From: a virus
IMG/VR virus record: IMGVR_UViG_3300047157_000136
Location: 1-45,076 of that record
Length of the DNA: 45,076 nucleotides
Reading direction: 5' to 3' (one strand)
This document shows positions 1 to 45,076 of this stretch, one piece after another. A program made the translations under genes and the position numbers. How positions within the stretch are numbered: the stretch's first letter is position 1; every line of letters begins with the position of its first letter. The notes below the pieces were generated by a model that was given only the letters and a program-made list of their open reading frames with translations, did not search any database and was not told the DNA's origin.

Positions 1-107
1 CCATGCAAACCCTATTCCTAAAGCATTCTTATTTCAGAAGTGGAACAAAAACGGCAATAAATACCAATAGATTCCTCTCAGTTTTTCCACTTTTTTTCCA
101 CTTTTTA
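1..107. other. attP arm, left side (integrase arm-type sites)
   Basis: This stretch between the attachment point and the first gene holds two direct copies of TTTCCACTTTTT, with their CCAC cores at 87 and 98, 11 bp apart. A third copy lies in inverted orientation near 38-46 (AAGTGGAACAAAA). The same TTCCAC unit, again paired at 11-bp spacing, lies just downstream of the integrase at the other end of the window. Pairs of short repeats flanking the core are typical of arm-type sites for tyrosine integrases. Bases 1-3 (CCA) would complete the tRNA-like 3' end found at 45050-45076 if the ends are joined. The role is inferred from repeat position. Confidence 0.6.
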
Positions 108-108
108 T

Positions 109-1263
109 TTATGCGCTTCTTACTAATTTAAGGGACGCTGTGTTTCGACCGATCTCTCCATACTCTTTGTGATGAATTATGCAACTCATATCTCTGCCTG
201 AACGATAGCCAGCTCCAGCGTGCCAGGCATCCTTACCAGCCAGGGTTCTAAATGATTCCCAAACTACACCAGGAAACTCCATCGCTTGTCTGTTATGAAT
301 GTGACCTGTGTACCAGTATCTGTATTCCGCATTGCCCCACTCTTTAGGTTTGTCAGCTGCCATAATTCCTGGGAGCTTCTCAGGCTTGGATGTGTCTCCA
401 TGTGTTGAACCAATCAAGACATCACCAAAAGTGTAATACCAAAACTTAGATGGCTGTACATCGATAGTGACTCTGTCTTCATTACGAAAGTATTTTTCCA
501 TTGCAACAGAAAGCATTATTGACGATGTGTCATCATGGTTGCCAATGATATTTTTAACTGTCACATGTTTGTGTTTTTCTAGAGCTGAGACTGTAAGCTC
601 TATCATCAAATCGATTCCGACATTTAATACTTTAAACCATCGACCATCAACATCCAGGGCATTGCCGCTTCTTGCAGTCCTGTTGCTTGGATTATCAGAG
701 TGAAAAAAATCTCCCAGGTTAAGTATTAGCGCATTCTCTGATGCTGGACTTCTATCGACCAGGGCTTTAGTAGCTCTCTGTAAGTCACGAGTAGCAATCT
801 TAAGATCAAAATCTTCACCGCTCTCATCTCTATGTGCCAGCATTCCTATGTGTGGGTCACCCATCGGATAGACGCTTAGTAAGTCAGCATCAACTTCTCT
901 TGGAGCTTTAATTGGACAAGCTGTAAAGTCCGCCAGGGATTCGTTGAAGGCTTCAGCAATCTCTTCAGGAGTGTAGCCCTGGTTCTGTGTCTTAACCCAT
1001 TGGACTTTGACCTGGCCATCATCACCATACAAAGTAGACACGCCTTTGACATTAAAACCTTCACCAGCCAGGTGAGACATATTAGCCTCAGGTGCTATTC
1101 CTCTAGCCGCAGCTCTCTTCTTAACTAATCGTATCGATTTAGATACAGCTTGATGAGATACGCCTAATGATGACGCTACCTTTTCTACTGTTCCTAATTC
1201 GTTATATAGTTTTACTCTTGTGCGCTGCGAATCTGAATTACAGTATTCTAATAAATGTAGCAT
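109..1263 (-). CDS. calcineurin-like metallophosphoesterase with N-terminal HTH
   Basis: This 384-residue protein has the full set of metallophosphoesterase motifs in order: GDPHIG (D136, H138), GDFFHSDN (D185), GNHDD (N242, H243), THGD (H288) and GHIHN (H321, H323). These residues normally hold two metal ions and cut phosphodiester or phosphomonoester bonds, so a nuclease or phosphatase role is likely (SbcD-like superfamily). Residues about 14-50 resemble a helix-turn-helix (VEKVASSLGVSHQAVSKSI), which suggests DNA binding. It is the last gene of the leftward late transcript, directly after the holin and next to attP. The substrate is unknown. It could process phage or host DNA late in infection. 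The family call is secure, the function is not. Confidence 0.88.
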   Translation of the reverse strand: MLHLLEYCNSDSQRTRVKLYNELGTVEKVASSLGVSHQAVSKSIRLVKKRAAARGIAPEANMSHLAGEGFNVKGVSTLYGDDGQVKVQWVKTQNQGYTPEEIAEAFNESLADFTACPIKAPREVDADLLSVYPMGDPHIGMLAHRDESGEDFDLKIATRDLQRATKALVDRSPASENALILNLGDFFHSDNPSNRTARSGNALDVDGRWFKVLNVGIDLMIELTVSALEKHKHVTVKNIIGNHDDTSSIMLSVAMEKYFRNEDRVTIDVQPSKFWYYTFGDVLIGSTHGDTSKPEKLPGIMAADKPKEWGNAEYRYWYTGHIHNRQAMEFPGVVWESFRTLAGKDAWHAGAGYRSGRDMSCIIHHKEYGEIGRNTASLKLVRSA

Positions 1264-1271
1264 AATGCCTC

Positions 1272-1700
1272 CTATTTAGGACGGGCTAAAGCGGCTCCGA
1301 AGAAGAAACTAATGATCATTTCTGCGAAGGCATAAACCTCGGCGTTCTTGACCATACCTGTTACAGTCTCATAGGTTGTTACATCTGATGTCAATTTAAT
1401 GCCTAGTATTGAGACTCCTTCTTTAACTGTTGGAATGACTGTATCTAGTCCAGCTAATGGCGCAAACTGGATAGCTACTAATAGTCCCAGGATGACCAGG
1501 ATAATTATTCTTCTATTCATTGCAGCAAACGGACTTTCTTTAGCTGCCATTTGTCGTGCCTGGTTGATAGATTGATTCTGAGCTTGCATTGCTTGAATCA
1601 TTAATTTTTGTTGTTCGCTGTTAGCGTGCTGTTTCATTGCAAATAGCTTGCCAAAAAAGCCCAGGGCTATTGGTGCTACACTTGTTAATAAACTTATCAT
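1272..1700 (-). CDS. holin, three-transmembrane (GTA_holin_3TM-like)
   Basis: This 142-residue protein has three hydrophobic segments: about 1-20 (LLTSVAPIALGFFGKLF), 66-85 (IIILVILGLLVAIQFAPLAG) and 124-140 (AEMIISFFFGAALA). A Gln-rich helical region lies between the first two. This layout matches the 3TM holin family of gene transfer agents and phages, which form inner-membrane lesions at the end of infection. It sits in the late operon between small membrane/coiled-coil proteins and the phosphoesterase, where a lysis gene is expected. No endolysin is recognised beside it. The assignment rests on topology and context rather than on catalytic residues. Confidence 0.7.
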   Translation of the reverse strand: MISLLTSVAPIALGFFGKLFAMKQHANSEQQKLMIQAMQAQNQSINQARQMAAKESPFAAMNRRIIILVILGLLVAIQFAPLAGLDTVIPTVKEGVSILGIKLTSDVTTYETVTGMVKNAEVYAFAEMIISFFFGAALARPK

Positions 1701-1713
1701 AATAAACCTCTCA

Positions 1714-1920
1714 TCATAGTATTTGTAGTGCCTGTAAAAAGCCTACTTCTGTCGCGACAAAAAACGCGAACCCGCCGTACAGAAAATAACGAATCTGAGT
1801 TAGTATGTTCATTATCTTTTGTATGTTCTGATTTGTTTCATCCACCTTAGAAAAGAGCTTTGATATTTGTTGATGATGGTGATCAACTCTTCTTTCCAAT
1901 ACTTTTAATCTTTCATCCAT
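1714..1920 (-). CDS. small coiled-coil protein with C-terminal membrane helix
   Basis: A 68-residue protein. Residues 1-44 are a charged amphipathic helix with heptad-like spacing (VLERRVDHHHQQISKLFSKV) and residues 47-66 form one transmembrane segment (FLYGGFAFFVATEVGFLQAL). It is encoded 13 bp upstream of the holin start and 10 bp after the next gene upstream, so it belongs to the lysis group. Tail-anchored small proteins of this shape occur in phage lysis cassettes as hemolysin XhlA-like or holin-accessory proteins, and XhlA-like is my best guess. No catalytic feature is visible. Confidence 0.65.
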   Translation of the reverse strand: MDERLKVLERRVDHHHQQISKLFSKVDETNQNIQKIMNILTQIRYFLYGGFAFFVATEVGFLQALQIL

Positions 1921-1930
1921 AATGTTTCCT

Positions 1931-2431
1931 TTAATATGCCAATGGATTGTCCAGGCTTTGTTGTATTCTTTTCATTAAGTCTTCTCTTGTTTTATCTACT
2001 TTGTTTTCAAACTTAAATAACTTGTCATCGTATGAAGTAAATTTAGCGTCAACTTTTTGATCAAATGCTGTTATCTTTGCGTCTACTGATTGCAGTTTGT
2101 TATCTACTTTTGACTCAAGTGACCATTGACCGCTGCGAAGGTCGCTCATGTCTTTTTTAAGCTCCACCTTAATAGCTGAGATGTCTTCACCTACCCTATC
2201 TAAATCACTAGATGTTTGTTCCATTGCTGCGCTGATACTGCCCAGGTCTAATGCAGCCAGGGACTCAACCTTTTGATATAAAAGAAAGCCTCCATATAGC
2301 GAACCTACGAGCGTTGAGAGTAATGCAAACAAGCCCATAATACTGGCTCCACTTACACGCATCCCAAACAGCCTGAGCTTCCTGTCTTTTATGCCTTCGC
2401 CTTGTCTTACAATTTCTTCTAAGTCAGCCAT
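1931..2431 (-). CDS. membrane-anchored coiled-coil protein, possible lysis accessory/spanin-like
   Basis: A 166-residue protein with a short charged N-terminus, one transmembrane helix at about 30-52 (ASIMGLFALLSTLVGSLYGGF), and then a long coiled coil (60-160) with repeats such as LESKVDNKLQ, AFDQKVDAKF and FENKVDKTRE. If the N-terminus is cytoplasmic, the coiled coil lies in the periplasm, the topology of an inner-membrane spanin (Rz-like). No Rz sequence motif is seen, so this is a topological analogy only. Its stop codon shares one base with the start of the preceding gene's partner (TAATG junction at 2431), which suggests translational coupling with the signal-peptide protein encoded just upstream. 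Confidence 0.6.
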   Translation of the reverse strand: MADLEEIVRQGEGIKDRKLRLFGMRVSGASIMGLFALLSTLVGSLYGGFLLYQKVESLAALDLGSISAAMEQTSSDLDRVGEDISAIKVELKKDMSDLRSGQWSLESKVDNKLQSVDAKITAFDQKVDAKFTSYDDKLFKFENKVDKTREDLMKRIQQSLDNPLAY

Positions 2432-2850
2432 TAGTTTTCAAATGAAGTTGAGTTTTGCATTTCTTTTAATAGGTTTATTTCCTGGCGTAGCTTGGTCATT
2501 TCAAGGCGCTGCTTCTGAAGCATTAATTGATAGAGCGAATTGCAGTTGACTCGTTCTGCTGGCCCATCGATTGGTATGATTATTCGAGCATACAAGCCGA
2601 GGTCTTTTGTCTGCGGATTATTCAAATCGTCTTTGCCAATAATCGGAGCAGTTACATTATTAATTACACCTGTAATTCCCATTTCAAATAGTGTTCCTCC
2701 CGATACAGAATTAGCACATTGCATCTGTTCCATTTTCACGCTGTCTTGTCCATTACTTGAGCTGGCACTTGGCAAGGATAAGCTCATTGAATTACTTTCT
2801 GCCATCGTTTGTGTACAGAGCAATAGTAGAGCGTACCTTAACCAATTCAC
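2431..2850 (-). CDS. secreted protein, signal peptide plus C-terminal helix; unknown function
   Basis: A 139-residue protein with a Sec-type signal peptide (hydrophobic NWLRYALLLLCTQTMA, cleavage likely near residue 17). A Ser-rich linker follows, then a compact part with two cysteines in CANSVSGG and RVNCNSLY that could form a disulfide. The last 35 residues are a predicted coiled coil (LMLQKQRLEMTKLRQEINLL). It is translationally coupled to both neighbours (4-base and 1-base overlaps). It is the last of five consecutive genes for exported proteins. I do not recognise the family. A periplasmic or cell-surface role is inferred from the signal peptide. Confidence 0.6.
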   Translation of the reverse strand: MNWLRYALLLLCTQTMAESNSMSLSLPSASSSNGQDSVKMEQMQCANSVSGGTLFEMGITGVINNVTAPIIGKDDLNNPQTKDLGLYARIIIPIDGPAERVNCNSLYQLMLQKQRLEMTKLRQEINLLKEMQNSTSFEN

Positions 2851-3218
2851 TTAAACCTCGAACAGATTCTAGAAGAGACAAGTGGAGTATTATTTTCATT
2901 AGCTTTTATTTTTGATACAGAACATATATATTCAGCAGCTATAGAATTAGCCTCAGAAATATAAACATCAAACTTCACATTAGATAAGTAGTCAATCTGC
3001 ATGACTTTATATCTAGTCACAAATGGAAGAGGCTTCCAATTAATATCAAAGACACCAATCTCATACCATTCCACATCTGATCGTTTATTAAAAAGTTCCA
3101 TGCGTGTGTGCTTTACATCTGCAATGTGGCTAATACCCCAACTAGGGTATGTTGGCCGCATATCGTGAGCTGCTACACTACCGCATAGTAATAACAATAA
3201 TGCTACTGAGCTACGCAC
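2847..3218 (-). CDS. secreted protein with resemblance to a pilus-chaperone N-domain
   Basis: A 123-residue protein with a clear signal peptide (RSSVALLLLLCGSVAA, likely cut before HDM). The mature part is beta-rich. The stretch RMELFNKRSDVEWYEIGVFD followed by INWKPLP faintly resembles the first immunoglobulin-like strands of chaperone-usher chaperones, but at about 105 residues it is only one domain long and lacks the second domain. Two cysteines near the C-terminus (YICSV and RICSRF) could pair. Its start overlaps the end of the upstream lipoprotein gene by 16 bp. The chaperone comparison is by eye and weak. The secreted status is much firmer. Confidence 0.55.
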   Translation of the reverse strand: MRSSVALLLLLCGSVAAHDMRPTYPSWGISHIADVKHTRMELFNKRSDVEWYEIGVFDINWKPLPFVTRYKVMQIDYLSNVKFDVYISEANSIAAEYICSVSKIKANENNTPLVSSRICSRFK

Positions 3219-3724
3219 GAGGCCTCTGCTACTGCAACATACTGACCACCAGGGAAAGCCTTGTTTCCGTTATAAATTGCTTGTGATGCAACTGTCACAT
3301 ACATTGTTCCAGCATGAGTCAAAAAATAAGTTCTCATAGCGCCGTTATTCGTCACAGTTGAAGCAGCCTGGTATCCGCTCATATCTGAAGATGAGGCTGA
3401 TGCTATAGCTACGGCTCCTGTCCAGGTCACACTATTAGATAAGCTTGGGCTACTTGAAAAAGATGTGGGATAACTGACGATAGCCTTGTACGCGTTTGCG
3501 AGCGTTGATGTAATCCTTATCTTTGGAATTTGGCCATTTGATGCGGGCAGAGTTGTGAGGGTATAAGCATTTGGGTTACCGAAGTAACCTGGGATGTCTG
3601 TCACGACTTCGCATCTCGACTCAACTGTGCCACTTATATTTGTGTTTGCTGCTGCTTCTTTAGGCATTAACAAAGCACACCCTGTTAGCCCAATGGCTAA
3701 AAATAGTGTTATTAGTTTCTTCAT
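3203..3724 (-). CDS. putative lipoprotein with pilin/spore-coat-U-like beta domain
   Basis: A 173-residue protein. The N-terminus is a lipoprotein signal (KKLITLFLAIGLTGC, lipobox LTGC with lipidation at Cys16), so it should be anchored in the outer or inner membrane. The mature region begins NISGTVESRCEVV and ends GGQYVAVAEASCVAQ, with one cysteine near each end. That arrangement recalls secreted pilin-like (SCPU/fimbrial) folds in which the terminal strands are tied by a disulfide. A lipid anchor on such a domain is unusual. It lies directly downstream (ATGA overlap) of the 293-residue secreted protein. Surface display during lysogeny or infection, or an outer-membrane role at lysis, are both possible. 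Confidence 0.6.
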   Translation of the reverse strand: MKKLITLFLAIGLTGCALLMPKEAAANTNISGTVESRCEVVTDIPGYFGNPNAYTLTTLPASNGQIPKIRITSTLANAYKAIVSYPTSFSSSPSLSNSVTWTGAVAIASASSSDMSGYQAASTVTNNGAMRTYFLTHAGTMYVTVASQAIYNGNKAFPGGQYVAVAEASCVAQ

Positions 3725-4602
3725 TTGTTGTATTGCTCCTCTATCATTGTTTGATGTAGCCTATCGTTTGATAGACCTCGTAATACTTTTCGATTGTCGG
3801 ATATGCCCTGGTCTTTCAAGACAATAGTTTCTCTATAAACTTTGCTAGGAATTTGAGCAATATAATAAGAGTCCATATTTACAACAGAATTCATTGCAGT
3901 AATAAGACTTGATTGTGTTAAACCATTAGCAAGCGTTAAAGCATTTTCAGTAACAGATAGCATTGCTTCCAATCTGTTTTTATCTTCCTCGTCTTTGTCT
4001 TCTTGTTCACTTGTTTCTTTGTCTTCAAATAAATCTTTATCTGTTTCTTTTGAGGCTAACTTAACTGAGTCATCATCCAACGCATCGTATATTTCGATTG
4101 GAGGTGGTATTGGTGGAATATAGTTAGGACAACTAGGATCAGTTGGAATTCGGCATTCATCAAACCGATACATATAAATAACAGACTCATCTTCTAAACT
4201 TCCTGTGCCTGTTGTAGCAATAGACCCTTGACCGAAATTCTCAATAGGTATATAAGGAAGTTGTAAGACTTTTCTAATTCTTATAGGATGCTTACCTGAA
4301 AAATCTTCGGTGTCCTGGAATATGTATCCATTGCCAGCAGCATTCTCGTTTTGAACTGTTACTGTAAAGTTATCACCTACTTCCTTGATCGGATTGTAAG
4401 TATAAATAACACCACTAATATCAAGCCCTTCCTGGACACTAACGCCAAGAACAGGAGAAGTCATACCCCAGGTGTTAGCTCCTGAGGCAGCATTACTTGT
4501 ATAGCCAAAAGTATAGCTATAACTAAAAGAACACAAAGGCAGCAGCAACAGTCCCCATAAGACTGATAATCTGCTCGCGCTTCTCTTTTGCAGTTGCTTC
4601 AT
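3721..4602 (-). CDS. secreted protein: beta domain, acidic linker, helical C-terminus
   Basis: The start at 4602 is chosen because GAGGAAGAAA lies just before this ATG and it begins a good signal peptide (KQLQKRSASRLSVLWGLLLLPLCSFS). Upstream in-frame starts would add 44 residues that bury the signal. The 293-residue product has a beta-rich part (SYTFGYTSNAASGANTWGM onward, with the pair DECRIPTDPSC), then a proline run (IPPIPPPIEI). A strongly acidic, low-complexity stretch follows (EDKETSEQEDKDEED), and finally an Ala/Leu/Asn-rich helical end. It overlaps the upstream gene by 80 bp in another frame. No family recognised; export is well supported. Confidence 0.55.
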   Translation of the reverse strand: MKQLQKRSASRLSVLWGLLLLPLCSFSYSYTFGYTSNAASGANTWGMTSPVLGVSVQEGLDISGVIYTYNPIKEVGDNFTVTVQNENAAGNGYIFQDTEDFSGKHPIRIRKVLQLPYIPIENFGQGSIATTGTGSLEDESVIYMYRFDECRIPTDPSCPNYIPPIPPPIEIYDALDDDSVKLASKETDKDLFEDKETSEQEDKDEEDKNRLEAMLSVTENALTLANGLTQSSLITAMNSVVNMDSYYIAQIPSKVYRETIVLKDQGISDNRKVLRGLSNDRLHQTMIEEQYNK

Positions 4603-5083
4603 TTTCTTCCTCAGGTACTGGTATTTTGTCGCTATGTACTTCCCAGGCTGCTTTAGCCTCATCTGATAATAAGCCCTCATAAGGGCAGTAGGATCCAGCA
4701 TGCGCCATACTACGAAAAACGATAGGATTTTCACAGAGAACGCTGATTGCAGCGACCTTCATTCCCATGTTGTATAAAGCGTGACTGAGCTGTAGGGTTT
4801 GGCACAGTTCGTCTTCGTGCATACCTCCCAGGCTAAGTCCAAATATCTGTGTTTGTACTGCTCCACTTGCAGAAACAGAACATAAAAAATCTGTACTGCT
4901 ACTAGTAATTTGGCTTGCGATGGCTGAAGGTGGAGGCGATTCCACCTTAGTCGTTTGCGTCCCATTACTTGTTACAGTTGACTCTGAAACAATAGGGTCT
5001 GCGGCCATAGTCGAAAAGGATATGATCCAAAATGCTAAGACTATAAACCCAGCTATTACATTGTTACGCAGTCTGTCAGACAT
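4523..5083 (-). CDS. secreted cysteine-containing protein, unknown function
   Basis: A 186-residue protein with an N-terminal signal peptide or anchor (NVIAGFIVLAFWIISFSTMA, cleavage near AADP). A Ser/Thr-rich spacer follows, then a conserved-looking core with four cysteines (FLCSVSASGAVQTQIFG, DELCQTLQ, VLCENP and YCPYEG), which could form two disulfides in the periplasm. The C-terminal 14 residues are hydrophobic (ISLMGTVAAAFVFF) after a charged helix. The 3' 80 bp also encode the start and signal peptide of the next gene in another frame. It is the first of the five-gene exported cassette, with its ATG sharing a base with the stop of the small tail-fibre chaperone-like gene. Confidence 0.6.
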   Translation of the reverse strand: MSDRLRNNVIAGFIVLAFWIISFSTMAADPIVSESTVTSNGTQTTKVESPPPSAIASQITSSSTDFLCSVSASGAVQTQIFGLSLGGMHEDELCQTLQLSHALYNMGMKVAAISVLCENPIVFRSMAHAGSYCPYEGLLSDEAKAAWEVHSDKIPVPEEENEATAKEKREQIISLMGTVAAAFVFF

Positions 5084-5313
5084 TAGGCTTCTACTTTAGC
5101 TGCCTTTAATTCATCAGTCGTAGTCATACTATCTACTTGATTTGTAATATCTCTGAGCCTTTGTTTCTCTGTCACAATAGCAGAAGTATCTGAGCCAGCT
5201 TCTTGTGCCTTCATAAACAGAATGTCTTGTTCCTCTAACAGAGGTTTTCTTTCTGCTCTAAGTCTGTCTTTAGTGATGACTTTAGCTTTAGTTATATCAA
5301 CTTGGATTGGCAT
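5083..5313 (-). CDS. small helical tail-fibre-associated protein (putative chaperone)
   Basis: A 76-residue, mostly helical, charged protein: ITKAKVITKDRLRAERKPLL, then EEQDILFMKAQEAGSDTSAI and KQRLRDITNQVDS, ending in TTDELKAAKVEA. The pattern 'DITKAK ... R..R..LL..D..FM.A.E.G' and a terminal 'TPEELKA'-like end recur in small proteins encoded beside phage tail fibres and thought to help fibre assembly. The start at 5313 is preferred over 5319 because GGAG lies 7 nt before it. It overlaps the upstream 100-residue gene by 17 bp and ends at the start of the secreted cassette. Function by analogy only. Confidence 0.55.
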   Translation of the reverse strand: MPIQVDITKAKVITKDRLRAERKPLLEEQDILFMKAQEAGSDTSAIVTEKQRLRDITNQVDSMTTTDELKAAKVEA

Positions 5314-5599
5314 CGTCATACTCCTTTTGTGTCATTTGGTTGTATTTAAGTTTGTCCTCGTCAGATAAATCTGCTGAAGTCTTTTCATCAGAACCAGCAG
5401 TATATGTCCAAGCATTTCTAAATGTTCTGTCAGACAAGTCAACTGAGTCAGCTATGATTTCGTACTTAGTGCCAGTAGGTAAATCTTTGTTAGCTATGTG
5501 TATTAGCTTTTCTTCTAGCGTTCCTTCTAGCTGTGCTAAGAATTTAGAAGCTGGTATTATTACTGCTGCAACTCCACTATTGTCATATATTAATCTCAT
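5297..5599 (-). CDS. small tail-fibre-associated protein (DRTFRNAW-type)
   Basis: A 100-residue protein. It carries YEIIADSVDLSDRTFRNAWT in its middle. The 'DRTFRNAW' signature is familiar from small phage proteins encoded next to tail fibres in many tailed phages, where it is annotated as tail-fibre assembly or hypothetical. The C-terminal third is acidic (DEKTSADLSDEDKLKYNQM). It sits between the last tail-fibre module (5603-6460) and the helical partner downstream, overlapping the latter by 17 bp, so the two are probably co-translated. Role in fibre assembly is inferred from position and signature. Confidence 0.6.
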   Translation of the reverse strand: MRLIYDNSGVAAVIIPASKFLAQLEGTLEEKLIHIANKDLPTGTKYEIIADSVDLSDRTFRNAWTYTAGSDEKTSADLSDEDKLKYNQMTQKEYDDANPS

Positions 5600-5602
5600 A
5601 TC

Positions 5603-6460
5603 TTAATCTCCAAAAACTAATGCTTCAATAATGCTAGTATCAGCGTTAGCATTACCATTTTCTACCCAAATTTGTATTTGGCTGGTGGTAGCTGGATAAG
5701 CTGCTGCTGTCGCATTCCAATCGTTATTAGATGATGTAACACAAAAATTAGTGCTAGCCATAGCATTAGTCAAATTAACCTGATAATTGCCCGTACCACT
5801 ATCAGCAATACTGCTGACATTATGTGAATCTCTAGTAGCTATAGTTCCTGTGCCATCAAAGTTAATCCAAGCCTTTCCAGTAAACTGTGACAAGCCTCTG
5901 CCATCGTTTGTAATTTCTAGTTTTTTTGCTGGTGCTGCATCTGTAGTTCCATCTCTTGTAGCAACAACAAAAGAACCGTTAGTAACACCTGAAGCACTTG
6001 TAGTTACCATTCCAACTTCTACAGGAGCTTTTACGGTAGCACCGTTGGTATATCCAAAACCAATAGAATAAATACTTCCGTTTCCAGCCCAACTATTATC
6101 GCCACCTACTTTTACTAAAGGTGAACCGTAAGATGTCGTTACATTTGCAGCTGGGTCTATGTGTAGTGTTGCTCCTAGTGCCGAGGCTTTGCCAACTCCT
6201 ACATTCTCACTCGAATCAATTGTTATAGCAGTAGCATCAGCACTAGACGAGATACCAGCTACTCCAACTCCTGTTAAAGCAGCACCCGATATGGCTGGTA
6301 ACGCTCCTGTCAGCTTGGTCGCATCAATTGTAGTAGAAGTAAACGCACCAGCAGAACTGATACTTGCTTTCTCTACTCCGTTGGCTTGGAACTTTATATC
6401 CTTAGAAGAACCATCAGCGTTTAGTGTTAGATGTTCGTCACTTGATTTTATTGTTGACAT
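5603..6460 (-). CDS. tail fibre / receptor-binding module protein
   Basis: A 285-residue protein rich in Gly, Ser, Thr and Ala with very few charged residues, typical of trimeric beta-structured tail fibres. The N-terminus (TLNADGSSKDIKFQANG) and the linker (ATKLTGALPAISGAALTGVG) match recurrent phage fibre building blocks. The same KLTGALPAISGA unit is in the 257-residue fibre protein at 8930-9703, so the two share modules. The C-terminal part (NAMASTNFCVTSSNNDW onward) resembles small beta domains at fibre tips. Likely role is host recognition. The gene starts 1 bp from the previous stop and is part of a continuous nine-gene fibre cassette. Confidence 0.7.
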   Translation of the reverse strand: MSTIKSSDEHLTLNADGSSKDIKFQANGVEKASISSAGAFTSTTIDATKLTGALPAISGAALTGVGVAGISSSADATAITIDSSENVGVGKASALGATLHIDPAANVTTSYGSPLVKVGGDNSWAGNGSIYSIGFGYTNGATVKAPVEVGMVTTSASGVTNGSFVVATRDGTTDAAPAKKLEITNDGRGLSQFTGKAWINFDGTGTIATRDSHNVSSIADSGTGNYQVNLTNAMASTNFCVTSSNNDWNATAAAYPATTSQIQIWVENGNANADTSIIEALVFGD

Positions 6461-6461
6461 A

Positions 6462-6989
6462 TTAAGCTCCTATTTCCATAAGTGTTATTGTAGAAACATT
6501 ACCATCAATGCTTGTAAAAATAGTGCCACCTGAAGGGGTTTTCATTTGCATCTTATATGTTGTAGCTGAAGTTGTGTTAGGAGAGTCTAAATAATCAAAC
6601 GCTATCCACGCTTCGTGATAGCTAGTTTCACCAGCACCGTGTCCATCTGATTTTTCTGATGCACCTTGAATTGAAGTAGACCCTCTCATAAGACGAGAGC
6701 CAATACCAGCTGATGTACCAGTTACTCCAAAATTCATCCCTACTTTTATTAATACTTTACTAGAACTTGCAGAAGGTGTTATTGTTGCTGTTAAACCAGT
6801 ATCTACCATACTACCTGAAGTAGTTGAGGTTTCACCTGTGTCAACTGCATTAATAACTTGTAACACTTTTCCAAAACTACCACTAATTTTTGAACCAGCA
6901 ATAGCAGCACTACTATTTATGTCAGCATTGACAATCGTGTTGTCTTGTATCTTGTTGACTCCAGTTGAGCCACTAATCTCTGTTGGCAT
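6462..6989 (-). CDS. tail fibre module protein (jelly-roll-like repeat family, paralog 1)
   Basis: A 175-residue protein. The first 40 residues (TGVNKIQDNTIVNADINSSA) are related to the N-terminus of the 70-residue product at 8402-8614 (ITTNEILDNTITASDINSAV). The rest belongs to the same family as the products at 7329-7874 and 7874-8362. Shared features are DTGLTATITPSASSSKVLIK (a 'GL..T.TPKS.SSK..I' strand pair), a central LDSPNTTSATTYKMQM segment and an ending such as STITLMEIGA. It looks like an anchor plus receptor-binding beta domain. Several such copies side by side suggest domain shuffling in a host-range locus. Confidence 0.68.
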   Translation of the reverse strand: MPTEISGSTGVNKIQDNTIVNADINSSAAIAGSKISGSFGKVLQVINAVDTGETSTTSGSMVDTGLTATITPSASSSKVLIKVGMNFGVTGTSAGIGSRLMRGSTSIQGASEKSDGHGAGETSYHEAWIAFDYLDSPNTTSATTYKMQMKTPSGGTIFTSIDGNVSTITLMEIGA

Positions 6990-6998
6990 TTACTACTC

Positions 6999-7316
6999 CT
7001 ATGGTTTAGGGTTTGCGTCTTTCACAGCTTTAATTGCTTTGTGCCACTCACCTGTTGCATCTAACTTACCAGCAGTCATATCGTGGTACAGTTGATCTAA
7101 CTGTTCCTTGATTTCTGCATAAGCTGTTGCCCTTGTTCTTTGGTATGCGTTACCATCATAGACACCTTGCAGTCTTGTAACCTCTGCGTCTATTTGTGAT
7201 TGGGTAGGTTCAGTTTGTTTACTGTCCAACCACTCTAATTCGTCACCTCTCAATACCCATTCAGCTCCTGGCTTTAAAGATTGAAGGGCATCGACTGTTG
7301 TCATCTCATTTGCCAT
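6999..7316 (-). CDS. tail fibre assembly-like protein, paralog A
   Basis: A 105-residue protein that is clearly paralogous to the 98-residue protein at 8624-8920. Both begin with a 'SL.P.A.W.L' segment, contain the motif EPTQSQIDAEVTRLQGVYD and end in KAIKAVKDANPKP or an equivalent. The 'PTQ.EIDAE..RLQ' signature is common in small phage proteins encoded beside tail fibres (XkdW-like or fibre assembly proteins). It sits between two fibre modules. The duplication suggests each fibre module may have travelled with its own small partner. Function is inferred from location. Confidence 0.62.
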   Translation of the reverse strand: MANEMTTVDALQSLKPGAEWVLRGDELEWLDSKQTEPTQSQIDAEVTRLQGVYDGNAYQRTRATAYAEIKEQLDQLYHDMTAGKLDATGEWHKAIKAVKDANPKP

Positions 7317-7328
7317 TTCTTACTCCTG

Positions 7329-7874
7329 TTATAAAATTTCTTTAATTATCATATGGGCGAAAGCTGTACCGCCCGTGTTCATACCAAACTTCCAGCTATT
7401 GTTAGATCCTGAATATTTTCTTCCTTGAAACTTGTAAGTTACTGAAGAAGTAGTATTTGGTGAATCAATATGAACAATATTAAGCCAAGGATAAAAATCA
7501 CTTGATGCCCAACTAGGGTTCATATATTCATTCCATCGACCAGCTACAATCATTGTTGAATCTCTAAGTATTCTGTGGTCTTGTCCTGAATGCCCTGGGG
7601 AATTGTTATTATTCATTTCTGTTGCTCCGTGAATAATAATTTCAAACTTGCTTGATGTGCTTTTTGGTGTCAAGGTAATACTTAAACCCGAATCTGCGTA
7701 ATCTCCACTATTGAAAGTAACTCCGTTGGTAGTAGCTAAAACACTTGAATGGTAGGAAACCATACTGCCAGTTGGCAGACTTGCATATGTCATTCCCGAT
7801 AGCTGATTTTGGAGAGCAATTGTTCCTGAGCCATCTGCGGTTTGTATTTGGTCTACTTTAATTTTTGATGCCAT
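7329..7874 (-). CDS. tail fibre module protein (paralog 2)
   Basis: A 181-residue beta-rich protein. The N-terminus (ASKIKVDQIQTADGSGTIAL) is a short trimerisation or attachment segment often seen in marine phage structural proteins. The remainder carries the family signature ADSGLSITLTPKSTSSKFEI, then HIDSPNTTSSVTYKFQGRKY and a C-terminal FAHMIIKEIL. The C-terminal strand pattern is shared with the neighbouring 162- and 175-residue proteins. Its ATG overlaps the stop of the next upstream gene by one base. Probably a receptor-binding or fibre-tip protein; which paralog touches the receptor cannot be told from sequence. Confidence 0.65.
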   Translation of the reverse strand: MASKIKVDQIQTADGSGTIALQNQLSGMTYASLPTGSMVSYHSSVLATTNGVTFNSGDYADSGLSITLTPKSTSSKFEIIIHGATEMNNNNSPGHSGQDHRILRDSTMIVAGRWNEYMNPSWASSDFYPWLNIVHIDSPNTTSSVTYKFQGRKYSGSNNSWKFGMNTGGTAFAHMIIKEIL

Positions 7875-8362
7875 TAGCCCGCTACCTCCATAAGTGTAAT
7901 ACTTGATGATGACCTTTCTGAACCTGTGTGATAATCATTAAATCGAACTGAATCACTACTTCCTCTGTTTCTAATTTGCAATTTATAAACATTAGCACTT
8001 GTATTATTTGGGCTGTCTAAATAATTAATAGCACAAGAACCTGTAGAAAAGGTAGCTCCACTTGTAACAAATGTTGGTCTTAAATAATATGCCAATATAC
8101 TTCCTCTGCCGTGTAAAGCTAATTCTGGTTGCGCTCCGCTTCCATTTTGACTAAATCCGTGACCATTTATAATAACCATAATTTTGCTAGAACTAAACTT
8201 TGGAGTTATTGTTGCAGTTAATCCAGTATCTCCAAAGCTAGTTGAAGTAGTATTTAAAAAAGTTGTATTAATAGACTGAACAACTTGTAATATTGCTCCA
8301 GCTGGCATATCCAAATCATAACCACTAGGTGCTTGTATCGCTTTGACTTCTAATGTACTCAT
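7874..8362 (-). CDS. tail fibre module protein (paralog 3)
   Basis: A 162-residue protein of the same family as the 175- and 181-residue neighbours. It opens with STLEVKAIQAPSGYDLDMPA, contains DTGLTATITPKFSSSKIMV and LDSPNNTSANVYKLQIRNRG, and ends SSSSITLMEVAG. Its ATG overlaps a TGA at 8359-8361 that is the stop of the out-of-frame extension of the 8402-8614 gene. This ATGA junction supports the view that the upstream gene originally read through to this point. Role in host recognition is inferred from family and position. Confidence 0.65.
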   Translation of the reverse strand: MSTLEVKAIQAPSGYDLDMPAGAILQVVQSINTTFLNTTSTSFGDTGLTATITPKFSSSKIMVIINGHGFSQNGSGAQPELALHGRGSILAYYLRPTFVTSGATFSTGSCAINYLDSPNNTSANVYKLQIRNRGSSDSVRFNDYHTGSERSSSSITLMEVAG

Positions 8363-8422
8363 ACCACACTCCAGTTTCCGTTGACTGTGACTGTGTAGCC
8401 ATCAGCGATTGTTATTGGTCCC
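8359..8422 (-). other. frameshifted C-terminal coding remnant of the 8402-8614 gene
   Basis: Reading the minus strand from 8421 gives 20 sense codons (GPITIADGYTVTVNGNWSVV) and TGA at 8361-8359, which overlaps the ATG of the next gene. The segment is in the +1 frame relative to the annotated gene and matches the C-terminal motif of the 663-residue tail fibre. The three consecutive Gs at 8422-8420 are the likely site of a single-base insertion or slippage. Confidence 0.7.
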
Positions 8423-8614
8423 AGCACTCATACCGTTACTCGTAGAAGCAATGGTTATGTTCTCGCTTATTGTTTGGGCATTGGTTCTAATCACACTCGA
8501 AGCACCTAGACTTGGACCACCTAACTCTACTGCTGAGTTAATGTCACTAGCAGTAATTGTGTTGTCTAGTATTTCGTTGGTTGTAATTCCACCGCCACTA
8601 ATCGTTATTGCCAT
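8402..8614 (-). CDS. short tail fibre protein, C-terminus shortened by a one-base frameshift
   Basis: As read, this is a 70-residue protein (MAITISGGGITTNEILDNTI onward) ending abruptly in MSAGTNNNR. Its N-terminus matches the first 40 residues of the 175-residue fibre protein at 6462-6989. The natural C-terminus of this family lies in the +1 frame just past a GGG at 8420-8422: skipping one G restores GPITIADGYTVTVNGNWSVV and a stop that overlaps the next ATG. The 663-residue fibre ends in the related ALTAGPITINSGVSVTIP followed by TGSTWIVA. So the gene is frameshifted by mutation, by sequencing error, or by programmed slippage. The short form may be non-functional. Confidence 0.6.
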   Translation of the reverse strand: MAITISGGGITTNEILDNTITASDINSAVELGGPSLGASSVIRTNAQTISENITIASTSNGMSAGTNNNR

Positions 8615-8623
8615 TCGTTACTC

Positions 8624-8920
8624 CTATGGTTTTGGAAACTCAGACTTAATTGCTACTATGGCATCCTTGTGTGTAGTCGTGCCATTAATAGAATCATCGC
8701 TGATTAATTCAAATTGATTTAACGCATCGTATTTAGCTTTGCGTTTTCTTGCGTATTCTTGTGAGTCGTAGACTGCTTGAAGTCTAATTACTTCAGCATC
8801 AATTTCTGCTTGAGTAGGTTGTACAATATCATCAGACTTCCATATTACTACTCCATCTAATGGTAAAGTCCATACTGCGTTAGGTGTTAATGATTTTATT
8901 GCGTCTATTATTGTAATCAT
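8624..8920 (-). CDS. tail fibre assembly-like protein, paralog B
   Basis: A 98-residue protein paralogous to the product of 6999-7316. Shared features are an N-terminal 'IKSLTPNAVWTL' segment, the core VQPTQAEIDAEVIRLQAVYD, a basic helix (YARKRKAKYDALNQFEL) and a closing 'HKDAIVAIKSEFPKP'. Such small proteins accompany tail-fibre genes in many phages and are suspected assembly partners. It lies between the 257-residue fibre module and the frameshifted short fibre gene. The two paralogs differ most in the middle, where partner specificity could lie. That is inference. Confidence 0.62.
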   Translation of the reverse strand: MITIIDAIKSLTPNAVWTLPLDGVVIWKSDDIVQPTQAEIDAEVIRLQAVYDSQEYARKRKAKYDALNQFELISDDSINGTTTHKDAIVAIKSEFPKP

Positions 8921-8929
8921 AAGTATGTC

Positions 8930-9703
8930 CTAATTAACTTCTAAAATTGTCCAATTAAGTGTCAAAGCATCGCTGCCTGAACTACCACCACCTAAGTGAT
9001 TAAAATATCCCGTATCACCACAATTGTATGCTTGAACATAAAATTGATAGGTTATTGTATCCCCAGCAGTATGTGTTAAAGCACTATCATAAACATGACA
9101 ATGACCTGTATCTTCATCCCAATTGTAAGCTGCGTTACCATTTATATAACGACTATAAACAGGATAAGTAGTAGCACTAGAATAACTTCCACTATTTACT
9201 TTTCTATATAACCATTGAGCAGAACCAGTATTACCTCCTGAAGGAGCAGTATTAATGTGTGGAGTCCATCCTGAAGCGTCAATTATAAAATTTGAATTTG
9301 TTACAGTTGAAGTTATAGAAAAAGTGACTCCAGTAGCTGTTATTGCGCAAGAACCTGAATGAGATATATTACTAGTCATTTGAATTTGTCCAGCAGCATA
9401 ACTCAATATTTTTCCACCCATACCCGCAGGCAAAGAACCTGTAAGATTTGCTGCTGGAATAGCTGTTAAACTAGCACCACTAATCGCTGGTAAAGCACCA
9501 GTTAATTTAGAAGCTGTTAGAGCTGAAATCCTAGCATCTGCAACTGTGCCTGTTAAGTTAGCTGCTGGTACGCTAGAGTTCTCATCTAACAGAGTACCTG
9601 TTGTGTCGGGTAATGTTATCGTTCTGTCTGTACTCGTATTCGGAGCAGTTACAGTTAGTACCCCTGTTCCTGAAGCGTGACCTGTGAGTTTTATTTTTGA
9701 CAT
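8930..9703 (-). CDS. tail fibre protein with collagen/beta-helix-like linker repeats
   Basis: A 257-residue protein. The N-terminus GTGVLTVTAPNTSTDRTITL followed by PDTTGTLL is a segment very common in marine phage fibres. It is followed by repeated linkers (PAANLTGTVADARI, SKLTGALPAISGASLT, PAANLTGSLPAGM). The C-terminal 150 residues form a Gly/Ser/Tyr-rich domain with two cysteine-containing stretches (DTGHCHVYDSALTHTAGDT and QAYNCGDTGYFNH), likely the tip. It shares linker modules with the 285-residue fibre at 5603-6460. It is separated by 7 bp from the large T7-type fibre gene, so the two are probably expressed together. Confidence 0.7.
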   Translation of the reverse strand: MSKIKLTGHASGTGVLTVTAPNTSTDRTITLPDTTGTLLDENSSVPAANLTGTVADARISALTASKLTGALPAISGASLTAIPAANLTGSLPAGMGGKILSYAAGQIQMTSNISHSGSCAITATGVTFSITSTVTNSNFIIDASGWTPHINTAPSGGNTGSAQWLYRKVNSGSYSSATTYPVYSRYINGNAAYNWDEDTGHCHVYDSALTHTAGDTITYQFYVQAYNCGDTGYFNHLGGGSSGSDALTLNWTILEVN

Positions 9704-9710
9704 ATATCTC

Positions 9711-11702
9711 CTATGCTACTATCCAAGTTGAACCCGTTGGAATCGTAACTGAAACCCCTGAGTTGATCGTTATCGGCCCAGCAGTTAAAGCATTGTTGCC
9801 ACTTGTTATGCTATAGTTAGCTGCTATGGTGTGAGCGTGTTCGTACAAACCTTTAGTTGTTGTGTTAGCGTCCGTATCTAAAACTGCCCAGGAAGCTGCT
9901 GAACCATTTGTTGTAAGATACTTTCCACTATTACTAGACTGTGATGGTAGTGCGTCTACTTCTGCCCAGGTCATACCACCTGTGGCTCCTGACTGAGCTG
10001 ATAAGAAGTAACCATTCGTTGGTGCGTTGCTGACTTTTAAGTTAGCTTCATCAACAACATTTCCAGCAATTACTGTAGCGCCATCTGCTGTCGATGTCAC
10101 TTCGCCACTATGGTTAGGGTGTGTGTAGTTTGCTATCTGTACCCAGGCAGAACCATTGTAGTAATACAAAACATCTGTGCTAGTGTTGAAGTATAAATCA
10201 CCTTCATCGAGATCACTTGTTGGCGCAGAGCTTGCGACTCTGTATCTTTCACCAAAACTGTTAACTCCAGCAATGTTTGCGGCTGTTGTGTTTACATTCG
10301 CAATGTTAGTAGCGACTGTGCCTACATTCGTGTTTGACCCAGCAACAGTATTCACATTAGCAATGTTTGTTGCGACTGTGTCCATGTTGGTTACATTAGA
10401 ACTTGTAGCCAGGGTGTTCATGTCGCTTACGATGTCTGATGTAGCCAGGGTGTTCATATCTGAGACTACATCGGCAGTACCCAGGGTGTTCATATCGGAT
10501 ACCACATCTGAGGTTCCAAGCGTATTCATATCCGCAACAACATCAGTCGTAGCTAAGATAGCCATGTCAGCTACCGCATCCGCCGTACCTAATCTTCCAA
10601 TCTCTGTCGCTTTACCAGCAACCACACCTATGTCTGTAGCGTCCGCAGCAACCGCATTAATATTAGAAGCGTTTCCAGCAACAGCCGTTACATTACTTGA
10701 GATGCCCGCAACAGTCGTAATGTTTGATGAGATACCCGCTAGAGTATTCATGTTAGTAACATTGCTTGATGATGCTAGAGTGTTCATATCAGCAACAACA
10801 TCTGCCGTACCTAAAGTATTAAGATCACTTACAACATCAGCTGTACCTAGCGTGTTCATGTCGGCTACTACATCTGCTGTGCCAAGTGTGTTCATATCTG
10901 CGACCACATCTGTGGTTCCCAGGATAGCCATATCCGCGACTGCGTCTGATGTGCCTAGCCTACCTATTTCTGTAGCCTTGCCCGCGACTACGCCAATATC
11001 TGTGGCGTCTGCTGCGACCGCGTTAATGTTTGTTGCGTTACCCGCGACCGCTGTGACATTAGATGATATACCAGCAACAGTAGTTACATTTGACGAAATA
11101 CCAGCGACTGTTTGAATCGCATCAGTAGCATCGGTTCCGTCTTCAATATCAGCAAGCGTTGCGATGTCTGCTGTGATAGATGCCAGGGTAGATACATCTG
11201 CTATTTTAGGCCCCGCTTCAGGGTCTCCTGAGGTAGCGTTAAAGCCTAGAACTGTTCCTTTCCTGGTGTCTTTATTTGGCAAGGTCATATCAGAGCTTGT
11301 TGGGTCTGTGACTGGGCCTCTTAATGTTCTGTCTAACTCTTCCTGATTCTGAAGAGCAAACTGTGTTTGTTTATCAAATGCGGTTTCGTGAACCTCTGCA
11401 AAAAAACCACCCTGGTTCTGTAAGTCTGTTGCTTGTAAGAAGTCCTGTTTTCGTCTTATCGTTATTTTTTCACCTGATGCTAAAGGTGAGCCTGATACTG
11501 GGTATGTGATAGACCCTGAGTCTGCACCTACCCCTGAGACTGTATAGTGCGTTGTGATACTTAGTGTTGTGTCAACACCTGAAGCATTGGTCTTAATTAC
11601 CTCAAGATGCGATTGATCTAAAATCTTAAAGTTATAGGCAAAGGTTGTAGCACTAGCATTACCATTATGCTGGTTCTTAGTCGTAGTTGTGGATATAGTC
11701 AT
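9711..11702 (-). CDS. large tail fibre, T7 gp17-type N-terminal anchor and 12-residue repeats
   Basis: A 663-residue protein. Residues 1-135 match the N-terminal virion-anchor domain of T7-like tail fibres (FAYNFKILDQSHLEV, SGEKITIRRKQDFLQATDL, and an ending like QNQEELDRTLRGPV). The middle carries two tandem blocks made of 10-12-residue units such as LGTADVVADMNT and VAGISSNVTAVAGN, which probably form a long coiled or beta shaft. The C-terminus ends in ALTAGPITINSGVSVTIP and TGSTWIVA, a motif also present out of frame at 8359-8421. The gene is the first after the 18-bp promoter motif at 11744-11761. AAAGGGC precedes the ATG as ribosome binding site. Role: main fibre shaft carrying the smaller modules. 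Confidence 0.82.
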   Translation of the reverse strand: MTISTTTTKNQHNGNASATTFAYNFKILDQSHLEVIKTNASGVDTTLSITTHYTVSGVGADSGSITYPVSGSPLASGEKITIRRKQDFLQATDLQNQGGFFAEVHETAFDKQTQFALQNQEELDRTLRGPVTDPTSSDMTLPNKDTRKGTVLGFNATSGDPEAGPKIADVSTLASITADIATLADIEDGTDATDAIQTVAGISSNVTTVAGISSNVTAVAGNATNINAVAADATDIGVVAGKATEIGRLGTSDAVADMAILGTTDVVADMNTLGTADVVADMNTLGTADVVSDLNTLGTADVVADMNTLASSSNVTNMNTLAGISSNITTVAGISSNVTAVAGNASNINAVAADATDIGVVAGKATEIGRLGTADAVADMAILATTDVVADMNTLGTSDVVSDMNTLGTADVVSDMNTLATSDIVSDMNTLATSSNVTNMDTVATNIANVNTVAGSNTNVGTVATNIANVNTTAANIAGVNSFGERYRVASSAPTSDLDEGDLYFNTSTDVLYYYNGSAWVQIANYTHPNHSGEVTSTADGATVIAGNVVDEANLKVSNAPTNGYFLSAQSGATGGMTWAEVDALPSQSSNSGKYLTTNGSAASWAVLDTDANTTTKGLYEHAHTIAANYSITSGNNALTAGPITINSGVSVTIPTGSTWIVA
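10390..11110. repeat. tandem protein-coding repeat blocks in the tail fibre shaft
   Basis: Two consecutive blocks of about 370 bp encode nearly the same peptide series: VAGISSNVTAVAGN, INAVAADATDIGVVAGKATE, then several 36-bp units for L-G-T-x-D-V-V-x-D-M-N-T. At the DNA level the blocks differ mainly at third codon positions (compare about 10588-10662 with 10954-11029). The regular composition also removes stop codons from the opposite strand, giving a spurious 312-codon open frame there. Confidence 0.75.
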
Positions 11703-11727
11703 TTCATGCCCTTTTGGTTATGTTTTA

Positions 11728-11761
11728 ATTGTTGCATAGTTTTTGCAAGTTAATTTTCGTT
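11728..11761 (-). promoter_or_regulatory. putative late promoter, copy 3 (tail fibre/lysis genes)
   Basis: The minus strand reads AACGAAAATTAACTTGCA at 11761-11744, identical over 18 bp to copies at 30537-30554 and 34888-34905. Exactly 10 nt further lies AACAAT (11733-11728), in the place where the other copies have GATAGT and TATAGT, so it is a weak -10 candidate. The motif overlaps the stop codon of the 3287-residue gene and lies 42 bp before the tail-fibre ATG, giving a leader of about 20 nt. It probably drives fibre, exported-cassette, holin and phosphoesterase genes. Confidence 0.65.
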
Positions 11762-14700
11762 AGTCATCTCTATCAACTTTTACGAGTAGTTCAAACAAAG
11801 AAAAGTCCTCGTTTTCTGCAAAGACTTCGTACAAATGTTCTTCCATGTTTGCGATCTGTCTGCTTGGCAGTTTTAAGATGTAACCTAGGCCAACAATAAT
11901 ATTTTTTATGTCTGTATTATTGAACTCGTCATCACTCATTAAATCACCCCATGCTCCACCAAACGCAATAATAGAATCTAATACATCTGTGTACGGCAGC
12001 GCTGTGCCGAACTGCGGGTTAAAGATTGCGCTAACAAAGTCTCGGACACCGACCATTCCCATGAATGGAAACTCAACAATCTTTTTAGCTCCCCACAGGT
12101 AAAAGTTTTCATCATCTTCTTCGTCAGGGCCTCTACCTAACATCAGCTCTGTTAAGACTGCGGGTAGAATAGTTAACCAGGCAAACTGTTTAAATGCTTG
12201 CCAAGTGCTGATCTCGTTTCTCATTCTCATTTGTACTGTTCTTTTTGATGCGCCGTAGTAAGCAGAGAAGTAAGAATAGAACTGCGTAAACAATTTAAAT
12301 ACTGGCGTTCCTTTTTGAATGTTCGCCATATCTTTCATTTCACCACTACCCTGGGTCATACGAACTGCTGAGTCACCTTGAGCAATAGCATCTTTTTCAG
12401 ACATGCCTTCCCAAATTGATTTCATGTAGGCAGCTTGCCAGGTAGGTAGCGATACAGTCATATCCATTAAACCAATAAAGTAAAAATACTTTGACTGCAT
12501 ATCTTTCATTTTTGAATCGCCGTTTGCAATTCTTCTGACAGAATCTCTGACATCACGATCTAAGGTCTTGCTTCGGTTTCTCATGTAGACAGACTTTTTA
12601 AGAATAAGTTGTCTGTTTGTTGTAGGGTTCTTATAAAAAGTAGATAAACCTTTACCTGACCACTCTTCTCCTAAGTAAGCAGCAGACTGCGAGTAACCCA
12701 TCGGCTGAACCATAGCTGTTGTTACTTTAAATCCCATAGCTACAATCGTGGCTGAGTGTCTAGTCCAGTTAGCCATTCTTTCTAGTGTGCCATGATAGTT
12801 TGGTTCAGGTGCTGCAATAGATTTAAGCCAGGGTGTAATTTGTGCGTTGACTTCTGAACCTAATACCTCTTTGATAGATCGCTGTATTTCAGGTTGCTTA
12901 GATAATCGATTAACATACAGTATTGCTTTTCTGTGCGTAATATCATGAATCACATCATGCATATGCTCAGACAACACATCTAAATCTAAACGAACAAATC
13001 TTCCGCCTGATCCTTTGCGTTCTTTTGTGTGTCCTTTTCTAGTCGCTGCTCTCGTTGAAATGTTTTCAAATAACTCTTCAGCAGCCTGTTTGTCTGCATC
13101 CTTTCGTTGTTTTGTATCGAATTTATGATCAAACTTTAGTGGATAATAACCGCCACGCATCGTTCCAAACTTAGTCTCGAATGGTGTCGGAACAACTTTC
13201 TCAGGAACAAGCCCTGTCAACTCTTTTTGCAACGCAGCAACTTCAGGCCATAGCTCGTCAATCATAATCCAAATGTCTTGTACCATATCCCAGTCTCGCT
13301 GCTCCATATGATCATCAAGCATTTGCTCTATGTCAGCATCTGTTATTTCAAAGTCTTTCTTGTTTTTAAAACCTTCTTTAAGTGCTGTTCTGTTTTCTTC
13401 ATTACCCCAGTTAAGGGCCATTGCTAAAATGTTTTTCTTGTTAAATGTGCCGACTCTTGTTTTTAGTTTTTTGTTCCAGGCGTTGCGCTCTTTTCTTGTG
13501 TAGCGATCTAGCATGATTGTTTTCATTCGATCAATGAATTGCTCATTCATTTCCATTTCACGATCACCCGCATCTGCTAAAGGCTTAAACATATTTCGCC
13601 ACCAAATGCCGTTGGTTTGAAAATTGTCCATTGACTCTAGTACATACTCAATCTTGTCATGCGCTGCATGAAATTCATTCCAGCCTTCTTTAATTGTTTT
13701 AAGTTTTCCCTCGGTAAAGTCAGGTACATCTTTATTTCTTTTTTCAATTTCATCAGCTGCCGTAACCATTTCATCTACAGTCTCTAAGAAGTTTAATTTC
13801 GACTCTTCGTCTAAGGCTTTTTGTTCTAGCCTGGCAATCGTTTCAATATTTTTAACGGCTTCATAAACATTCTCTAACTCACCAAAGGTTAGGTCTTTGT
13901 AGTTAACCTGGCCCGCTTTTGATAACAAAGTTTTAATTTCATCTGTCAACACAACCTCGTTACCCGCTTCTGTTTCTCTTTCAACTAAAGCAGCATAGTT
14001 ATATCTTTGTTCTCTTTCTTTTTTCGATACCGCTCTAAACTCAATGTGTTCAAACAGTTCATAGATTGGCTCGATGTATTCCCTTGCGAGTCTTTGTCTT
14101 GTTGCTGGTTTATTTAGTCGCGTAAAGTATCTAACTATTGTTGCAACTCTTGCTTTTTTCTTTTCAGCTTCACGATACAAATGATGATTCAGTAACTGTA
14201 TGCGTTTTTGGTTTGCTGCTTCTTCATACTTTTGTTCTGCTAGTGCTTTAAATGCTGCGCGTCCCGCTGCCACTTCTGAGGCTCTGAAACGATTGACATG
14301 AATGTCTTGTACCTTCATACGAGAAATACGCTCTATCGCAATATTTCGAGCTGCTGCGGCTGGCGTATCTTCCATGTTTGCGCTTTTCTCTAACGACTTT
14401 AATTCCAGGTGAAGTAAGCGTGATCTTTGGTCTGCCATGTGAGCAGCTTTGATGGCTTCCTCTTCTAGCTTGGCGCGATCAACTTGCATGTCACTAGTAG
14501 CTTTCATCAGTCTCTGCCTAGCAACTTCTTCTATTAATTGTTTGCGTGGTTTAGCTTCCATGATCTTTTCAACCATATCAATGCCTGACTCAAAGCCAAA
14601 TATTTCAGCAACTAAGTCATGATGAACGCCGTCTTTTGTTGTATGTATTTTTCTACCTTTCGGTAATTGACCCAGTATCTGACCAAACTCATCAATTAAA

Positions 14701-17700
14701 GCCTTCTTATCAAGCTTCATTGGTTGTACATCAGGTAACAATTCACCCGTTAAGACATCGCCTGTTTGTAGGAAATGAATAACCTGGTAAACCGCCATCT
14801 CGTTTACTTCTGCTTCGACTTGCGTTTTAGCTTTGTCGAATGCTTCCTTGTACCACTTCTTGTCTTCTCTTTGTAGCTGCTTAATCTTCTCAAAATCGAG
14901 CGCATCTTCAGCTTGCCTGGTTGACGCGTTAGATGTGTCTTGATAATTGTTCCATTCCGCCTGTGTCATGTTTGAATTTTCTATACTTTCAAACATTGGA
15001 ATTAACCTGGAGGTTCGTTCTGCTTGTGCAATTTCTGTAGAGGTTGACAACATTCTGTCAAAGACGCCGCGAATGTCATCGTTGATTTCTACATTTAGGT
15101 TTTGCATCTGTTGATAGACACTTTTTAACCAACGCTTAAATCTGTGAAATACTTCGCGTAATTCGTTAGATGGGGCCTTACCTTCAAAGAGGTACTTCTC
15201 GAATGATTCTGCCCACTTCTCGTGCTGCTCAACACCTATCTCATCGCCTGATTTGACACCAAGATAGTCTAGCGTTGTTTGCCAATCTTTTTTGATTGCG
15301 TCAGGCGCATTTGGGTCTTCACCCAGGTCTTGCATAATCTCTAAAAAGAGGTGGCCTGATTCGTGTAAGAATGTAGAGCGGTCTGCTCCTTCAAATAAAG
15401 AAATGATTGTTTCGCCTGAACGAAACTGTATTGATCCTCGTTGTTGCTGGTTGTAGGTTTCTGACTGTAGTTCTGCTTGAAGTTGGCTTTCGCTAACCTC
15501 TAGAAGTTCTGCTAGGGCTGAGGTTTCGTTTTGCGGCTTGAAGTCGAGCCGTCTTTGCCAGTTGCCGTAGACTTCGTGGATCGGTTGATAAAGCGAACTG
15601 ATGGCGCTTCGTTGTAGATCGGATCGTCCTTCGATGCCACTCCGATTCCAAGTTCTTTCGCGATTGCTTCTGCTTCTTTCCGTGTGATCATAGTATTCAC
15701 TTTCCTGTGCTATTAAGTCTAAATTATACCCTTCATTACTAAAGTATTCAGAGATTTGGGTTTGAAATTCTTTTAATTGTTTGTTGCTATATTTACTGCT
15801 ATCTTCAAAATATTTACCATCCAAAAACTTCAGGCCTGTGCCGTCACCTGTCCTTGTAAAGTTAAGGCCGTCCATTGATTGTTCAGGGTTAACTTGTTGG
15901 TATATTTTTGTTAAGTCTTCTGTACTAAACTGTGAGCCGTCTGCTTTCTGTACTCTTATACCAAACTGCTGACCACCAAAGCTTGTCTTCTCAGTAATAG
16001 TTCCATCTTGCATCATAGCTTCACCGAGCAACTTAGAGGCAAACTGAGCTGTCTCAAAGGTCTCACCAGGGAATGTAATCTCGAAGGTAGGCTCTACGCG
16101 TTCAAAGGTTCCAAAGGTGTCCCCTACTTTATGAACAATGCCCATTTCACGAAGCAGCTTAATCTGTCCGTTTTCATCTGTAATGGCTGCTAAAACTTCC
16201 TGGTTGTAATCTCTTAACTGTTCTAGCGTTGTGCCTTCAGGAAATCCATAACCTCTTGCGTTACCAGGGTTACTTGATACTAAGATTCTTGGCGCTCTAG
16301 CTTCTGCTAATGCTAATAATTCATTATTAAAGTCTGCGTTAGTAAATGGATCAGATATGACATCTGACTCAAAGCTTGGTCTTTCACCTGTCTCTAGCGC
16401 TGTAGTAAGCGCGTTGTTTTTATCAAATGTCCCAGCATCTACCAGGCTTTGTATCGCTTCGATTTCAGGAGCAGCATAGTTTGCAGCAGACTCATAAGTG
16501 CCATCGCCAACAACAGTCTTTTTACCGCTTGTCTTTTTAGGTGTTAAATTCTTTTTAGCATAGAACCATAAGTTAGCCTGGACAGCGTCAGGCTTCATGC
16601 CGTACTCATCAGCAAGCTTGTTAGTCATCCACATAGCGTATCTGATTGCTTGTGAGCTTGGGAATTTAGCAGCGTCCACTACATTGCCTGTGTCTTTATC
16701 TATATCTTTGTATCGGTAACCAAACACCCTAGACATATGAACATCCTGGACACTAAACGGATTAAACTCATTCAGGCCCCTGGCTCTAATAAGCTGCATG
16801 TAAGTAGAAACTTTAAGACCGCCTTTGTAGGTTCCTGTCTGATACATATCTACAACAGCATCAATTTGTCTGCCTGTAATTTTGAGTCTTTGACCTCCAG
16901 GTCTTGGTGTATTTCTTACTGCATTCCTAAATTGTTTTTCTTGCGTTATCGGATCAAACTGTCTAGCCAGGGCCATTAGGTGAAGCGTGTCAGAGAAGTT
17001 TGTTTCTGCGGCGTTCTGAGCAGATGTAATACCAAACAAAATAGAGGCTTCTTGTAAGTTAGCTCTACCGACAATACTTGCAAAGCCTTCACCAAACTCT
17101 TTGTACCAATTACCAGGACTGTCATTCGCTATAGCCCAATCCAGCATCATCTTTAAATCTTTGTAACCAATTGGCTTTACATTCTTATCTAGCTTGTCTT
17201 TGTTTTTTCGTTTCTTGGGTGATCCAAATATAGAAGAGAGTCGGCGAGTTGTTAATAACTCAGCGTTACCTTTAACTTTATCGAGCAAGCTTTGTAATTC
17301 ATTTTCTACGCGGCCATAAAGTGTTGTAAGAAGTTCTGACTCAGGAACAGGCACACCTTGTTTCTGAGCAACAAACGCTTCTAGTGTAGGCTCATTAGCA
17401 CTTTGAAAAAACTCTCGCATAGGAGGAGCTGGCTTGCCGTTAACTTCTAGTATTCTGACTGCTTCAGGGTGAAACGAAATAAAGTCTTGACCATCTTTAA
17501 TAGTGTCATAGCCACCCGCTATCCATACCTCTCTTTTTTCAAGACCAGTAAATCGACCTTGCATACTGCCTGATTCTCTGAATTTTCTTGCTTGAGTTCT
17601 AACCCAGTTTTCATGGGATGGGCCTCTGTCACCAGTATTTCCCATTAAGATTTCAAAATACTTATCTTCCATTGCCTGGTTAATATCTTTAGGCGTATGA

Positions 17701-20700
17701 GGAAAATATGTACCCACCTTGCCAAGCTCAACAGCTATCCTGTAAGTGTTGTCTCCATAACCTGTTGTTCTTGCTTTTGTGCCATGATGATATATGCCGC
17801 TTGGATATGTACCACCTAAACGATTCTCGTTAATTTCAAACTGATCAAATATGTTTGGTGAAGAGTGAAAATGCATGACCTCGCCTTCTCTTAGGCCTTG
17901 AGGTTCAACTGCGCTTTGATTAAAGGTCTTAGTAATCTCTACATCAGCGCCATCAAAAATGACATAGTTGTAGTCTTTCTCTATTATGTCATCTCTGTTA
18001 CGCGTAGCGCCATCTGCAAACTTAACACCACGAATACCTTCTGATAAAAGAAACTTAGAAGCTATTTCTTTTTCAGGCCATCTTGTTTTAGTCTCAAAAT
18101 TTGCATAAATTTCATCAACATAAGAAATGTGTTTATAAACATCTCGTCCAAAATTAAGGCCGCCAGCTGTTCCTAGTTTGTATTTCTTTATGAGCTTATT
18201 AATTACCTTTTTAACTTTGTCAGATTGATCATTCAATTCATTGTCCCAAATCAAATAATCTTCTTCTGCTGGCTTTAAATCAACTTTATAAATTTTGCCT
18301 AAGTCAGTTCGTACATCTATAAATGCATCTGCATATTCTTTAGTTCTTTGTAAATCAACTTCTCTCGTTGCTATTTGTTCTCGCGTATCTTCTATCGCTC
18401 TCGCTTCATAAGCGTCAAGTGCATCATTTTTTGTGTCCCCACGCGCTTGAACAACCCATCTGTCAAAAGGTCGCTGGTATTGAACTAGATATACATTTGC
18501 GCTTGGCAAGCCTCCTATTAAAGTAGTTTGATTACGATTATTTAATTCTTGGTCTGTAATAAATGGATCATCATTAATAGGGCTATCAGCGAAAGAAGCT
18601 AGTCTTGCACCTTGCCAAGGTTTTTGTTGTGGTGTTTTGAGCATTAATGAAGTATTTTCTTCATTCATTCCTACCCATATCCAGTTTTCAACTTCTTCGC
18701 CAGCACTTAGTTTTTCTAATACTTCTTCGTCATAACGAAGGTTTTCTTCGTGTTGCGCTTTTTCTTCATAAATAGCATCTATTAAAGTATCTATTGAGTC
18801 TCCAGGCTGCCATTCAACATAGTCAAATAAATCAAAGTCTTTATGGCCTTGCTTAATTAATTCACCATCTACATACAAATCACCTTCTAATATATCTCCT
18901 TCCATGTAGTGTCTTGCGACAGCTTCTTTAGAGGCAAAATACAAACCCCATCCATACGCTACAGCACCTTCGCCTGTCCCAATAAAGTCAGTAGAAAATT
19001 GTTCGATAACACCCTGGAAAGGCGTACCATGAAACGCTGCTTGTTCTAGTGTTCTGCCCTGGGGATCGTAGAAGTTATTTCTAATTAAATCGATGAGTTC
19101 TTGTTTCGTAGTTGATTGTAGATCAACACCCATCTCAGACTCTAGGTAAGCTCTGATTTCTTCTATCTGTTCAACTGTTGTTTCTGTTGACTCAACAACG
19201 CCTGGTGCAGCTTCTTCAACAAAGTCTATGCCCTGTATTTTTGCTATCCTTTCTAGCTTTTCATTGATCACTCTTTGTACAGAAGCAATAGAGCTTTCAC
19301 TACTCATGTTTCTAGACTGCAACAATCGCTCGTATTCTATTTCAGCTTCTAGCTGCGCTACTTCTGCTGGCTCTACATTTTCTGCGTAGTAAGCATTGAT
19401 TTCTTCTTCAGTAGGTTTAGTTGTGCCATCACCTTCTACAAAGTCACTAGCTGCATCCTTTGCTTCTTGTTTTGCTGTTTTTAGCTCATTGACTTTATCA
19501 AGTAATACTTTTGCTTCTTTTGTTTGGCTTCTTGCTGTAGCTTTGCTGCTTATTTCTGTATCAAGTATCTGACCAGCTAAATCACTTAAAGTGTCTGTAT
19601 CACTAGATGTAACCGCCCCTGAAGGAAGGTTTCTTTGTAGCTGTAATCCGTAGCGGTCATACAATTGTTTTGCATCAATACCAGCACGATCACCCATAAC
19701 TGTAAAAAATGCTTTGTACAAGATAGCACTTTGATTCGCCTGGTCACGCGGCGTACCTATCTTGACTAGCTGCTCAACGACATCGTTGTAAACTTGCTCG
19801 CCTGGCTGCTTTTCTTCATTAGCCATGCTAGAGATAATCGCATCCGCCTGTTCAATAAGTCTTTCGTTGCGACCTTCATTCCATTTGCTGGCTTCAGCAA
19901 CTGACATCGCATTTTCATTAACTCTTAATAACTGATTAATTCCTTCACCATGCTGACCTACTGCTATGTCAGTTAGATAGTCTTCAACATTAAATTCAAA
20001 GTAGCCTTGCGTAGCTACTGTATCTTCTACCTGGTCAGAGATAAGCGGCGATATAGTATTTAAATCGATACCTTGCTCTTCAGCATACTGGACTAAATCT
20101 TGCGCGTAGATGACTACCTTAGGCGAGTCTGTTTCGTTTTCTGATTGAAACAACTCTCGAACAAAACCTTTCAAAGAGTCAGGTGACAAATCCATCATCT
20201 TAGACTCTTGCAGCTTCTGTACTAATGTTGTCATTCTCTCATTGACTTCGAGAGCTTCAGTCGCACGCATCTCATCTTCAATCATGCGCTTCATTTCAGG
20301 ATCAATTTGTATGCCTGAATCTAAATATTTATTGAGCGCCTTGTTAACGCCATACATTGTTGTGGTTTGAGTACCGACACCTGTTATTGTTGCTATAAGC
20401 GTATGCCAGGCTGAATTTGGCCTTTCTTTAAGATAATCTCCAAAAGTTAAATCTGCATCAGACGGCAAGATCACAAAGTCATTCAAGTCTTGCGTTATCG
20501 TTGTCAGCTGCTCTTGTGGTATTTCAATAAGCATTTGAGCGCCTATTGTTTTAAATAAACTAGAGCCAACCTTTAAATCTCTCATGAATCTAAGTGCTGG
20601 CAACATTTCAAAAGCTGCTTCTGTTGTACCTTGTGTTATGCCATAAACAACCGAGGATGAGTAACTTAAACCTTGATCTAAACCTTCTTGCATAGCATAA

Positions 20701-21623
20701 CCACCTGAAGCTACGCCAGCTGTTCCATATATAAATGCTGGGTTTCCTGTCATAAAGAATCCGAGCATACCTGGAGCCATCATTCCCATTGATTTAGGGC
20801 CTTGTAAAGCTGACTGCATCCATTCAGGGTAACGGCTTAAATCACCCTGGATTTCATCTGCTAAATCAAACTGTCCTTTTGCTAGGCTTTGAAAACCTTC
20901 GCTCATTGCTTGCGGTACATTGAGTAAGTTTTTAAATATAAAACGATCAGGTGATGTGTCATACTCAGTATCGATACCAGCAAAATCTAATATTGCATCT
21001 ATTGATCCTGGCACAACGCCAAGTGCTTGATAGGCTCCGCCACTTGCTGATGGCAATCCTGAAAATACAGAACGAAATGTATTGACTGTTGCTGTCGCTG
21101 CTGCTTCGATACCGCTCAGTTTGTCGATGTCATCATAAGCCATTGCAGCAAATAATGGGTCTTGTAATTGTTTAGCTAGTATTGGATTATCAACAGCAAG
21201 CTTATTTACATCCAGCGCAGTCAGCTCGACCATTCTTTTAACTTCATTTACATTAGCAGCAATAAAACTAGGGTTTAGTCCTGTTTGCTCTGATAGCTCT
21301 TTAATTGCAGCTGCTTGATCTTTGTCAGCAAGAGAAGCTATTTTTAAACTATTTTTTAAACTCTCTGCATTTGCTTTTTGAAGATTTTGACCATAAGTAG
21401 CATAGTCAGGCATTGGTGTATCTACTTCTGTCGGAATGCTGGCTTGCAACATTTGGTCTCTCTGTATGTCTTGAGCATAAGAAAGATATTTGTCAACTAC
21501 AATTGGGTCTTCAGGAGCCGTTACCTTAATATCAACGCCTGAGTTTTGTACAGCAGTTTCAATATTAATTTTTGGAAACTCTTCCTCGTCTTCTTGTTCA
21601 GTACCTGGTATTGTTAAGGCCAT
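11760..21623 (-). CDS. giant polyvalent virion protein (ART-like, metallopeptidase-like, membrane-active C-terminus)
   Basis: This 3287-residue protein fills almost 10 kb. Visible parts: an Ala/Gly-rich hydrophobic stretch (about 275-320); an ART-PolyVal-like segment with FHGTP at 864-868 and YGWGLYF around 890-896; and a second related segment starting HFHSSPNIFDQF at 1251. A zincin motif in FLHESGHLFLE has HExxH at 2087-2091. Long charged helices follow (about 2150-2750), then hydrophobic helices near the end (AWLTILPAVLTELMLG, EFPFMGMVGVRDFVSAIF). Fusions like this match the polyvalent proteins described in phages and plasmids, thought to be injected with DNA to counter host functions. Encoded next to ejection proteins, it is probably packaged and delivered. 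Individual activities are unproven; ADP-ribosyltransfer and proteolysis are inferred. Confidence 0.8.
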   Translation of the reverse strand: MALTIPGTEQEDEEEFPKINIETAVQNSGVDIKVTAPEDPIVVDKYLSYAQDIQRDQMLQASIPTEVDTPMPDYATYGQNLQKANAESLKNSLKIASLADKDQAAAIKELSEQTGLNPSFIAANVNEVKRMVELTALDVNKLAVDNPILAKQLQDPLFAAMAYDDIDKLSGIEAAATATVNTFRSVFSGLPSASGGAYQALGVVPGSIDAILDFAGIDTEYDTSPDRFIFKNLLNVPQAMSEGFQSLAKGQFDLADEIQGDLSRYPEWMQSALQGPKSMGMMAPGMLGFFMTGNPAFIYGTAGVASGGYAMQEGLDQGLSYSSSVVYGITQGTTEAAFEMLPALRFMRDLKVGSSLFKTIGAQMLIEIPQEQLTTITQDLNDFVILPSDADLTFGDYLKERPNSAWHTLIATITGVGTQTTTMYGVNKALNKYLDSGIQIDPEMKRMIEDEMRATEALEVNERMTTLVQKLQESKMMDLSPDSLKGFVRELFQSENETDSPKVVIYAQDLVQYAEEQGIDLNTISPLISDQVEDTVATQGYFEFNVEDYLTDIAVGQHGEGINQLLRVNENAMSVAEASKWNEGRNERLIEQADAIISSMANEEKQPGEQVYNDVVEQLVKIGTPRDQANQSAILYKAFFTVMGDRAGIDAKQLYDRYGLQLQRNLPSGAVTSSDTDTLSDLAGQILDTEISSKATARSQTKEAKVLLDKVNELKTAKQEAKDAASDFVEGDGTTKPTEEEINAYYAENVEPAEVAQLEAEIEYERLLQSRNMSSESSIASVQRVINEKLERIAKIQGIDFVEEAAPGVVESTETTVEQIEEIRAYLESEMGVDLQSTTKQELIDLIRNNFYDPQGRTLEQAAFHGTPFQGVIEQFSTDFIGTGEGAVAYGWGLYFASKEAVARHYMEGDILEGDLYVDGELIKQGHKDFDLFDYVEWQPGDSIDTLIDAIYEEKAQHEENLRYDEEVLEKLSAGEEVENWIWVGMNEENTSLMLKTPQQKPWQGARLASFADSPINDDPFITDQELNNRNQTTLIGGLPSANVYLVQYQRPFDRWVVQARGDTKNDALDAYEARAIEDTREQIATREVDLQRTKEYADAFIDVRTDLGKIYKVDLKPAEEDYLIWDNELNDQSDKVKKVINKLIKKYKLGTAGGLNFGRDVYKHISYVDEIYANFETKTRWPEKEIASKFLLSEGIRGVKFADGATRNRDDIIEKDYNYVIFDGADVEITKTFNQSAVEPQGLREGEVMHFHSSPNIFDQFEINENRLGGTYPSGIYHHGTKARTTGYGDNTYRIAVELGKVGTYFPHTPKDINQAMEDKYFEILMGNTGDRGPSHENWVRTQARKFRESGSMQGRFTGLEKREVWIAGGYDTIKDGQDFISFHPEAVRILEVNGKPAPPMREFFQSANEPTLEAFVAQKQGVPVPESELLTTLYGRVENELQSLLDKVKGNAELLTTRRLSSIFGSPKKRKNKDKLDKNVKPIGYKDLKMMLDWAIANDSPGNWYKEFGEGFASIVGRANLQEASILFGITSAQNAAETNFSDTLHLMALARQFDPITQEKQFRNAVRNTPRPGGQRLKITGRQIDAVVDMYQTGTYKGGLKVSTYMQLIRARGLNEFNPFSVQDVHMSRVFGYRYKDIDKDTGNVVDAAKFPSSQAIRYAMWMTNKLADEYGMKPDAVQANLWFYAKKNLTPKKTSGKKTVVGDGTYESAANYAAPEIEAIQSLVDAGTFDKNNALTTALETGERPSFESDVISDPFTNADFNNELLALAEARAPRILVSSNPGNARGYGFPEGTTLEQLRDYNQEVLAAITDENGQIKLLREMGIVHKVGDTFGTFERVEPTFEITFPGETFETAQFASKLLGEAMMQDGTITEKTSFGGQQFGIRVQKADGSQFSTEDLTKIYQQVNPEQSMDGLNFTRTGDGTGLKFLDGKYFEDSSKYSNKQLKEFQTQISEYFSNEGYNLDLIAQESEYYDHTERSRSNRERTWNRSGIEGRSDLQRSAISSLYQPIHEVYGNWQRRLDFKPQNETSALAELLEVSESQLQAELQSETYNQQQRGSIQFRSGETIISLFEGADRSTFLHESGHLFLEIMQDLGEDPNAPDAIKKDWQTTLDYLGVKSGDEIGVEQHEKWAESFEKYLFEGKAPSNELREVFHRFKRWLKSVYQQMQNLNVEINDDIRGVFDRMLSTSTEIAQAERTSRLIPMFESIENSNMTQAEWNNYQDTSNASTRQAEDALDFEKIKQLQREDKKWYKEAFDKAKTQVEAEVNEMAVYQVIHFLQTGDVLTGELLPDVQPMKLDKKALIDEFGQILGQLPKGRKIHTTKDGVHHDLVAEIFGFESGIDMVEKIMEAKPRKQLIEEVARQRLMKATSDMQVDRAKLEEEAIKAAHMADQRSRLLHLELKSLEKSANMEDTPAAAARNIAIERISRMKVQDIHVNRFRASEVAAGRAAFKALAEQKYEEAANQKRIQLLNHHLYREAEKKKARVATIVRYFTRLNKPATRQRLAREYIEPIYELFEHIEFRAVSKKEREQRYNYAALVERETEAGNEVVLTDEIKTLLSKAGQVNYKDLTFGELENVYEAVKNIETIARLEQKALDEESKLNFLETVDEMVTAADEIEKRNKDVPDFTEGKLKTIKEGWNEFHAAHDKIEYVLESMDNFQTNGIWWRNMFKPLADAGDREMEMNEQFIDRMKTIMLDRYTRKERNAWNKKLKTRVGTFNKKNILAMALNWGNEENRTALKEGFKNKKDFEITDADIEQMLDDHMEQRDWDMVQDIWIMIDELWPEVAALQKELTGLVPEKVVPTPFETKFGTMRGGYYPLKFDHKFDTKQRKDADKQAAEELFENISTRAATRKGHTKERKGSGGRFVRLDLDVLSEHMHDVIHDITHRKAILYVNRLSKQPEIQRSIKEVLGSEVNAQITPWLKSIAAPEPNYHGTLERMANWTRHSATIVAMGFKVTTAMVQPMGYSQSAAYLGEEWSGKGLSTFYKNPTTNRQLILKKSVYMRNRSKTLDRDVRDSVRRIANGDSKMKDMQSKYFYFIGLMDMTVSLPTWQAAYMKSIWEGMSEKDAIAQGDSAVRMTQGSGEMKDMANIQKGTPVFKLFTQFYSYFSAYYGASKRTVQMRMRNEISTWQAFKQFAWLTILPAVLTELMLGRGPDEEDDENFYLWGAKKIVEFPFMGMVGVRDFVSAIFNPQFGTALPYTDVLDSIIAFGGAWGDLMSDDEFNNTDIKNIIVGLGYILKLPSRQIANMEEHLYEVFAENEDFSLFELLVKVDRDD

Positions 21624-21625
21624 AA

Positions 21626-24154
21626 TTATTTCCTAGTGACAGCGTAATACCACTTTCTAATATTCTCAACATTTATGGGACTAAAATTAGTGTCTTTCAT
21701 ATTTTTTACAATGGAATTTATATGATCTCTTGGGACTGTTGACAACTCGACAATGTTTTGCTGCGTCATTGGCAAGAAATTGTCTTTCAGTATGGTTTGA
21801 TAGAAGGCTTGATCTGTATCTTTTATTTCTGACAAGTACATGTTGTCAGTCTTACCTGAGCCGTCCATGCGTGGCACTTTGACAAATAGATCATCAGCAT
21901 TATCCATTGCTAATATTAATGGCTCTTCTTTATTAGTTCCTTTAGCATTCCAAACAATATCAGTCATTAGTCTTGTAACTATGCCTTGAAAATCTGCCTG
22001 GCTTGGTTGGTTACCTGTAAGTGTGAAGTGTGCTGCTGTTTGTTTATCGACCTCAGCTAAAAAGCGCCTTATGTCTCTGCCGTCATCGCTGTCTTTTAAA
22101 GACTCTTTAGCGTAATCGAGTCCTGTTGATCCGAGCGCTTGCTTAACAAAATCTTCGTTAGATAAAAACATTTTGACAGAGTCAGGGTTGGCTTGCATTT
22201 CTAAAAGCTTGGTCATGTTTCCATCAGACAACAGACCTGAATATATTTTTAAATCTATAGCCTGAAACGCTGCTGGGTCTGTCTCAGCGATTTGAAATAA
22301 ATTCACATAGTTTTCTTGTTTCTTAATCGTTAACTGTGCTTTGTTTACTGCTGCTACTTCAGTATTAATAGCGTTTTGTATTGAGTTTTGCTGTGTACCA
22401 CTCATCTGCTTCCATAAACCTTCAGGCAAGTCTTCTTTAGTAGCACCCTCAACCATTAACACTAGTACTTTTTGGTAAGCATCGTCTTCAGCGCGCTGCG
22501 CCGCTGTTCTTGTTCTTGTTACATCTTGATCAATTACTTGCTGTATCTTTTCTTTGACTGCTAGTGCGTACAAACCACCCATTTGTCTGTACATTTCTTC
22601 CCCAATCCAAGCTTGTTCACTTTCTAAATCAGTTGGATCAGTTTCAGCAATAAAGGCTAAAGCGTTGTCATACAGTTCTCTCTGTTCATCGTCTTTGGCT
22701 TTTTCTGCGTCTGTATCTAGTATTGCTTTAAGTTGTCGCTGCGCCTCACCTGACATACCTTCCCACAATTCTTTGTGATCTTTCTGAATTTCAGCATAAG
22801 TCAGACCATCAGCCATCAAGTCGTTTACTTTGTCGTATGCTACTTTTTGTTCATCACTTTGTTTTAGCAGTAAGTCTGCTCTGACATTCTTTTTGTATTG
22901 ATAATAATCAGGGCCTGACATTTCCATCAAATCATAAGATGTTATTTCTAGTCCGCGCGCAAGTTTGTTATAAACATTGTCTCTAGCTTCTTGTTCCTTT
23001 TCTAATTTAATTTCGTCTTGTCTTTGATCCTCAGCGTCTTCGTACTGCTGAAATATATCTTCAACTATTTTTTGGTTAGTCTCACCCATAGCATCCCAAT
23101 CCGCTGGGTCTATGTCAGACCTTGTCCTAGCTCCATTCGCTATAGCACCATCAACGCGTTTTTTAGCTTCGCCTTCATTGTAATTTCTTATTTCATTGTC
23201 TTCATTGAAGCGAGCTTTAATTTCTTTAACGACATCAGCAGAGAGTACAGGATCATCGATTGATCTTGCTTTGGCTAACTGCATTGTGATGTCACCACCC
23301 TCATCTCTAATTTCATTAACTTTAGAGTTAATCTCTCCGACCCTGGTATAGGTATTGAGAAGCTTAGTTATTTCGTCATACTTAGTCGCATCGATAGCGC
23401 CTTTGTTATCATTAAAGTGATCATTAGCTTGCTGATACATGTCATTCGCTAAATAGTTTTCGATAGCCGCTTCGTGCGCTTTAGAAGTAAACAACAGTCT
23501 TGACTTATTAACAATGGCTTGCTCTGACTCATCCTTTGGATTAGAGGCGTCAATACCATACACATCGAGCAGCTGTGAATTGACTTCGCGCAGTCCCAGG
23601 TCATACTCCAGCTTCATGGCCGCATCGTTACCGAAGTTAGCAGCAAAGTTTTGGATAGAGCTTTCAACTCTTGCTACGCGCTCTGCTTGATTCCAGGCTT
23701 CACCTTCTCGGCGATTGTGTCCATCAATTGTGCTGAAGGCATTCAGTAATCTTTGATCTGCTACCTGGTTATATTTGCCAACAATTCTTTGATCCAGGTC
23801 TTTGCCTAGATCTTTTCTGTACTCTTCCAGTTGTCTTTCTATATCAGCTTTGGCATCAATAGCGTTGCGACCTTTAAGTGACAAATAACCACCCTCATCA
23901 GAGATAAGCTCTCTTATCTTTGCTGACAACAAGTTATCTCTTTCTCTGAGCGTTGCCTGGTCTTGAACATCTCTTTGTTTAAAGGCTGCTTCCCACGCCT
24001 GGTCTCCGAGCTGACTGATCGCTTGGCCTTGTTGAATTTTTGCCTGGGCTATGCTGGCTCCGAATGCATCCGAATTGGTTTGTATTTGTTGAAAGCCACC
24101 GCTAACTGGTCTGTCTTTGACTTGACCTATTTGGTATTGTGGTACTGTTGCCAT
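21626..24154 (-). CDS. internal virion / DNA ejection protein
   Basis: An 842-residue, highly charged and almost wholly helical protein without signal peptide or membrane segment. The N-terminus (YQIGQVKDRPVSGGFQQIQT) and the long run of helical repeats resemble large internal virion proteins of podoviruses that line the ejection channel, comparable by position with T7 gp15. It lies 2 bp from the giant polyvalent gene and 9 bp from the gp14-like gene, so the order gp13-like, gp14-like, this, giant protein mirrors T7 genes 13-16. I see no transglycosylase active site. Structural role is inferred from order and composition. Confidence 0.65.
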   Translation of the reverse strand: MATVPQYQIGQVKDRPVSGGFQQIQTNSDAFGASIAQAKIQQGQAISQLGDQAWEAAFKQRDVQDQATLRERDNLLSAKIRELISDEGGYLSLKGRNAIDAKADIERQLEEYRKDLGKDLDQRIVGKYNQVADQRLLNAFSTIDGHNRREGEAWNQAERVARVESSIQNFAANFGNDAAMKLEYDLGLREVNSQLLDVYGIDASNPKDESEQAIVNKSRLLFTSKAHEAAIENYLANDMYQQANDHFNDNKGAIDATKYDEITKLLNTYTRVGEINSKVNEIRDEGGDITMQLAKARSIDDPVLSADVVKEIKARFNEDNEIRNYNEGEAKKRVDGAIANGARTRSDIDPADWDAMGETNQKIVEDIFQQYEDAEDQRQDEIKLEKEQEARDNVYNKLARGLEITSYDLMEMSGPDYYQYKKNVRADLLLKQSDEQKVAYDKVNDLMADGLTYAEIQKDHKELWEGMSGEAQRQLKAILDTDAEKAKDDEQRELYDNALAFIAETDPTDLESEQAWIGEEMYRQMGGLYALAVKEKIQQVIDQDVTRTRTAAQRAEDDAYQKVLVLMVEGATKEDLPEGLWKQMSGTQQNSIQNAINTEVAAVNKAQLTIKKQENYVNLFQIAETDPAAFQAIDLKIYSGLLSDGNMTKLLEMQANPDSVKMFLSNEDFVKQALGSTGLDYAKESLKDSDDGRDIRRFLAEVDKQTAAHFTLTGNQPSQADFQGIVTRLMTDIVWNAKGTNKEEPLILAMDNADDLFVKVPRMDGSGKTDNMYLSEIKDTDQAFYQTILKDNFLPMTQQNIVELSTVPRDHINSIVKNMKDTNFSPINVENIRKWYYAVTRK

Positions 24155-24163
24155 TGTTGATCC

Positions 24164-24679
24164 TTATCCGTATGAGTAGTTTTGCCATTTACTAGCAACT
24201 GAGCCAGCTCCAGTTAACAACGATGTAGTTGCGCCAATCTTTCCAGCAATAATTGCGTTGTCAGCGCCCATTCGTTTCATACCCGCGTTAGCTTTTAAAT
24301 TACTTGCGACTACATTCTGTTCGTATGACTCTCGCTCTGCATTTGATCTAATCGTAAGCGCGTCTAACTCCCCAAGAGCTGCTGTATCTCCCAGGATGTC
24401 TAATGCTGAACCACTACCTACCTCTACGCCGCTTGCTGCTAATGCACTTCTTTGTCTTCCTTTAAGTTGTGCTACTTTAACTCGAAGTGCTGCCTCCTCT
24501 TTAGCGCCTCTTGCTTTAGCATCCTCTGCTTTCCAAAGCGCTACTTTACGATTGTTGTCATCTATCTGAGCTTGATAACGATACTCTGCTGCTTTTGCTT
24601 CTGCTGCTTGCCTCTGACCCGCAGCTTGAGACATAGCACCAGCAAAGTTCAGTATCATTCCTAACATTGGGGTACACAT
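24164..24679 (-). CDS. internal virion protein, T7 gp14-like
   Basis: A 171-residue protein (start chosen at 24679, where GGAGATTTAGT precedes the ATG; the frame is open 24 codons further but into the upstream gene). It opens MCTPMLGMILNFAGAMSQAA, then has a long Ala/Lys/Glu helix (EAKAAEYRYQAQIDDNNRKV) and the motif RQRSALAASGVEVGSGSALD, ending with Gly/Ala-rich hydrophobic helices (GKIGATTSLLTGAGSVASKW). 'AA+GV..GSGSA.D.L..T...GE.D...+' is typical of gp14-type internal proteins of podoviruses, which enter the host outer membrane during DNA ejection. It begins 2 bp from the upstream stop. Confidence 0.72.
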   Translation of the reverse strand: MCTPMLGMILNFAGAMSQAAGQRQAAEAKAAEYRYQAQIDDNNRKVALWKAEDAKARGAKEEAALRVKVAQLKGRQRSALAASGVEVGSGSALDILGDTAALGELDALTIRSNAERESYEQNVVASNLKANAGMKRMGADNAIIAGKIGATTSLLTGAGSVASKWQNYSYG

Positions 24680-24680
24680 A

Positions 24681-25145
24681 CTAAATCTCCATTGTAAATT
24701 TATGAAAAGGCTCACCATGTATGCCATACGGCTCTGCCTCATCCATTTCAAAACCTAACCACTTGAGCCACTTAATTGACATCACATTACGCGCATCAAC
24801 AAAGTTCTCTAAATACCTATAATCCTTGCGAATATCATCTAGCCAGGGCTTAGACCTTCTTAGGAATATGCGTTGCTTTTCTGTTATTAAATCGGTTCCT
24901 AACATCCAGGGAGAGCCTGATCCACTTAGTAGCGATATAGGACACACGCCCCACATACAAACAAGCTCGTCATTGACTAGGCCTGTTTTGGAGTAGGTTG
25001 ACATAATGACTGATGTTTGAACCGCATTACGAAGTCCCATATGCGTTGCAGCATTTACTTCTTGCTTATCGTGGTCACGCATGTTTCTGACTAGGACAGC
25101 AATATCACCCTCTTCAACATCTCTGATTTCAACTTTATCCGCCAA
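24681..25145 (-). CDS. gp13-like internal protein / GNAT-like acetyltransferase fold
   Basis: A 154-residue protein that resembles T7 gp13-type proteins (DUF2833 group). It begins VEIRDVEEGDIAVLVRNMRD and contains NDELVCMWGVCPISLLSGSG. It then has PWMLGTDLITEKQRIFLRRS and ends in ARNVMSIKWLKWLGFEMDEA. The final 'N..SI.WL+.LGF' is also the closing strand pattern of GNAT acetyltransferases, so the fold may be GNAT-like. I cannot see a convincing acetyl-CoA loop. Its start overlaps the nozzle gene's end by 11 bp. A role in virion assembly of the internal core is inferred from T7. Confidence 0.72.
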   Translation of the reverse strand: MADKVEIRDVEEGDIAVLVRNMRDHDKQEVNAATHMGLRNAVQTSVIMSTYSKTGLVNDELVCMWGVCPISLLSGSGSPWMLGTDLITEKQRIFLRRSKPWLDDIRKDYRYLENFVDARNVMSIKWLKWLGFEMDEAEPYGIHGEPFHKFTMEI

Positions 25146-27426
25146 CGCTCACCTCAGGTATAACGGCTAGTAATGTCATCGGTAATGGGTCATCTTGCCT
25201 AAAGAAAATTGATCCCTCAGAACGCCAGGTAGACGGCATAGTGACCGATATATCACCTGTTTTAAGGGAGGTTGCTGTGCCATATGGCTCATACGCTCGT
25301 TGTTTAAACTCTGTGAGGTGATCAGCGTCATATCCTATCTTGCCGCCTCTTGACTCTTCGACTCTGAGTGTCACCTCTGAAATGCTTTTTTTCTTGCCTT
25401 GTTGCGTGGGCTGACCTAGCTCTAGGTTAAGTGTTTGTATATCTGCCTGGATGGGTAGTCCAATATGAATCTTAGTGGCTGGATGAGAGATTGTAATCGC
25501 TCCTGAAGCAACTGTTTTTTGCGCTTCCACATTACCATCAGCCAGGATAGCAACTGTCTTACCTTCAAGGTGTCCTAGCCCTGAAATCTCATCGACTCCT
25601 TTTGACCAGGATGATACTGCTACGCTTCTAAACGCCGAAGGTACATCCCTTCCCGCTTTGACTGATACGACTGTGACGCTGGTGTAGCCCTGAATGGTAC
25701 ATACGAGAGTCTCTGTTCCTATAGTCAGCACAATCGTATTGCCTACATCGCCTGAAACGAAAGTGCTGCCGCTTGCTGTAAGTGTCAAAGTCTCTGAATG
25801 CGCCCAAGAAGAACCTCCCGATAATGTCATTGTTGTTGACCCTGTGTGTGTACCATCGTATGACAGCCCTGAGTCCACAAAAAACGCATCAGCAACATCT
25901 GTAAATACTCTTGTATTCAGGCGTTCTATGTAACGCTTAGTTGCGCCATTAATGGTGCGCTTAACAACAAAATAAGTGGCATCCTCGTCACCCTCAGCAA
26001 TGGTACAAACGCTCTCAAAAGTGCCGTCAGTATCGTGTCTTGACCAACCCCATACTTCATGCTCTCTCATGTAGGTTAGGGCCGCCAAAGTACCATCACT
26101 TAATACTGTCCAAACAATTGAATGTGGTGCTTGAGCGTAGGCCCATTCTCGTACTGTCTTGCCAGCAAACAAATGACTAGCTAAAACTGTTAAATCATTA
26201 CCTGTATAGGAGTCAGACTCTAGCGCAAACGCCAAGTCTCGAATAATAGCCCCTTTAGCCTGTAAATGAATAATCGTGTTACCAATAACAATAGGCGGCG
26301 CATCAGCTGACCCACGATAACCTTGTGGTTTAACCTGGATGGCTGACGGCGTAATGACGCCATCGTTAGCAGTTAATAACCATTCACCACCTGAAGTCAG
26401 GATGATCATATCGCTAAGTGGAACCAGGTGTCTTACCTCGTTGACCTGAGAGGCAGCAATGGTAAAGGTGACCGCGTCATCATCTCGAAGTGGCTCTGAA
26501 ATATTAAAGTTATGGTAGTTACCCGTTTGCGACATAAAGATTTTCTGAGGATCATTGTTTGTTTGTCCAAAGACCAGGCGCTGCTGGTAGTAAGCGACTG
26601 TTGCTGGGTACTCATCGGTTGTATTAAATATGGTTCTTGCTGTTGCTGGCGTATCATTTGCATCCGCTTCAATATTGTCATCCTTAAATGAAGTCGTTGT
26701 TGATCTTCCAATAAAGCCGTAAATACCACCACGCGATTTAAAGACATTGTAGCTATTGGCTCCTGATACCGCATTCCAGGAAATGGTATTGGTAATAGTA
26801 GAGCTAAGGTTATTATTCGTAATGGATGTTGCGCTTGATGCAACAGACTCATCACTTGTATCTGTCTTTACTGCTGTAACTACATACGAGTAGGATGTTC
26901 CTACATTGCCACTATCATAGTTCTGCCTGGTTGAAGAAACGCCTCCAGGAGCTGCCATCGATGTGCCGAATGAAACAGAGGTTATTGACCAGGCTGTATG
27001 AGAAGTTCGCTTCACTTCTTTTACTGGATGCGATGGATGACAAATGGTCATGACATCAGCTGACTGCGTAAAGTTTAAATCCGCCAGCTCAGTATCTGAG
27101 TATGGCGTTGCTATCGATACTGGAGAACCACTCGATAAGACTTGTCCACCATCTTTGATGACTCTCATAGTCTGATGTCCAAACTCTAAGATATAGGTTT
27201 GCTCAGTATTAAATTCAAAAGGTATAAGCCTGGTTGTTTTTGCTGAGTTCGCAGTCTCACAGACAAATTTAGTACCAGGACGATTAGCGACTCCGCCATG
27301 TGCCTGGACAAAAAAGTTACGACAGGTCTTCAGTCCTGTTGCGTATTTAGCGAGATCAACTCTCGCATGTAGAGAAGGTGCTAACTCACCGCCTGAGAAT
27401 GATGGTTGTATCGTGTGTACAGGCAT
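25135..27426 (-). CDS. tail nozzle / tail tubular protein B-like
   Basis: A 763-residue protein beginning with HTIQPSFSGGELAPSLHARV and then YATGLKTCRNFFVQAHGGVA and NRPGTKFV. This N-terminus is highly characteristic of the nozzle (T7 gp12-like) proteins of podoviruses. Further parts include fibronectin-like strands (about 160-230) and repeated aromatic beta segments (YYQQRLVFGQTNNDPQKIFM and VLSDGTLAALTYMREHEVWG). It should form the distal short tail tube through which DNA leaves. The start ATG shares a base with the stop of the adaptor gene (position 27426), consistent with coupled synthesis of the two tail components. Confidence 0.85.
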   Translation of the reverse strand: MPVHTIQPSFSGGELAPSLHARVDLAKYATGLKTCRNFFVQAHGGVANRPGTKFVCETANSAKTTRLIPFEFNTEQTYILEFGHQTMRVIKDGGQVLSSGSPVSIATPYSDTELADLNFTQSADVMTICHPSHPVKEVKRTSHTAWSITSVSFGTSMAAPGGVSSTRQNYDSGNVGTSYSYVVTAVKTDTSDESVASSATSITNNNLSSTITNTISWNAVSGANSYNVFKSRGGIYGFIGRSTTTSFKDDNIEADANDTPATARTIFNTTDEYPATVAYYQQRLVFGQTNNDPQKIFMSQTGNYHNFNISEPLRDDDAVTFTIAASQVNEVRHLVPLSDMIILTSGGEWLLTANDGVITPSAIQVKPQGYRGSADAPPIVIGNTIIHLQAKGAIIRDLAFALESDSYTGNDLTVLASHLFAGKTVREWAYAQAPHSIVWTVLSDGTLAALTYMREHEVWGWSRHDTDGTFESVCTIAEGDEDATYFVVKRTINGATKRYIERLNTRVFTDVADAFFVDSGLSYDGTHTGSTTMTLSGGSSWAHSETLTLTASGSTFVSGDVGNTIVLTIGTETLVCTIQGYTSVTVVSVKAGRDVPSAFRSVAVSSWSKGVDEISGLGHLEGKTVAILADGNVEAQKTVASGAITISHPATKIHIGLPIQADIQTLNLELGQPTQQGKKKSISEVTLRVEESRGGKIGYDADHLTEFKQRAYEPYGTATSLKTGDISVTMPSTWRSEGSIFFRQDDPLPMTLLAVIPEVSVGG

Positions 27427-28025
27427 TAACTACGCCCTGTTATCCAGCTCGCATCTGTATTTCTATCTATGTGAGACTCGTTAGCATTAAATGTCTTAGC
27501 CTCACCCAGTACAGTTAAGTACATTTGATAGGCTTGCTCCATCCTCTTCTCGTCCCTGGTAATTGGCATTGCAATCTCACTTGCCAGCTTCCATGCCAGG
27601 GCATTAATAAACATCGGCTCGAACACTAAAGTGTTGGTTGCCTGGTAGGTATAAATTAGGGTTGCTGTAACCTGGTCAGTCAGTATAACTCTTGAGTCGT
27701 AGGCATCGCCTAGTGCGACTTCAAAAGGAATTGGGTCGTTGCTGCCAGCTACTGTATTCGTTTGTAGTATTTCTCTTGCAAAGAGACAGTCATTTGGATA
27801 ACTGTATCGATATGCCCAGTTGCCAGGAGGAGAACCTACATCTGACAGGGCAATGTGGCGCGTAGCAAATCCCCAGGGAAATGATCGCAGTAATGTATCT
27901 CGCGTATCTGCGAATAATAAATTACAATGAAAGGCCTCCTCTGAAGCCTCTGTTAAACTTGAAATAGTGGCACTTGCTCCGATATGGGATAGTGCTAAAT
28001 TACATATATCGACTTCACTTGCCAT
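27426..28025 (-). CDS. head-tail adaptor / tail tubular protein A-like
   Basis: A 199-residue protein of the T7 gp11 type. It opens ASEVDICNLALSHIGASATI and has EEAFHCNLLFADTRDTLLRS, followed by FPWGFATRHIAL, the usual signature of the family. A later QATNTLVFEPMFINALAWKL and ASEIAMPITRD helix pair is also typical. The protein forms a ring below the portal and connects it to the nozzle. The gene is the first of the tail block and follows a strong terminator at 28046-28093 that separates it from the head genes, so its level may be set by read-through. Confidence 0.88.
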   Translation of the reverse strand: MASEVDICNLALSHIGASATISSLTEASEEAFHCNLLFADTRDTLLRSFPWGFATRHIALSDVGSPPGNWAYRYSYPNDCLFAREILQTNTVAGSNDPIPFEVALGDAYDSRVILTDQVTATLIYTYQATNTLVFEPMFINALAWKLASEIAMPITRDEKRMEQAYQMYLTVLGEAKTFNANESHIDRNTDASWITGRS

Positions 28026-28045
28026 TGTTCTTCCTTCAGTTCGTT

Positions 28046-28093
28046 AAAACCAAAGGGCAGTAGTATGAAAAGTTTGAAAAGAACCTACCGCCC
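28046..28093 (-). terminator. rho-independent terminator between head and tail genes
   Basis: On the minus strand GGGCGGTAG (28093-28085) pairs with CTACTGCCC (28063-28055) through nine base pairs including one G-U. A loop of 21 nt separates the arms, and the stem is followed by TTTGGTTTT. It lies 22 bp after the head decoration gene and before the adaptor gene. The placement, after the capsid genes and before the tail genes, mirrors T7's T-phi terminator, which limits transcription past the very abundant capsid message. Confidence 0.75.
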
Positions 28094-28114
28094 GATGGAA
28101 TTAAAAATCACACC

Positions 28115-28528
28115 TTACTGCACATTCGCGCCGTCAGGGTATGCGTGGTACTGCTGCGCATCTTTAACAATTGACGCACTCACAGTCATTGTTGGGTTTG
28201 AACCCCCAACATCGTAGTTAAGACGGATATAACGCTCGTTTTGGTCAGGTAGACCCATCACAAGTGTGTCTCCAGCAGCAGCCGCAGATATAGTACGAGA
28301 AGTCTGTACTGTACTTGCAGAGCTGAATGAAGAGTTATCATCTGTCTGTACTGAAACAGCTAAAGTTGGCGAAGAGCCACCCATAGCCACATCAAAAGAA
28401 ACAACGATTTTCATGTCCTCGCCTGGCCCAATGTCACGATCTGAACCCAGGTCGATAACATTAGTCGAAGCCGCATCAGCCGTTACAGACTGAGCATCGG
28501 ATAATTGAAGATTGTAATCAATAATCAT
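28115..28528 (-). CDS. head decoration/cement protein, Bbp16-like
   Basis: A 137-residue beta-rich protein (MIIDYNLQLSDAQSVTADAA, then STNVIDLGSDRDIGPGEDMK, SPTLAVSVQTDDNSSFSSAS and QNERYIRLNYDVGGSNPTMT). The layout and these segments match the Bbp16-type proteins encoded directly after the capsid gene in phages related to Bordetella phage BPP-1, where the product decorates or stabilises the capsid. It follows the capsid gene by 21 bp and precedes the terminator, so it should be made in amounts close to the capsid protein. Confidence 0.8.
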   Translation of the reverse strand: MIIDYNLQLSDAQSVTADAASTNVIDLGSDRDIGPGEDMKIVVSFDVAMGGSSPTLAVSVQTDDNSSFSSASTVQTSRTISAAAAGDTLVMGLPDQNERYIRLNYDVGGSNPTMTVSASIVKDAQQYHAYPDGANVQ

Positions 28529-28549
28529 TTATTTACTCCTGTGTTAAAC

Positions 28550-29542
28550 TTAGCTTACTAAGGCTTCGTTGTTTAAAATAGCGTCATTTCTTCTGAATGG
28601 AATACCATCGAAAGACATTACACGCTTCCCAGCTACCTCATCCATAGATAGACGAACATTACTTGTGTTAGTAATTTGGCGTCTTAGGATTGAAGAGATT
28701 GTGCGGTTACCATAGAACACGCAACGACCTAGATTTACATTAGGTAGTTTTTCTACAGCTTGTACCATTAGATCAACTAAAGCAGCAGATGAACCTGAAG
28801 CATCTTTAGTTAGGTTAGATACATCAATGTTCGGGATACGAACAATGTAACGCCAATCTCTAACTGACATACCGATGTCCCACTTGTAGTGAGTTCTGTA
28901 ACCCTGGTACTTACCATTCGCAGCATCCTCTAAAGTCACTTCGCCTAGGTCTTGATGATTCAGACCAGCTTGTGAACCCTTAGGGTAGATACCATGACAA
29001 GTGTTAGGCCCCCAGCACACCAACCAAACTGATGTGTTGTCCGAACCTGACCCACCACCTACGATGATGTTGTCACCTGACTCAGCAGTAGTTGAATTAT
29101 AGCGAGCTGATAGTCCCATGAATTTCTCAGGGTCTGTACCAGTATCACCATAGAACAATGTGTTAGCCATTGTTTGGTTCATTGACTCTAGGAATGCTCT
29201 GTCCTCAGATAGACGGAAAGAAGCGGTGTTACCATTTAGATCAGCAAGCGCCTTATCCACTTCAGCATACGCCTCAAGCATACCTGTAGTATCAGTAATC
29301 TGAACAGTTGTACTCTTTGAAGGTTGAACACCATAGTTGAGCTTACGCCAAGTTGACGCGGGTAGTCCTGAACGGACTGTAGTTCTATGACCAGTTGGAA
29401 GATTTCCTTCTAGGAATGTCATATCATCTAAGACTTCATTAGTCTCAGCTAACAATTCCACGATAGTATCAATCTTGCCATCAGCGTCATACCTCTTTGC
29501 TACATCAGCCAAAGTAGGATTTGTAGTTGACAATACTGCCAT
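28550..29542 (-). CDS. major capsid protein (HK97-fold, Bbp17-like)
   Basis: A 330-residue protein in the position and size of the BPP-1 group capsid protein. Characteristic segments are MAVLSTTNPTLADVAKRYDA, ETNEVLDDMTFLEGNLPTGH, VRSGLPASTWRKLNYGVQPS and GMLEAYAEVDKALADLNGN. The C-terminal part, with NVNLGRCVFYGNRTISSILR and FDGIPFRRNDAILNNEALVS, fits the P-domain of HK97-fold subunits. It follows the scaffold gene by 25 bp with GGAGTATAACA upstream as a ribosome binding site. A short N-terminus without a long delta domain agrees with a separate scaffold gene. Confidence 0.9.
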   Translation of the reverse strand: MAVLSTTNPTLADVAKRYDADGKIDTIVELLAETNEVLDDMTFLEGNLPTGHRTTVRSGLPASTWRKLNYGVQPSKSTTVQITDTTGMLEAYAEVDKALADLNGNTASFRLSEDRAFLESMNQTMANTLFYGDTGTDPEKFMGLSARYNSTTAESGDNIIVGGGSGSDNTSVWLVCWGPNTCHGIYPKGSQAGLNHQDLGEVTLEDAANGKYQGYRTHYKWDIGMSVRDWRYIVRIPNIDVSNLTKDASGSSAALVDLMVQAVEKLPNVNLGRCVFYGNRTISSILRRQITNTSNVRLSMDEVAGKRVMSFDGIPFRRNDAILNNEALVS

Positions 29543-29567
29543 TGTTATACTCCTTTAAGTATTATTA

Positions 29568-30197
29568 TTAATTTTGCATTGATGGATAAAGGACAGCTTC
29601 ACGCGTTAACTGACTTGTTGTAGTTCCTCCCACAACAACTGAGTCTTCGCTGATTGCCTTACCAACACGATGTAAAAATCGTATCATTTCAGGATGGTTA
29701 CCCAGCCCTGAGCTATCAAGCATCTCATTAAACTCGGATGTACCAAAACTATCACGAGCCTTTACAGCAACGGCTATACTCTCATCGAATTTATCGTTAC
29801 CATATTCAGCATCCGCTTTAGCATCTTCCACCCAGGATTTCTGCTGCTCAACCCATTGCTTCATTTCGGCCTGTTTCATTTGGGCCACCATGTCCACACC
29901 TCTTTGAGCCTGTTCTTGTGTTAAGCCATTCTCTTTAGCAAAGGTATGATATTCAGCAAGTGTGTCATTGTTCATATCAAAATCATCAGGCAAGTCGAAT
30001 GTTCCATATTCCTCAGGCGCTCCCGCAGCCTCAGTCTCTTCTTGTCCCTCAGTCTCTTTATTAGCAGCATCACTCTCCGTTGACTCTGTTGTCTCTGTCG
30101 CAGCAGCCTCAGTTGTCTCCGTTGAGGTCTCTGACTGCTCTTCATTAGTCGCAACTTCAGGCGCATCCGCCGTCAGTATTGTTTCTTCTTCAGCCAT
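29568..30197 (-). CDS. scaffolding protein
   Basis: A 209-residue acidic, helical protein. The first 75 residues are low complexity, dominated by Glu, Thr and Ala (SETSTETTEAAATETTESTE). They are followed by EEYGTFDLPDDFDMNND, a helix-rich body (RGVDMVAQMKQAEMKQWVEQ) and a basic-leaning tail (TSQLTREAVLYPSMQN). This composition, and its place directly before the capsid gene, are typical of podovirus scaffolds that direct procapsid assembly and then leave. The start at 30197 is chosen because GGAG lies 8 nt before it; the longer in-frame start would overlap that ribosome binding site. It overlaps the Bbp19-like gene by 8 bp. Confidence 0.85.
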   Translation of the reverse strand: MAEEETILTADAPEVATNEEQSETSTETTEAAATETTESTESDAANKETEGQEETEAAGAPEEYGTFDLPDDFDMNNDTLAEYHTFAKENGLTQEQAQRGVDMVAQMKQAEMKQWVEQQKSWVEDAKADAEYGNDKFDESIAVAVKARDSFGTSEFNEMLDSSGLGNHPEMIRFLHRVGKAISEDSVVVGGTTTSQLTREAVLYPSMQN

Positions 30198-30507
30198 TTG
30201 AATCTCCATGTTTAAGGTTTTCTTTTAGCATCAGCACATATTGATCTATATCTGCCGCTGCTACTTTATCCAACAACCATAATCCTATATTGCGTTCACC
30301 CTCGTGAAGACTCATTACATTACTATCGCTATTGAAACTGGTTTGATACTGTCCTGTTCTCTCCAGGATTTGATACACAATGCGTCTACCCCATTGCTTA
30401 CCTAGCAGCAACTTAATGTCTGCCAACTCAGTATCTAATCTGTTCTTTTCTTTCTGTTTTGCATTCTTGACGCTAGTCTCGTCAGATGCGTTAAATTCCT
30501 TAGTCAT
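30190..30507 (-). CDS. Bbp19-like phage protein
   Basis: A 105-residue protein with the recognisable signature of the Bbp19 family: LLLGKQWGRRIVYQILERTG, then the HEGERNIGLWLLDKVAAADI region and DQYVLMLKENL. In BPP-1-type genomes this gene sits between portal and capsid, as here. Its exact role is unknown; an assembly function is likely. Its ATG lies only about 7 nt downstream of the predicted start of the promoter at 30521-30554, so the message would have a very short leader. It overlaps the scaffold start by 8 bp. Confidence 0.8.
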   Translation of the reverse strand: MTKEFNASDETSVKNAKQKEKNRLDTELADIKLLLGKQWGRRIVYQILERTGQYQTSFNSDSNVMSLHEGERNIGLWLLDKVAAADIDQYVLMLKENLKHGDSNG

Positions 30508-30520
30508 ATTTCATATCTGC

Positions 30521-30554
30521 ACTATCTCATACTTTCTGCAAGTTAATTTTCGTT
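30521..30554 (-). promoter_or_regulatory. putative late promoter, copy 2 (scaffold/capsid genes)
   Basis: The minus strand reads AACGAAAATTAACTTGCA at 30554-30537, then 10 nt, then GATAGT (30526-30521) as a -10-like box. The 18-mer is identical to the copies at 34888-34905 and 11744-11761. It overlaps the end of the 57-residue gene at 30543 and lies immediately before the Bbp19-scaffold-capsid block. No TTGACA box is present at -35, which suggests that an activator or alternative sigma factor recognises the 18-mer. Confidence 0.7.
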
Positions 30555-30716
30555 GGGTTTATTAGCGTCTTCTAATGACAGATTAACAAACCCACAATCT
30601 TGTAAAAACTCCAGGGTAATCAGCATTGACTCGTGATGTAATTGGTTCTCAGGATGCGGCTCCATGTACTGTAAATTAGTGACCGCATCTATCGCATCAT
30701 CAATGCTAACAACCAT
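30543..30716 (-). CDS. small acidic protein, coupled to the portal gene
   Basis: A 57-residue protein not obvious by length alone: it begins MVVSIDDAIDAVTNLQYMEP and ends VNLSLEDANKPNEN. The ATG shares its first base with the portal gene's TAA (TAATG at 30718-30714), a standard coupling arrangement. The 3' end runs into the late promoter motif, so the gene is tightly packed in. It is acidic and probably helical, with no recognisable motif. Small proteins encoded right after podovirus portals are usually structural or assembly proteins of unknown role. Expression is inferred from coupling and codon-level continuity. Confidence 0.55.
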   Translation of the reverse strand: MVVSIDDAIDAVTNLQYMEPHPENQLHHESMLITLEFLQDCGFVNLSLEDANKPNEN

Positions 30717-32368
30717 TAGCTTATGCCTCCAATAATGTCAGACAAAACATTGTTGCCACTTGTGTCTGCATCGCTCATCACTTTAGCTGCCTGAGCGCCC
30801 TGGTTTACTTGCTCCATTTGCATTTGCTGTTCCATTTGTGCTTGCCTTTCTTCTCGCATTCTTTGTACAACATCATCAGGCACAACGATCTTAGGTGGAA
30901 CGCCTAACATTTCAGCGTACTCATCAACCGATTGATCTGCATCAAACTTGTCCAGGACTTCAGGCTTAACTCCAGCCATGTTTCCGATAAAGCCAGCGAG
31001 CCTTTCAATAGCTCCAGTACCAATGGCTTTCTGAGCTTGTGCCATAACAGAGATGTATTCAACTTTAAGTGTAACTCCAGCTAACTCTTCAGGAGCTTCA
31101 GGCAACATATCATTACGCGCCATGATGTTAAAGGTACGATCAATGAGTGGATTCAGCAGCTCAGTATGTAGGCGCTCTAATACTGGCCCTAACATAAGCA
31201 GCTTCTCTTCATGTCTCTCGTCAATCTCTCTTGCAGTAATCTGCCTCCTGTCTGAGTTCATCATCATTTGAAAGAGATCACTATAGAAGCCTTGTTGAAT
31301 TCTGTATTGAGTTTCCTGGATGTCTTGTTGCAGCTCTGCCAGTCTTGGGTTGACTTCATAAGTCGGTCTAAAACCTCCCTGGTTGCCTTGCATGGTATCC
31401 ACATAAGTCACACCACCAGGTAGTACGCTGGCTGATTGACCTCTTAATGATGAAGGAGCCTGGAGCGGTGGATTAACCATCTTATCAATACCCTGAGCTT
31501 TTCTTTTCTGCTCAATCTGTAAAGCTTTGACATCACCCAGGACATCCATACCAGGTGAACGACCATAGATGTCTACGCCTGTGACATGCCAACGCGGAGC
31601 CAGGACAGGAAACTCTTCGTAACCACTCTCCAGGAGCTTGCGTTCATTCTTACTGGCCTTTTCGACATAGCATGAATGGTAAGGCATATTAAGGTTGTCT
31701 TTCTTGTTGTACTCTCTGACTGCGTTAGGCTCAATCACATGCAGTATCTCTACCCACTTATCGAGCTGTCCACTCTTAAACATGGTTTGAACCGCATCAC
31801 TACATTTGTCTAATCCAAACTGTTCAACCACCTGGGCAACAGTCATATTAAATTCACGATAAAAGGTATCGACCTGAAGTCTGTGCGACTGTGCTATGCC
31901 GTACTCACCGACTGTAAATGGATAACAACGAATGACATCATCGAAGTCTTCACTAATCAGCATGGCTCCTGTACCAAAGACAGCGAGTTCTTCATAAACT
32001 GTTTGAAGTGAGTTGTATAAATTTGATCTTGAGAATATATCTCTCATGGTCTTCTCAACTGCGAACAACCATTGCTTCACATCAGACTGTTCCATCAGCG
32101 CTGACTCAGGTGTTGCTAATCTAAACCAGGGCCTGGCTGGTGAAGTAATACCGCTCATCATTCCAGCGGATAGAGTTCTTACTGCCATTGATCCAGTTGA
32201 GTCAATAATCTTGTTATTCTTTTTAGAGCCGTCATTGCTCTTAGAGGTTAAGAATCGTCCACGCCTGGGCATGATGAACTCACTCAGCTCTTCCCAATGC
32301 CCGAAGTAAGTAGAACGCTCATCCTTGATGTCCGTCCATCGTCTCATGTAATCCATTGTCTTTGCCAC
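30716..32368 (-). CDS. portal protein (head-to-tail connector)
   Basis: A 550-residue protein of the podovirus head-tail connector family. It starts MAKTMDYMRRWTDIKDERST and has HWEELSEFIMPRRGRF, a familiar opening, then AVRTLSAGMMSGITSPARPW and FRLA. The central part carries GRSPGMDVLGDVKALQIEQK, and a Gln-rich C-terminus follows (MEQQMQMEQVNQGAQA). Twelve copies form the ring through which DNA is packed and released. It lies directly after two short proteins and the terminase, in the order terminase, portal, scaffold, capsid. Confidence 0.92.
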   Translation of the reverse strand: MAKTMDYMRRWTDIKDERSTYFGHWEELSEFIMPRRGRFLTSKSNDGSKKNNKIIDSTGSMAVRTLSAGMMSGITSPARPWFRLATPESALMEQSDVKQWLFAVEKTMRDIFSRSNLYNSLQTVYEELAVFGTGAMLISEDFDDVIRCYPFTVGEYGIAQSHRLQVDTFYREFNMTVAQVVEQFGLDKCSDAVQTMFKSGQLDKWVEILHVIEPNAVREYNKKDNLNMPYHSCYVEKASKNERKLLESGYEEFPVLAPRWHVTGVDIYGRSPGMDVLGDVKALQIEQKRKAQGIDKMVNPPLQAPSSLRGQSASVLPGGVTYVDTMQGNQGGFRPTYEVNPRLAELQQDIQETQYRIQQGFYSDLFQMMMNSDRRQITAREIDERHEEKLLMLGPVLERLHTELLNPLIDRTFNIMARNDMLPEAPEELAGVTLKVEYISVMAQAQKAIGTGAIERLAGFIGNMAGVKPEVLDKFDADQSVDEYAEMLGVPPKIVVPDDVVQRMREERQAQMEQQMQMEQVNQGAQAAKVMSDADTSGNNVLSDIIGGIS

Positions 32369-32370
32369 TA

Positions 32371-32688
32371 CTAACTCCCTAATATGGTTTTCTTGTTTGC
32401 TTTGTTGTAATTGTTAAGCGCACTCATAATGTTTTTACCGCTCTGAGCTGATGAAGACATTGACTGCCTGGAGCCATAACTATCTGCTCTTCTCATCGTG
32501 TTACGATCATTTGTCTGTTGCGTTGTGACCGCTGCTCTTTTGCCTTGAGGCGTAGCTGCATCGTTATGAGGATTAGCTCCACTTGTTGCTTGAGCAGCAG
32601 TTTTAACTGGTGGTCTATAACCTCCCGCTGCTATGTCTGCTGATGATTGTGGGCCACTCCCTGAACCTCCTCCTCCAAAGAAACACAT
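32371..32688 (-). CDS. small Gly/Ser-rich virion-associated protein
   Basis: A 105-residue protein starting MCFFGGGGSGSGPQSSADIA, low in complexity, then GYRPPVKTAAQATSGAN, with a Ser/Gln-rich basic middle (TMRRADSYGSRQSMSSSAQS) and an end KKTILGS. It is probably disordered. It resembles its neighbour (32690-32911) in beginning Met-Cys, in a repetitive N-terminus and in the end '+..+LG'. Short proteins of this kind are common between terminase and portal genes in podoviruses. Their role is unknown, possibly packaged or helping the connector. It starts 2 bp from the previous stop. Confidence 0.6.
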   Translation of the reverse strand: MCFFGGGGSGSGPQSSADIAAGGYRPPVKTAAQATSGANPHNDAATPQGKRAAVTTQQTNDRNTMRRADSYGSRQSMSSSAQSGKNIMSALNNYNKANKKTILGS

Positions 32689-32689
32689 A

Positions 32690-32911
32690 CTAAGCTCCTA
32701 ATAAAGATTTACGACCAATGTCAGCTTCAGCCATTAGCCCTCTTGGCCCTGTCAAGATCGTTGACTTGCGACCTTGTAGTTGCGCTGCTGCTTGCTTTTC
32801 ATTGTTTCTTGCAGCCTTAACGGATTCACTTGCCTGGGTTGGCGGAGCTGCTGGAACTTCAACTGGGGGTGGGGGTGGTGGCGGAGGAGCCGCTCTTCTT
32901 CTACTACACAT
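32690..32911 (-). CDS. small proline-rich virion-associated protein
   Basis: A 73-residue protein starting MCSRRRAA followed by eight prolines, then PVEVPAAPPTQASESVKAAR and a C-terminal part LQGRKSTILTGPRGLMAEAD ending GRKSLLGA. The end 'TILTGPRGL......+.LLG' is a pattern I associate with short phage proteins near the portal gene. Start chosen with AGGAGATTTT just upstream. It is likely unstructured apart from a short helix. Function unknown; the Met-Cys opening is shared with the 105-residue neighbour and the gp14-like protein. Confidence 0.62.
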   Translation of the reverse strand: MCSRRRAAPPPPPPPPVEVPAAPPTQASESVKAARNNEKQAAAQLQGRKSTILTGPRGLMAEADIGRKSLLGA

Positions 32912-32919
32912 AAAATCTC

Positions 32920-34221
32920 CTATTCAAATGGATCGTAATCAGCCATGACAGCTTCTTCTTTAAAACCAAAATGTCCTATCTTCTTGGCTGCTACTGGGTA
33001 TGAAAAGGTTAGTGCCAGGGCATCGCCCAGGTCAGGTGACCTTCCACCTCGTTTCTTGATGTCATCCTTGCTCTCAAGCTGCATTCTGTTTGAGTTGTCA
33101 AACTTGTAAAGGGGTACACATAAATCTGTTTTTAAATCGGTATTGTTGGGTAAGGCTCCACCATCATCAAGCCATATGCGAATGTTGTCCCACATCTCTG
33201 AGCGCTTGTTGTTGTAGGTTGGGTTAAGTGCTTTACCGCCAAAGTTAACTTCAGTCACAAAATATCCAAGCTGCCTAAGTCTATCAATGACACCCTCACC
33301 TCTTCCTGAATCAATAAAGACTGCATCAGGTTGCCACTCGTTAATCGTTTGCGCGACCATGCCAGCGAGTGTCATGTTGTCAATGTCATCGAATATCTTT
33401 GGCTCGAAGGCTGCAAGTCCCTGGCGTTTTTGTATCACGCTTCGATCACTACCAAAGCGAGCGACATCTACTCCCAGTATCCTGGCCGAGCCTGTTATGT
33501 CTGCATCCGTCATCTTTTTAGCAGCAGCATCACTTACCTTGTCGATTGTGATTAAAGCGTTGTCCATTGATGCGCTAAAGTCACATAAGAACTCACGCCT
33601 GTACTGGTTCTCTGCCATTGTGTTGCGAGCCATCTGAACCTCTTCTTCTTCCAGGACATCAGTCTCATCAACTCGATACATACCCGCGTACCATTCAGAG
33701 TCTTGTTGAGCGTATTGATAGAGATCATAAAACTGATTGAGTCCCTTAGGCGTTCCAATGAATAAGCACCAGCCTTTGTGATGAGAGTCTGTTAACGCGG
33801 GACGAATAATCTCAGGCCAGGTCTCAGGTCTAAAGTCAGCTATCTCATCAGCCACGATTCCGTCAAAGTATAGTCCACGCATCGACTCACCATTGTCAGA
33901 GCCATATAGTCTTATCCTGGCTCCATTAGGAAAATCAATAGCAGACTCAGACTCATTTGCTTTAACGCCTGGAATGTTTAATGTAAATCGTTTCAGGTAG
34001 TCCCAGGCTACTTGCTTGGCTTGCTTCTGATACGGAGCTACATAACCGAACCTGAGGTTCTCACGCTTAGTTCTTACAGCTGCATCAATCAAAGTATTAA
34101 TCGCCAGGTAGGTTTTACCAAATCGTCTATGACACACCAGGACAGAGAATCGCTTCAGGTTCTTGTGTATCTCTTTCTGATACTTATGAGGCACATAGTC
34201 TGTCTTGTGTTTAATGATCAC
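32920..34221 (-). CDS. terL: terminase large subunit
   Basis: A 433-residue packaging motor. Residues 31-37 (HRRFGKT) form the Walker A loop and 121-126 (GIVADE) Walker B. The C-terminal nuclease half has ILGVDVARFGSDRSV, VFIDSGRGEGV and SPDLGDALALTFSY, which supply the metal-binding aspartates of the RNase H-like fold. It cuts concatemers and pumps DNA into the procapsid through the portal. Its start overlaps the small subunit gene by 4 bp. I cannot assign cos or headful packaging from this sequence. Confidence 0.94.
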   Translation of the reverse strand: MIIKHKTDYVPHKYQKEIHKNLKRFSVLVCHRRFGKTYLAINTLIDAAVRTKRENLRFGYVAPYQKQAKQVAWDYLKRFTLNIPGVKANESESAIDFPNGARIRLYGSDNGESMRGLYFDGIVADEIADFRPETWPEIIRPALTDSHHKGWCLFIGTPKGLNQFYDLYQYAQQDSEWYAGMYRVDETDVLEEEEVQMARNTMAENQYRREFLCDFSASMDNALITIDKVSDAAAKKMTDADITGSARILGVDVARFGSDRSVIQKRQGLAAFEPKIFDDIDNMTLAGMVAQTINEWQPDAVFIDSGRGEGVIDRLRQLGYFVTEVNFGGKALNPTYNNKRSEMWDNIRIWLDDGGALPNNTDLKTDLCVPLYKFDNSNRMQLESKDDIKKRGGRSPDLGDALALTFSYPVAAKKIGHFGFKEEAVMADYDPFE

Positions 34222-34583
34222 TCGTCTTGCTCACCTGGGTAATGGTCAATGCCTGTATCCATAACAATGGTTACATTGCCTTCGTTCTTCACTTCTTGCT
34301 TATCAGCCCACTTAAATCGATTCTTCATATTCATGTACCAAAGCGTTGAGTTAAACTGCCTATCATCCAAAGAGATTCTGCCTTTCTTTTCCCACCATGC
34401 CTGGGACAATTGTGACCCCCTTTTTATGGACTCCGAAAACTCTTCATTTTCTTTCTTCCATCGATAGAAGGTATCTTCACTTATACCAAGCGTAGCAAGG
34501 ACTTCGTACTGACTAGCCCCCTCTTTCATCAGCTCAATAACTGTCTCACACATTTCAGGCTTATATTTAGTAGGTCTGCCCAT
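34218..34583 (-). CDS. terS: terminase small subunit
   Basis: A 121-residue protein with start at 34583 (MGRPTKYKPEM), after GGTAAGAGAG; longer in-frame starts would read deep into the upstream gene. It has a helix-turn-helix at about 14-50 (CETVIELMKEGASQYEVLAT then LGISEDTFYRWKKEN), followed by SQAWWEKKGRISLDDRQFNS, typical of small terminase proteins that recognise the packaging site. The C-terminus (VTIVMDTGIDHYPGEQDE) is acidic. It overlaps both the DUF3310 gene (17 bp) and the large subunit (4 bp). Confidence 0.85.
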   Translation of the reverse strand: MGRPTKYKPEMCETVIELMKEGASQYEVLATLGISEDTFYRWKKENEEFSESIKRGSQLSQAWWEKKGRISLDDRQFNSTLWYMNMKNRFKWADKQEVKNEGNVTIVMDTGIDHYPGEQDE

Positions 34584-34800
34584 CTCTCTTACCATTTTTA
34601 AGTTCATGCTCAATCAATCTGTTGGCGTACCAAACAATCTTTCTTAATGCTTTGATGCCGCCCTTCTCATTCTTCTCTGAGTATCGGATCGCATACTTAA
34701 TCACATTACCCATAAAAAAATTACAATCAAAAGCCAGCATTATGTCGCTAAGTTCCATCCCCTTACCTTTGTAGTAAGAGGGACTAATTTCCTCATCCAT
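34567..34800 (-). CDS. DUF3310 (SaV-like) protein
   Basis: A 77-residue protein that fits the DUF3310 pattern: PSYYKGKGMELSDIMLAFDC, then NFFMGNVIKYAIRYSEKNEK and GGIKALRKIVWYANRLIEHE. The 'Y.....E..D.......F..GNV+KY..R...K.....L.K..WY..R' spacing is well kept. The family is widespread in phages and some members are thought to bind nucleotides, but its job is unknown. It is the first sizeable gene behind promoter copy 1 and overlaps the small terminase gene. Confidence 0.78.
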   Translation of the reverse strand: MDEEISPSYYKGKGMELSDIMLAFDCNFFMGNVIKYAIRYSEKNEKGGIKALRKIVWYANRLIEHELKNGKRDGQTY

Positions 34801-34802
34801 AA

Positions 34803-34865
34803 CTAGTATCCTTTTCTTTTAGAAGGTCTCTTAGTCTTGGGTTTTTTCATTGGTTTTTTAGTCAT
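34803..34865 (-). CDS. tiny lysine/arginine-rich peptide, possibly from a leaderless message
   Basis: A 20-codon open frame (begins MTKKPMKKPK, ends SKRKGY) ending 2 bp before the DUF3310 ATG. More than half the residues are Lys, Arg or Pro. Its ATG falls almost exactly where transcription should begin from the -10 box TATAGT at 34872-34877, so it would have no leader. It may be a real small basic protein, a leader peptide coupling translation into the packaging genes, or chance. Its basic end contains AAAAGAAAAGGATAC, which can act as the ribosome binding region for the next gene. Confidence 0.35.
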   Translation of the reverse strand: MTKKPMKKPKTKRPSKRKGY

Positions 34866-34871
34866 GCTTAG

Positions 34872-34905
34872 ACTATAACCCAAGTTCTGCAAGTTAATTT
34901 TCGTT
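34872..34905 (-). promoter_or_regulatory. putative late promoter, copy 1 (terminase/portal genes)
   Basis: The minus strand reads AACGAAAATTAACTTGCA at 34905-34888, then a 10-nt gap, then TATAGT (34877-34872), the best -10 match of the three copies. There is no normal -35 hexamer 17 bp upstream (AAATTA is found). The 18-mer is otherwise found only at 30537-30554 and 11744-11761, always between transcription units on the same strand. It probably marks the switch from early to late genes. Confidence 0.72.
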
Positions 34906-34913
34906 AGCATATT

Positions 34914-35129
34914 TCAAATGTGCATATGCCATAGATAAGGGATATATCCCAGGATAATTCCAACTAACATTCCATCCCAAAACTTACTGGACTTTCCCTT
35001 GAAGTATTCTATTCCTAAATTTTTATAACTACTCATACCAGGTTCAAAAGGTTTATTCAGACTTCGCCATTTCGCTGCTGAGAGTCCTTCTCGTATTGTT
35101 ACTTTTGCATCAGGTTTCAACTTTTTCAT
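34914..35129 (-). CDS. small protein with C-terminal membrane helix
   Basis: A 71-residue protein: a basic soluble N-terminal part (KKLKPDAKVTIREGLSAAKW then RSLNKPFEPGMSS) and a hydrophobic helix near the C-terminus (WDGMLVGIILGYIPYLWHM) that could span the membrane. AGGAGG lies 5-10 nt before the ATG and overlaps the stop of the 56-residue gene upstream. It is the last gene before the first late promoter. Function unknown; a role in host membrane takeover or superinfection exclusion is possible but unsupported. Confidence 0.6.
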   Translation of the reverse strand: MKKLKPDAKVTIREGLSAAKWRSLNKPFEPGMSSYKNLGIEYFKGKSSKFWDGMLVGIILGYIPYLWHMHI

Positions 35130-35137
35130 AGCTCCTC

Positions 35138-35308
35138 CTATAAATGTGGATACAAGTTATCGACCAGCCTTTCGACAGAGTGCCTTCGATCTAGCTCTAC
35201 TCCATGCTCACGACCAATCGCTTCTAGTTTCTTTTTATCTAGCTGCATTAGCTTTTCTTTGTTGCGCGAGTTAGATAAATGTGGCTTGTATTTTCTATTC
35301 CAAAACAT
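35138..35308 (-). CDS. 56-residue basic protein with SAP-like helix pair
   Basis: A short gene: MFWNRKYKPHLSNSRNKEKL at the start, then a helical segment KKLEAIGREHGVELDRRHSV and an end ERLVDNLYPHL. 'K.LE.IG.E.G+ELD+R.S.E.LV' resembles the small helix-turn-helix (SAP or Rho-N-like) motif found in many short phage proteins, which suggests nucleic-acid binding. GGAGTAATT precedes the ATG. It fills the space between two clear genes and its stop codon lies inside the ribosome binding site of the next gene. Confidence 0.6.
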   Translation of the reverse strand: MFWNRKYKPHLSNSRNKEKLMQLDKKKLEAIGREHGVELDRRHSVERLVDNLYPHL

Positions 35309-35323
35309 AATTACTCCTTTTCA

Positions 35324-35638
35324 TTATTCAAAGACTTTTCTTACTGCCAATCCGACACCAGTTCGGCTGCGGTAATGTATTATTGTTGAGATATTCTGAG
35401 GCGTACACTCAAACTTCTTTGCAATCTCTTTGACCTTCATACCACCTTCTCTCAATAATCTTATTAACTCTACATCATCATCAGTTAATTTCGCTCTGTG
35501 ATGTGTCTCTCCTACTCTCCAGCCCTGGCCTCTTTCACAGTTACCAGTAGTCGCTACCTTTTTCCATTGACGCAGCAAAGCCTGGCGAGGTAATCGCTTA
35601 CTGCTAAAAAACCAGGTAGGTACTTTAAATCTAATCAA
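35324..35638 (-). CDS. HTH DNA-binding protein, candidate late regulator
   Basis: A 104-residue basic protein. Residues about 46-95 form a clear helix-turn-helix: HHRAKLTDDDVELIRLLREG, then GMKVKEIAKKFECTPQNIST, a module often attached to HNH nucleases and resolvases ('AKLT..DV..IR.L...G.....IA..F.....I..I'). Here no HNH or recombinase domain follows, so it is a stand-alone DNA binder. It is encoded shortly before the first late promoter and overlaps the upstream gene by 4 bp. Its place resembles that of lambda Q, so it is a reasonable candidate for activating the 18-bp late motif; this is inference. Confidence 0.6.
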   Translation of the reverse strand: MIRFKVPTWFFSSKRLPRQALLRQWKKVATTGNCERGQGWRVGETHHRAKLTDDDVELIRLLREGGMKVKEIAKKFECTPQNISTIIHYRSRTGVGLAVRKVFE

Positions 35639-35841
35639 TGAAACTTTGCCTTATCTGATTTTGTGTAAGGCATGTCAGTTCTATCAACATCAAGATCGTA
35701 CTCATCAAGAAAAGCTGATACATCATCATGAGCCTCAAATATTTCTATACCTTTGGCTTCACAATAAAGAATTAAACAGGCAACATATCTCTCGTTTATG
35801 TCATCTTCAATAATGAATGTTTCTCTATCCTTATTACTCAA
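35635..35841 (-). CDS. small acidic protein of unknown function
   Basis: A 68-residue protein, acidic, with ETFIIEDDINERYVACLILY, then CEAKGIEIFEAHDDVSAFLD and a final EYDLDVDRTDMPYTKSDKAK. It probably has a mixed alpha/beta fold. Four-base ATGA overlaps link it to both neighbours (NinB-like upstream, HTH protein downstream), so the three are made from one message. I do not recognise it. Such acidic small proteins in nin-like regions are usually accessory or host-interacting. Confidence 0.55.
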   Translation of the reverse strand: MSNKDRETFIIEDDINERYVACLILYCEAKGIEIFEAHDDVSAFLDEYDLDVDRTDMPYTKSDKAKFH

Positions 35842-36266
35842 TCAGTCACTCCTATTGATTGCCAGTACAAATCATCAGGTCTTGGCAAAACATAATCTAA
35901 TTCAGTCGATGAAAATATTTCGACAGACTCTAAGAACGCAGCAAAATCTCCAACAGATAGTTTTGATGTACCTTTAATTTGAGAAACCTCAACTGTTCCA
36001 GCCTGGTTCGTAAACTCATCTCTACCCAAGAATCTATCTTGCAGCAACAAAGCGCATTGATCTTTTGAATACCCTATGTAATCACCCAACAAGCTGACCC
36101 ATGACCAGTACAACCTGTTTTGCATTTGTGACCTAGTTTGATTGCGCTCATCTGTAATTTCGATAAGTGCCTTTTGGCCTGGGTTTTTAGCGAAATGAGA
36201 TACAATCATGTTAGCTGCCATCTCATTAGCTTTCATAGGTGTATCTCGATCCACTATTATTTTCAT
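35838..36266 (-). CDS. ninB: NinB-like recombination protein
   Basis: A 142-residue protein. The motif TRSQMQNRLYWSWVSLLGDY at about 46-65, followed by a C-terminal half with TSKLSVGDFAAFLESVEIFS, resembles NinB (lambda Orf), which binds single-stranded DNA and helps recombination mediated by annealing proteins. That agrees with the Rad52-type annealing protein and SSB on the other arm and RusA nearby. The 'R+..QNR..W' signature is the clearest link; the rest is divergent. It follows the 36-residue membrane peptide gene by 4 bp. Confidence 0.65.
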   Translation of the reverse strand: MKIIVDRDTPMKANEMAANMIVSHFAKNPGQKALIEITDERNQTRSQMQNRLYWSWVSLLGDYIGYSKDQCALLLQDRFLGRDEFTNQAGTVEVSQIKGTSKLSVGDFAAFLESVEIFSSTELDYVLPRPDDLYWQSIGVTD

Positions 36267-36270
36267 AGTC

Positions 36271-36381
36271 TTAACTAAATCCTAATAGATTTGATAAGAC
36301 ACCCAAGACAACAATTACTCCAATAGCTGCTAAAGATTTGTTAGCTTTGGCCCATGTTATTGCTTTGTTAATGTAGTACAT
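36271..36381 (-). CDS. 36-residue single-pass membrane peptide
   Basis: A short gene starting MYYINKAITWAKANKSL and continuing into a hydrophobic helix (AAIGVIVVLGVLSNLLGF). AAAGGAGTGACT precedes the ATG, a strong ribosome binding site. It would be a small inner-membrane protein with a short cytoplasmic or external N-terminus. It sits between the DUF1364 and NinB-like genes. Function unknown; small membrane peptides in this position in phages are often involved in host-membrane effects. Confidence 0.6.
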   Translation of the reverse strand: MYYINKAITWAKANKSLAAIGVIVVLGVLSNLLGFS

Positions 36382-36401
36382 AGTCACTCCTTTGGTTAAA
36401 G

Positions 36402-36677
36402 TTAAAGTAATCCCTTTTCATTAAAACGATCTATAGTTCTTTGTTGTCCCCTTCTAAACATCAGCTCCATCCATTCAGGTTCAATGTCATGGCTTCGCTG
36501 ACCATCCAACGCCTGGTGACAGGAATAACACGCTATCGCTGAATTAAGATCATGTGCTTTTTTTCCCATTGATCTATTTGGAAGGTGTGCCAAGACTGTG
36601 GTCTCTGTCCCAGGCAAACAACCTGGAAGGCGTACTGTGCAATGCTCACCTTGAGCTGCTTTTCTAAATTTAGACAT
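36402..36677 (-). CDS. DUF1364 family protein (putative HNH-like nuclease)
   Basis: A 91-residue protein. It carries FRKAAQGEHCTVRLPGCLPG, then ETTVLAHLPNRSMGKKAHDL and AIACYSCHQALDGQ, matching the lambdoid DUF1364 group, with Cys10-region and Cys17-region pairs and a CxxCH (CYSCH) that would bind zinc. The family is regarded as nuclease-like because of its similarity to zinc-bearing HNH folds. In lambdoid phages it lies in the same replication/nin neighbourhood. It overlaps the replication gene upstream by 8 bp. Confidence 0.75.
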   Translation of the reverse strand: MSKFRKAAQGEHCTVRLPGCLPGTETTVLAHLPNRSMGKKAHDLNSAIACYSCHQALDGQRSHDIEPEWMELMFRRGQQRTIDRFNEKGLL

Positions 36678-37056
36678 TTACTGTAAGCTTCTTGGTTAAT
36701 TGTTCTAACTTAGGAGCAGCATCTGAATGAACAACTGTTTTCTTGTATTCAATCTCTTCCAAAGCTTTTTGTTTTTGCTTGTTGTTTTGTTCTGCCTTCC
36801 AAGCTATACCTCTCATTACCTTTAGTAACTTTGGTATCTTTGGTGGAAACTCATTGCCTTCATCAGATATTTTGTTTAAAGCTTCATTCCAACAATGAAC
36901 CTCCTCCACTCTTAGCCTTTGTAATTGACTTGCTAAGAAAATCCAAGTCTCAGGCATTTCATTGTTTTGAGCTTTAGGTGTTGCAAATCCATACTCCATC
37001 TCCAAGCGTGTATAAATCTGTGAAGCTACTCGAATATAATCAATTGGATCATCCAT
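36670..37056 (-). CDS. putative helicase loader (lambda P-like position)
   Basis: A 128-residue helical protein with MDDPIDYIRVASQIYTRLEM, then ETWIFLASQLQRLRVEEVHC, and GNEFPPKIPKLLKVMRGIAW followed by a charged tail. The segment 'FPP.IP....' and the gene's place directly after an O-like replication initiator resemble lambda P-type helicase loaders, although it is shorter than lambda P. It overlaps the initiator gene by 8 bp and DUF1364 by 8 bp. The phage lacks its own polymerase, so recruiting the host DnaB helicase is a sensible role. Confidence 0.5.
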   Translation of the reverse strand: MDDPIDYIRVASQIYTRLEMEYGFATPKAQNNEMPETWIFLASQLQRLRVEEVHCWNEALNKISDEGNEFPPKIPKLLKVMRGIAWKAEQNNKQKQKALEEIEYKKTVVHSDAAPKLEQLTKKLTVNV

Positions 37057-37771
37057 GTTGTAATCTCCTCTTATTCTTTTGATTTAACATTTCTTCTATT
37101 TCTTTCATACTCTTTGGTGCTGGTATAACTTTGCCATCCATGTGTTGATTAATTTGTTTACTCATCTGTGCATGTGTTTTAGGTTTAGCATTGAATTTTG
37201 TTAACCAGCCTTTAGTCACCCAAGTTCTAAAAGCCGCTTGTAAATCTTTATAAGGCTTTCGCGTTTGGTTAGTCACACCATCTTTAAACTGCTGGACTGC
37301 CATATGTAAAACTTGATCTGTTACTGAACCATATTCATTACTTACAGTTCTTAAAGAACTTTCATTTGGATAAAAATTTTCTATAAGAGAAGAACTATTA
37401 GAACTTGGAATATTAACTTGGTCATTTTCGACCATAGGGGCCTGGTCATTCTGAGCCATAGGGGTATGGTCATTTTCAACCATAGGGGTAGATAAACTCA
37501 GAAATCTCTTATCAATTTGCTTTGATGCTTCCTTGTAGGTTACCCTTCTGTTGACGAATCCTTGCCTTGCTAGGTTAGCTATCCACTTGCTTACAGTTCC
37601 TGTAGAAACATCATACAAGTCTGCAAAATATCTGTTAGTTGCCCAGCACTCTCCAGTTGCATTTGATAAAGCTGTTATCTCTGCAAACATAAGTTTTTCC
37701 ATTGGCTTTAATACTTTTGAGTATCTAACCTCTGCCGTTAATACAGCGTAATAAGCTGGCTGCTCTTTCAT
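37049..37771 (-). CDS. replication initiation protein, winged-HTH (lambda O-like)
   Basis: A 240-residue protein with start at 37771, where the ATG overlaps the RusA stop (ATGA) and GGGGAATTGT precedes it. Residues about 5-95 form a replication-type winged helix: YYAVLTAEVRYSKVLKPMEK, FAEITALSNATGECWATNRY and SKWIANLARQGFVNRRVTYK. A repeat-rich linker (PMVENDHTPMAQNDQAPMVE) with three similar 9-10-residue units follows, then a C-terminal domain (YKDLQAAFRTWVTKGWLTKF) of the kind seen in O/DnaT-like initiators. The origin may lie within the linker-coding repeats (about 37420-37490), as in lambda O; that is inference. Confidence 0.65.
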   Translation of the reverse strand: MKEQPAYYAVLTAEVRYSKVLKPMEKLMFAEITALSNATGECWATNRYFADLYDVSTGTVSKWIANLARQGFVNRRVTYKEASKQIDKRFLSLSTPMVENDHTPMAQNDQAPMVENDQVNIPSSNSSSLIENFYPNESSLRTVSNEYGSVTDQVLHMAVQQFKDGVTNQTRKPYKDLQAAFRTWVTKGWLTKFNAKPKTHAQMSKQINQHMDGKVIPAPKSMKEIEEMLNQKNKRRLQHG

Positions 37772-38103
37772 ACAATTCCCCATATACAAAAATTAAAGTA
37801 ACCCTCGCCGCGCTTAATAATCTTTTTCACTAAATTGATCTCAAGAAAGCGGTTATCGTTACATCCGTACTTCTTTTCAATAATGTCCAGGATTGGCTTA
37901 CAGACATTGTCCAGGTCTGCATTCTTAGCCAAGCCAGCTTCGATTCTGATGCCTAAATCACCTTCAGGTATATCCAGGTGAGGCAGCATCATTAAAACTG
38001 TGTCTGTGTAGCTCTTATATTTCTTACTTTTGTAGCGTCTCCCAGGATGACACCAGGCTTCGTTAACGCTCATAGGTTTTAGATGTATTTGTATTTGGCT
38101 CAT
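37768..38103 (-). CDS. rusA: RusA-like Holliday junction resolvase
   Basis: A 111-residue protein with the RusA signature: VNEAWCHPGRRYKSKKYKSY at the N-terminus, the acidic active-site segment KNADLDNVCKPILDIIEKKY, and CNDNRFLEINLVKKIIKRGE toward the end. The aspartates in DLDN and ND correspond to the metal-binding residues of RusA. It resolves branched DNA made during replication and recombination so that it can be packaged. It is coupled by ATGA overlaps to the genes on both sides. Confidence 0.87.
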   Translation of the reverse strand: MSQIQIHLKPMSVNEAWCHPGRRYKSKKYKSYTDTVLMMLPHLDIPEGDLGIRIEAGLAKNADLDNVCKPILDIIEKKYGCNDNRFLEINLVKKIIKRGEGYFNFCIWGIV

Positions 38104-38255
38104 CTTAATTCCTCATATCCTGGACACTTTTCTTTCATTCTCGGTTTATGTTTCTTTATCTCCTGGTCTCTCACTTTAGGACTTGGCCTATTGATCACAT
38201 GTTTAGCGCATTTTCTAGCTATCGAACAGCGGCTATCACATGAGATTAAAATCAT
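38100..38255 (-). CDS. 51-residue cysteine-containing small protein
   Basis: A short frame starting MILISCDSRCSIARKCAKHV and ending KKHKPRMKEKCPGYEELR, with four cysteines (6, 10, 16 and 44) that might bind zinc. Its TGA overlaps the ATG of the RusA gene, a coupling pattern used throughout this operon, which supports its being real. No good ribosome binding site is visible before 38255, so the start is less certain. It lies between cro and rusA. Function unknown. Confidence 0.5.
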   Translation of the reverse strand: MILISCDSRCSIARKCAKHVINRPSPKVRDQEIKKHKPRMKEKCPGYEELR

Positions 38256-38300
38256 CGTTCTAACTTAAAGGCAAAATTGTTTTGTGGTAACATTACTAGG

Positions 38301-38507
38301 CTATTGATTAAAAAAATGAGGACATAGCAAACGGCGATTAAACAAGCCATCTGTCATATCTTCGATAATTAACGCCATCTTCGGTGTTAAGCCTCTTTTC
38401 TTCCAGTAGTAAATATGTCCTGTCTTGATCGTTTTTGTTCCAAGAAAGGCATTTAAGGCTTCAGCTAGTGCCGTTTGTGTTTTGTAATGTTGTAACAGTT
38501 TTTCCAT
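38301..38507 (-). CDS. Cro-like HTH repressor
   Basis: A 68-residue protein divergent from the cI-type gene. Residues 5-55 form a single-domain helix-turn-helix: HYKTQTALAEALNAFLGTKT, then IKTGHIYYWKKRGLTPKMAL, close to the Cro/YdaS style ('LA..LG.....+..W...G+.P..A..IE..T.G'). It should repress cI and limit early transcription. There is no Shine-Dalgarno sequence before its ATG. It is the first gene of the leftward early operon. Confidence 0.75.
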   Translation of the reverse strand: MEKLLQHYKTQTALAEALNAFLGTKTIKTGHIYYWKKRGLTPKMALIIEDMTDGLFNRRLLCPHFFNQ

Positions 38508-38525
38508 AAATACAAATTAATTTAG

Positions 38526-38554
38526 TTGAACTCAATTTAATTGGATTTTATAGT
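38526..38554 (+). promoter_or_regulatory. cI maintenance promoter, overlapping operator
   Basis: TTGAAC (38526-38531), a 17-bp spacer and TATAGT (38549-38554) form a good sigma70 promoter. Transcription would start about position 38561, at or next to the ATG at 38562, so the cI message would be leaderless, as it is from lambda PRM. The spacer contains the palindrome CAATTTAATTG (38533-38543), so repressor bound there would regulate this promoter directly. Confidence 0.72.
38529..38550. promoter_or_regulatory. operator at the cI/cro switch
   Basis: CAATT-T-AATTG at 38533-38543 is a perfect palindrome around one base. The surrounding 20 bp (TCAATTTAATTGGATTTTAT) recur with one mismatch at 39791-39810 in the other early control region, and the 13-mer AACTCAATTTAAT recurs at 39710-39722. 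Shared operators at both early regions are expected for a lambda-type repressor. Binding by the 143-residue repressor is inferred. Confidence 0.65.
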
Positions 38555-38561
38555 AAAAGTT

Positions 38562-38993
38562 ATGAGTGAAAAAGTTATTTCAAAAAATATAACAAAGGAC
38601 AATTATGATCTCACCACCATAGCGGGCAGAGTGAGATGGAAAAGAGAGAGTCTTAATCTACAGTCAAACACCTTGGCTACTATGTGCGGCGTCCCATCAA
38701 CATCTATTAATATGCTTGAAATGGGTAAAGTACAGCAACCAAGATATTTAACTACCCTGGCTGATAAATTACAGACAACTACTGATTATTTATTGTATGG
38801 ACAATCAGACGATACAAGAGTCAGCGTTCCTAAAAATTCAACATTAGTTTCAGTAAATCAAGAAATGCGTCCTGATTTTAATAACAAAGATTACTATGTT
38901 GTAGAGATCAATAAAGGTAGTACACCTTTCTATTCGGCTGGTATGACTCAGGTCGGAGAAATTAAAGAAATTTTCGTAGGTCATAAAAAATAA
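38562..38993 (+). CDS. CI-type HTH repressor without peptidase domain
   Basis: A 143-residue protein. The ATG at 38562 is preferred to an in-frame TTG at 38541 because the promoter's -10 box overlaps that region. Residues about 20-75 are an XRE helix-turn-helix (VRWKRESLNLQSNTLATMCG then VPSTSINMLEMGKVQQP), followed by LTTLADKLQTTTDYLLYG. The last 70 residues (PKNSTLVSVNQEMRPDFNNK, VEINKGSTPFYSAGMTQVGE) are too short for the S24/LexA self-cleaving domain, and no Ser/Lys pair in the usual context is seen. It probably keeps the prophage silent by binding CAATTTAATTG operators, and may be released by an antirepressor rather than RecA. Confidence 0.78.
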   Translation: MSEKVISKNITKDNYDLTTIAGRVRWKRESLNLQSNTLATMCGVPSTSINMLEMGKVQQPRYLTTLADKLQTTTDYLLYGQSDDTRVSVPKNSTLVSVNQEMRPDFNNKDYYVVEINKGSTPFYSAGMTQVGEIKEIFVGHKK

Positions 38994-39338
38994 AATAACC
39001 TATATATCAATAATATATATGATATATTTGAGTTCATAGTGAGAGGCATTAGACACTTATAAAGCGGATGCAAAACGACTGACTCTGCCAGCAGCGTTTA
39101 ACAAATTAATACAGAATGGCTAACAGCCACTACTTGCAGTTTAAAGGGTGTTGCCCTAAAACAACTAGGAAGAAAAACCTAGATTAAGCACTAAACTGCA
39201 TACTTCAAAAATTTACGATAAGCAATTATTCGGTTAAAAGAATTGCACAATTAAGGACAGATGGTACTGGCATTTGTAGGAGTTCCTGTATGGAAACTTG
39301 ATGTCAACATCTTTAAGTACAAACCTACGGAGATAAGA
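38994..39338 (+). other. 345-base intergenic region after cI
   Basis: No convincing gene is found here. It holds an AT-rich inverted repeat (ATATATCA at 39002-39009 with TGATATAT at 39020-39027), then the structured RNA candidate at 39073-39200. A weaker hairpin follows (GCAATT at 39221-39226 with AATTGC near 39240-39245), then AAGGACAG before an ATG at 39261 that opens the same frame as the next gene. The density of stems is far higher than in coding parts of the window. Confidence 0.55.
39073..39200 (+). ncRNA. structured RNA candidate with three-way junction
   Basis: Four local stems and one enclosing stem can be drawn. H1: AAACG-a-CTG (73-81 of 39000) pairs with CAGCGTTT (92-99). H2: TGGCT (117-121), loop AAC, AGCCA (125-129). 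P1: TGCAGTTTA (135-143) pairs with TAAACTGCA (192-200) over nine bases and encloses two hairpins, AGGG/CCCT (145-148 with 154-157) and CTAGG/CCTAG (165-169 with 178-182). The joining strands are A-rich. No open frame uses this DNA well. It could be a regulatory RNA of the immunity region, comparable in position to C4/CI RNAs of P1 and P4, or a cis-acting leader of the next gene. Strand is assumed from gene direction. Confidence 0.5.
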
Positions 39339-39710
39339 ATGAAAAGTAATTTTTTAAATAAAATCCAGGCAATTTACTTTACGCCTGAAACACACAATCA
39401 TTTAAATTTTTCACTTGCTCAAGAGAGTCATGCTAAGTTATATATTCATGATTCATTACAAACTTTAAAAGACTTGTGTTCAAAAGTAGTTTTAAATATC
39501 AAACAGATATTAATAACTTGTTGCGACATTTTAGAAATGCTGGAAAATGTTCCGTCAATTAATAAACATCATGATTGTATAGATATGAGTAGTTGCGCGT
39601 GTGACCCAATTGTTAAACTAGCTGCCTACATGGATGCGTATGATGTTGACCCAAGCAATGTGACTAGCTCAATGATCAGAAAAGAGTGCGATGTCATAGC
39701 TAATTGCTAA
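39339..39710 (+). CDS. unknown protein downstream of cI; candidate antirepressor
   Basis: A 123-residue protein from the ATG at 39339, which follows CGGAG at a 6-nt distance. A longer form from 39261 (AAGGACAG upstream) would add 26 residues. It has KIQAIYFTPETHNHLNFSLA, then a helical LQTLKDLCSKVVLNIKQILI with a cysteine pair (TCCDILEMLENV), a Cys-rich stretch (HDCIDMSSCACDP) and an end KECDVIANC; seven or more cysteines suggest metal binding. A terminator follows directly. I do not recognise it. Its place after cI and a structured RNA fits an immunity or antirepressor function, but nothing in the protein itself proves that. Confidence 0.6.
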   Translation: MKSNFLNKIQAIYFTPETHNHLNFSLAQESHAKLYIHDSLQTLKDLCSKVVLNIKQILITCCDILEMLENVPSINKHHDCIDMSSCACDPIVKLAAYMDAYDVDPSNVTSSMIRKECDVIANC

Positions 39711-39732
39711 ACTCAATTTAATATTTATCCTC

Positions 39733-39758
39733 AAGCCCTATTAGCGTAGGGCTTTTTT
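39733..39758 (+). terminator. rho-independent terminator after the 123-residue gene
   Basis: AAGCCCTA (39733-39740), loop TTAGCG, TAGGGCTT (39747-39754) followed by a T run gives a perfect 8-bp stem with U-tract. It ends the cI-side transcript before the second early control region. Confidence 0.9.
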
Positions 39759-39789
39759 ACGCCTCTTACAAAGTTTTTTTGTCATTTTA

Positions 39790-39867
39790 TTCAATTTAAT
39801 TGTATTTTATTCAATTTTATATGGTATTATTTCTGTTATCCAATTAAATATATCAACTAAATTGGAT
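39790..39867. promoter_or_regulatory. early rightward control region with repeated operators
   Basis: CAATTTAATTG at 39792-39802 repeats the cI/cro operator with 19 of 20 bp in the wider match. A related half (TTCAATTTTAT) follows at 39810-39820. ATCCAATT (39838-39845) and AATTGGAT (39860-39867) form a perfect 8-bp inverted repeat. The region is very AT-rich and must hold the promoter of the 39909-44998 operon; several -10-like hexamers exist (TATTAT at 39825-39830, TAAATT at 39858-39863), but I cannot choose one. Confidence 0.6.
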
Positions 39868-39871
39868 TCGC

Positions 39872-39890
39872 GATCAGACGATTTCTGATC
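39872..39890 (+). promoter_or_regulatory. leader hairpin before the rightward early operon
   Basis: GATCAGA (39872-39878), loop CGATT, TCTGATC (39884-39890) forms a perfect 7-bp stem with a 5-base loop in the leader of the first gene, 18 bases before its ATG. It is not followed by a T run, so it is not a normal terminator. Size and position recall lambda nut boxB, but no clear boxA is seen. It could also protect the message or be an operator. Confidence 0.45.
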
Positions 39891-39908
39891 TTAAACTGGG
39901 GAAATACA

Positions 39909-40229
39909 ATGGATAAAGTTATAAGAGACAAACTTAAATTAGGTTTTAAGAACGACAGGTTTCACAATCTACTTGGCTGGTCTGATAGCGGACTACATTC
40001 TTGGATGTCACCAAGTATTGAAGGAGATATATGGGTTATTGAAAGTGAAGGTGCTGGGACTAAATATTACAGAAGGTTTGATGCAGCACTTAATTTCTTT
40101 TTGAAAAGAATTAATCCTGATCAATTAGATGTATGTCTAGAGCATGAAGTTGCTTTTTACAACGACTACATTCCAATAGCTGATATTGGAATATTAGATG
40201 ACGATGATCTTTTAGAGGTAGCTCAATGA
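39909..40229 (+). CDS. first gene of the rightward early operon, unknown function
   Basis: A 106-residue protein: MDKVIRDKLKLGFKNDRFHN, then LHSWMSPSIEGDIWVIESEG, AGTKYYRRFDAALNFFLKRI and an acidic end (IGILDDDDLLEVAQ). GGGGAAATACA gives a good ribosome binding site. It is first after the operators and hairpin, where lambda places the antiterminator N, but it is not arginine-rich at its N-terminus, so N-like function is doubtful. It overlaps the next gene by 4 bp. Confidence 0.62.
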   Translation: MDKVIRDKLKLGFKNDRFHNLLGWSDSGLHSWMSPSIEGDIWVIESEGAGTKYYRRFDAALNFFLKRINPDQLDVCLEHEVAFYNDYIPIADIGILDDDDLLEVAQ

Positions 40230-40495
40230 AACATTTGAATACTTACACTAACGACAAAGGCTACCGATTGTTTTCGGTGGTCTCTGTTGGCCGCAAATGG
40301 ACTCATGGCATTTGGTGGGAACACCCACTTAAAGTGACTAAGGTTCCTAATAAGCTGACTGAGGATTGGGTAGCTCTTACTAAGACACGATCAGCTAAAC
40401 CAACTCTTGTGAAGATGGCTCGTCAAATGTATGGCCGTCAAAGCAAGATGCCACGATCACTAAGAAAAGCATTGTTTGCCAGGGAGGCTCTATGA
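40226..40495 (+). CDS. small basic protein of unknown function
   Basis: An 89-residue basic protein: YTNDKGYRLFSVVSVGRKWT, then WWEHPLKVTKVPNKLTEDWV and a strongly basic C-terminal half (KTRSAKPTLVKMARQMYGRQ, SKMPRSLRKALFAREAL). The aromatic, beta-like first half and basic helical tail would suit nucleic-acid binding. ATGA overlaps tie it to the genes before and after it. No family recognised. Confidence 0.58.
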   Translation: MKHLNTYTNDKGYRLFSVVSVGRKWTHGIWWEHPLKVTKVPNKLTEDWVALTKTRSAKPTLVKMARQMYGRQSKMPRSLRKALFAREAL

Positions 40496-40677
40496 CAGGT
40501 AAAGACGCACTCGCACTAGAAGAGGAAGGTCGCATTGAGTTTAACGAACAGCGCGGCGTTTATGAAGAGATTGATGAAGACGGAATCTTTATGGAAACAG
40601 TTGATGAAGAAGAGTCTTATGATCCACACGCTGAGATGCGTGACGCTGGAATGTCATACTCAGATTTTCTCTCATGA
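40492..40677 (+). CDS. small acidic protein of unknown function
   Basis: A 61-residue very acidic protein (LEEEGRIEFNEQRGVYEEID followed by EDGIFMETVDEEESYDPHAE and MRDAGMSYSDFLS). GGGAGGCTCT lies just before the ATG, which overlaps the stop of the previous basic protein. A basic and an acidic small protein made from adjacent coupled genes could be partners, but this is only a thought. Acidic small early proteins of phages are often DNA mimics or host inhibitors; nothing specific supports that here. Confidence 0.55.
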   Translation: MTGKDALALEEEGRIEFNEQRGVYEEIDEDGIFMETVDEEESYDPHAEMRDAGMSYSDFLS

Positions 40678-40775
40678 GTAAACATCAAATCAAAACTATC
40701 GTGGAGGCCATTACGGATTTATTCGTGGTGGTCTCTTTATTTATATTTTTATTTATAGGAGTCATCTTAATATGA
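40674..40775 (+). CDS. 33-residue membrane peptide
   Basis: A short gene with ATGA overlaps at both ends (40674-40677 and 40772-40775). It begins MSKHQIKTIVEAITDL and continues into a single hydrophobic helix (FVVVSLFIFLFIGVILI) that runs to the C-terminus. The two exact overlaps with real genes argue that it is translated. It would be an N-in, single-pass inner-membrane peptide. Function unknown; candidates are lysogenic exclusion or host-membrane inhibition. Confidence 0.6.
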   Translation: MSKHQIKTIVEAITDLFVVVSLFIFLFIGVILI

Positions 40776-40978
40776 TCATCAATAACGACAATCGAAAAGC
40801 ATATCTAAAGTCTAAATCTTTTGCCTTTCAAAGTGGATGGTATGCAGCCTCAAGTGGTTACAAACATCCAGTTACTGTTGATGGGCCTAAAGATGTTAGA
40901 GATGACTTCCAGGAAGGTTTCAAGACTTACATGGATAACCTATACACACAAGAAGGCCAATCGGCCTCTGCACTTTAA
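40772..40978 (+). CDS. Rmf/CrpP-like small protein
   Basis: A 68-residue protein. The core FQSGWYAASSGYKHPVTVDG followed by PKDVRDDFQEGFKTYMDN has the spacing 'G..A...G....P........+.D+..G+' seen in ribosome modulation factor and related short phage/plasmid proteins. Rmf drives ribosomes into inactive dimers; phage homologues may act on host translation or another target. The C-terminus (LYTQEGQSASAL) differs from Rmf. Coupled to the membrane peptide upstream. Assignment by pattern only. Confidence 0.55.
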   Translation: MIINNDNRKAYLKSKSFAFQSGWYAASSGYKHPVTVDGPKDVRDDFQEGFKTYMDNLYTQEGQSASAL

Positions 40979-40991
40979 TACGGAGAATAAT

Positions 40992-41582
40992 ATGAAAAAG
41001 TTAGCAAAGTTACAAACTCCATTAACAATGAATCAAATTGATTTTAGAGTTCAATCAGTCAACAAAGGTAAGTATGTCACTATCCTGGCTTATAAAGATG
41101 CCAGGGTCGATATGGAAAGACTTGATGCAGTTGTTGGCCCATTGGGTTGGAAGCGCAGACACCTTAGAGACAACCATAACTGTGTTGTTTCAATCTTTAA
41201 TCCTGAGACTAATGAATGGATTAGTAAAGAAGATACAGGCACAGAATCAAATGCTGAAGCCGCAAAAGGTTTGGCATCAGACTCATTTAAAAGGGCCTGT
41301 TTTAATTGGGGCATTGGTCGCGAGTTATACGACTACCCTTTGATTCAATTCAAATTAGAAGATTACGAAGTTATGGAAACTACCAATGGTGGTTGGAGGC
41401 CGAGTTACAAGCTCAATCTTAGTAATTGGAAATGGTATGCCGAGTGGGATGATGACGGCAAAGTTTCTTATCTTGGTTGTAGAGATGCCGATGGTAATGT
41501 TCGTTTCAAATGGGGCGAAGATAAAGCTTCTAAAGAGAAGCGTTTAGAGGCTGAAGCTAAAGCTAAAAAGGAGGCAGCATGA
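40992..41582 (+). CDS. Rad52/Rad22-type single-strand annealing protein
   Basis: A 196-residue protein starting at 40992 (CGGAGAATA before ATG; a longer frame reads into the previous gene). It matches the Rad52/Rad22 annealing family: TMNQIDFRVQSVNKGKYVTI, then LAYKDARVDMERLDAVVGPL, WKRRHLRDNHNCVVSIFNPE and the very characteristic NAEAAKGLASDSFKRACFNW followed by GIGRELYDYP. The C-terminus is a Lys/Glu/Ala helix (KASKEKRLEAEAKAKKEA). It anneals complementary strands during phage recombination with the neighbouring SSB, replacing lambda Bet. It overlaps the Gp157 gene by 4 bp. Confidence 0.88.
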   Translation: MKKLAKLQTPLTMNQIDFRVQSVNKGKYVTILAYKDARVDMERLDAVVGPLGWKRRHLRDNHNCVVSIFNPETNEWISKEDTGTESNAEAAKGLASDSFKRACFNWGIGRELYDYPLIQFKLEDYEVMETTNGGWRPSYKLNLSNWKWYAEWDDDGKVSYLGCRDADGNVRFKWGEDKASKEKRLEAEAKAKKEAA

Positions 41583-42055
41583 ATCTATATGAATTAACTG
41601 CCCAGGCTAAAGAAGTTCTCAGTATGGAAGACATTGATCAACAGACTGTAGAAGATACGCTTGAGGGTATGGGCCTTGAAGATAAGTTTGCCTCTTACTC
41701 AGCAATCTTAAAGACCTGGAAGGCTGACTCAGAAGCTCTTAGTAATGCGATCAAACAGCTCCAGGATAAAAAGGCTACTAATGAAAACAAGATAGCCAGG
41801 CTCAAAGATATGGCCCTTTACTCAATGAAAGAATTAGACATGACTAAAGCGGGTAATTCTGTTCATGGTCTAACGCTTAGAAAAGGGACATCACAATCTA
41901 AGTTAGTGCCAATTGATGGTGCTATTTTTCCTGAGGAGTTTGTTACTTTTGTAGCAAAGGAAGACAAGTCAGGACTCAAACAAGCGATCAAAGAAGGTCA
42001 ACAGTTTGAAGGCTTTAGTTTAGAGGATGGGGAACCTAGCCTATTGATAAAGTAG
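41579..42055 (+). CDS. Siphovirus Gp157-like protein
   Basis: A 158-residue helical protein with the Gp157 layout: MNLYELTAQAKEVLSMEDID at the start, a coiled coil (AIKQLQDKKATNENKIARLK), then MALYSMKELDMTKAGNSVHG and LTLRKGTSQSKLV, and a final VAKEDKSGLKQAIKEGQQFE. The family is widespread beside annealing proteins and SSB in temperate phages; it was first linked to phage resistance in Streptococcus, and its biochemical role is unclear. Its position between Rad52 and SSB supports a recombination function. Confidence 0.85.
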   Translation: MNLYELTAQAKEVLSMEDIDQQTVEDTLEGMGLEDKFASYSAILKTWKADSEALSNAIKQLQDKKATNENKIARLKDMALYSMKELDMTKAGNSVHGLTLRKGTSQSKLVPIDGAIFPEEFVTFVAKEDKSGLKQAIKEGQQFEGFSLEDGEPSLLIK

Positions 42056-42064
42056 AGACACATT

Positions 42065-42128
42065 ATGAGGGCATCTCCTCCCTCGTCTCTGAATATAGCC
42101 CCGCCAGGTGGCTTCCCCTAAACCTGGC
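42065..42128 (+). promoter_or_regulatory. intergenic hairpin pair with a tiny open frame
   Basis: Two stems lie between Gp157 and the next gene: GAGGG (42067-42071) with CCCTC (42080-42084), and GCCAGGT (42103-42109) with ACCTGGC (42122-42128), loop 12 nt. An 18-codon frame (MRASPPSSLNIAPPGGFP) runs 42065-42121 across both, ending inside the second hairpin's loop. The second stem is followed by AACTAATTTTAATAA, a poor U-tract. Possibilities are a weak terminator, an RNA processing site or a translated leader controlling 42161-43484. Confidence 0.45.
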
Positions 42129-42160
42129 AACTAATTTTAATAAGAAGAGAGGTATGAAAA

Positions 42161-42364
42161 GTGAGTAATACAGAAGACAAGATAAACAAGTTGAAATCAG
42201 AACTAGCTTTACTAGATTCTCAAATTGGTTTAGCTAATTTTGAAATTGAAGATTTACAGAATTATGAAGGTAATCTTCGTATCAAAAAAAATAAACTTGA
42301 ACGCCGTTTATTTAAGCTTATGGGTGTTAGCTTCCAAAGAAATATTAGAGGAGTAGTTAAATGA
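42161..42364 (+). CDS. small coiled-coil protein, GTG start
   Basis: A 67-residue charged coiled coil (EDKINKLKSELALLDSQIGL, ANFEIEDLQNYEGNLRIKKN, then KLERRLFKLMG). GTG at 42161 is chosen because AAGAGAGG lies 8 nt before it and the nearby ATG at 42154 gives only a four-codon frame. That ATG between ribosome binding site and GTG may reduce translation. It overlaps the winged-helix gene by 4 bp. Function unknown. Confidence 0.6.
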   Translation: MSNTEDKINKLKSELALLDSQIGLANFEIEDLQNYEGNLRIKKNKLERRLFKLMGVSFQRNIRGVVK

Positions 42365-42660
42365 CCAGTACAAGCATAGAAGCATACAAAAAAATCAACG
42401 AGGATGGAACTGTTGGTCAGCAAGCTGAAGAGATTTTAAAATTTTTAAAGTTTCAGGGTGAGCCTATGACTAACAAAGAAATCCAACAATCAACTGGTTT
42501 GGAGATCAGCTCAGTAAGTGGTCGAGTGAATGATTTAAAGAAGCAAGGGTTGGTTGAGGTCGTTGGTAAAAGGCCATGTGGAGTAACAGGTAATACAGCA
42601 TCGATTGTATTGCCAGTAACTAATTATGGTCAATGGAAGAAAATTTTTTTAACTGAATAA
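42361..42660 (+). CDS. winged-helix DNA-binding protein
   Basis: A 99-residue protein with a clear winged helix in the middle: QAEEILKFLKFQGEPMTNKE, then IQQSTGLEISSVSGRVNDLK and KQGLVEVVGKRPCGVTGNTA. The layout 'G.p.t..EI...tgl....vs.r+..L.k.GlV' is that of MarR/IclR-like wing domains common in small phage regulators. Placed directly before ssb, it could tune the recombination operon or act at replication. Partner DNA is not identifiable. Confidence 0.72.
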   Translation: MTSTSIEAYKKINEDGTVGQQAEEILKFLKFQGEPMTNKEIQQSTGLEISSVSGRVNDLKKQGLVEVVGKRPCGVTGNTASIVLPVTNYGQWKKIFLTE

Positions 42661-42669
42661 GGAAAAGTT

Positions 42670-43143
42670 ATGAATGGAATTAATAAAGTAATATTAGTAG
42701 GAAACCTCGGTAGAAAACCTGATCTTAAAAACACAACTACAGGTTCTACTTTGGCTAATTTAGCATTAGCAACATCTAAGACCTGGACTGACAAAGCTGG
42801 AGCCAAACAAGAAAGAACTGAATGGCACAACATAACAGTCTTTGGAAAACTTGCGGAGATCGTTGGGCAATATTGTGACAAAGGATCAAAACTTTATGTT
42901 GAAGGTGAGCTTGAAACTAACAAGTGGCAAGATAACCAGGGTAATGATCGTTATACAACTAAAGTTATTGTGAACAATTTTGGTGGCGCAATTCAAATGT
43001 TAGATAGCAAAGGCACAATGCCTGAGAAACAACAGTCTAACTTTGTCCCAGTACCGCAGCCAGCAAGAACACCTCATGTTGAAGCGGGTTCTATTCCTGG
43101 TGATCAAGGACGCGATGAACCTAACGATGATATTCCGTTTTAG
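42670..43143 (+). CDS. ssb: single-stranded DNA-binding protein
   Basis: A 157-residue SSB of bacterial type: the OB fold spans about 1-110 (NGINKVILVGNLGRKPDLKN, TKTWTDKAGAKQERTEWHNI-like core, GSKLYVEGELETNKWQDNQG). A Pro/Gln-rich linker follows, then the acidic tip DEPNDDIPF, which is the usual docking tail for replication and repair proteins. It lies 10 bp after the winged-helix gene with AAGGAAAAGTT as ribosome binding site. It should protect single strands for the Rad52-type protein. Confidence 0.94.
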   Translation: MNGINKVILVGNLGRKPDLKNTTTGSTLANLALATSKTWTDKAGAKQERTEWHNITVFGKLAEIVGQYCDKGSKLYVEGELETNKWQDNQGNDRYTTKVIVNNFGGAIQMLDSKGTMPEKQQSNFVPVPQPARTPHVEAGSIPGDQGRDEPNDDIPF

Positions 43144-43145
43144 TC

Positions 43146-43484
43146 ATGGCTAAGAAATCGCCAAATGGACAAAGGTGTAAGTATGCCCTTGATGATGGAA
43201 CATCCTGGAATATATTTGAAGCTCAAGCTAAGATGATAGAACTGCATAAAGAGCCAGTATCTTTAAGTTTAATGCAGCAGCGTTTAAAACATTCGACTGA
43301 CCCTGAGTATGTTTTTTTAAAGAAACAAAGTGTATGGACAAAAGATGGTGGTCATGTGTACAGCAAAAAAAATGTTGCCAGGAAGAAAGCACCTAAACGC
43401 GTAGCAAACGCTGCGCCTGAACTAACCGCTGAAGAGAAAGCAATGCAGAAAGCACTTAAATCTCTTGGCATAGCTTGGACATAA
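43146..43484 (+). CDS. basic protein of unknown function after ssb
   Basis: A 112-residue basic protein: SPNGQRCKYALDDGTSWNIF, EAQAKMIELHKEPVSLSLMQ, then QRLKHSTDPEYVFLKKQSVW and a Lys/Ala-rich, probably flexible end (KNVARKKAPKRVANAAPELT). It may contain a small DNA-binding fold in its first 80 residues. It starts 2 bp after the ssb stop and precedes the excisionase-like genes. No family recognised. Confidence 0.58.
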   Translation: MAKKSPNGQRCKYALDDGTSWNIFEAQAKMIELHKEPVSLSLMQQRLKHSTDPEYVFLKKQSVWTKDGGHVYSKKNVARKKAPKRVANAAPELTAEEKAMQKALKSLGIAWT

Positions 43485-43486
43485 AT

Positions 43487-43663
43487 ATGGAAAAATTGTT
43501 AAAAGAAAGTGAGGTATGTGAGATCGTGACTTTTAAAAGATTGACACTACTAAAAATGGTTGATGCTGGTGAGTTTCCTAAACCAATAGTAATTAGAAAC
43601 AAAAGGCGTTGGTGGGAATCAGACATACAGAAGTGGTTCAAAGATTTAAGGGTCGCTAATTAA
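43487..43663 (+). CDS. AlpA/excisionase-like HTH protein
   Basis: A 58-residue protein (ATG at 43487 preferred to an in-frame TTG at 43475). LLKESEVCEIVTFKRLTLLK then MVDAGEFPKPIVIRNKRRWW, with ESDIQKWFKDL following, is a textbook AlpA-type MerR-like helix-turn-helix ('....V....+.....+...G.FP.P+.....+.W....I..W'). Such proteins act as excisionases or regulators of integrase. It lies just before a second excisionase-like gene and the integrase. Confidence 0.82.
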   Translation: MEKLLKESEVCEIVTFKRLTLLKMVDAGEFPKPIVIRNKRRWWESDIQKWFKDLRVAN

Positions 43664-43667
43664 TCCT

Positions 43668-43952
43668 ATGTTAGAATATAAAACTATCGGGCAATTCGCA
43701 GCTGAATCAGGCTACACAGAAAGAGCCGTTAGGGAAAAGATAAGGAAAGGTGTTTTCCCTGAAGATGATGTTTGGTTGCGTGGCCCCGATAATAGAATTT
43801 TAATAAGTATAAAAGGGTTTAATGAATGGGTAAGAAACGGATCGGAGTTTCTGTCGGAAGTGAAAGTAGCGTCACCCTTACCTTCCGTTACCAAGAGCGT
43901 ACAGTTAAAGAACGAATTAAAACTAGGGGTAAGCCCACTAGTGCTGACTTAG
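43668..43952 (+). CDS. excisionase-like HTH protein, overlapping integrase
   Basis: A 94-residue protein. Residues 1-57 resemble phage excisionases: YKTIGQFAAESGYTERAVRE, then KIRKGVFPEDDVWLRGPDNR and ILISIKGFNEWV. The last 42 codons (43827-43952) lie on the same DNA as the first 42 codons of the integrase, in another frame, a 127-bp overlap. The C-terminal tail (VKVASPLPSVTKSVQLKNEL) could be a by-product of the overlap. It likely directs integrase toward excision by bending attR/attL DNA. Confidence 0.72.
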   Translation: MLEYKTIGQFAAESGYTERAVREKIRKGVFPEDDVWLRGPDNRILISIKGFNEWVRNGSEFLSEVKVASPLPSVTKSVQLKNELKLGVSPLVLT

Positions 43953-44998
43953 ATGCTGCTTTTCAAAAAAGGCAGCAAATAAAGTATGCTATAAAAGATG
44001 GTTCGTTTGATTTTGCCTCAACATTTCCTGATTCAAAAAAGCACCATTGGTTTACCTTAGGTGGTTCAACTAAGTTCAAACCTTTTTTAACTCGTTATCA
44101 TAAAAAACATCTCGCTGATGATGATCTAGCAGATTCTACTGAAAATACTAATACTGGCATTGTTAACAGGCTTAATGATAAATTAGGTAAATTGTATCTT
44201 TCTCAAATAACAAAGGAAGTAATAGAAAAATTCTTTGATGAAAAAAGACTTGAGAATGGAAAAAAAATATCTACTAAAACTATTAATAATTATTTAGCGG
44301 TTCTTAGGCCCGCTCTTCAAGATGCTGTCAATAGTAATTTACTGAGCAAAAATCCTTTAGATAATGTGATAATAACTGGTTCAAAAAGTAAAGCTAAAGA
44401 AGCAATCGAACCTTATAGTCATTATGAAATGAATGCTATTTTAAATAGTTGTAAGGGTCAGCTACACAATATATTCAAGTTTGCTTTTTGGACAGGATTA
44501 CGACCTTCTGAATTAATTGAACTGAAATATAGTGATATTGATAATGGCAAAATATATGTCGCTAGAAAAAGGACAGCATACTCCAAAAGTCCTGAAGGAT
44601 TAAAAACAAAAGCAAGTTATAGATCAATTAAATTATTACCTGATGCTTTAGCTGCTATTGAGAACCAAAAACAATACACTTTTGATTTACAGCAACATAT
44701 TTTTCATAATCCAAATACTAATAAACCCTGGCATTCTCCTAAGATTTATAGAGAAGCTTGGGTAAGAACCTTAAATAAAACTGATATAAAATATAGATAC
44801 CCTTACCAAACGCGTCATACATTTGCTACAATGATGTTAAGTGCTGGGGAAAATTTATTGTGGGTTTCAAATGCAATGGGTCATGAATCTACTAAAGAAA
44901 CTTTAGATACATATTCAAGATGGATACAAGATAACGATTCAGATGTTGGTATGAAGGCAGCACAAAAGTTTAAATTTGAACAGAAAATAGCTAATTAA
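43826..44998 (+). CDS. int: tyrosine integrase
   Basis: A 390-residue phage integrase. N-terminal arm-binding domain about 1-65 (SSVTLTFRYQERTVKERIKT), core-binding domain about 80-185, catalytic domain from about 195. Catalytic residues: Arg226 in WTGLRPSEL, a Lys in GLKTKASYRS (about 260-262), Arg330 in YQTRHTFAT (the usual first His of HxxR is replaced by Tyr327), His353 in MGHES and the nucleophile Tyr363 in DTYSRW. It integrates the phage at the 3' end of a host tRNA/tmRNA gene; its stop lies 52 bp before the tRNA-like core. The start lies inside the excisionase-like gene. Confidence 0.93.
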   Translation: MGKKRIGVSVGSESSVTLTFRYQERTVKERIKTRGKPTSADLDAAFQKRQQIKYAIKDGSFDFASTFPDSKKHHWFTLGGSTKFKPFLTRYHKKHLADDDLADSTENTNTGIVNRLNDKLGKLYLSQITKEVIEKFFDEKRLENGKKISTKTINNYLAVLRPALQDAVNSNLLSKNPLDNVIITGSKSKAKEAIEPYSHYEMNAILNSCKGQLHNIFKFAFWTGLRPSELIELKYSDIDNGKIYVARKRTAYSKSPEGLKTKASYRSIKLLPDALAAIENQKQYTFDLQQHIFHNPNTNKPWHSPKIYREAWVRTLNKTDIKYRYPYQTRHTFATMMLSAGENLLWVSNAMGHESTKETLDTYSRWIQDNDSDVGMKAAQKFKFEQKIAN

Positions 44999-45049
44999 TT
45001 CCACTTTTATTCCACATTGACTGTACAGACCCTACTACTACAACATGAT
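44999..45049. other. attP arm, right side (integrase arm-type sites)
   Basis: TTCCACTTTTATTCCACATT right after the integrase stop contains two direct CCAC cores at 45001 and 45012, 11 bp apart. This is the same unit and spacing as at 84-106 on the other side of the circular junction. The remainder (to 45049) has no gene. Together with the left arm this gives the expected P-core-P' layout. Confidence 0.6.
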
Positions 45050-45076
45050 GACAGGGTTCGAATCCCTGTCCCTCCA
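45050..45076 (+). other. attP core: 3' end of a tRNA or tmRNA
   Basis: CAGGG (45052-45056), loop TTCGAAT, CCCTG (45064-45068) is a perfect T-arm. It is followed by TCCCTCC (45069-45075), an acceptor 3' strand, and discriminator A (45076). Bases 1-3 of the window (CCA) complete the terminus. The U at acceptor position 70 (CTCCA) is compatible with tmRNA or tRNA-Ala-like ends, and a serine tRNA is also possible; no 5' half is present, so it is not a functional RNA gene here. It marks integration into a host RNA gene. Confidence 0.78.

Follow-up and report, generated by a model that had tools for sequence, protein, structure and literature searches.

A conserved block of six genes in marine viruses, encoding exported proteins with pilin-like and chaperone-like members, is a candidate envelope-acting lysis module

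In other phages, disruption of the outer membrane is carried out by the Rz/Rz1 spanins. Together with T1 gp11, these are among the described systems closest to the locus reported here, sharing with it a predicted inner-membrane-anchored coiled coil (gene F below), a membrane-anchored exported protein (gene A) and a lysis-gene neighbourhood. They differ in that the phage block is without a conserved outer-membrane lipoprotein, has six genes rather than one or two, and includes predicted pilin and chaperone folds. The other close systems are the chaperone-usher pili (type 1 Fim, P/Pap, Caf1, CFA/I and the archaic Csu/CupE), in which genes for a pilin-like exported subunit (here gene C) and a PapD-like Ig-fold chaperone (here gene D) likewise lie next to each other; the fold matches of C and D reach these families first, and C matches K-12 pilin profiles. 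However, D, at 123 aa including its signal, comprises a single domain, against two in the classical chaperones that it matched (target lengths 183-207 aa), the window (the whole 45,076-nucleotide stretch of viral DNA that we analysed) contains no usher and the cassette no usher-sized exported ORF, the sequences are too distant for Pfam, and C and D are phage-borne together with A, B, E and F. Phages without recognised spanins, 91 of 677 phages surveyed, are an acknowledged open problem, and the possible unrecognised spanins that have been suggested include inner-membrane proteins of type I topology and proteins of the outer membrane (PMC6139136). For how such phages open the Gram-negative outer membrane, the block is a concrete and widespread marine candidate.

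This marine bacterial virus and several hundred uncultured relatives share a conserved block of exported proteins. Positions 2431-5083 contain five overlapping genes on the minus strand, A to E, each with an export signal, and a sixth, F, ends the block in relatives, giving a full unit in the order A-B-C-D-E-F:

4523-5083, minus strand: gene A, 186 aa (ORF, family alignment)
3721-4602, minus strand: gene B, 293 aa (ORF from ATG, family alignment)
3203-3724, minus strand: gene C, 173 aa, pilin-like subunit (AlphaFold, Foldseek, hhalign)
2847-3218, minus strand: gene D, 123 aa, single-domain PapD-like (Ig-like) protein (AlphaFold, Foldseek)
2431-2850, minus strand: gene E, 139 aa (family alignments)
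1931-2431, minus strand: gene F, 166 aa (follows E in relatives; hydrophobic segment)

An earlier, sequence-only reading had described a tightly overlapping cassette of five genes, of 186, 293, 173, 123 and 139 residues. Those sizes and coordinates are confirmed, and every junction from A to E overlaps by 4-80 nt (A/B 80 nt; B/C 4 nt, ATGA; C/D 16 nt; D/E 4 nt, GTGA). The five genes are thus real, but the unit is six, with F overlapping E by 1 nt (TAATG). Whether the genes co-occur in other viruses had been put forward as a check, and the ABCDEF order is indeed found at about 180 distinct loci of marine viruses, whose contigs reach 220 kb. All six genes are co-inherited, with pairwise distance correlations of 0.54-0.78; for C and D, none of 500 permutations reached the observed value. 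This anatomy is well supported.

Using a crude method on the non-redundant members of each family, we called signal peptides in 77% of A, 75% of B, 99% of C, 95% of D and 91% of E proteins, compared with a background rate of 20% among 1,338 neighbouring ORFs. The frequency in A-E is more than expected by chance. The Sec signals proposed for the cassette therefore hold across the families, as do its cysteines, which are conserved in pairs throughout A-E. The lipoprotein signal of C does not: its lipobox (LTGC) is confined to the window and close relatives in the same clade, 3 of 86 family members, which rules out lipoprotein character as a family trait.

The pilin-like domain read into C fared better. 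The AlphaFold model of C (pLDDT 90.9) has as its top seven Foldseek matches in the PDB chaperone-usher pilins (E 1.4e-3 to 5.6e-3, probability 0.98-1.00), beginning with CfaB and the PapG pilin domain (E about 1e-3). The family is marked by an N-terminal strand I.G.V..(K/R)C, a C-terminal strand G.Y.A.V.A.C and the invariant cysteines C38 and C170. Comparison by hhalign with E. coli K-12 pilins, with the other block families as negative controls, gave probabilities of 85-95%, which supports C as a pilin independently of the predicted fold. Predicted fold and profiles together fit a pilin with an incomplete Ig fold, and the assignment of C as a pilus-subunit-like protein is supported.

Likewise, the faint resemblance of D to a pilus chaperone is borne out by its predicted fold. 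The D model (pLDDT 91.5) retrieves pilus chaperones as all of its top eight PDB matches, among them SafB, FaeE, PapD, Caf1M and FimC (E 2.0e-4 to 7.0e-4, probability 1.00). The match covers one chaperone domain (TM-score 0.64 by query, 0.42 by target), and the conserved cysteines, Cys99 and Cys119, lie in one strand and in the last strand. Sequence profiles do not support a chaperone identity, with probabilities of 0.7% for the phage, 0.5% for the bacterial and 48% for the mixed profile. As judged from its predicted fold, D is supported as a half-size PapD-like chaperone. In a viral structure library, three D matches fell below 1e-3, one of them an uncharacterised phage protein. The sequence-only reading had named ordinary tail or spanin folds, or signals that relatives do not conserve, as grounds for giving it up; the C and D models showed neither kind of fold, and relatives keep the export signals.

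The remaining proteins are described by their parts. Gene A encodes a signal peptide, a Ser/Thr/Asn-rich arm, a four-cysteine domain (..AVQTQILG..YNMGMKVAA..C..; conserved C68/C94/C117/C133) and a C-terminal transmembrane-like segment found in 93% of 91 members, from which we infer a type I membrane topology. A lipobox occurs in just 1 of these 91, which sets A apart from unimolecular spanins, with their N-terminal lipobox and C-terminal transmembrane segment. Gene B, found in 285 loci, combines a signal peptide, a beta-rich-looking N-terminal domain, a Pro-rich and acidic linker and a conserved C-terminus (..DN..LR.L..D.LH..M...QY), with C150/C158 nearly invariant; it can also be read from a GTG as 337 aa, but relatives favour 293 aa. 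Besides its signal peptide, the product of gene E has two stretches of alternating hydrophobicity that resemble strands (FEMGITGVI, LYARIIIPI), a C-terminal helix-like region and the invariant pair C45/C103. In gene F, an N-terminal transmembrane segment is followed by a periplasmic coiled coil ending NPLA(Y/N/D), an i-spanin-like architecture with a weak match to an Rz-like spanin PHROG (E 0.0068).

Searches of A-E in Pfam, NCBIfam, PADLOC and PDB sequences returned chance-level matches only, including the PADLOC models of known anti-phage defence (E at least 0.036). No Pfam or PDB match was found for B, nor any Pfam, PDB or usher match for E, K-12 ushers included. Above chance, the PHROGs matched by A-E were function-unknown families only, such as PHROG 20531 for A (E 8.7e-11). 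Identities as tail-fibre or tail-chaperone proteins were rejected for A-E, which have no such family match and keep their export signals. A nucleotide search against phage records gave no match, and the claim that the block is unusual among phages is upheld at the protein level, as a tblastn search of 50,697 phage records found none of B, C and D. Relatives of A occur in Pelagibacter phages, adjoining lysis genes; the proteins that follow A there aligned with B at 20-23% hhalign probability, over 37-46 columns. Vibrio phages carry distant C-D-E genes, and literature searches found no report of an A-F module.

Downstream of F in the window lie two genes that give it a lysis context:

1714-1920, minus strand: gene G, 68 aa, a small membrane protein resembling XhlA/haemolysin (E 7.3e-5 to the hemolysin family PHROG 1193; E 6.6e-4 to Pfam XhlA, below the cut-off)
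1272-1700, minus strand: gene H, 142 aa, holin-like with three transmembrane segments (GTA_holin_3TM, E 0.051)

Of the 56 loci whose sequence continues for 4 kb or more past F on its downstream side, 32 have holin- or endolysin-like genes there; upstream such genes were present in 1 of 12. In Pelagibacter phage Mosig, A adjoins a separate three-transmembrane protein that passes the Pfam holin cut-off (E 1.6e-5); in HTVC023P, an M15 endolysin lies four genes after A; and in Vibrio phage Morian, the distant C-D-E stands about 1.2 kb before an M15 endolysin. No endolysin was recognised within the window, nor any other convincing lipoprotein ORF. Small lipoproteins within 3 kb of F were found in only 11 of 105 relatives (control, 3 of 39), and canonical spanins are therefore rare; with the C lipobox as scarce as it is, neither source supplies a conserved o-spanin. 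By eye, gp144 of Morian may be an o-spanin-like lipoprotein.

Three functions had been suggested for the cassette, and this genomic context favours action in lysis or at the outer membrane, with nothing specific for superinfection block or surface remodelling. Our leading reading, held tentatively and at a little less than an even chance, is that A-F form an envelope-acting, spanin-like lysis module. The late, or lysis-time, operon would then carry all six as a single module acting in the envelope. D would hold C in the periplasm and pass C subunits to E, the small protein at the usual gene position of an usher, and an outer-membrane-associated polymer or patch would form with no classical usher involved. 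The link to the inner membrane would be made by A and F: the sequence shows a conserved C-terminal anchor in A and an N-terminal anchor and coiled coil in F, beside the export signals of A-E. Once holin and endolysin act, the trans-envelope assembly would disrupt the outer membrane in the role of the Rz/Rz1 spanins. Late operons also carry morons, so the lysis role is guilt by position. If it is right, the block would be a candidate new way to break or remodel the host outer membrane.

The same folds could instead serve a fibre or coat at the surface of infected cells, with C polymerised by D on an outer-membrane base formed by E, which would alter adhesion or block adsorption of further phages and have no part in lysis. 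C and D share their predicted folds with adhesive pilus systems; bacterial C-D-E operons contain multiple paralogues of C, reminiscent of minor pilins, and the one in Photobacterium is followed by an EAL-domain gene, as would suit surface adhesion under cyclic-di-GMP control. We nevertheless think this somewhat improbable: many relatives place the block in a late operon beside holin or endolysin genes, the lysis-gene neighbourhood recurs under two distinct gene arrangements (the A-B-F of pelagiphages and the C-D-E of Vibrio phages), there is no usher, and a fibre would have little useful time before lysis.

A classical spanin pair, with F as i-spanin, C as o-spanin in this lipoprotein-bearing clade and A, B, D and E as unrelated morons, would account for the architecture of F, its Rz-like match and the LTGC lipobox. 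It is unlikely, given the rarity of that lipobox among C proteins, the predicted pilin fold of C and the co-evolution of six genes as a single unit. More improbable still is action on the virion or tail, with the exported proteins chaperoning tail fibres in the periplasm or forming an entry apparatus delivered at infection. In the window the block does come directly after genes for tail fibres and tail chaperones (5083-11702), but upstream genes differ in other loci, no tail family was matched, and tailed-phage virions assemble in the cytoplasm, yet A-E keep conserved export signals.

Beyond phages, chromosomal C-D-E operons occur in about 12% of the two bacterial families sampled, those of Nitratireductor and Photobacterium. 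Their C, D and E proteins are homologous to those of the phage (hhalign 98.0, 98.1 and 99.7%) and the gene order is compatible; the operons differ in having several C paralogues and in missing A, B and F. No usher was seen beside C-D-E in the operons inspected, and the PF00577 usher is absent from 12 of 20 C-D-E-bearing genomes. We found no published description of these operons, which look like an undescribed usherless chaperone-pilin system and as such would bear on the minimal needs for assembly of a pilus-like fibre. As bacterial C-D-E lacks lysis genes, its ancestral role was something else, perhaps a surface structure. That marine phages break the outer membrane at lysis with such a machine, common to the bacterial system, and add a third route to those of the two-component and unimolecular spanins, is a possibility we regard as doubtful; Morian, whose laboratory host is V. 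campbellii BB120, offers a cultured distant relative for testing. The E proteins of phages group in a clade of their own, with support of 0.52. Across positions 1-6600, a promoter scan gave 6 matches, fewer than the 16.4 in shuffles, and terminator-like sites were more frequent than in shuffles (8 versus 3.9), several of them within genes.

Genes A to E, which encode exported proteins of 186, 293, 173, 123 and 139 aa, and F, a membrane-anchored coiled coil, lie head to tail on the minus strand, successive neighbours from A to F overlapping by 80, 4, 16, 4 and 1 nt. Everything else in the window belongs to a podovirus genome, which also encodes tail proteins and one ORF of 3287 aa.

Genes of the block and landmarks of the window
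109-1263, minus strand, exonuclease, after H
1272-1700, minus strand, H, 3-TM holin-like protein
1714-1920, minus strand, G, XhlA-like small membrane protein
1931-2431, minus strand, F, directly after E
2431-2850, minus strand, E
2847-3218, minus strand, D
3203-3724, minus strand, C
3721-4602, minus strand, B
4523-5083, minus strand, A, 5'-most gene of the block, 3' of the tail-fibre genes and tail-assembly chaperone
5083-5319, tail-assembly chaperone, upstream of A
28550-29542, head protein
30716-32368, portal (head-tail adaptor)
32920-34221, terminase
43826-44998, tyrosine-recombinase-like ORF

At the window's right edge (region 43826-45076), the recombinase-like ORF is followed by a sequence resembling a tRNA 3' end; ARAGORN found no whole tRNA there. 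Together they suggest that a tRNA gene serves as attachment site.

We scanned IMG/VR with A as bait and later with E, C and D profiles, and found relatives in the hundreds: A gave 135 from 153 pattern matches, E and C each at least 575 from the 600 matches listed, and D 455 from 521. Every one of the four baits recovered the other block genes. In a profile search of 322 loci, most complete loci kept the same-strand order ABCDEF (196 exactly, another 17 continuing with G and H, plus variants). The five exported genes singled out by the sequence-only reading do co-occur in other viruses (180 distinct complete loci), and the export signals it saw in A to E hold up by a simple hydropathy rule, with signal-peptide-like starts in 75-99% of proteins versus 20% of neighbouring ORFs. 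Its assignment of C as a lipoprotein does not extend to the family, the lipobox being mainly limited to the window's clade. A hydropathy rule of this kind also places a membrane segment at the C-terminus of A in 93% of its family. The contigs are a few kb to 220 kb long, and those of 119, 131, 146, 155 and 220 kb are among the ones that have the complete set of six, so the block is carried by several virus types. Pairwise distance correlations among the six proteins are 0.54-0.78, and none of 500 permutations came near the C-D value; the proteins have a shared history. This is almost certainly a conserved six-gene exported block. In relatives' loci L052, L059, L060, L067 and L071, the Asn/Thr repeat arms of A vary greatly in length (whole protein about 150-350 aa), like an adjustable spacer ahead of the cysteine domain.

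AlphaFold models of D and C reached pLDDT 91.5 and 90.9. The best eight PDB matches of D are all pilus chaperones (SafB, FaeE, PapD, Caf1M, FimC; E 2.0e-4 to 7.0e-4); the alignment of D covers a single domain. Two invariant cysteines lie in its last two strands, a possible parallel to a comparable link in Caf1M-type chaperones. Profile comparison of D with nine chaperones of K-12 gave 0.7% for the phage family, 0.5% for the bacterial one and 48% in a mixed alignment, so the chaperone reading comes from the fold alone; on that model D is very probably chaperone-like. For C, the first seven places go to pilins such as CfaB and the PapG pilin domain; their E-values run from 1.4e-3 to 5.6e-3, and no match is below 0.001. 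Against 20 K-12 pilins, hhalign gave 85% for phage and 95% for bacterial C, versus 0.1-17% for the A, B, D and E families, and C is very probably pilin-like.

When genomes were scanned with E, Nitratireductor soli proved to have C-D-E on its chromosome, in three tandem copies, and Photobacterium chitinilyticum to have it there as well; E profiles matched in 36 of 299 and 24 of 198 genomes of their respective families. Chromosomal C-D-E occurs in about 12% of both sampled families (L328 5499-10585; L329 6133-9163; L331-L395); four loci in the bacterial set, from a MAG, are viral. Further C paralogues often follow C-D-E, and vibrio-type loci read D-E-C. A, B and F were absent from the bacterial loci, a single B match at 0.04 being chance-level. 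By hhalign, the C, D and E proteins of phages are homologous to those of bacteria (98.0, 98.1 and 99.7%). No usher-size exported protein was seen among the listed flanks (up to 16 kb), PF00577 is missing from 12 of 20 C-D-E-bearing genomes, and C-D-E is probably usherless. The operons look like an undescribed usherless pilin system. Going by gene order only, E may take an usher's position. In Photobacterium an EAL-domain gene follows C-D-E.

The block also comes apart in phages. A with F, or A-B-F, occurs without C-D-E in about 19 of the 322 loci, and A without C-D-E in Pelagibacter phages HTVC115P (where a profile finds F), HTVC023P and Mosig. Vibrio phage Morian has C-D-E (profile E-values 1.3e-6, 6.4e-6 and 1.7e-13) without A, B and F. 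E matches weakly in 78 phage records, mostly Vibrio phages; B, C and D queries gave no match among 50,697 phage records. Morian's E homologue is unannotated (5881-6267 in L084) and overlaps the end of D; a small lipoprotein-like gene, gp144, and then an M15 endolysin, gp147, follow it.

As to function, envelope disruption at lysis is the leading but tentative reading, at somewhat less than even odds. A surface structure on the infected cell is less likely, and other functions take the rest of the probability. The neighbourhood counts come from fragments and from clusters defined in this analysis. Where a locus extends 4 kb or more 3' of F (56 distinct loci), holin- or endolysin-like genes follow in 32 and an endolysin family in 15, against 1 of 12 upstream of the block. 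Among representatives there are matches to PF00959, PF05838, PF07486 and lipase class 3, and in Mosig a Pfam-level 3-TM holin adjoins A. No endolysin was recognised in window positions 1-34800, despite the holin-like and XhlA-like genes.

Besides C, no ORF of the window is a convincing lipoprotein, and a small lipoprotein lies within 3 kb of F in 11 of 105 relatives, not above the upstream control (3 of 39). In a survey of 677 phages, 91 had no spanin that was found, and its authors suggest that unrecognised spanins could be type I proteins of the inner membrane or proteins of the outer membrane (PMC6139136). A fits that description of candidates, and E possibly does.

In L097 (4679-5404), L324 (9197-9904) and about 20 other loci, a gene for a class 3 lipase comes shortly after F; the enzyme could have lipids of the envelope as its target during lysis. 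In L326 (4471-4884), a BTLCP-like transglutaminase/cysteine peptidase (PF06035, E 4.4e-5, below the cut-off) sits between E and F. In L003 (4804-5379), L013 (3883-4461) and L242 (9132-9713), DUF1353 membrane proteins, possibly products of an undescribed lysis gene, are encoded with the XhlA-like gene on one side and the holin-like gene on the other.

Follow-up and report, generated by a model that had tools for sequence, protein, structure and literature searches.

Organization of the locus

The window analysed here is a 45,076-nt stretch of viral DNA (IMG/VR record IMGVR_UViG_3300047157_000136). On its plus strand, a cI-like HTH repressor gene, a folded RNA, the gene that occupies the slot 3' of the RNA (the slot gene) and a terminator follow one another as a single unit (Table 1). 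The window also carries an integrase gene, and its phage is therefore temperate. The slot gene encodes a Cys-rich protein of 123 aa that found no match in Pfam, PHROG, PADLOC or PDB folds, and whose predicted model is helical with a pLDDT of 77. An alternative upstream ATG at 39261 falls within helix P5 of the RNA. No tRNA or tmRNA was found at the region. Boxes resembling CAATTTAATTG recur at 38530-38545, 39712-39722 and 39785-39810 of the window, ahead of both early operons, and are likely, though putative, repressor operators.

The folded RNA beside the repressor gene of this marine phage is real. The original prediction had described it as a 128-base stretch without a good open frame, and both the described helices (H1, H2, a 9-bp stem and two inner hairpins) and the lack of coding potential were confirmed at that place, the longest stop-free run in the window's 304-nt element being 37 codons. 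Covariation and the existence of homologues, both phage and bacterial, strongly support its being a structured RNA, but its size had been underestimated: conservation spans 39038 to 39329-39332. The 128 bases are the middle of an element of ~300 nt that begins ~45 nt after the repressor stop and ends at the Shine-Dalgarno (SD) sequence before the ATG at 39339.

Table 1. Coordinates of genes and RNA features in the window
Feature	Position	Strand	Basis
HTH repressor (cI-like) gene, 5' of RNA	38562..38993	+	Pfam HTH_3 1.1e-5; PHROG repressor/regulator families
Whole structured leader RNA, P1 to SD	39038..39332	+	covariance model, L035 alignment, L006/L015 cassette extent
P1 hairpin (AGUG/CACU)	39038..39057	+	four P1 pairs changed on both sides
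PK1 pseudoknot, GCAUU 39046-39050 with GAUGC 39067-39071	39046..39071	+	loop/tail energy test
H1 (P3) hairpin with a bulge and a conserved loop; strands 39073-39081/39092-39099, 8 bp, A39078 bulged	39073..39099	+	6/8 pairs changed on both sides
Conserved unpaired AACAAAUUAAUACAGAA	39100..39116	+	alignment A7
H2 hairpin, 39117-39121/39125-39129	39117..39129	+	folding; equivalent hairpins in relatives
Three-way junction; 9-bp closing stem 39135-39143/39192-39200, inner hairpins 39145-39157 and 39165-39182	39135..39200	+	MFE in window and L127, L125, L039, L035, L126
3' element; P5 39259-39263/39308-39312, PK2 39264-39268/39316-39320, P6 39269-39273/39301-39305	39259..39320	+	covariation, 9 sequences
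Shine-Dalgarno GGAG	39329..39332	+	sequence
Slot gene, 3' of RNA; 123 aa Cys-rich helical protein	39339..39710	+	homologues begin MKS
Terminator (hairpin then T-run) of the repressor-RNA-slot gene unit	39733..39754	+	inverted repeat, sequence
Integrase gene	43826-44998		PHROG 1, 2.7e-58

Secondary structure and covariation

The folding energy of the 128 nt was -31.5 kcal/mol, compared with -21.9 +/- 3.2 kcal/mol for dinucleotide shuffles (z -2.96; 0/200 as good), and the reverse strand gave a weaker signal against its shuffles (z -2.09). Over the full 304 nt, the MFE was not better than that of shuffles (z -0.44), pseudoknots being outside the folding model. Relatives folded independently adopted the same layout of hairpin and three-way junction with other stem letters (e.g., CUAGG/CCUAG, GAGGA/UCCUC and CAUGGG/CCCAUG). 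Wobble pairs were G-U in six cases and A-C in one, which places the RNA on the plus strand.

The covariation analysis that had been proposed for this region bore out H1, which covaries strongly over 18 related copies. Across P1 and H1, 10 of 13 pairs were changed on both sides among the 18 distinct core copies, and nine different complementary stem pairs were seen for P1 alone. The covariation score of P1 and H1 was 0.428, versus 0.130 +/- 0.023 for shuffled alignments (0/500) and at most 0.073 for slid ones; alignment A7 was fitted to the model structure and is biased towards it, and even so the shuffled and slid versions scored far lower than the native one. PK1 joins the P1 loop to the segment 5' of H1, with pairs that differ between copies: GCAU/AUGC in the window, AGGCU/AGCCU in L016, GAGCU/AGCUC in L126, GCUUCC/GGAAGC in L125 and CCUAU/AUAGG in L036. 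Its native energy over 16 copies was -7.0 kcal/mol, whereas permuting the partners gave -5.04 +/- 0.45 kcal/mol (p 2e-5); an earlier run gave p 0.003 on 24 modules that included ATG-proximal ones, and 0.027 on 14 non-redundant modules. In the 3' element with PK2 (nine sequences), 100% of cells were paired and seven pairs were changed on both sides, for a score of 0.300 versus 0.104 when shuffled (0/500). The PK2 strands read GUACU/AGUAC, and GGUCU/AGACC in the host copy L035.

Distribution in phages and bacterial chromosomes

Phage copies were gathered via relatives of the repressor and by pattern scans of viral contigs, and a covariance model (R1) was made from four copies, the window excluded. 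R1 recovered both the copy in the window (39038-39114, E 3.5e-10) and the divergent one of L009 (1.7e-9), and it matched at least 11 other phage contigs. In the temperate phages with copies (L003, L006, L007, L009, L013, L015, L016, L025 and L124-L128), the RNA always has an HTH repressor gene on its 5' side and another gene on its 3' side, and both the repressors upstream and the genes downstream are of unrelated types. When the region and the module were compared with 50,697 phage records by blastn, one weak, chance-level match was all that was returned. Pattern matches in phage contigs L019, L020, L092, L104, L110, L116, L118 and L123 were discarded as chance, being without structure or within genes, as were the genome matches L022, L023 and L024.

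Among 84,980 bacterial and archaeal species scanned for the pattern, the one true match was in a gammaproteobacterial MAG in which the copy is flanked by ordinary chromosomal genes. R1 matched 10 of 83 genomes in the order of this MAG, which has small genomes (0.7-2.8 Mb) and which we suspect to be SUP05/Thioglobaceae, and 1 of 369 genomes in a class-wide sample, that one being the starting genome. The match in G048 (9.0e-5) falls within a gene and is apparently fortuitous. This marine order presumably provides the hosts of the phages.

The host mostly keeps the RNA at one locus, where the usual order is sugar kinase, small winged-helix protein, RNA and membrane protein; on visual inspection the last resembles MASE1, an assignment that found no support in Pfam. 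The slot protein of the window matches proteins encoded beside the winged-helix gene of the host locus (hhalign prob 95.6, E 1.1e-8; L059:1860-2462, L060:1108-1470), and in one genome the host homologue is fused to the membrane domain. The phage and host units are therefore related beyond the RNA. One genome has a second chromosomal copy 5' of a solute-binding protein gene (L033:1501-1579), preceded by a 15-bp perfect hairpin.

Exchange of the element between unrelated flanks

Phage contigs L006 and L015 have 302 nt in common, 99.3% identical and running from P1 to the Shine-Dalgarno sequence. They have no other same-strand DNA in common (E 1e-4; both contigs include the flanking repressor and slot genes), and unrelated repressors and slot genes flank their near-identical element. 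The pairs L007/L013, L125/L127 and window/L035 behave similarly, with the alignment of the window to the host copy L035 spanning the whole element (39030-39355; 77% over 331 nt). Judged by these alignments, the element appears to be passed around as a cassette between phages and host. In phages and hosts alike, the conserved unit stops at the SD/ATG, and no conserved promoter or terminator was found in the shared unit, which ends at the ribosome site. This extent is what a 5' leader moved whole would look like.

The 5' module ahead of other genes

About 40 further phage contigs carry a shorter form, consisting of P1-PK1, an A-rich linker and GUAGGAG, placed 5-10 nt 5' of a start codon. The gene that follows was checked by Pfam in L090 only, where the module (8600-8640) directly precedes a ClpP gene (Pfam 3.7e-33) of a T4-like marine phage; by eye, this gene sits between primase- and helicase-like genes. 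In the ATG-proximal modules, the 3' strand of the pseudoknot overlaps the Shine-Dalgarno sequence, which suggests translational control. The corresponding PK1 strand in the window (GAUGC) is not an SD, and there the 5' domain therefore cannot act by masking the SD directly. Two 5' modules stand in tandem in L096, and two or three in a host leader 3' of a winged-helix gene (L044, reverse strand).

Proposed function and alternatives

We consider it fairly probable that the RNA acts in cis, as a 5' leader that would control translation of the gene at 39339, and that it is exchanged between phage and host as a cassette. Since the unit ends at the SD, has no conserved promoter or terminator, and occurs in chromosomal copies without a repressor, a 5' leader fits better than a stand-alone immunity RNA. 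As in cis-regulatory leaders generally, conserved structure lies directly 5' of an SD and start codon, before varied genes. The RNA is a new family within this known kind of structured leader, and its mobility is unusual.

The leader would be transcribed together with the repressor gene or just after it. It folds into three parts: P1-PK1-H1 form a pseudoknot domain at the 5' end, H2 and the three-way junction make up a variable middle, and P5-PK2-P6 form a second pseudoknot at the 3' end, directly before the ribosome-binding site. It probably sets the efficiency with which ribosomes initiate on the gene at 39339, in response to a signal that the host would supply. The same leader precedes a membrane-protein gene in host chromosomes, and the cassette fits different coding sequences. 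We infer that translation of the slot gene is what it regulates; against this, no visible sequestration of the SD and no apparent switch mechanism are seen in the window. A response to a host signal may be supposed because unpaired stretches are conserved, and the varied downstream genes suggest no ligand.

Rather unlikely, in our judgement, is a leader that constitutively enhances translation or stabilises the mRNA without sensing, conserved also as a recombination joint for mosaic phages. Exchange of the cassette between unrelated flanks and the pseudoknot placed immediately 5' of the SD would both be expected of such a leader, but the H1 loop and AACAAAUUAAUACAG are unpaired yet highly conserved, which suggests specific recognition, and the host copy is mostly kept at one locus.

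The original prediction likened the RNA to the small RNAs of P1 and P4 immunity. We regard as unlikely a trans-acting sRNA that would control immunity in this manner, whether transcribed from its own promoter or processed from the repressor mRNA. The constant position just 3' of the repressor gene in temperate phages and the strong conservation of unpaired stretches would agree with it, and the C4 antisense RNA of P1/P4 (RF01695) is likewise a structured RNA of a phage immunity region. C4, however, acts in trans as an antisense RNA, whereas the unit described here runs exactly from P1 to the SD of the next gene without conserved promoter or terminator, and its chromosomal and T4-like phage copies adjoin no repressor. 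A loop able to pair with a target in the ant leader 3' of it would be expected of a C4 RNA. The sole match of this kind, the suggested pairing of TGCCAG (39086-39091) with CTGGCA (at 39267-39272, one base from the position first given), exists in the window and is absent from every relative checked; it is therefore probably due to chance. The proposed Rfam comparison, C4 included, returned nothing at the gathering threshold in the window or its relatives, and no C4 at E<=5 on 38990-39350.

Very unlikely is a put/nut-like RNA that alters RNA polymerase for terminator read-through. The structured RNA does lie near the beginning of a transcription unit, like HK022 put, but in the window only one gene and then the terminator follow, and in other phages copies stand 5-10 nt 5' of start codons. 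A small coding sequence, decayed or active and conserved as protein, is hardly credible: a 94-codon stop-free frame in L006, L015 and L128 (L006:5078-5362) was equalled in 0/300 shuffles, but the window copy and others interrupt this frame, length differences are not multiples of three, and the covarying stems largely refute it. An attachment site was not favoured, with the integrase 4.5 kb away and the conserved unit being an RNA with covariation.

Returning to the translation-controlling leader, a more specific and tentative reading is that it is a new riboswitch-like sensor RNA of one order of small-genome marine gammaproteobacteria, captured by temperate phages as a plug-in cassette; the direction of transfer between phage and host is one that we infer. 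If so, the slot gene would follow the same host signal as the chromosomal membrane-protein gene, and T4-like phages would use the 5' pseudoknot module alone before clpP. Should the RNA sense the state of the host, the phage would tie a gene probably expressed in the prophage to a host RNA sensor. A leader of ~300 nt outside Rfam 15, common to phages and chromosomes, is transferred whole from one coding sequence to another, unrelated one, and the element offers a defined RNA for testing the use of a host sensor by phages.

Comparison with known leader RNAs

No description of this leader RNA was found in the papers searched, and no Rfam model, riboswitch classes included, scored above its gathering threshold. 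The leader of T4 gene 32 is a pseudoknot in a phage mRNA, 5' of the start codon, that controls translation (PMC3014915). It is a single short pseudoknot, autoregulated by gp32 and not common to host genes (PMC3014915), whereas the leader described here has ~300 nt, two pseudoknots and varied genes. The manA and wcaG motifs are structured leaders of marine T4-like phages and candidate riboswitches, manA occurring also in gammaproteobacteria (PMC2864571); they differ in genes and structure, and neither matched at the Rfam gathering threshold.

The sole Rfam family resembling the 5' module is GP20-b (RF03003), catalogued as cis-regulatory, in which a hairpin is likewise followed by AAAAAAGCGUA. 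It scored 17.5 bits in the module of L107 and 10.4 in that of L090 (gathering 36.2), had no match in the window, and differs in being without H1, the three-way junction and the 3' pseudoknot. GP20-b was reportedly described in a 2017 survey. The H-type pseudoknot riboswitches preQ1-I and SAM-II combine a small hairpin, a loop-tail pseudoknot, an A-rich linker and an SD in the tail. Their conserved bases differ from those of the ATG-proximal copies, which Rfam did not match to them, and the likeness in layout is one of analogy.
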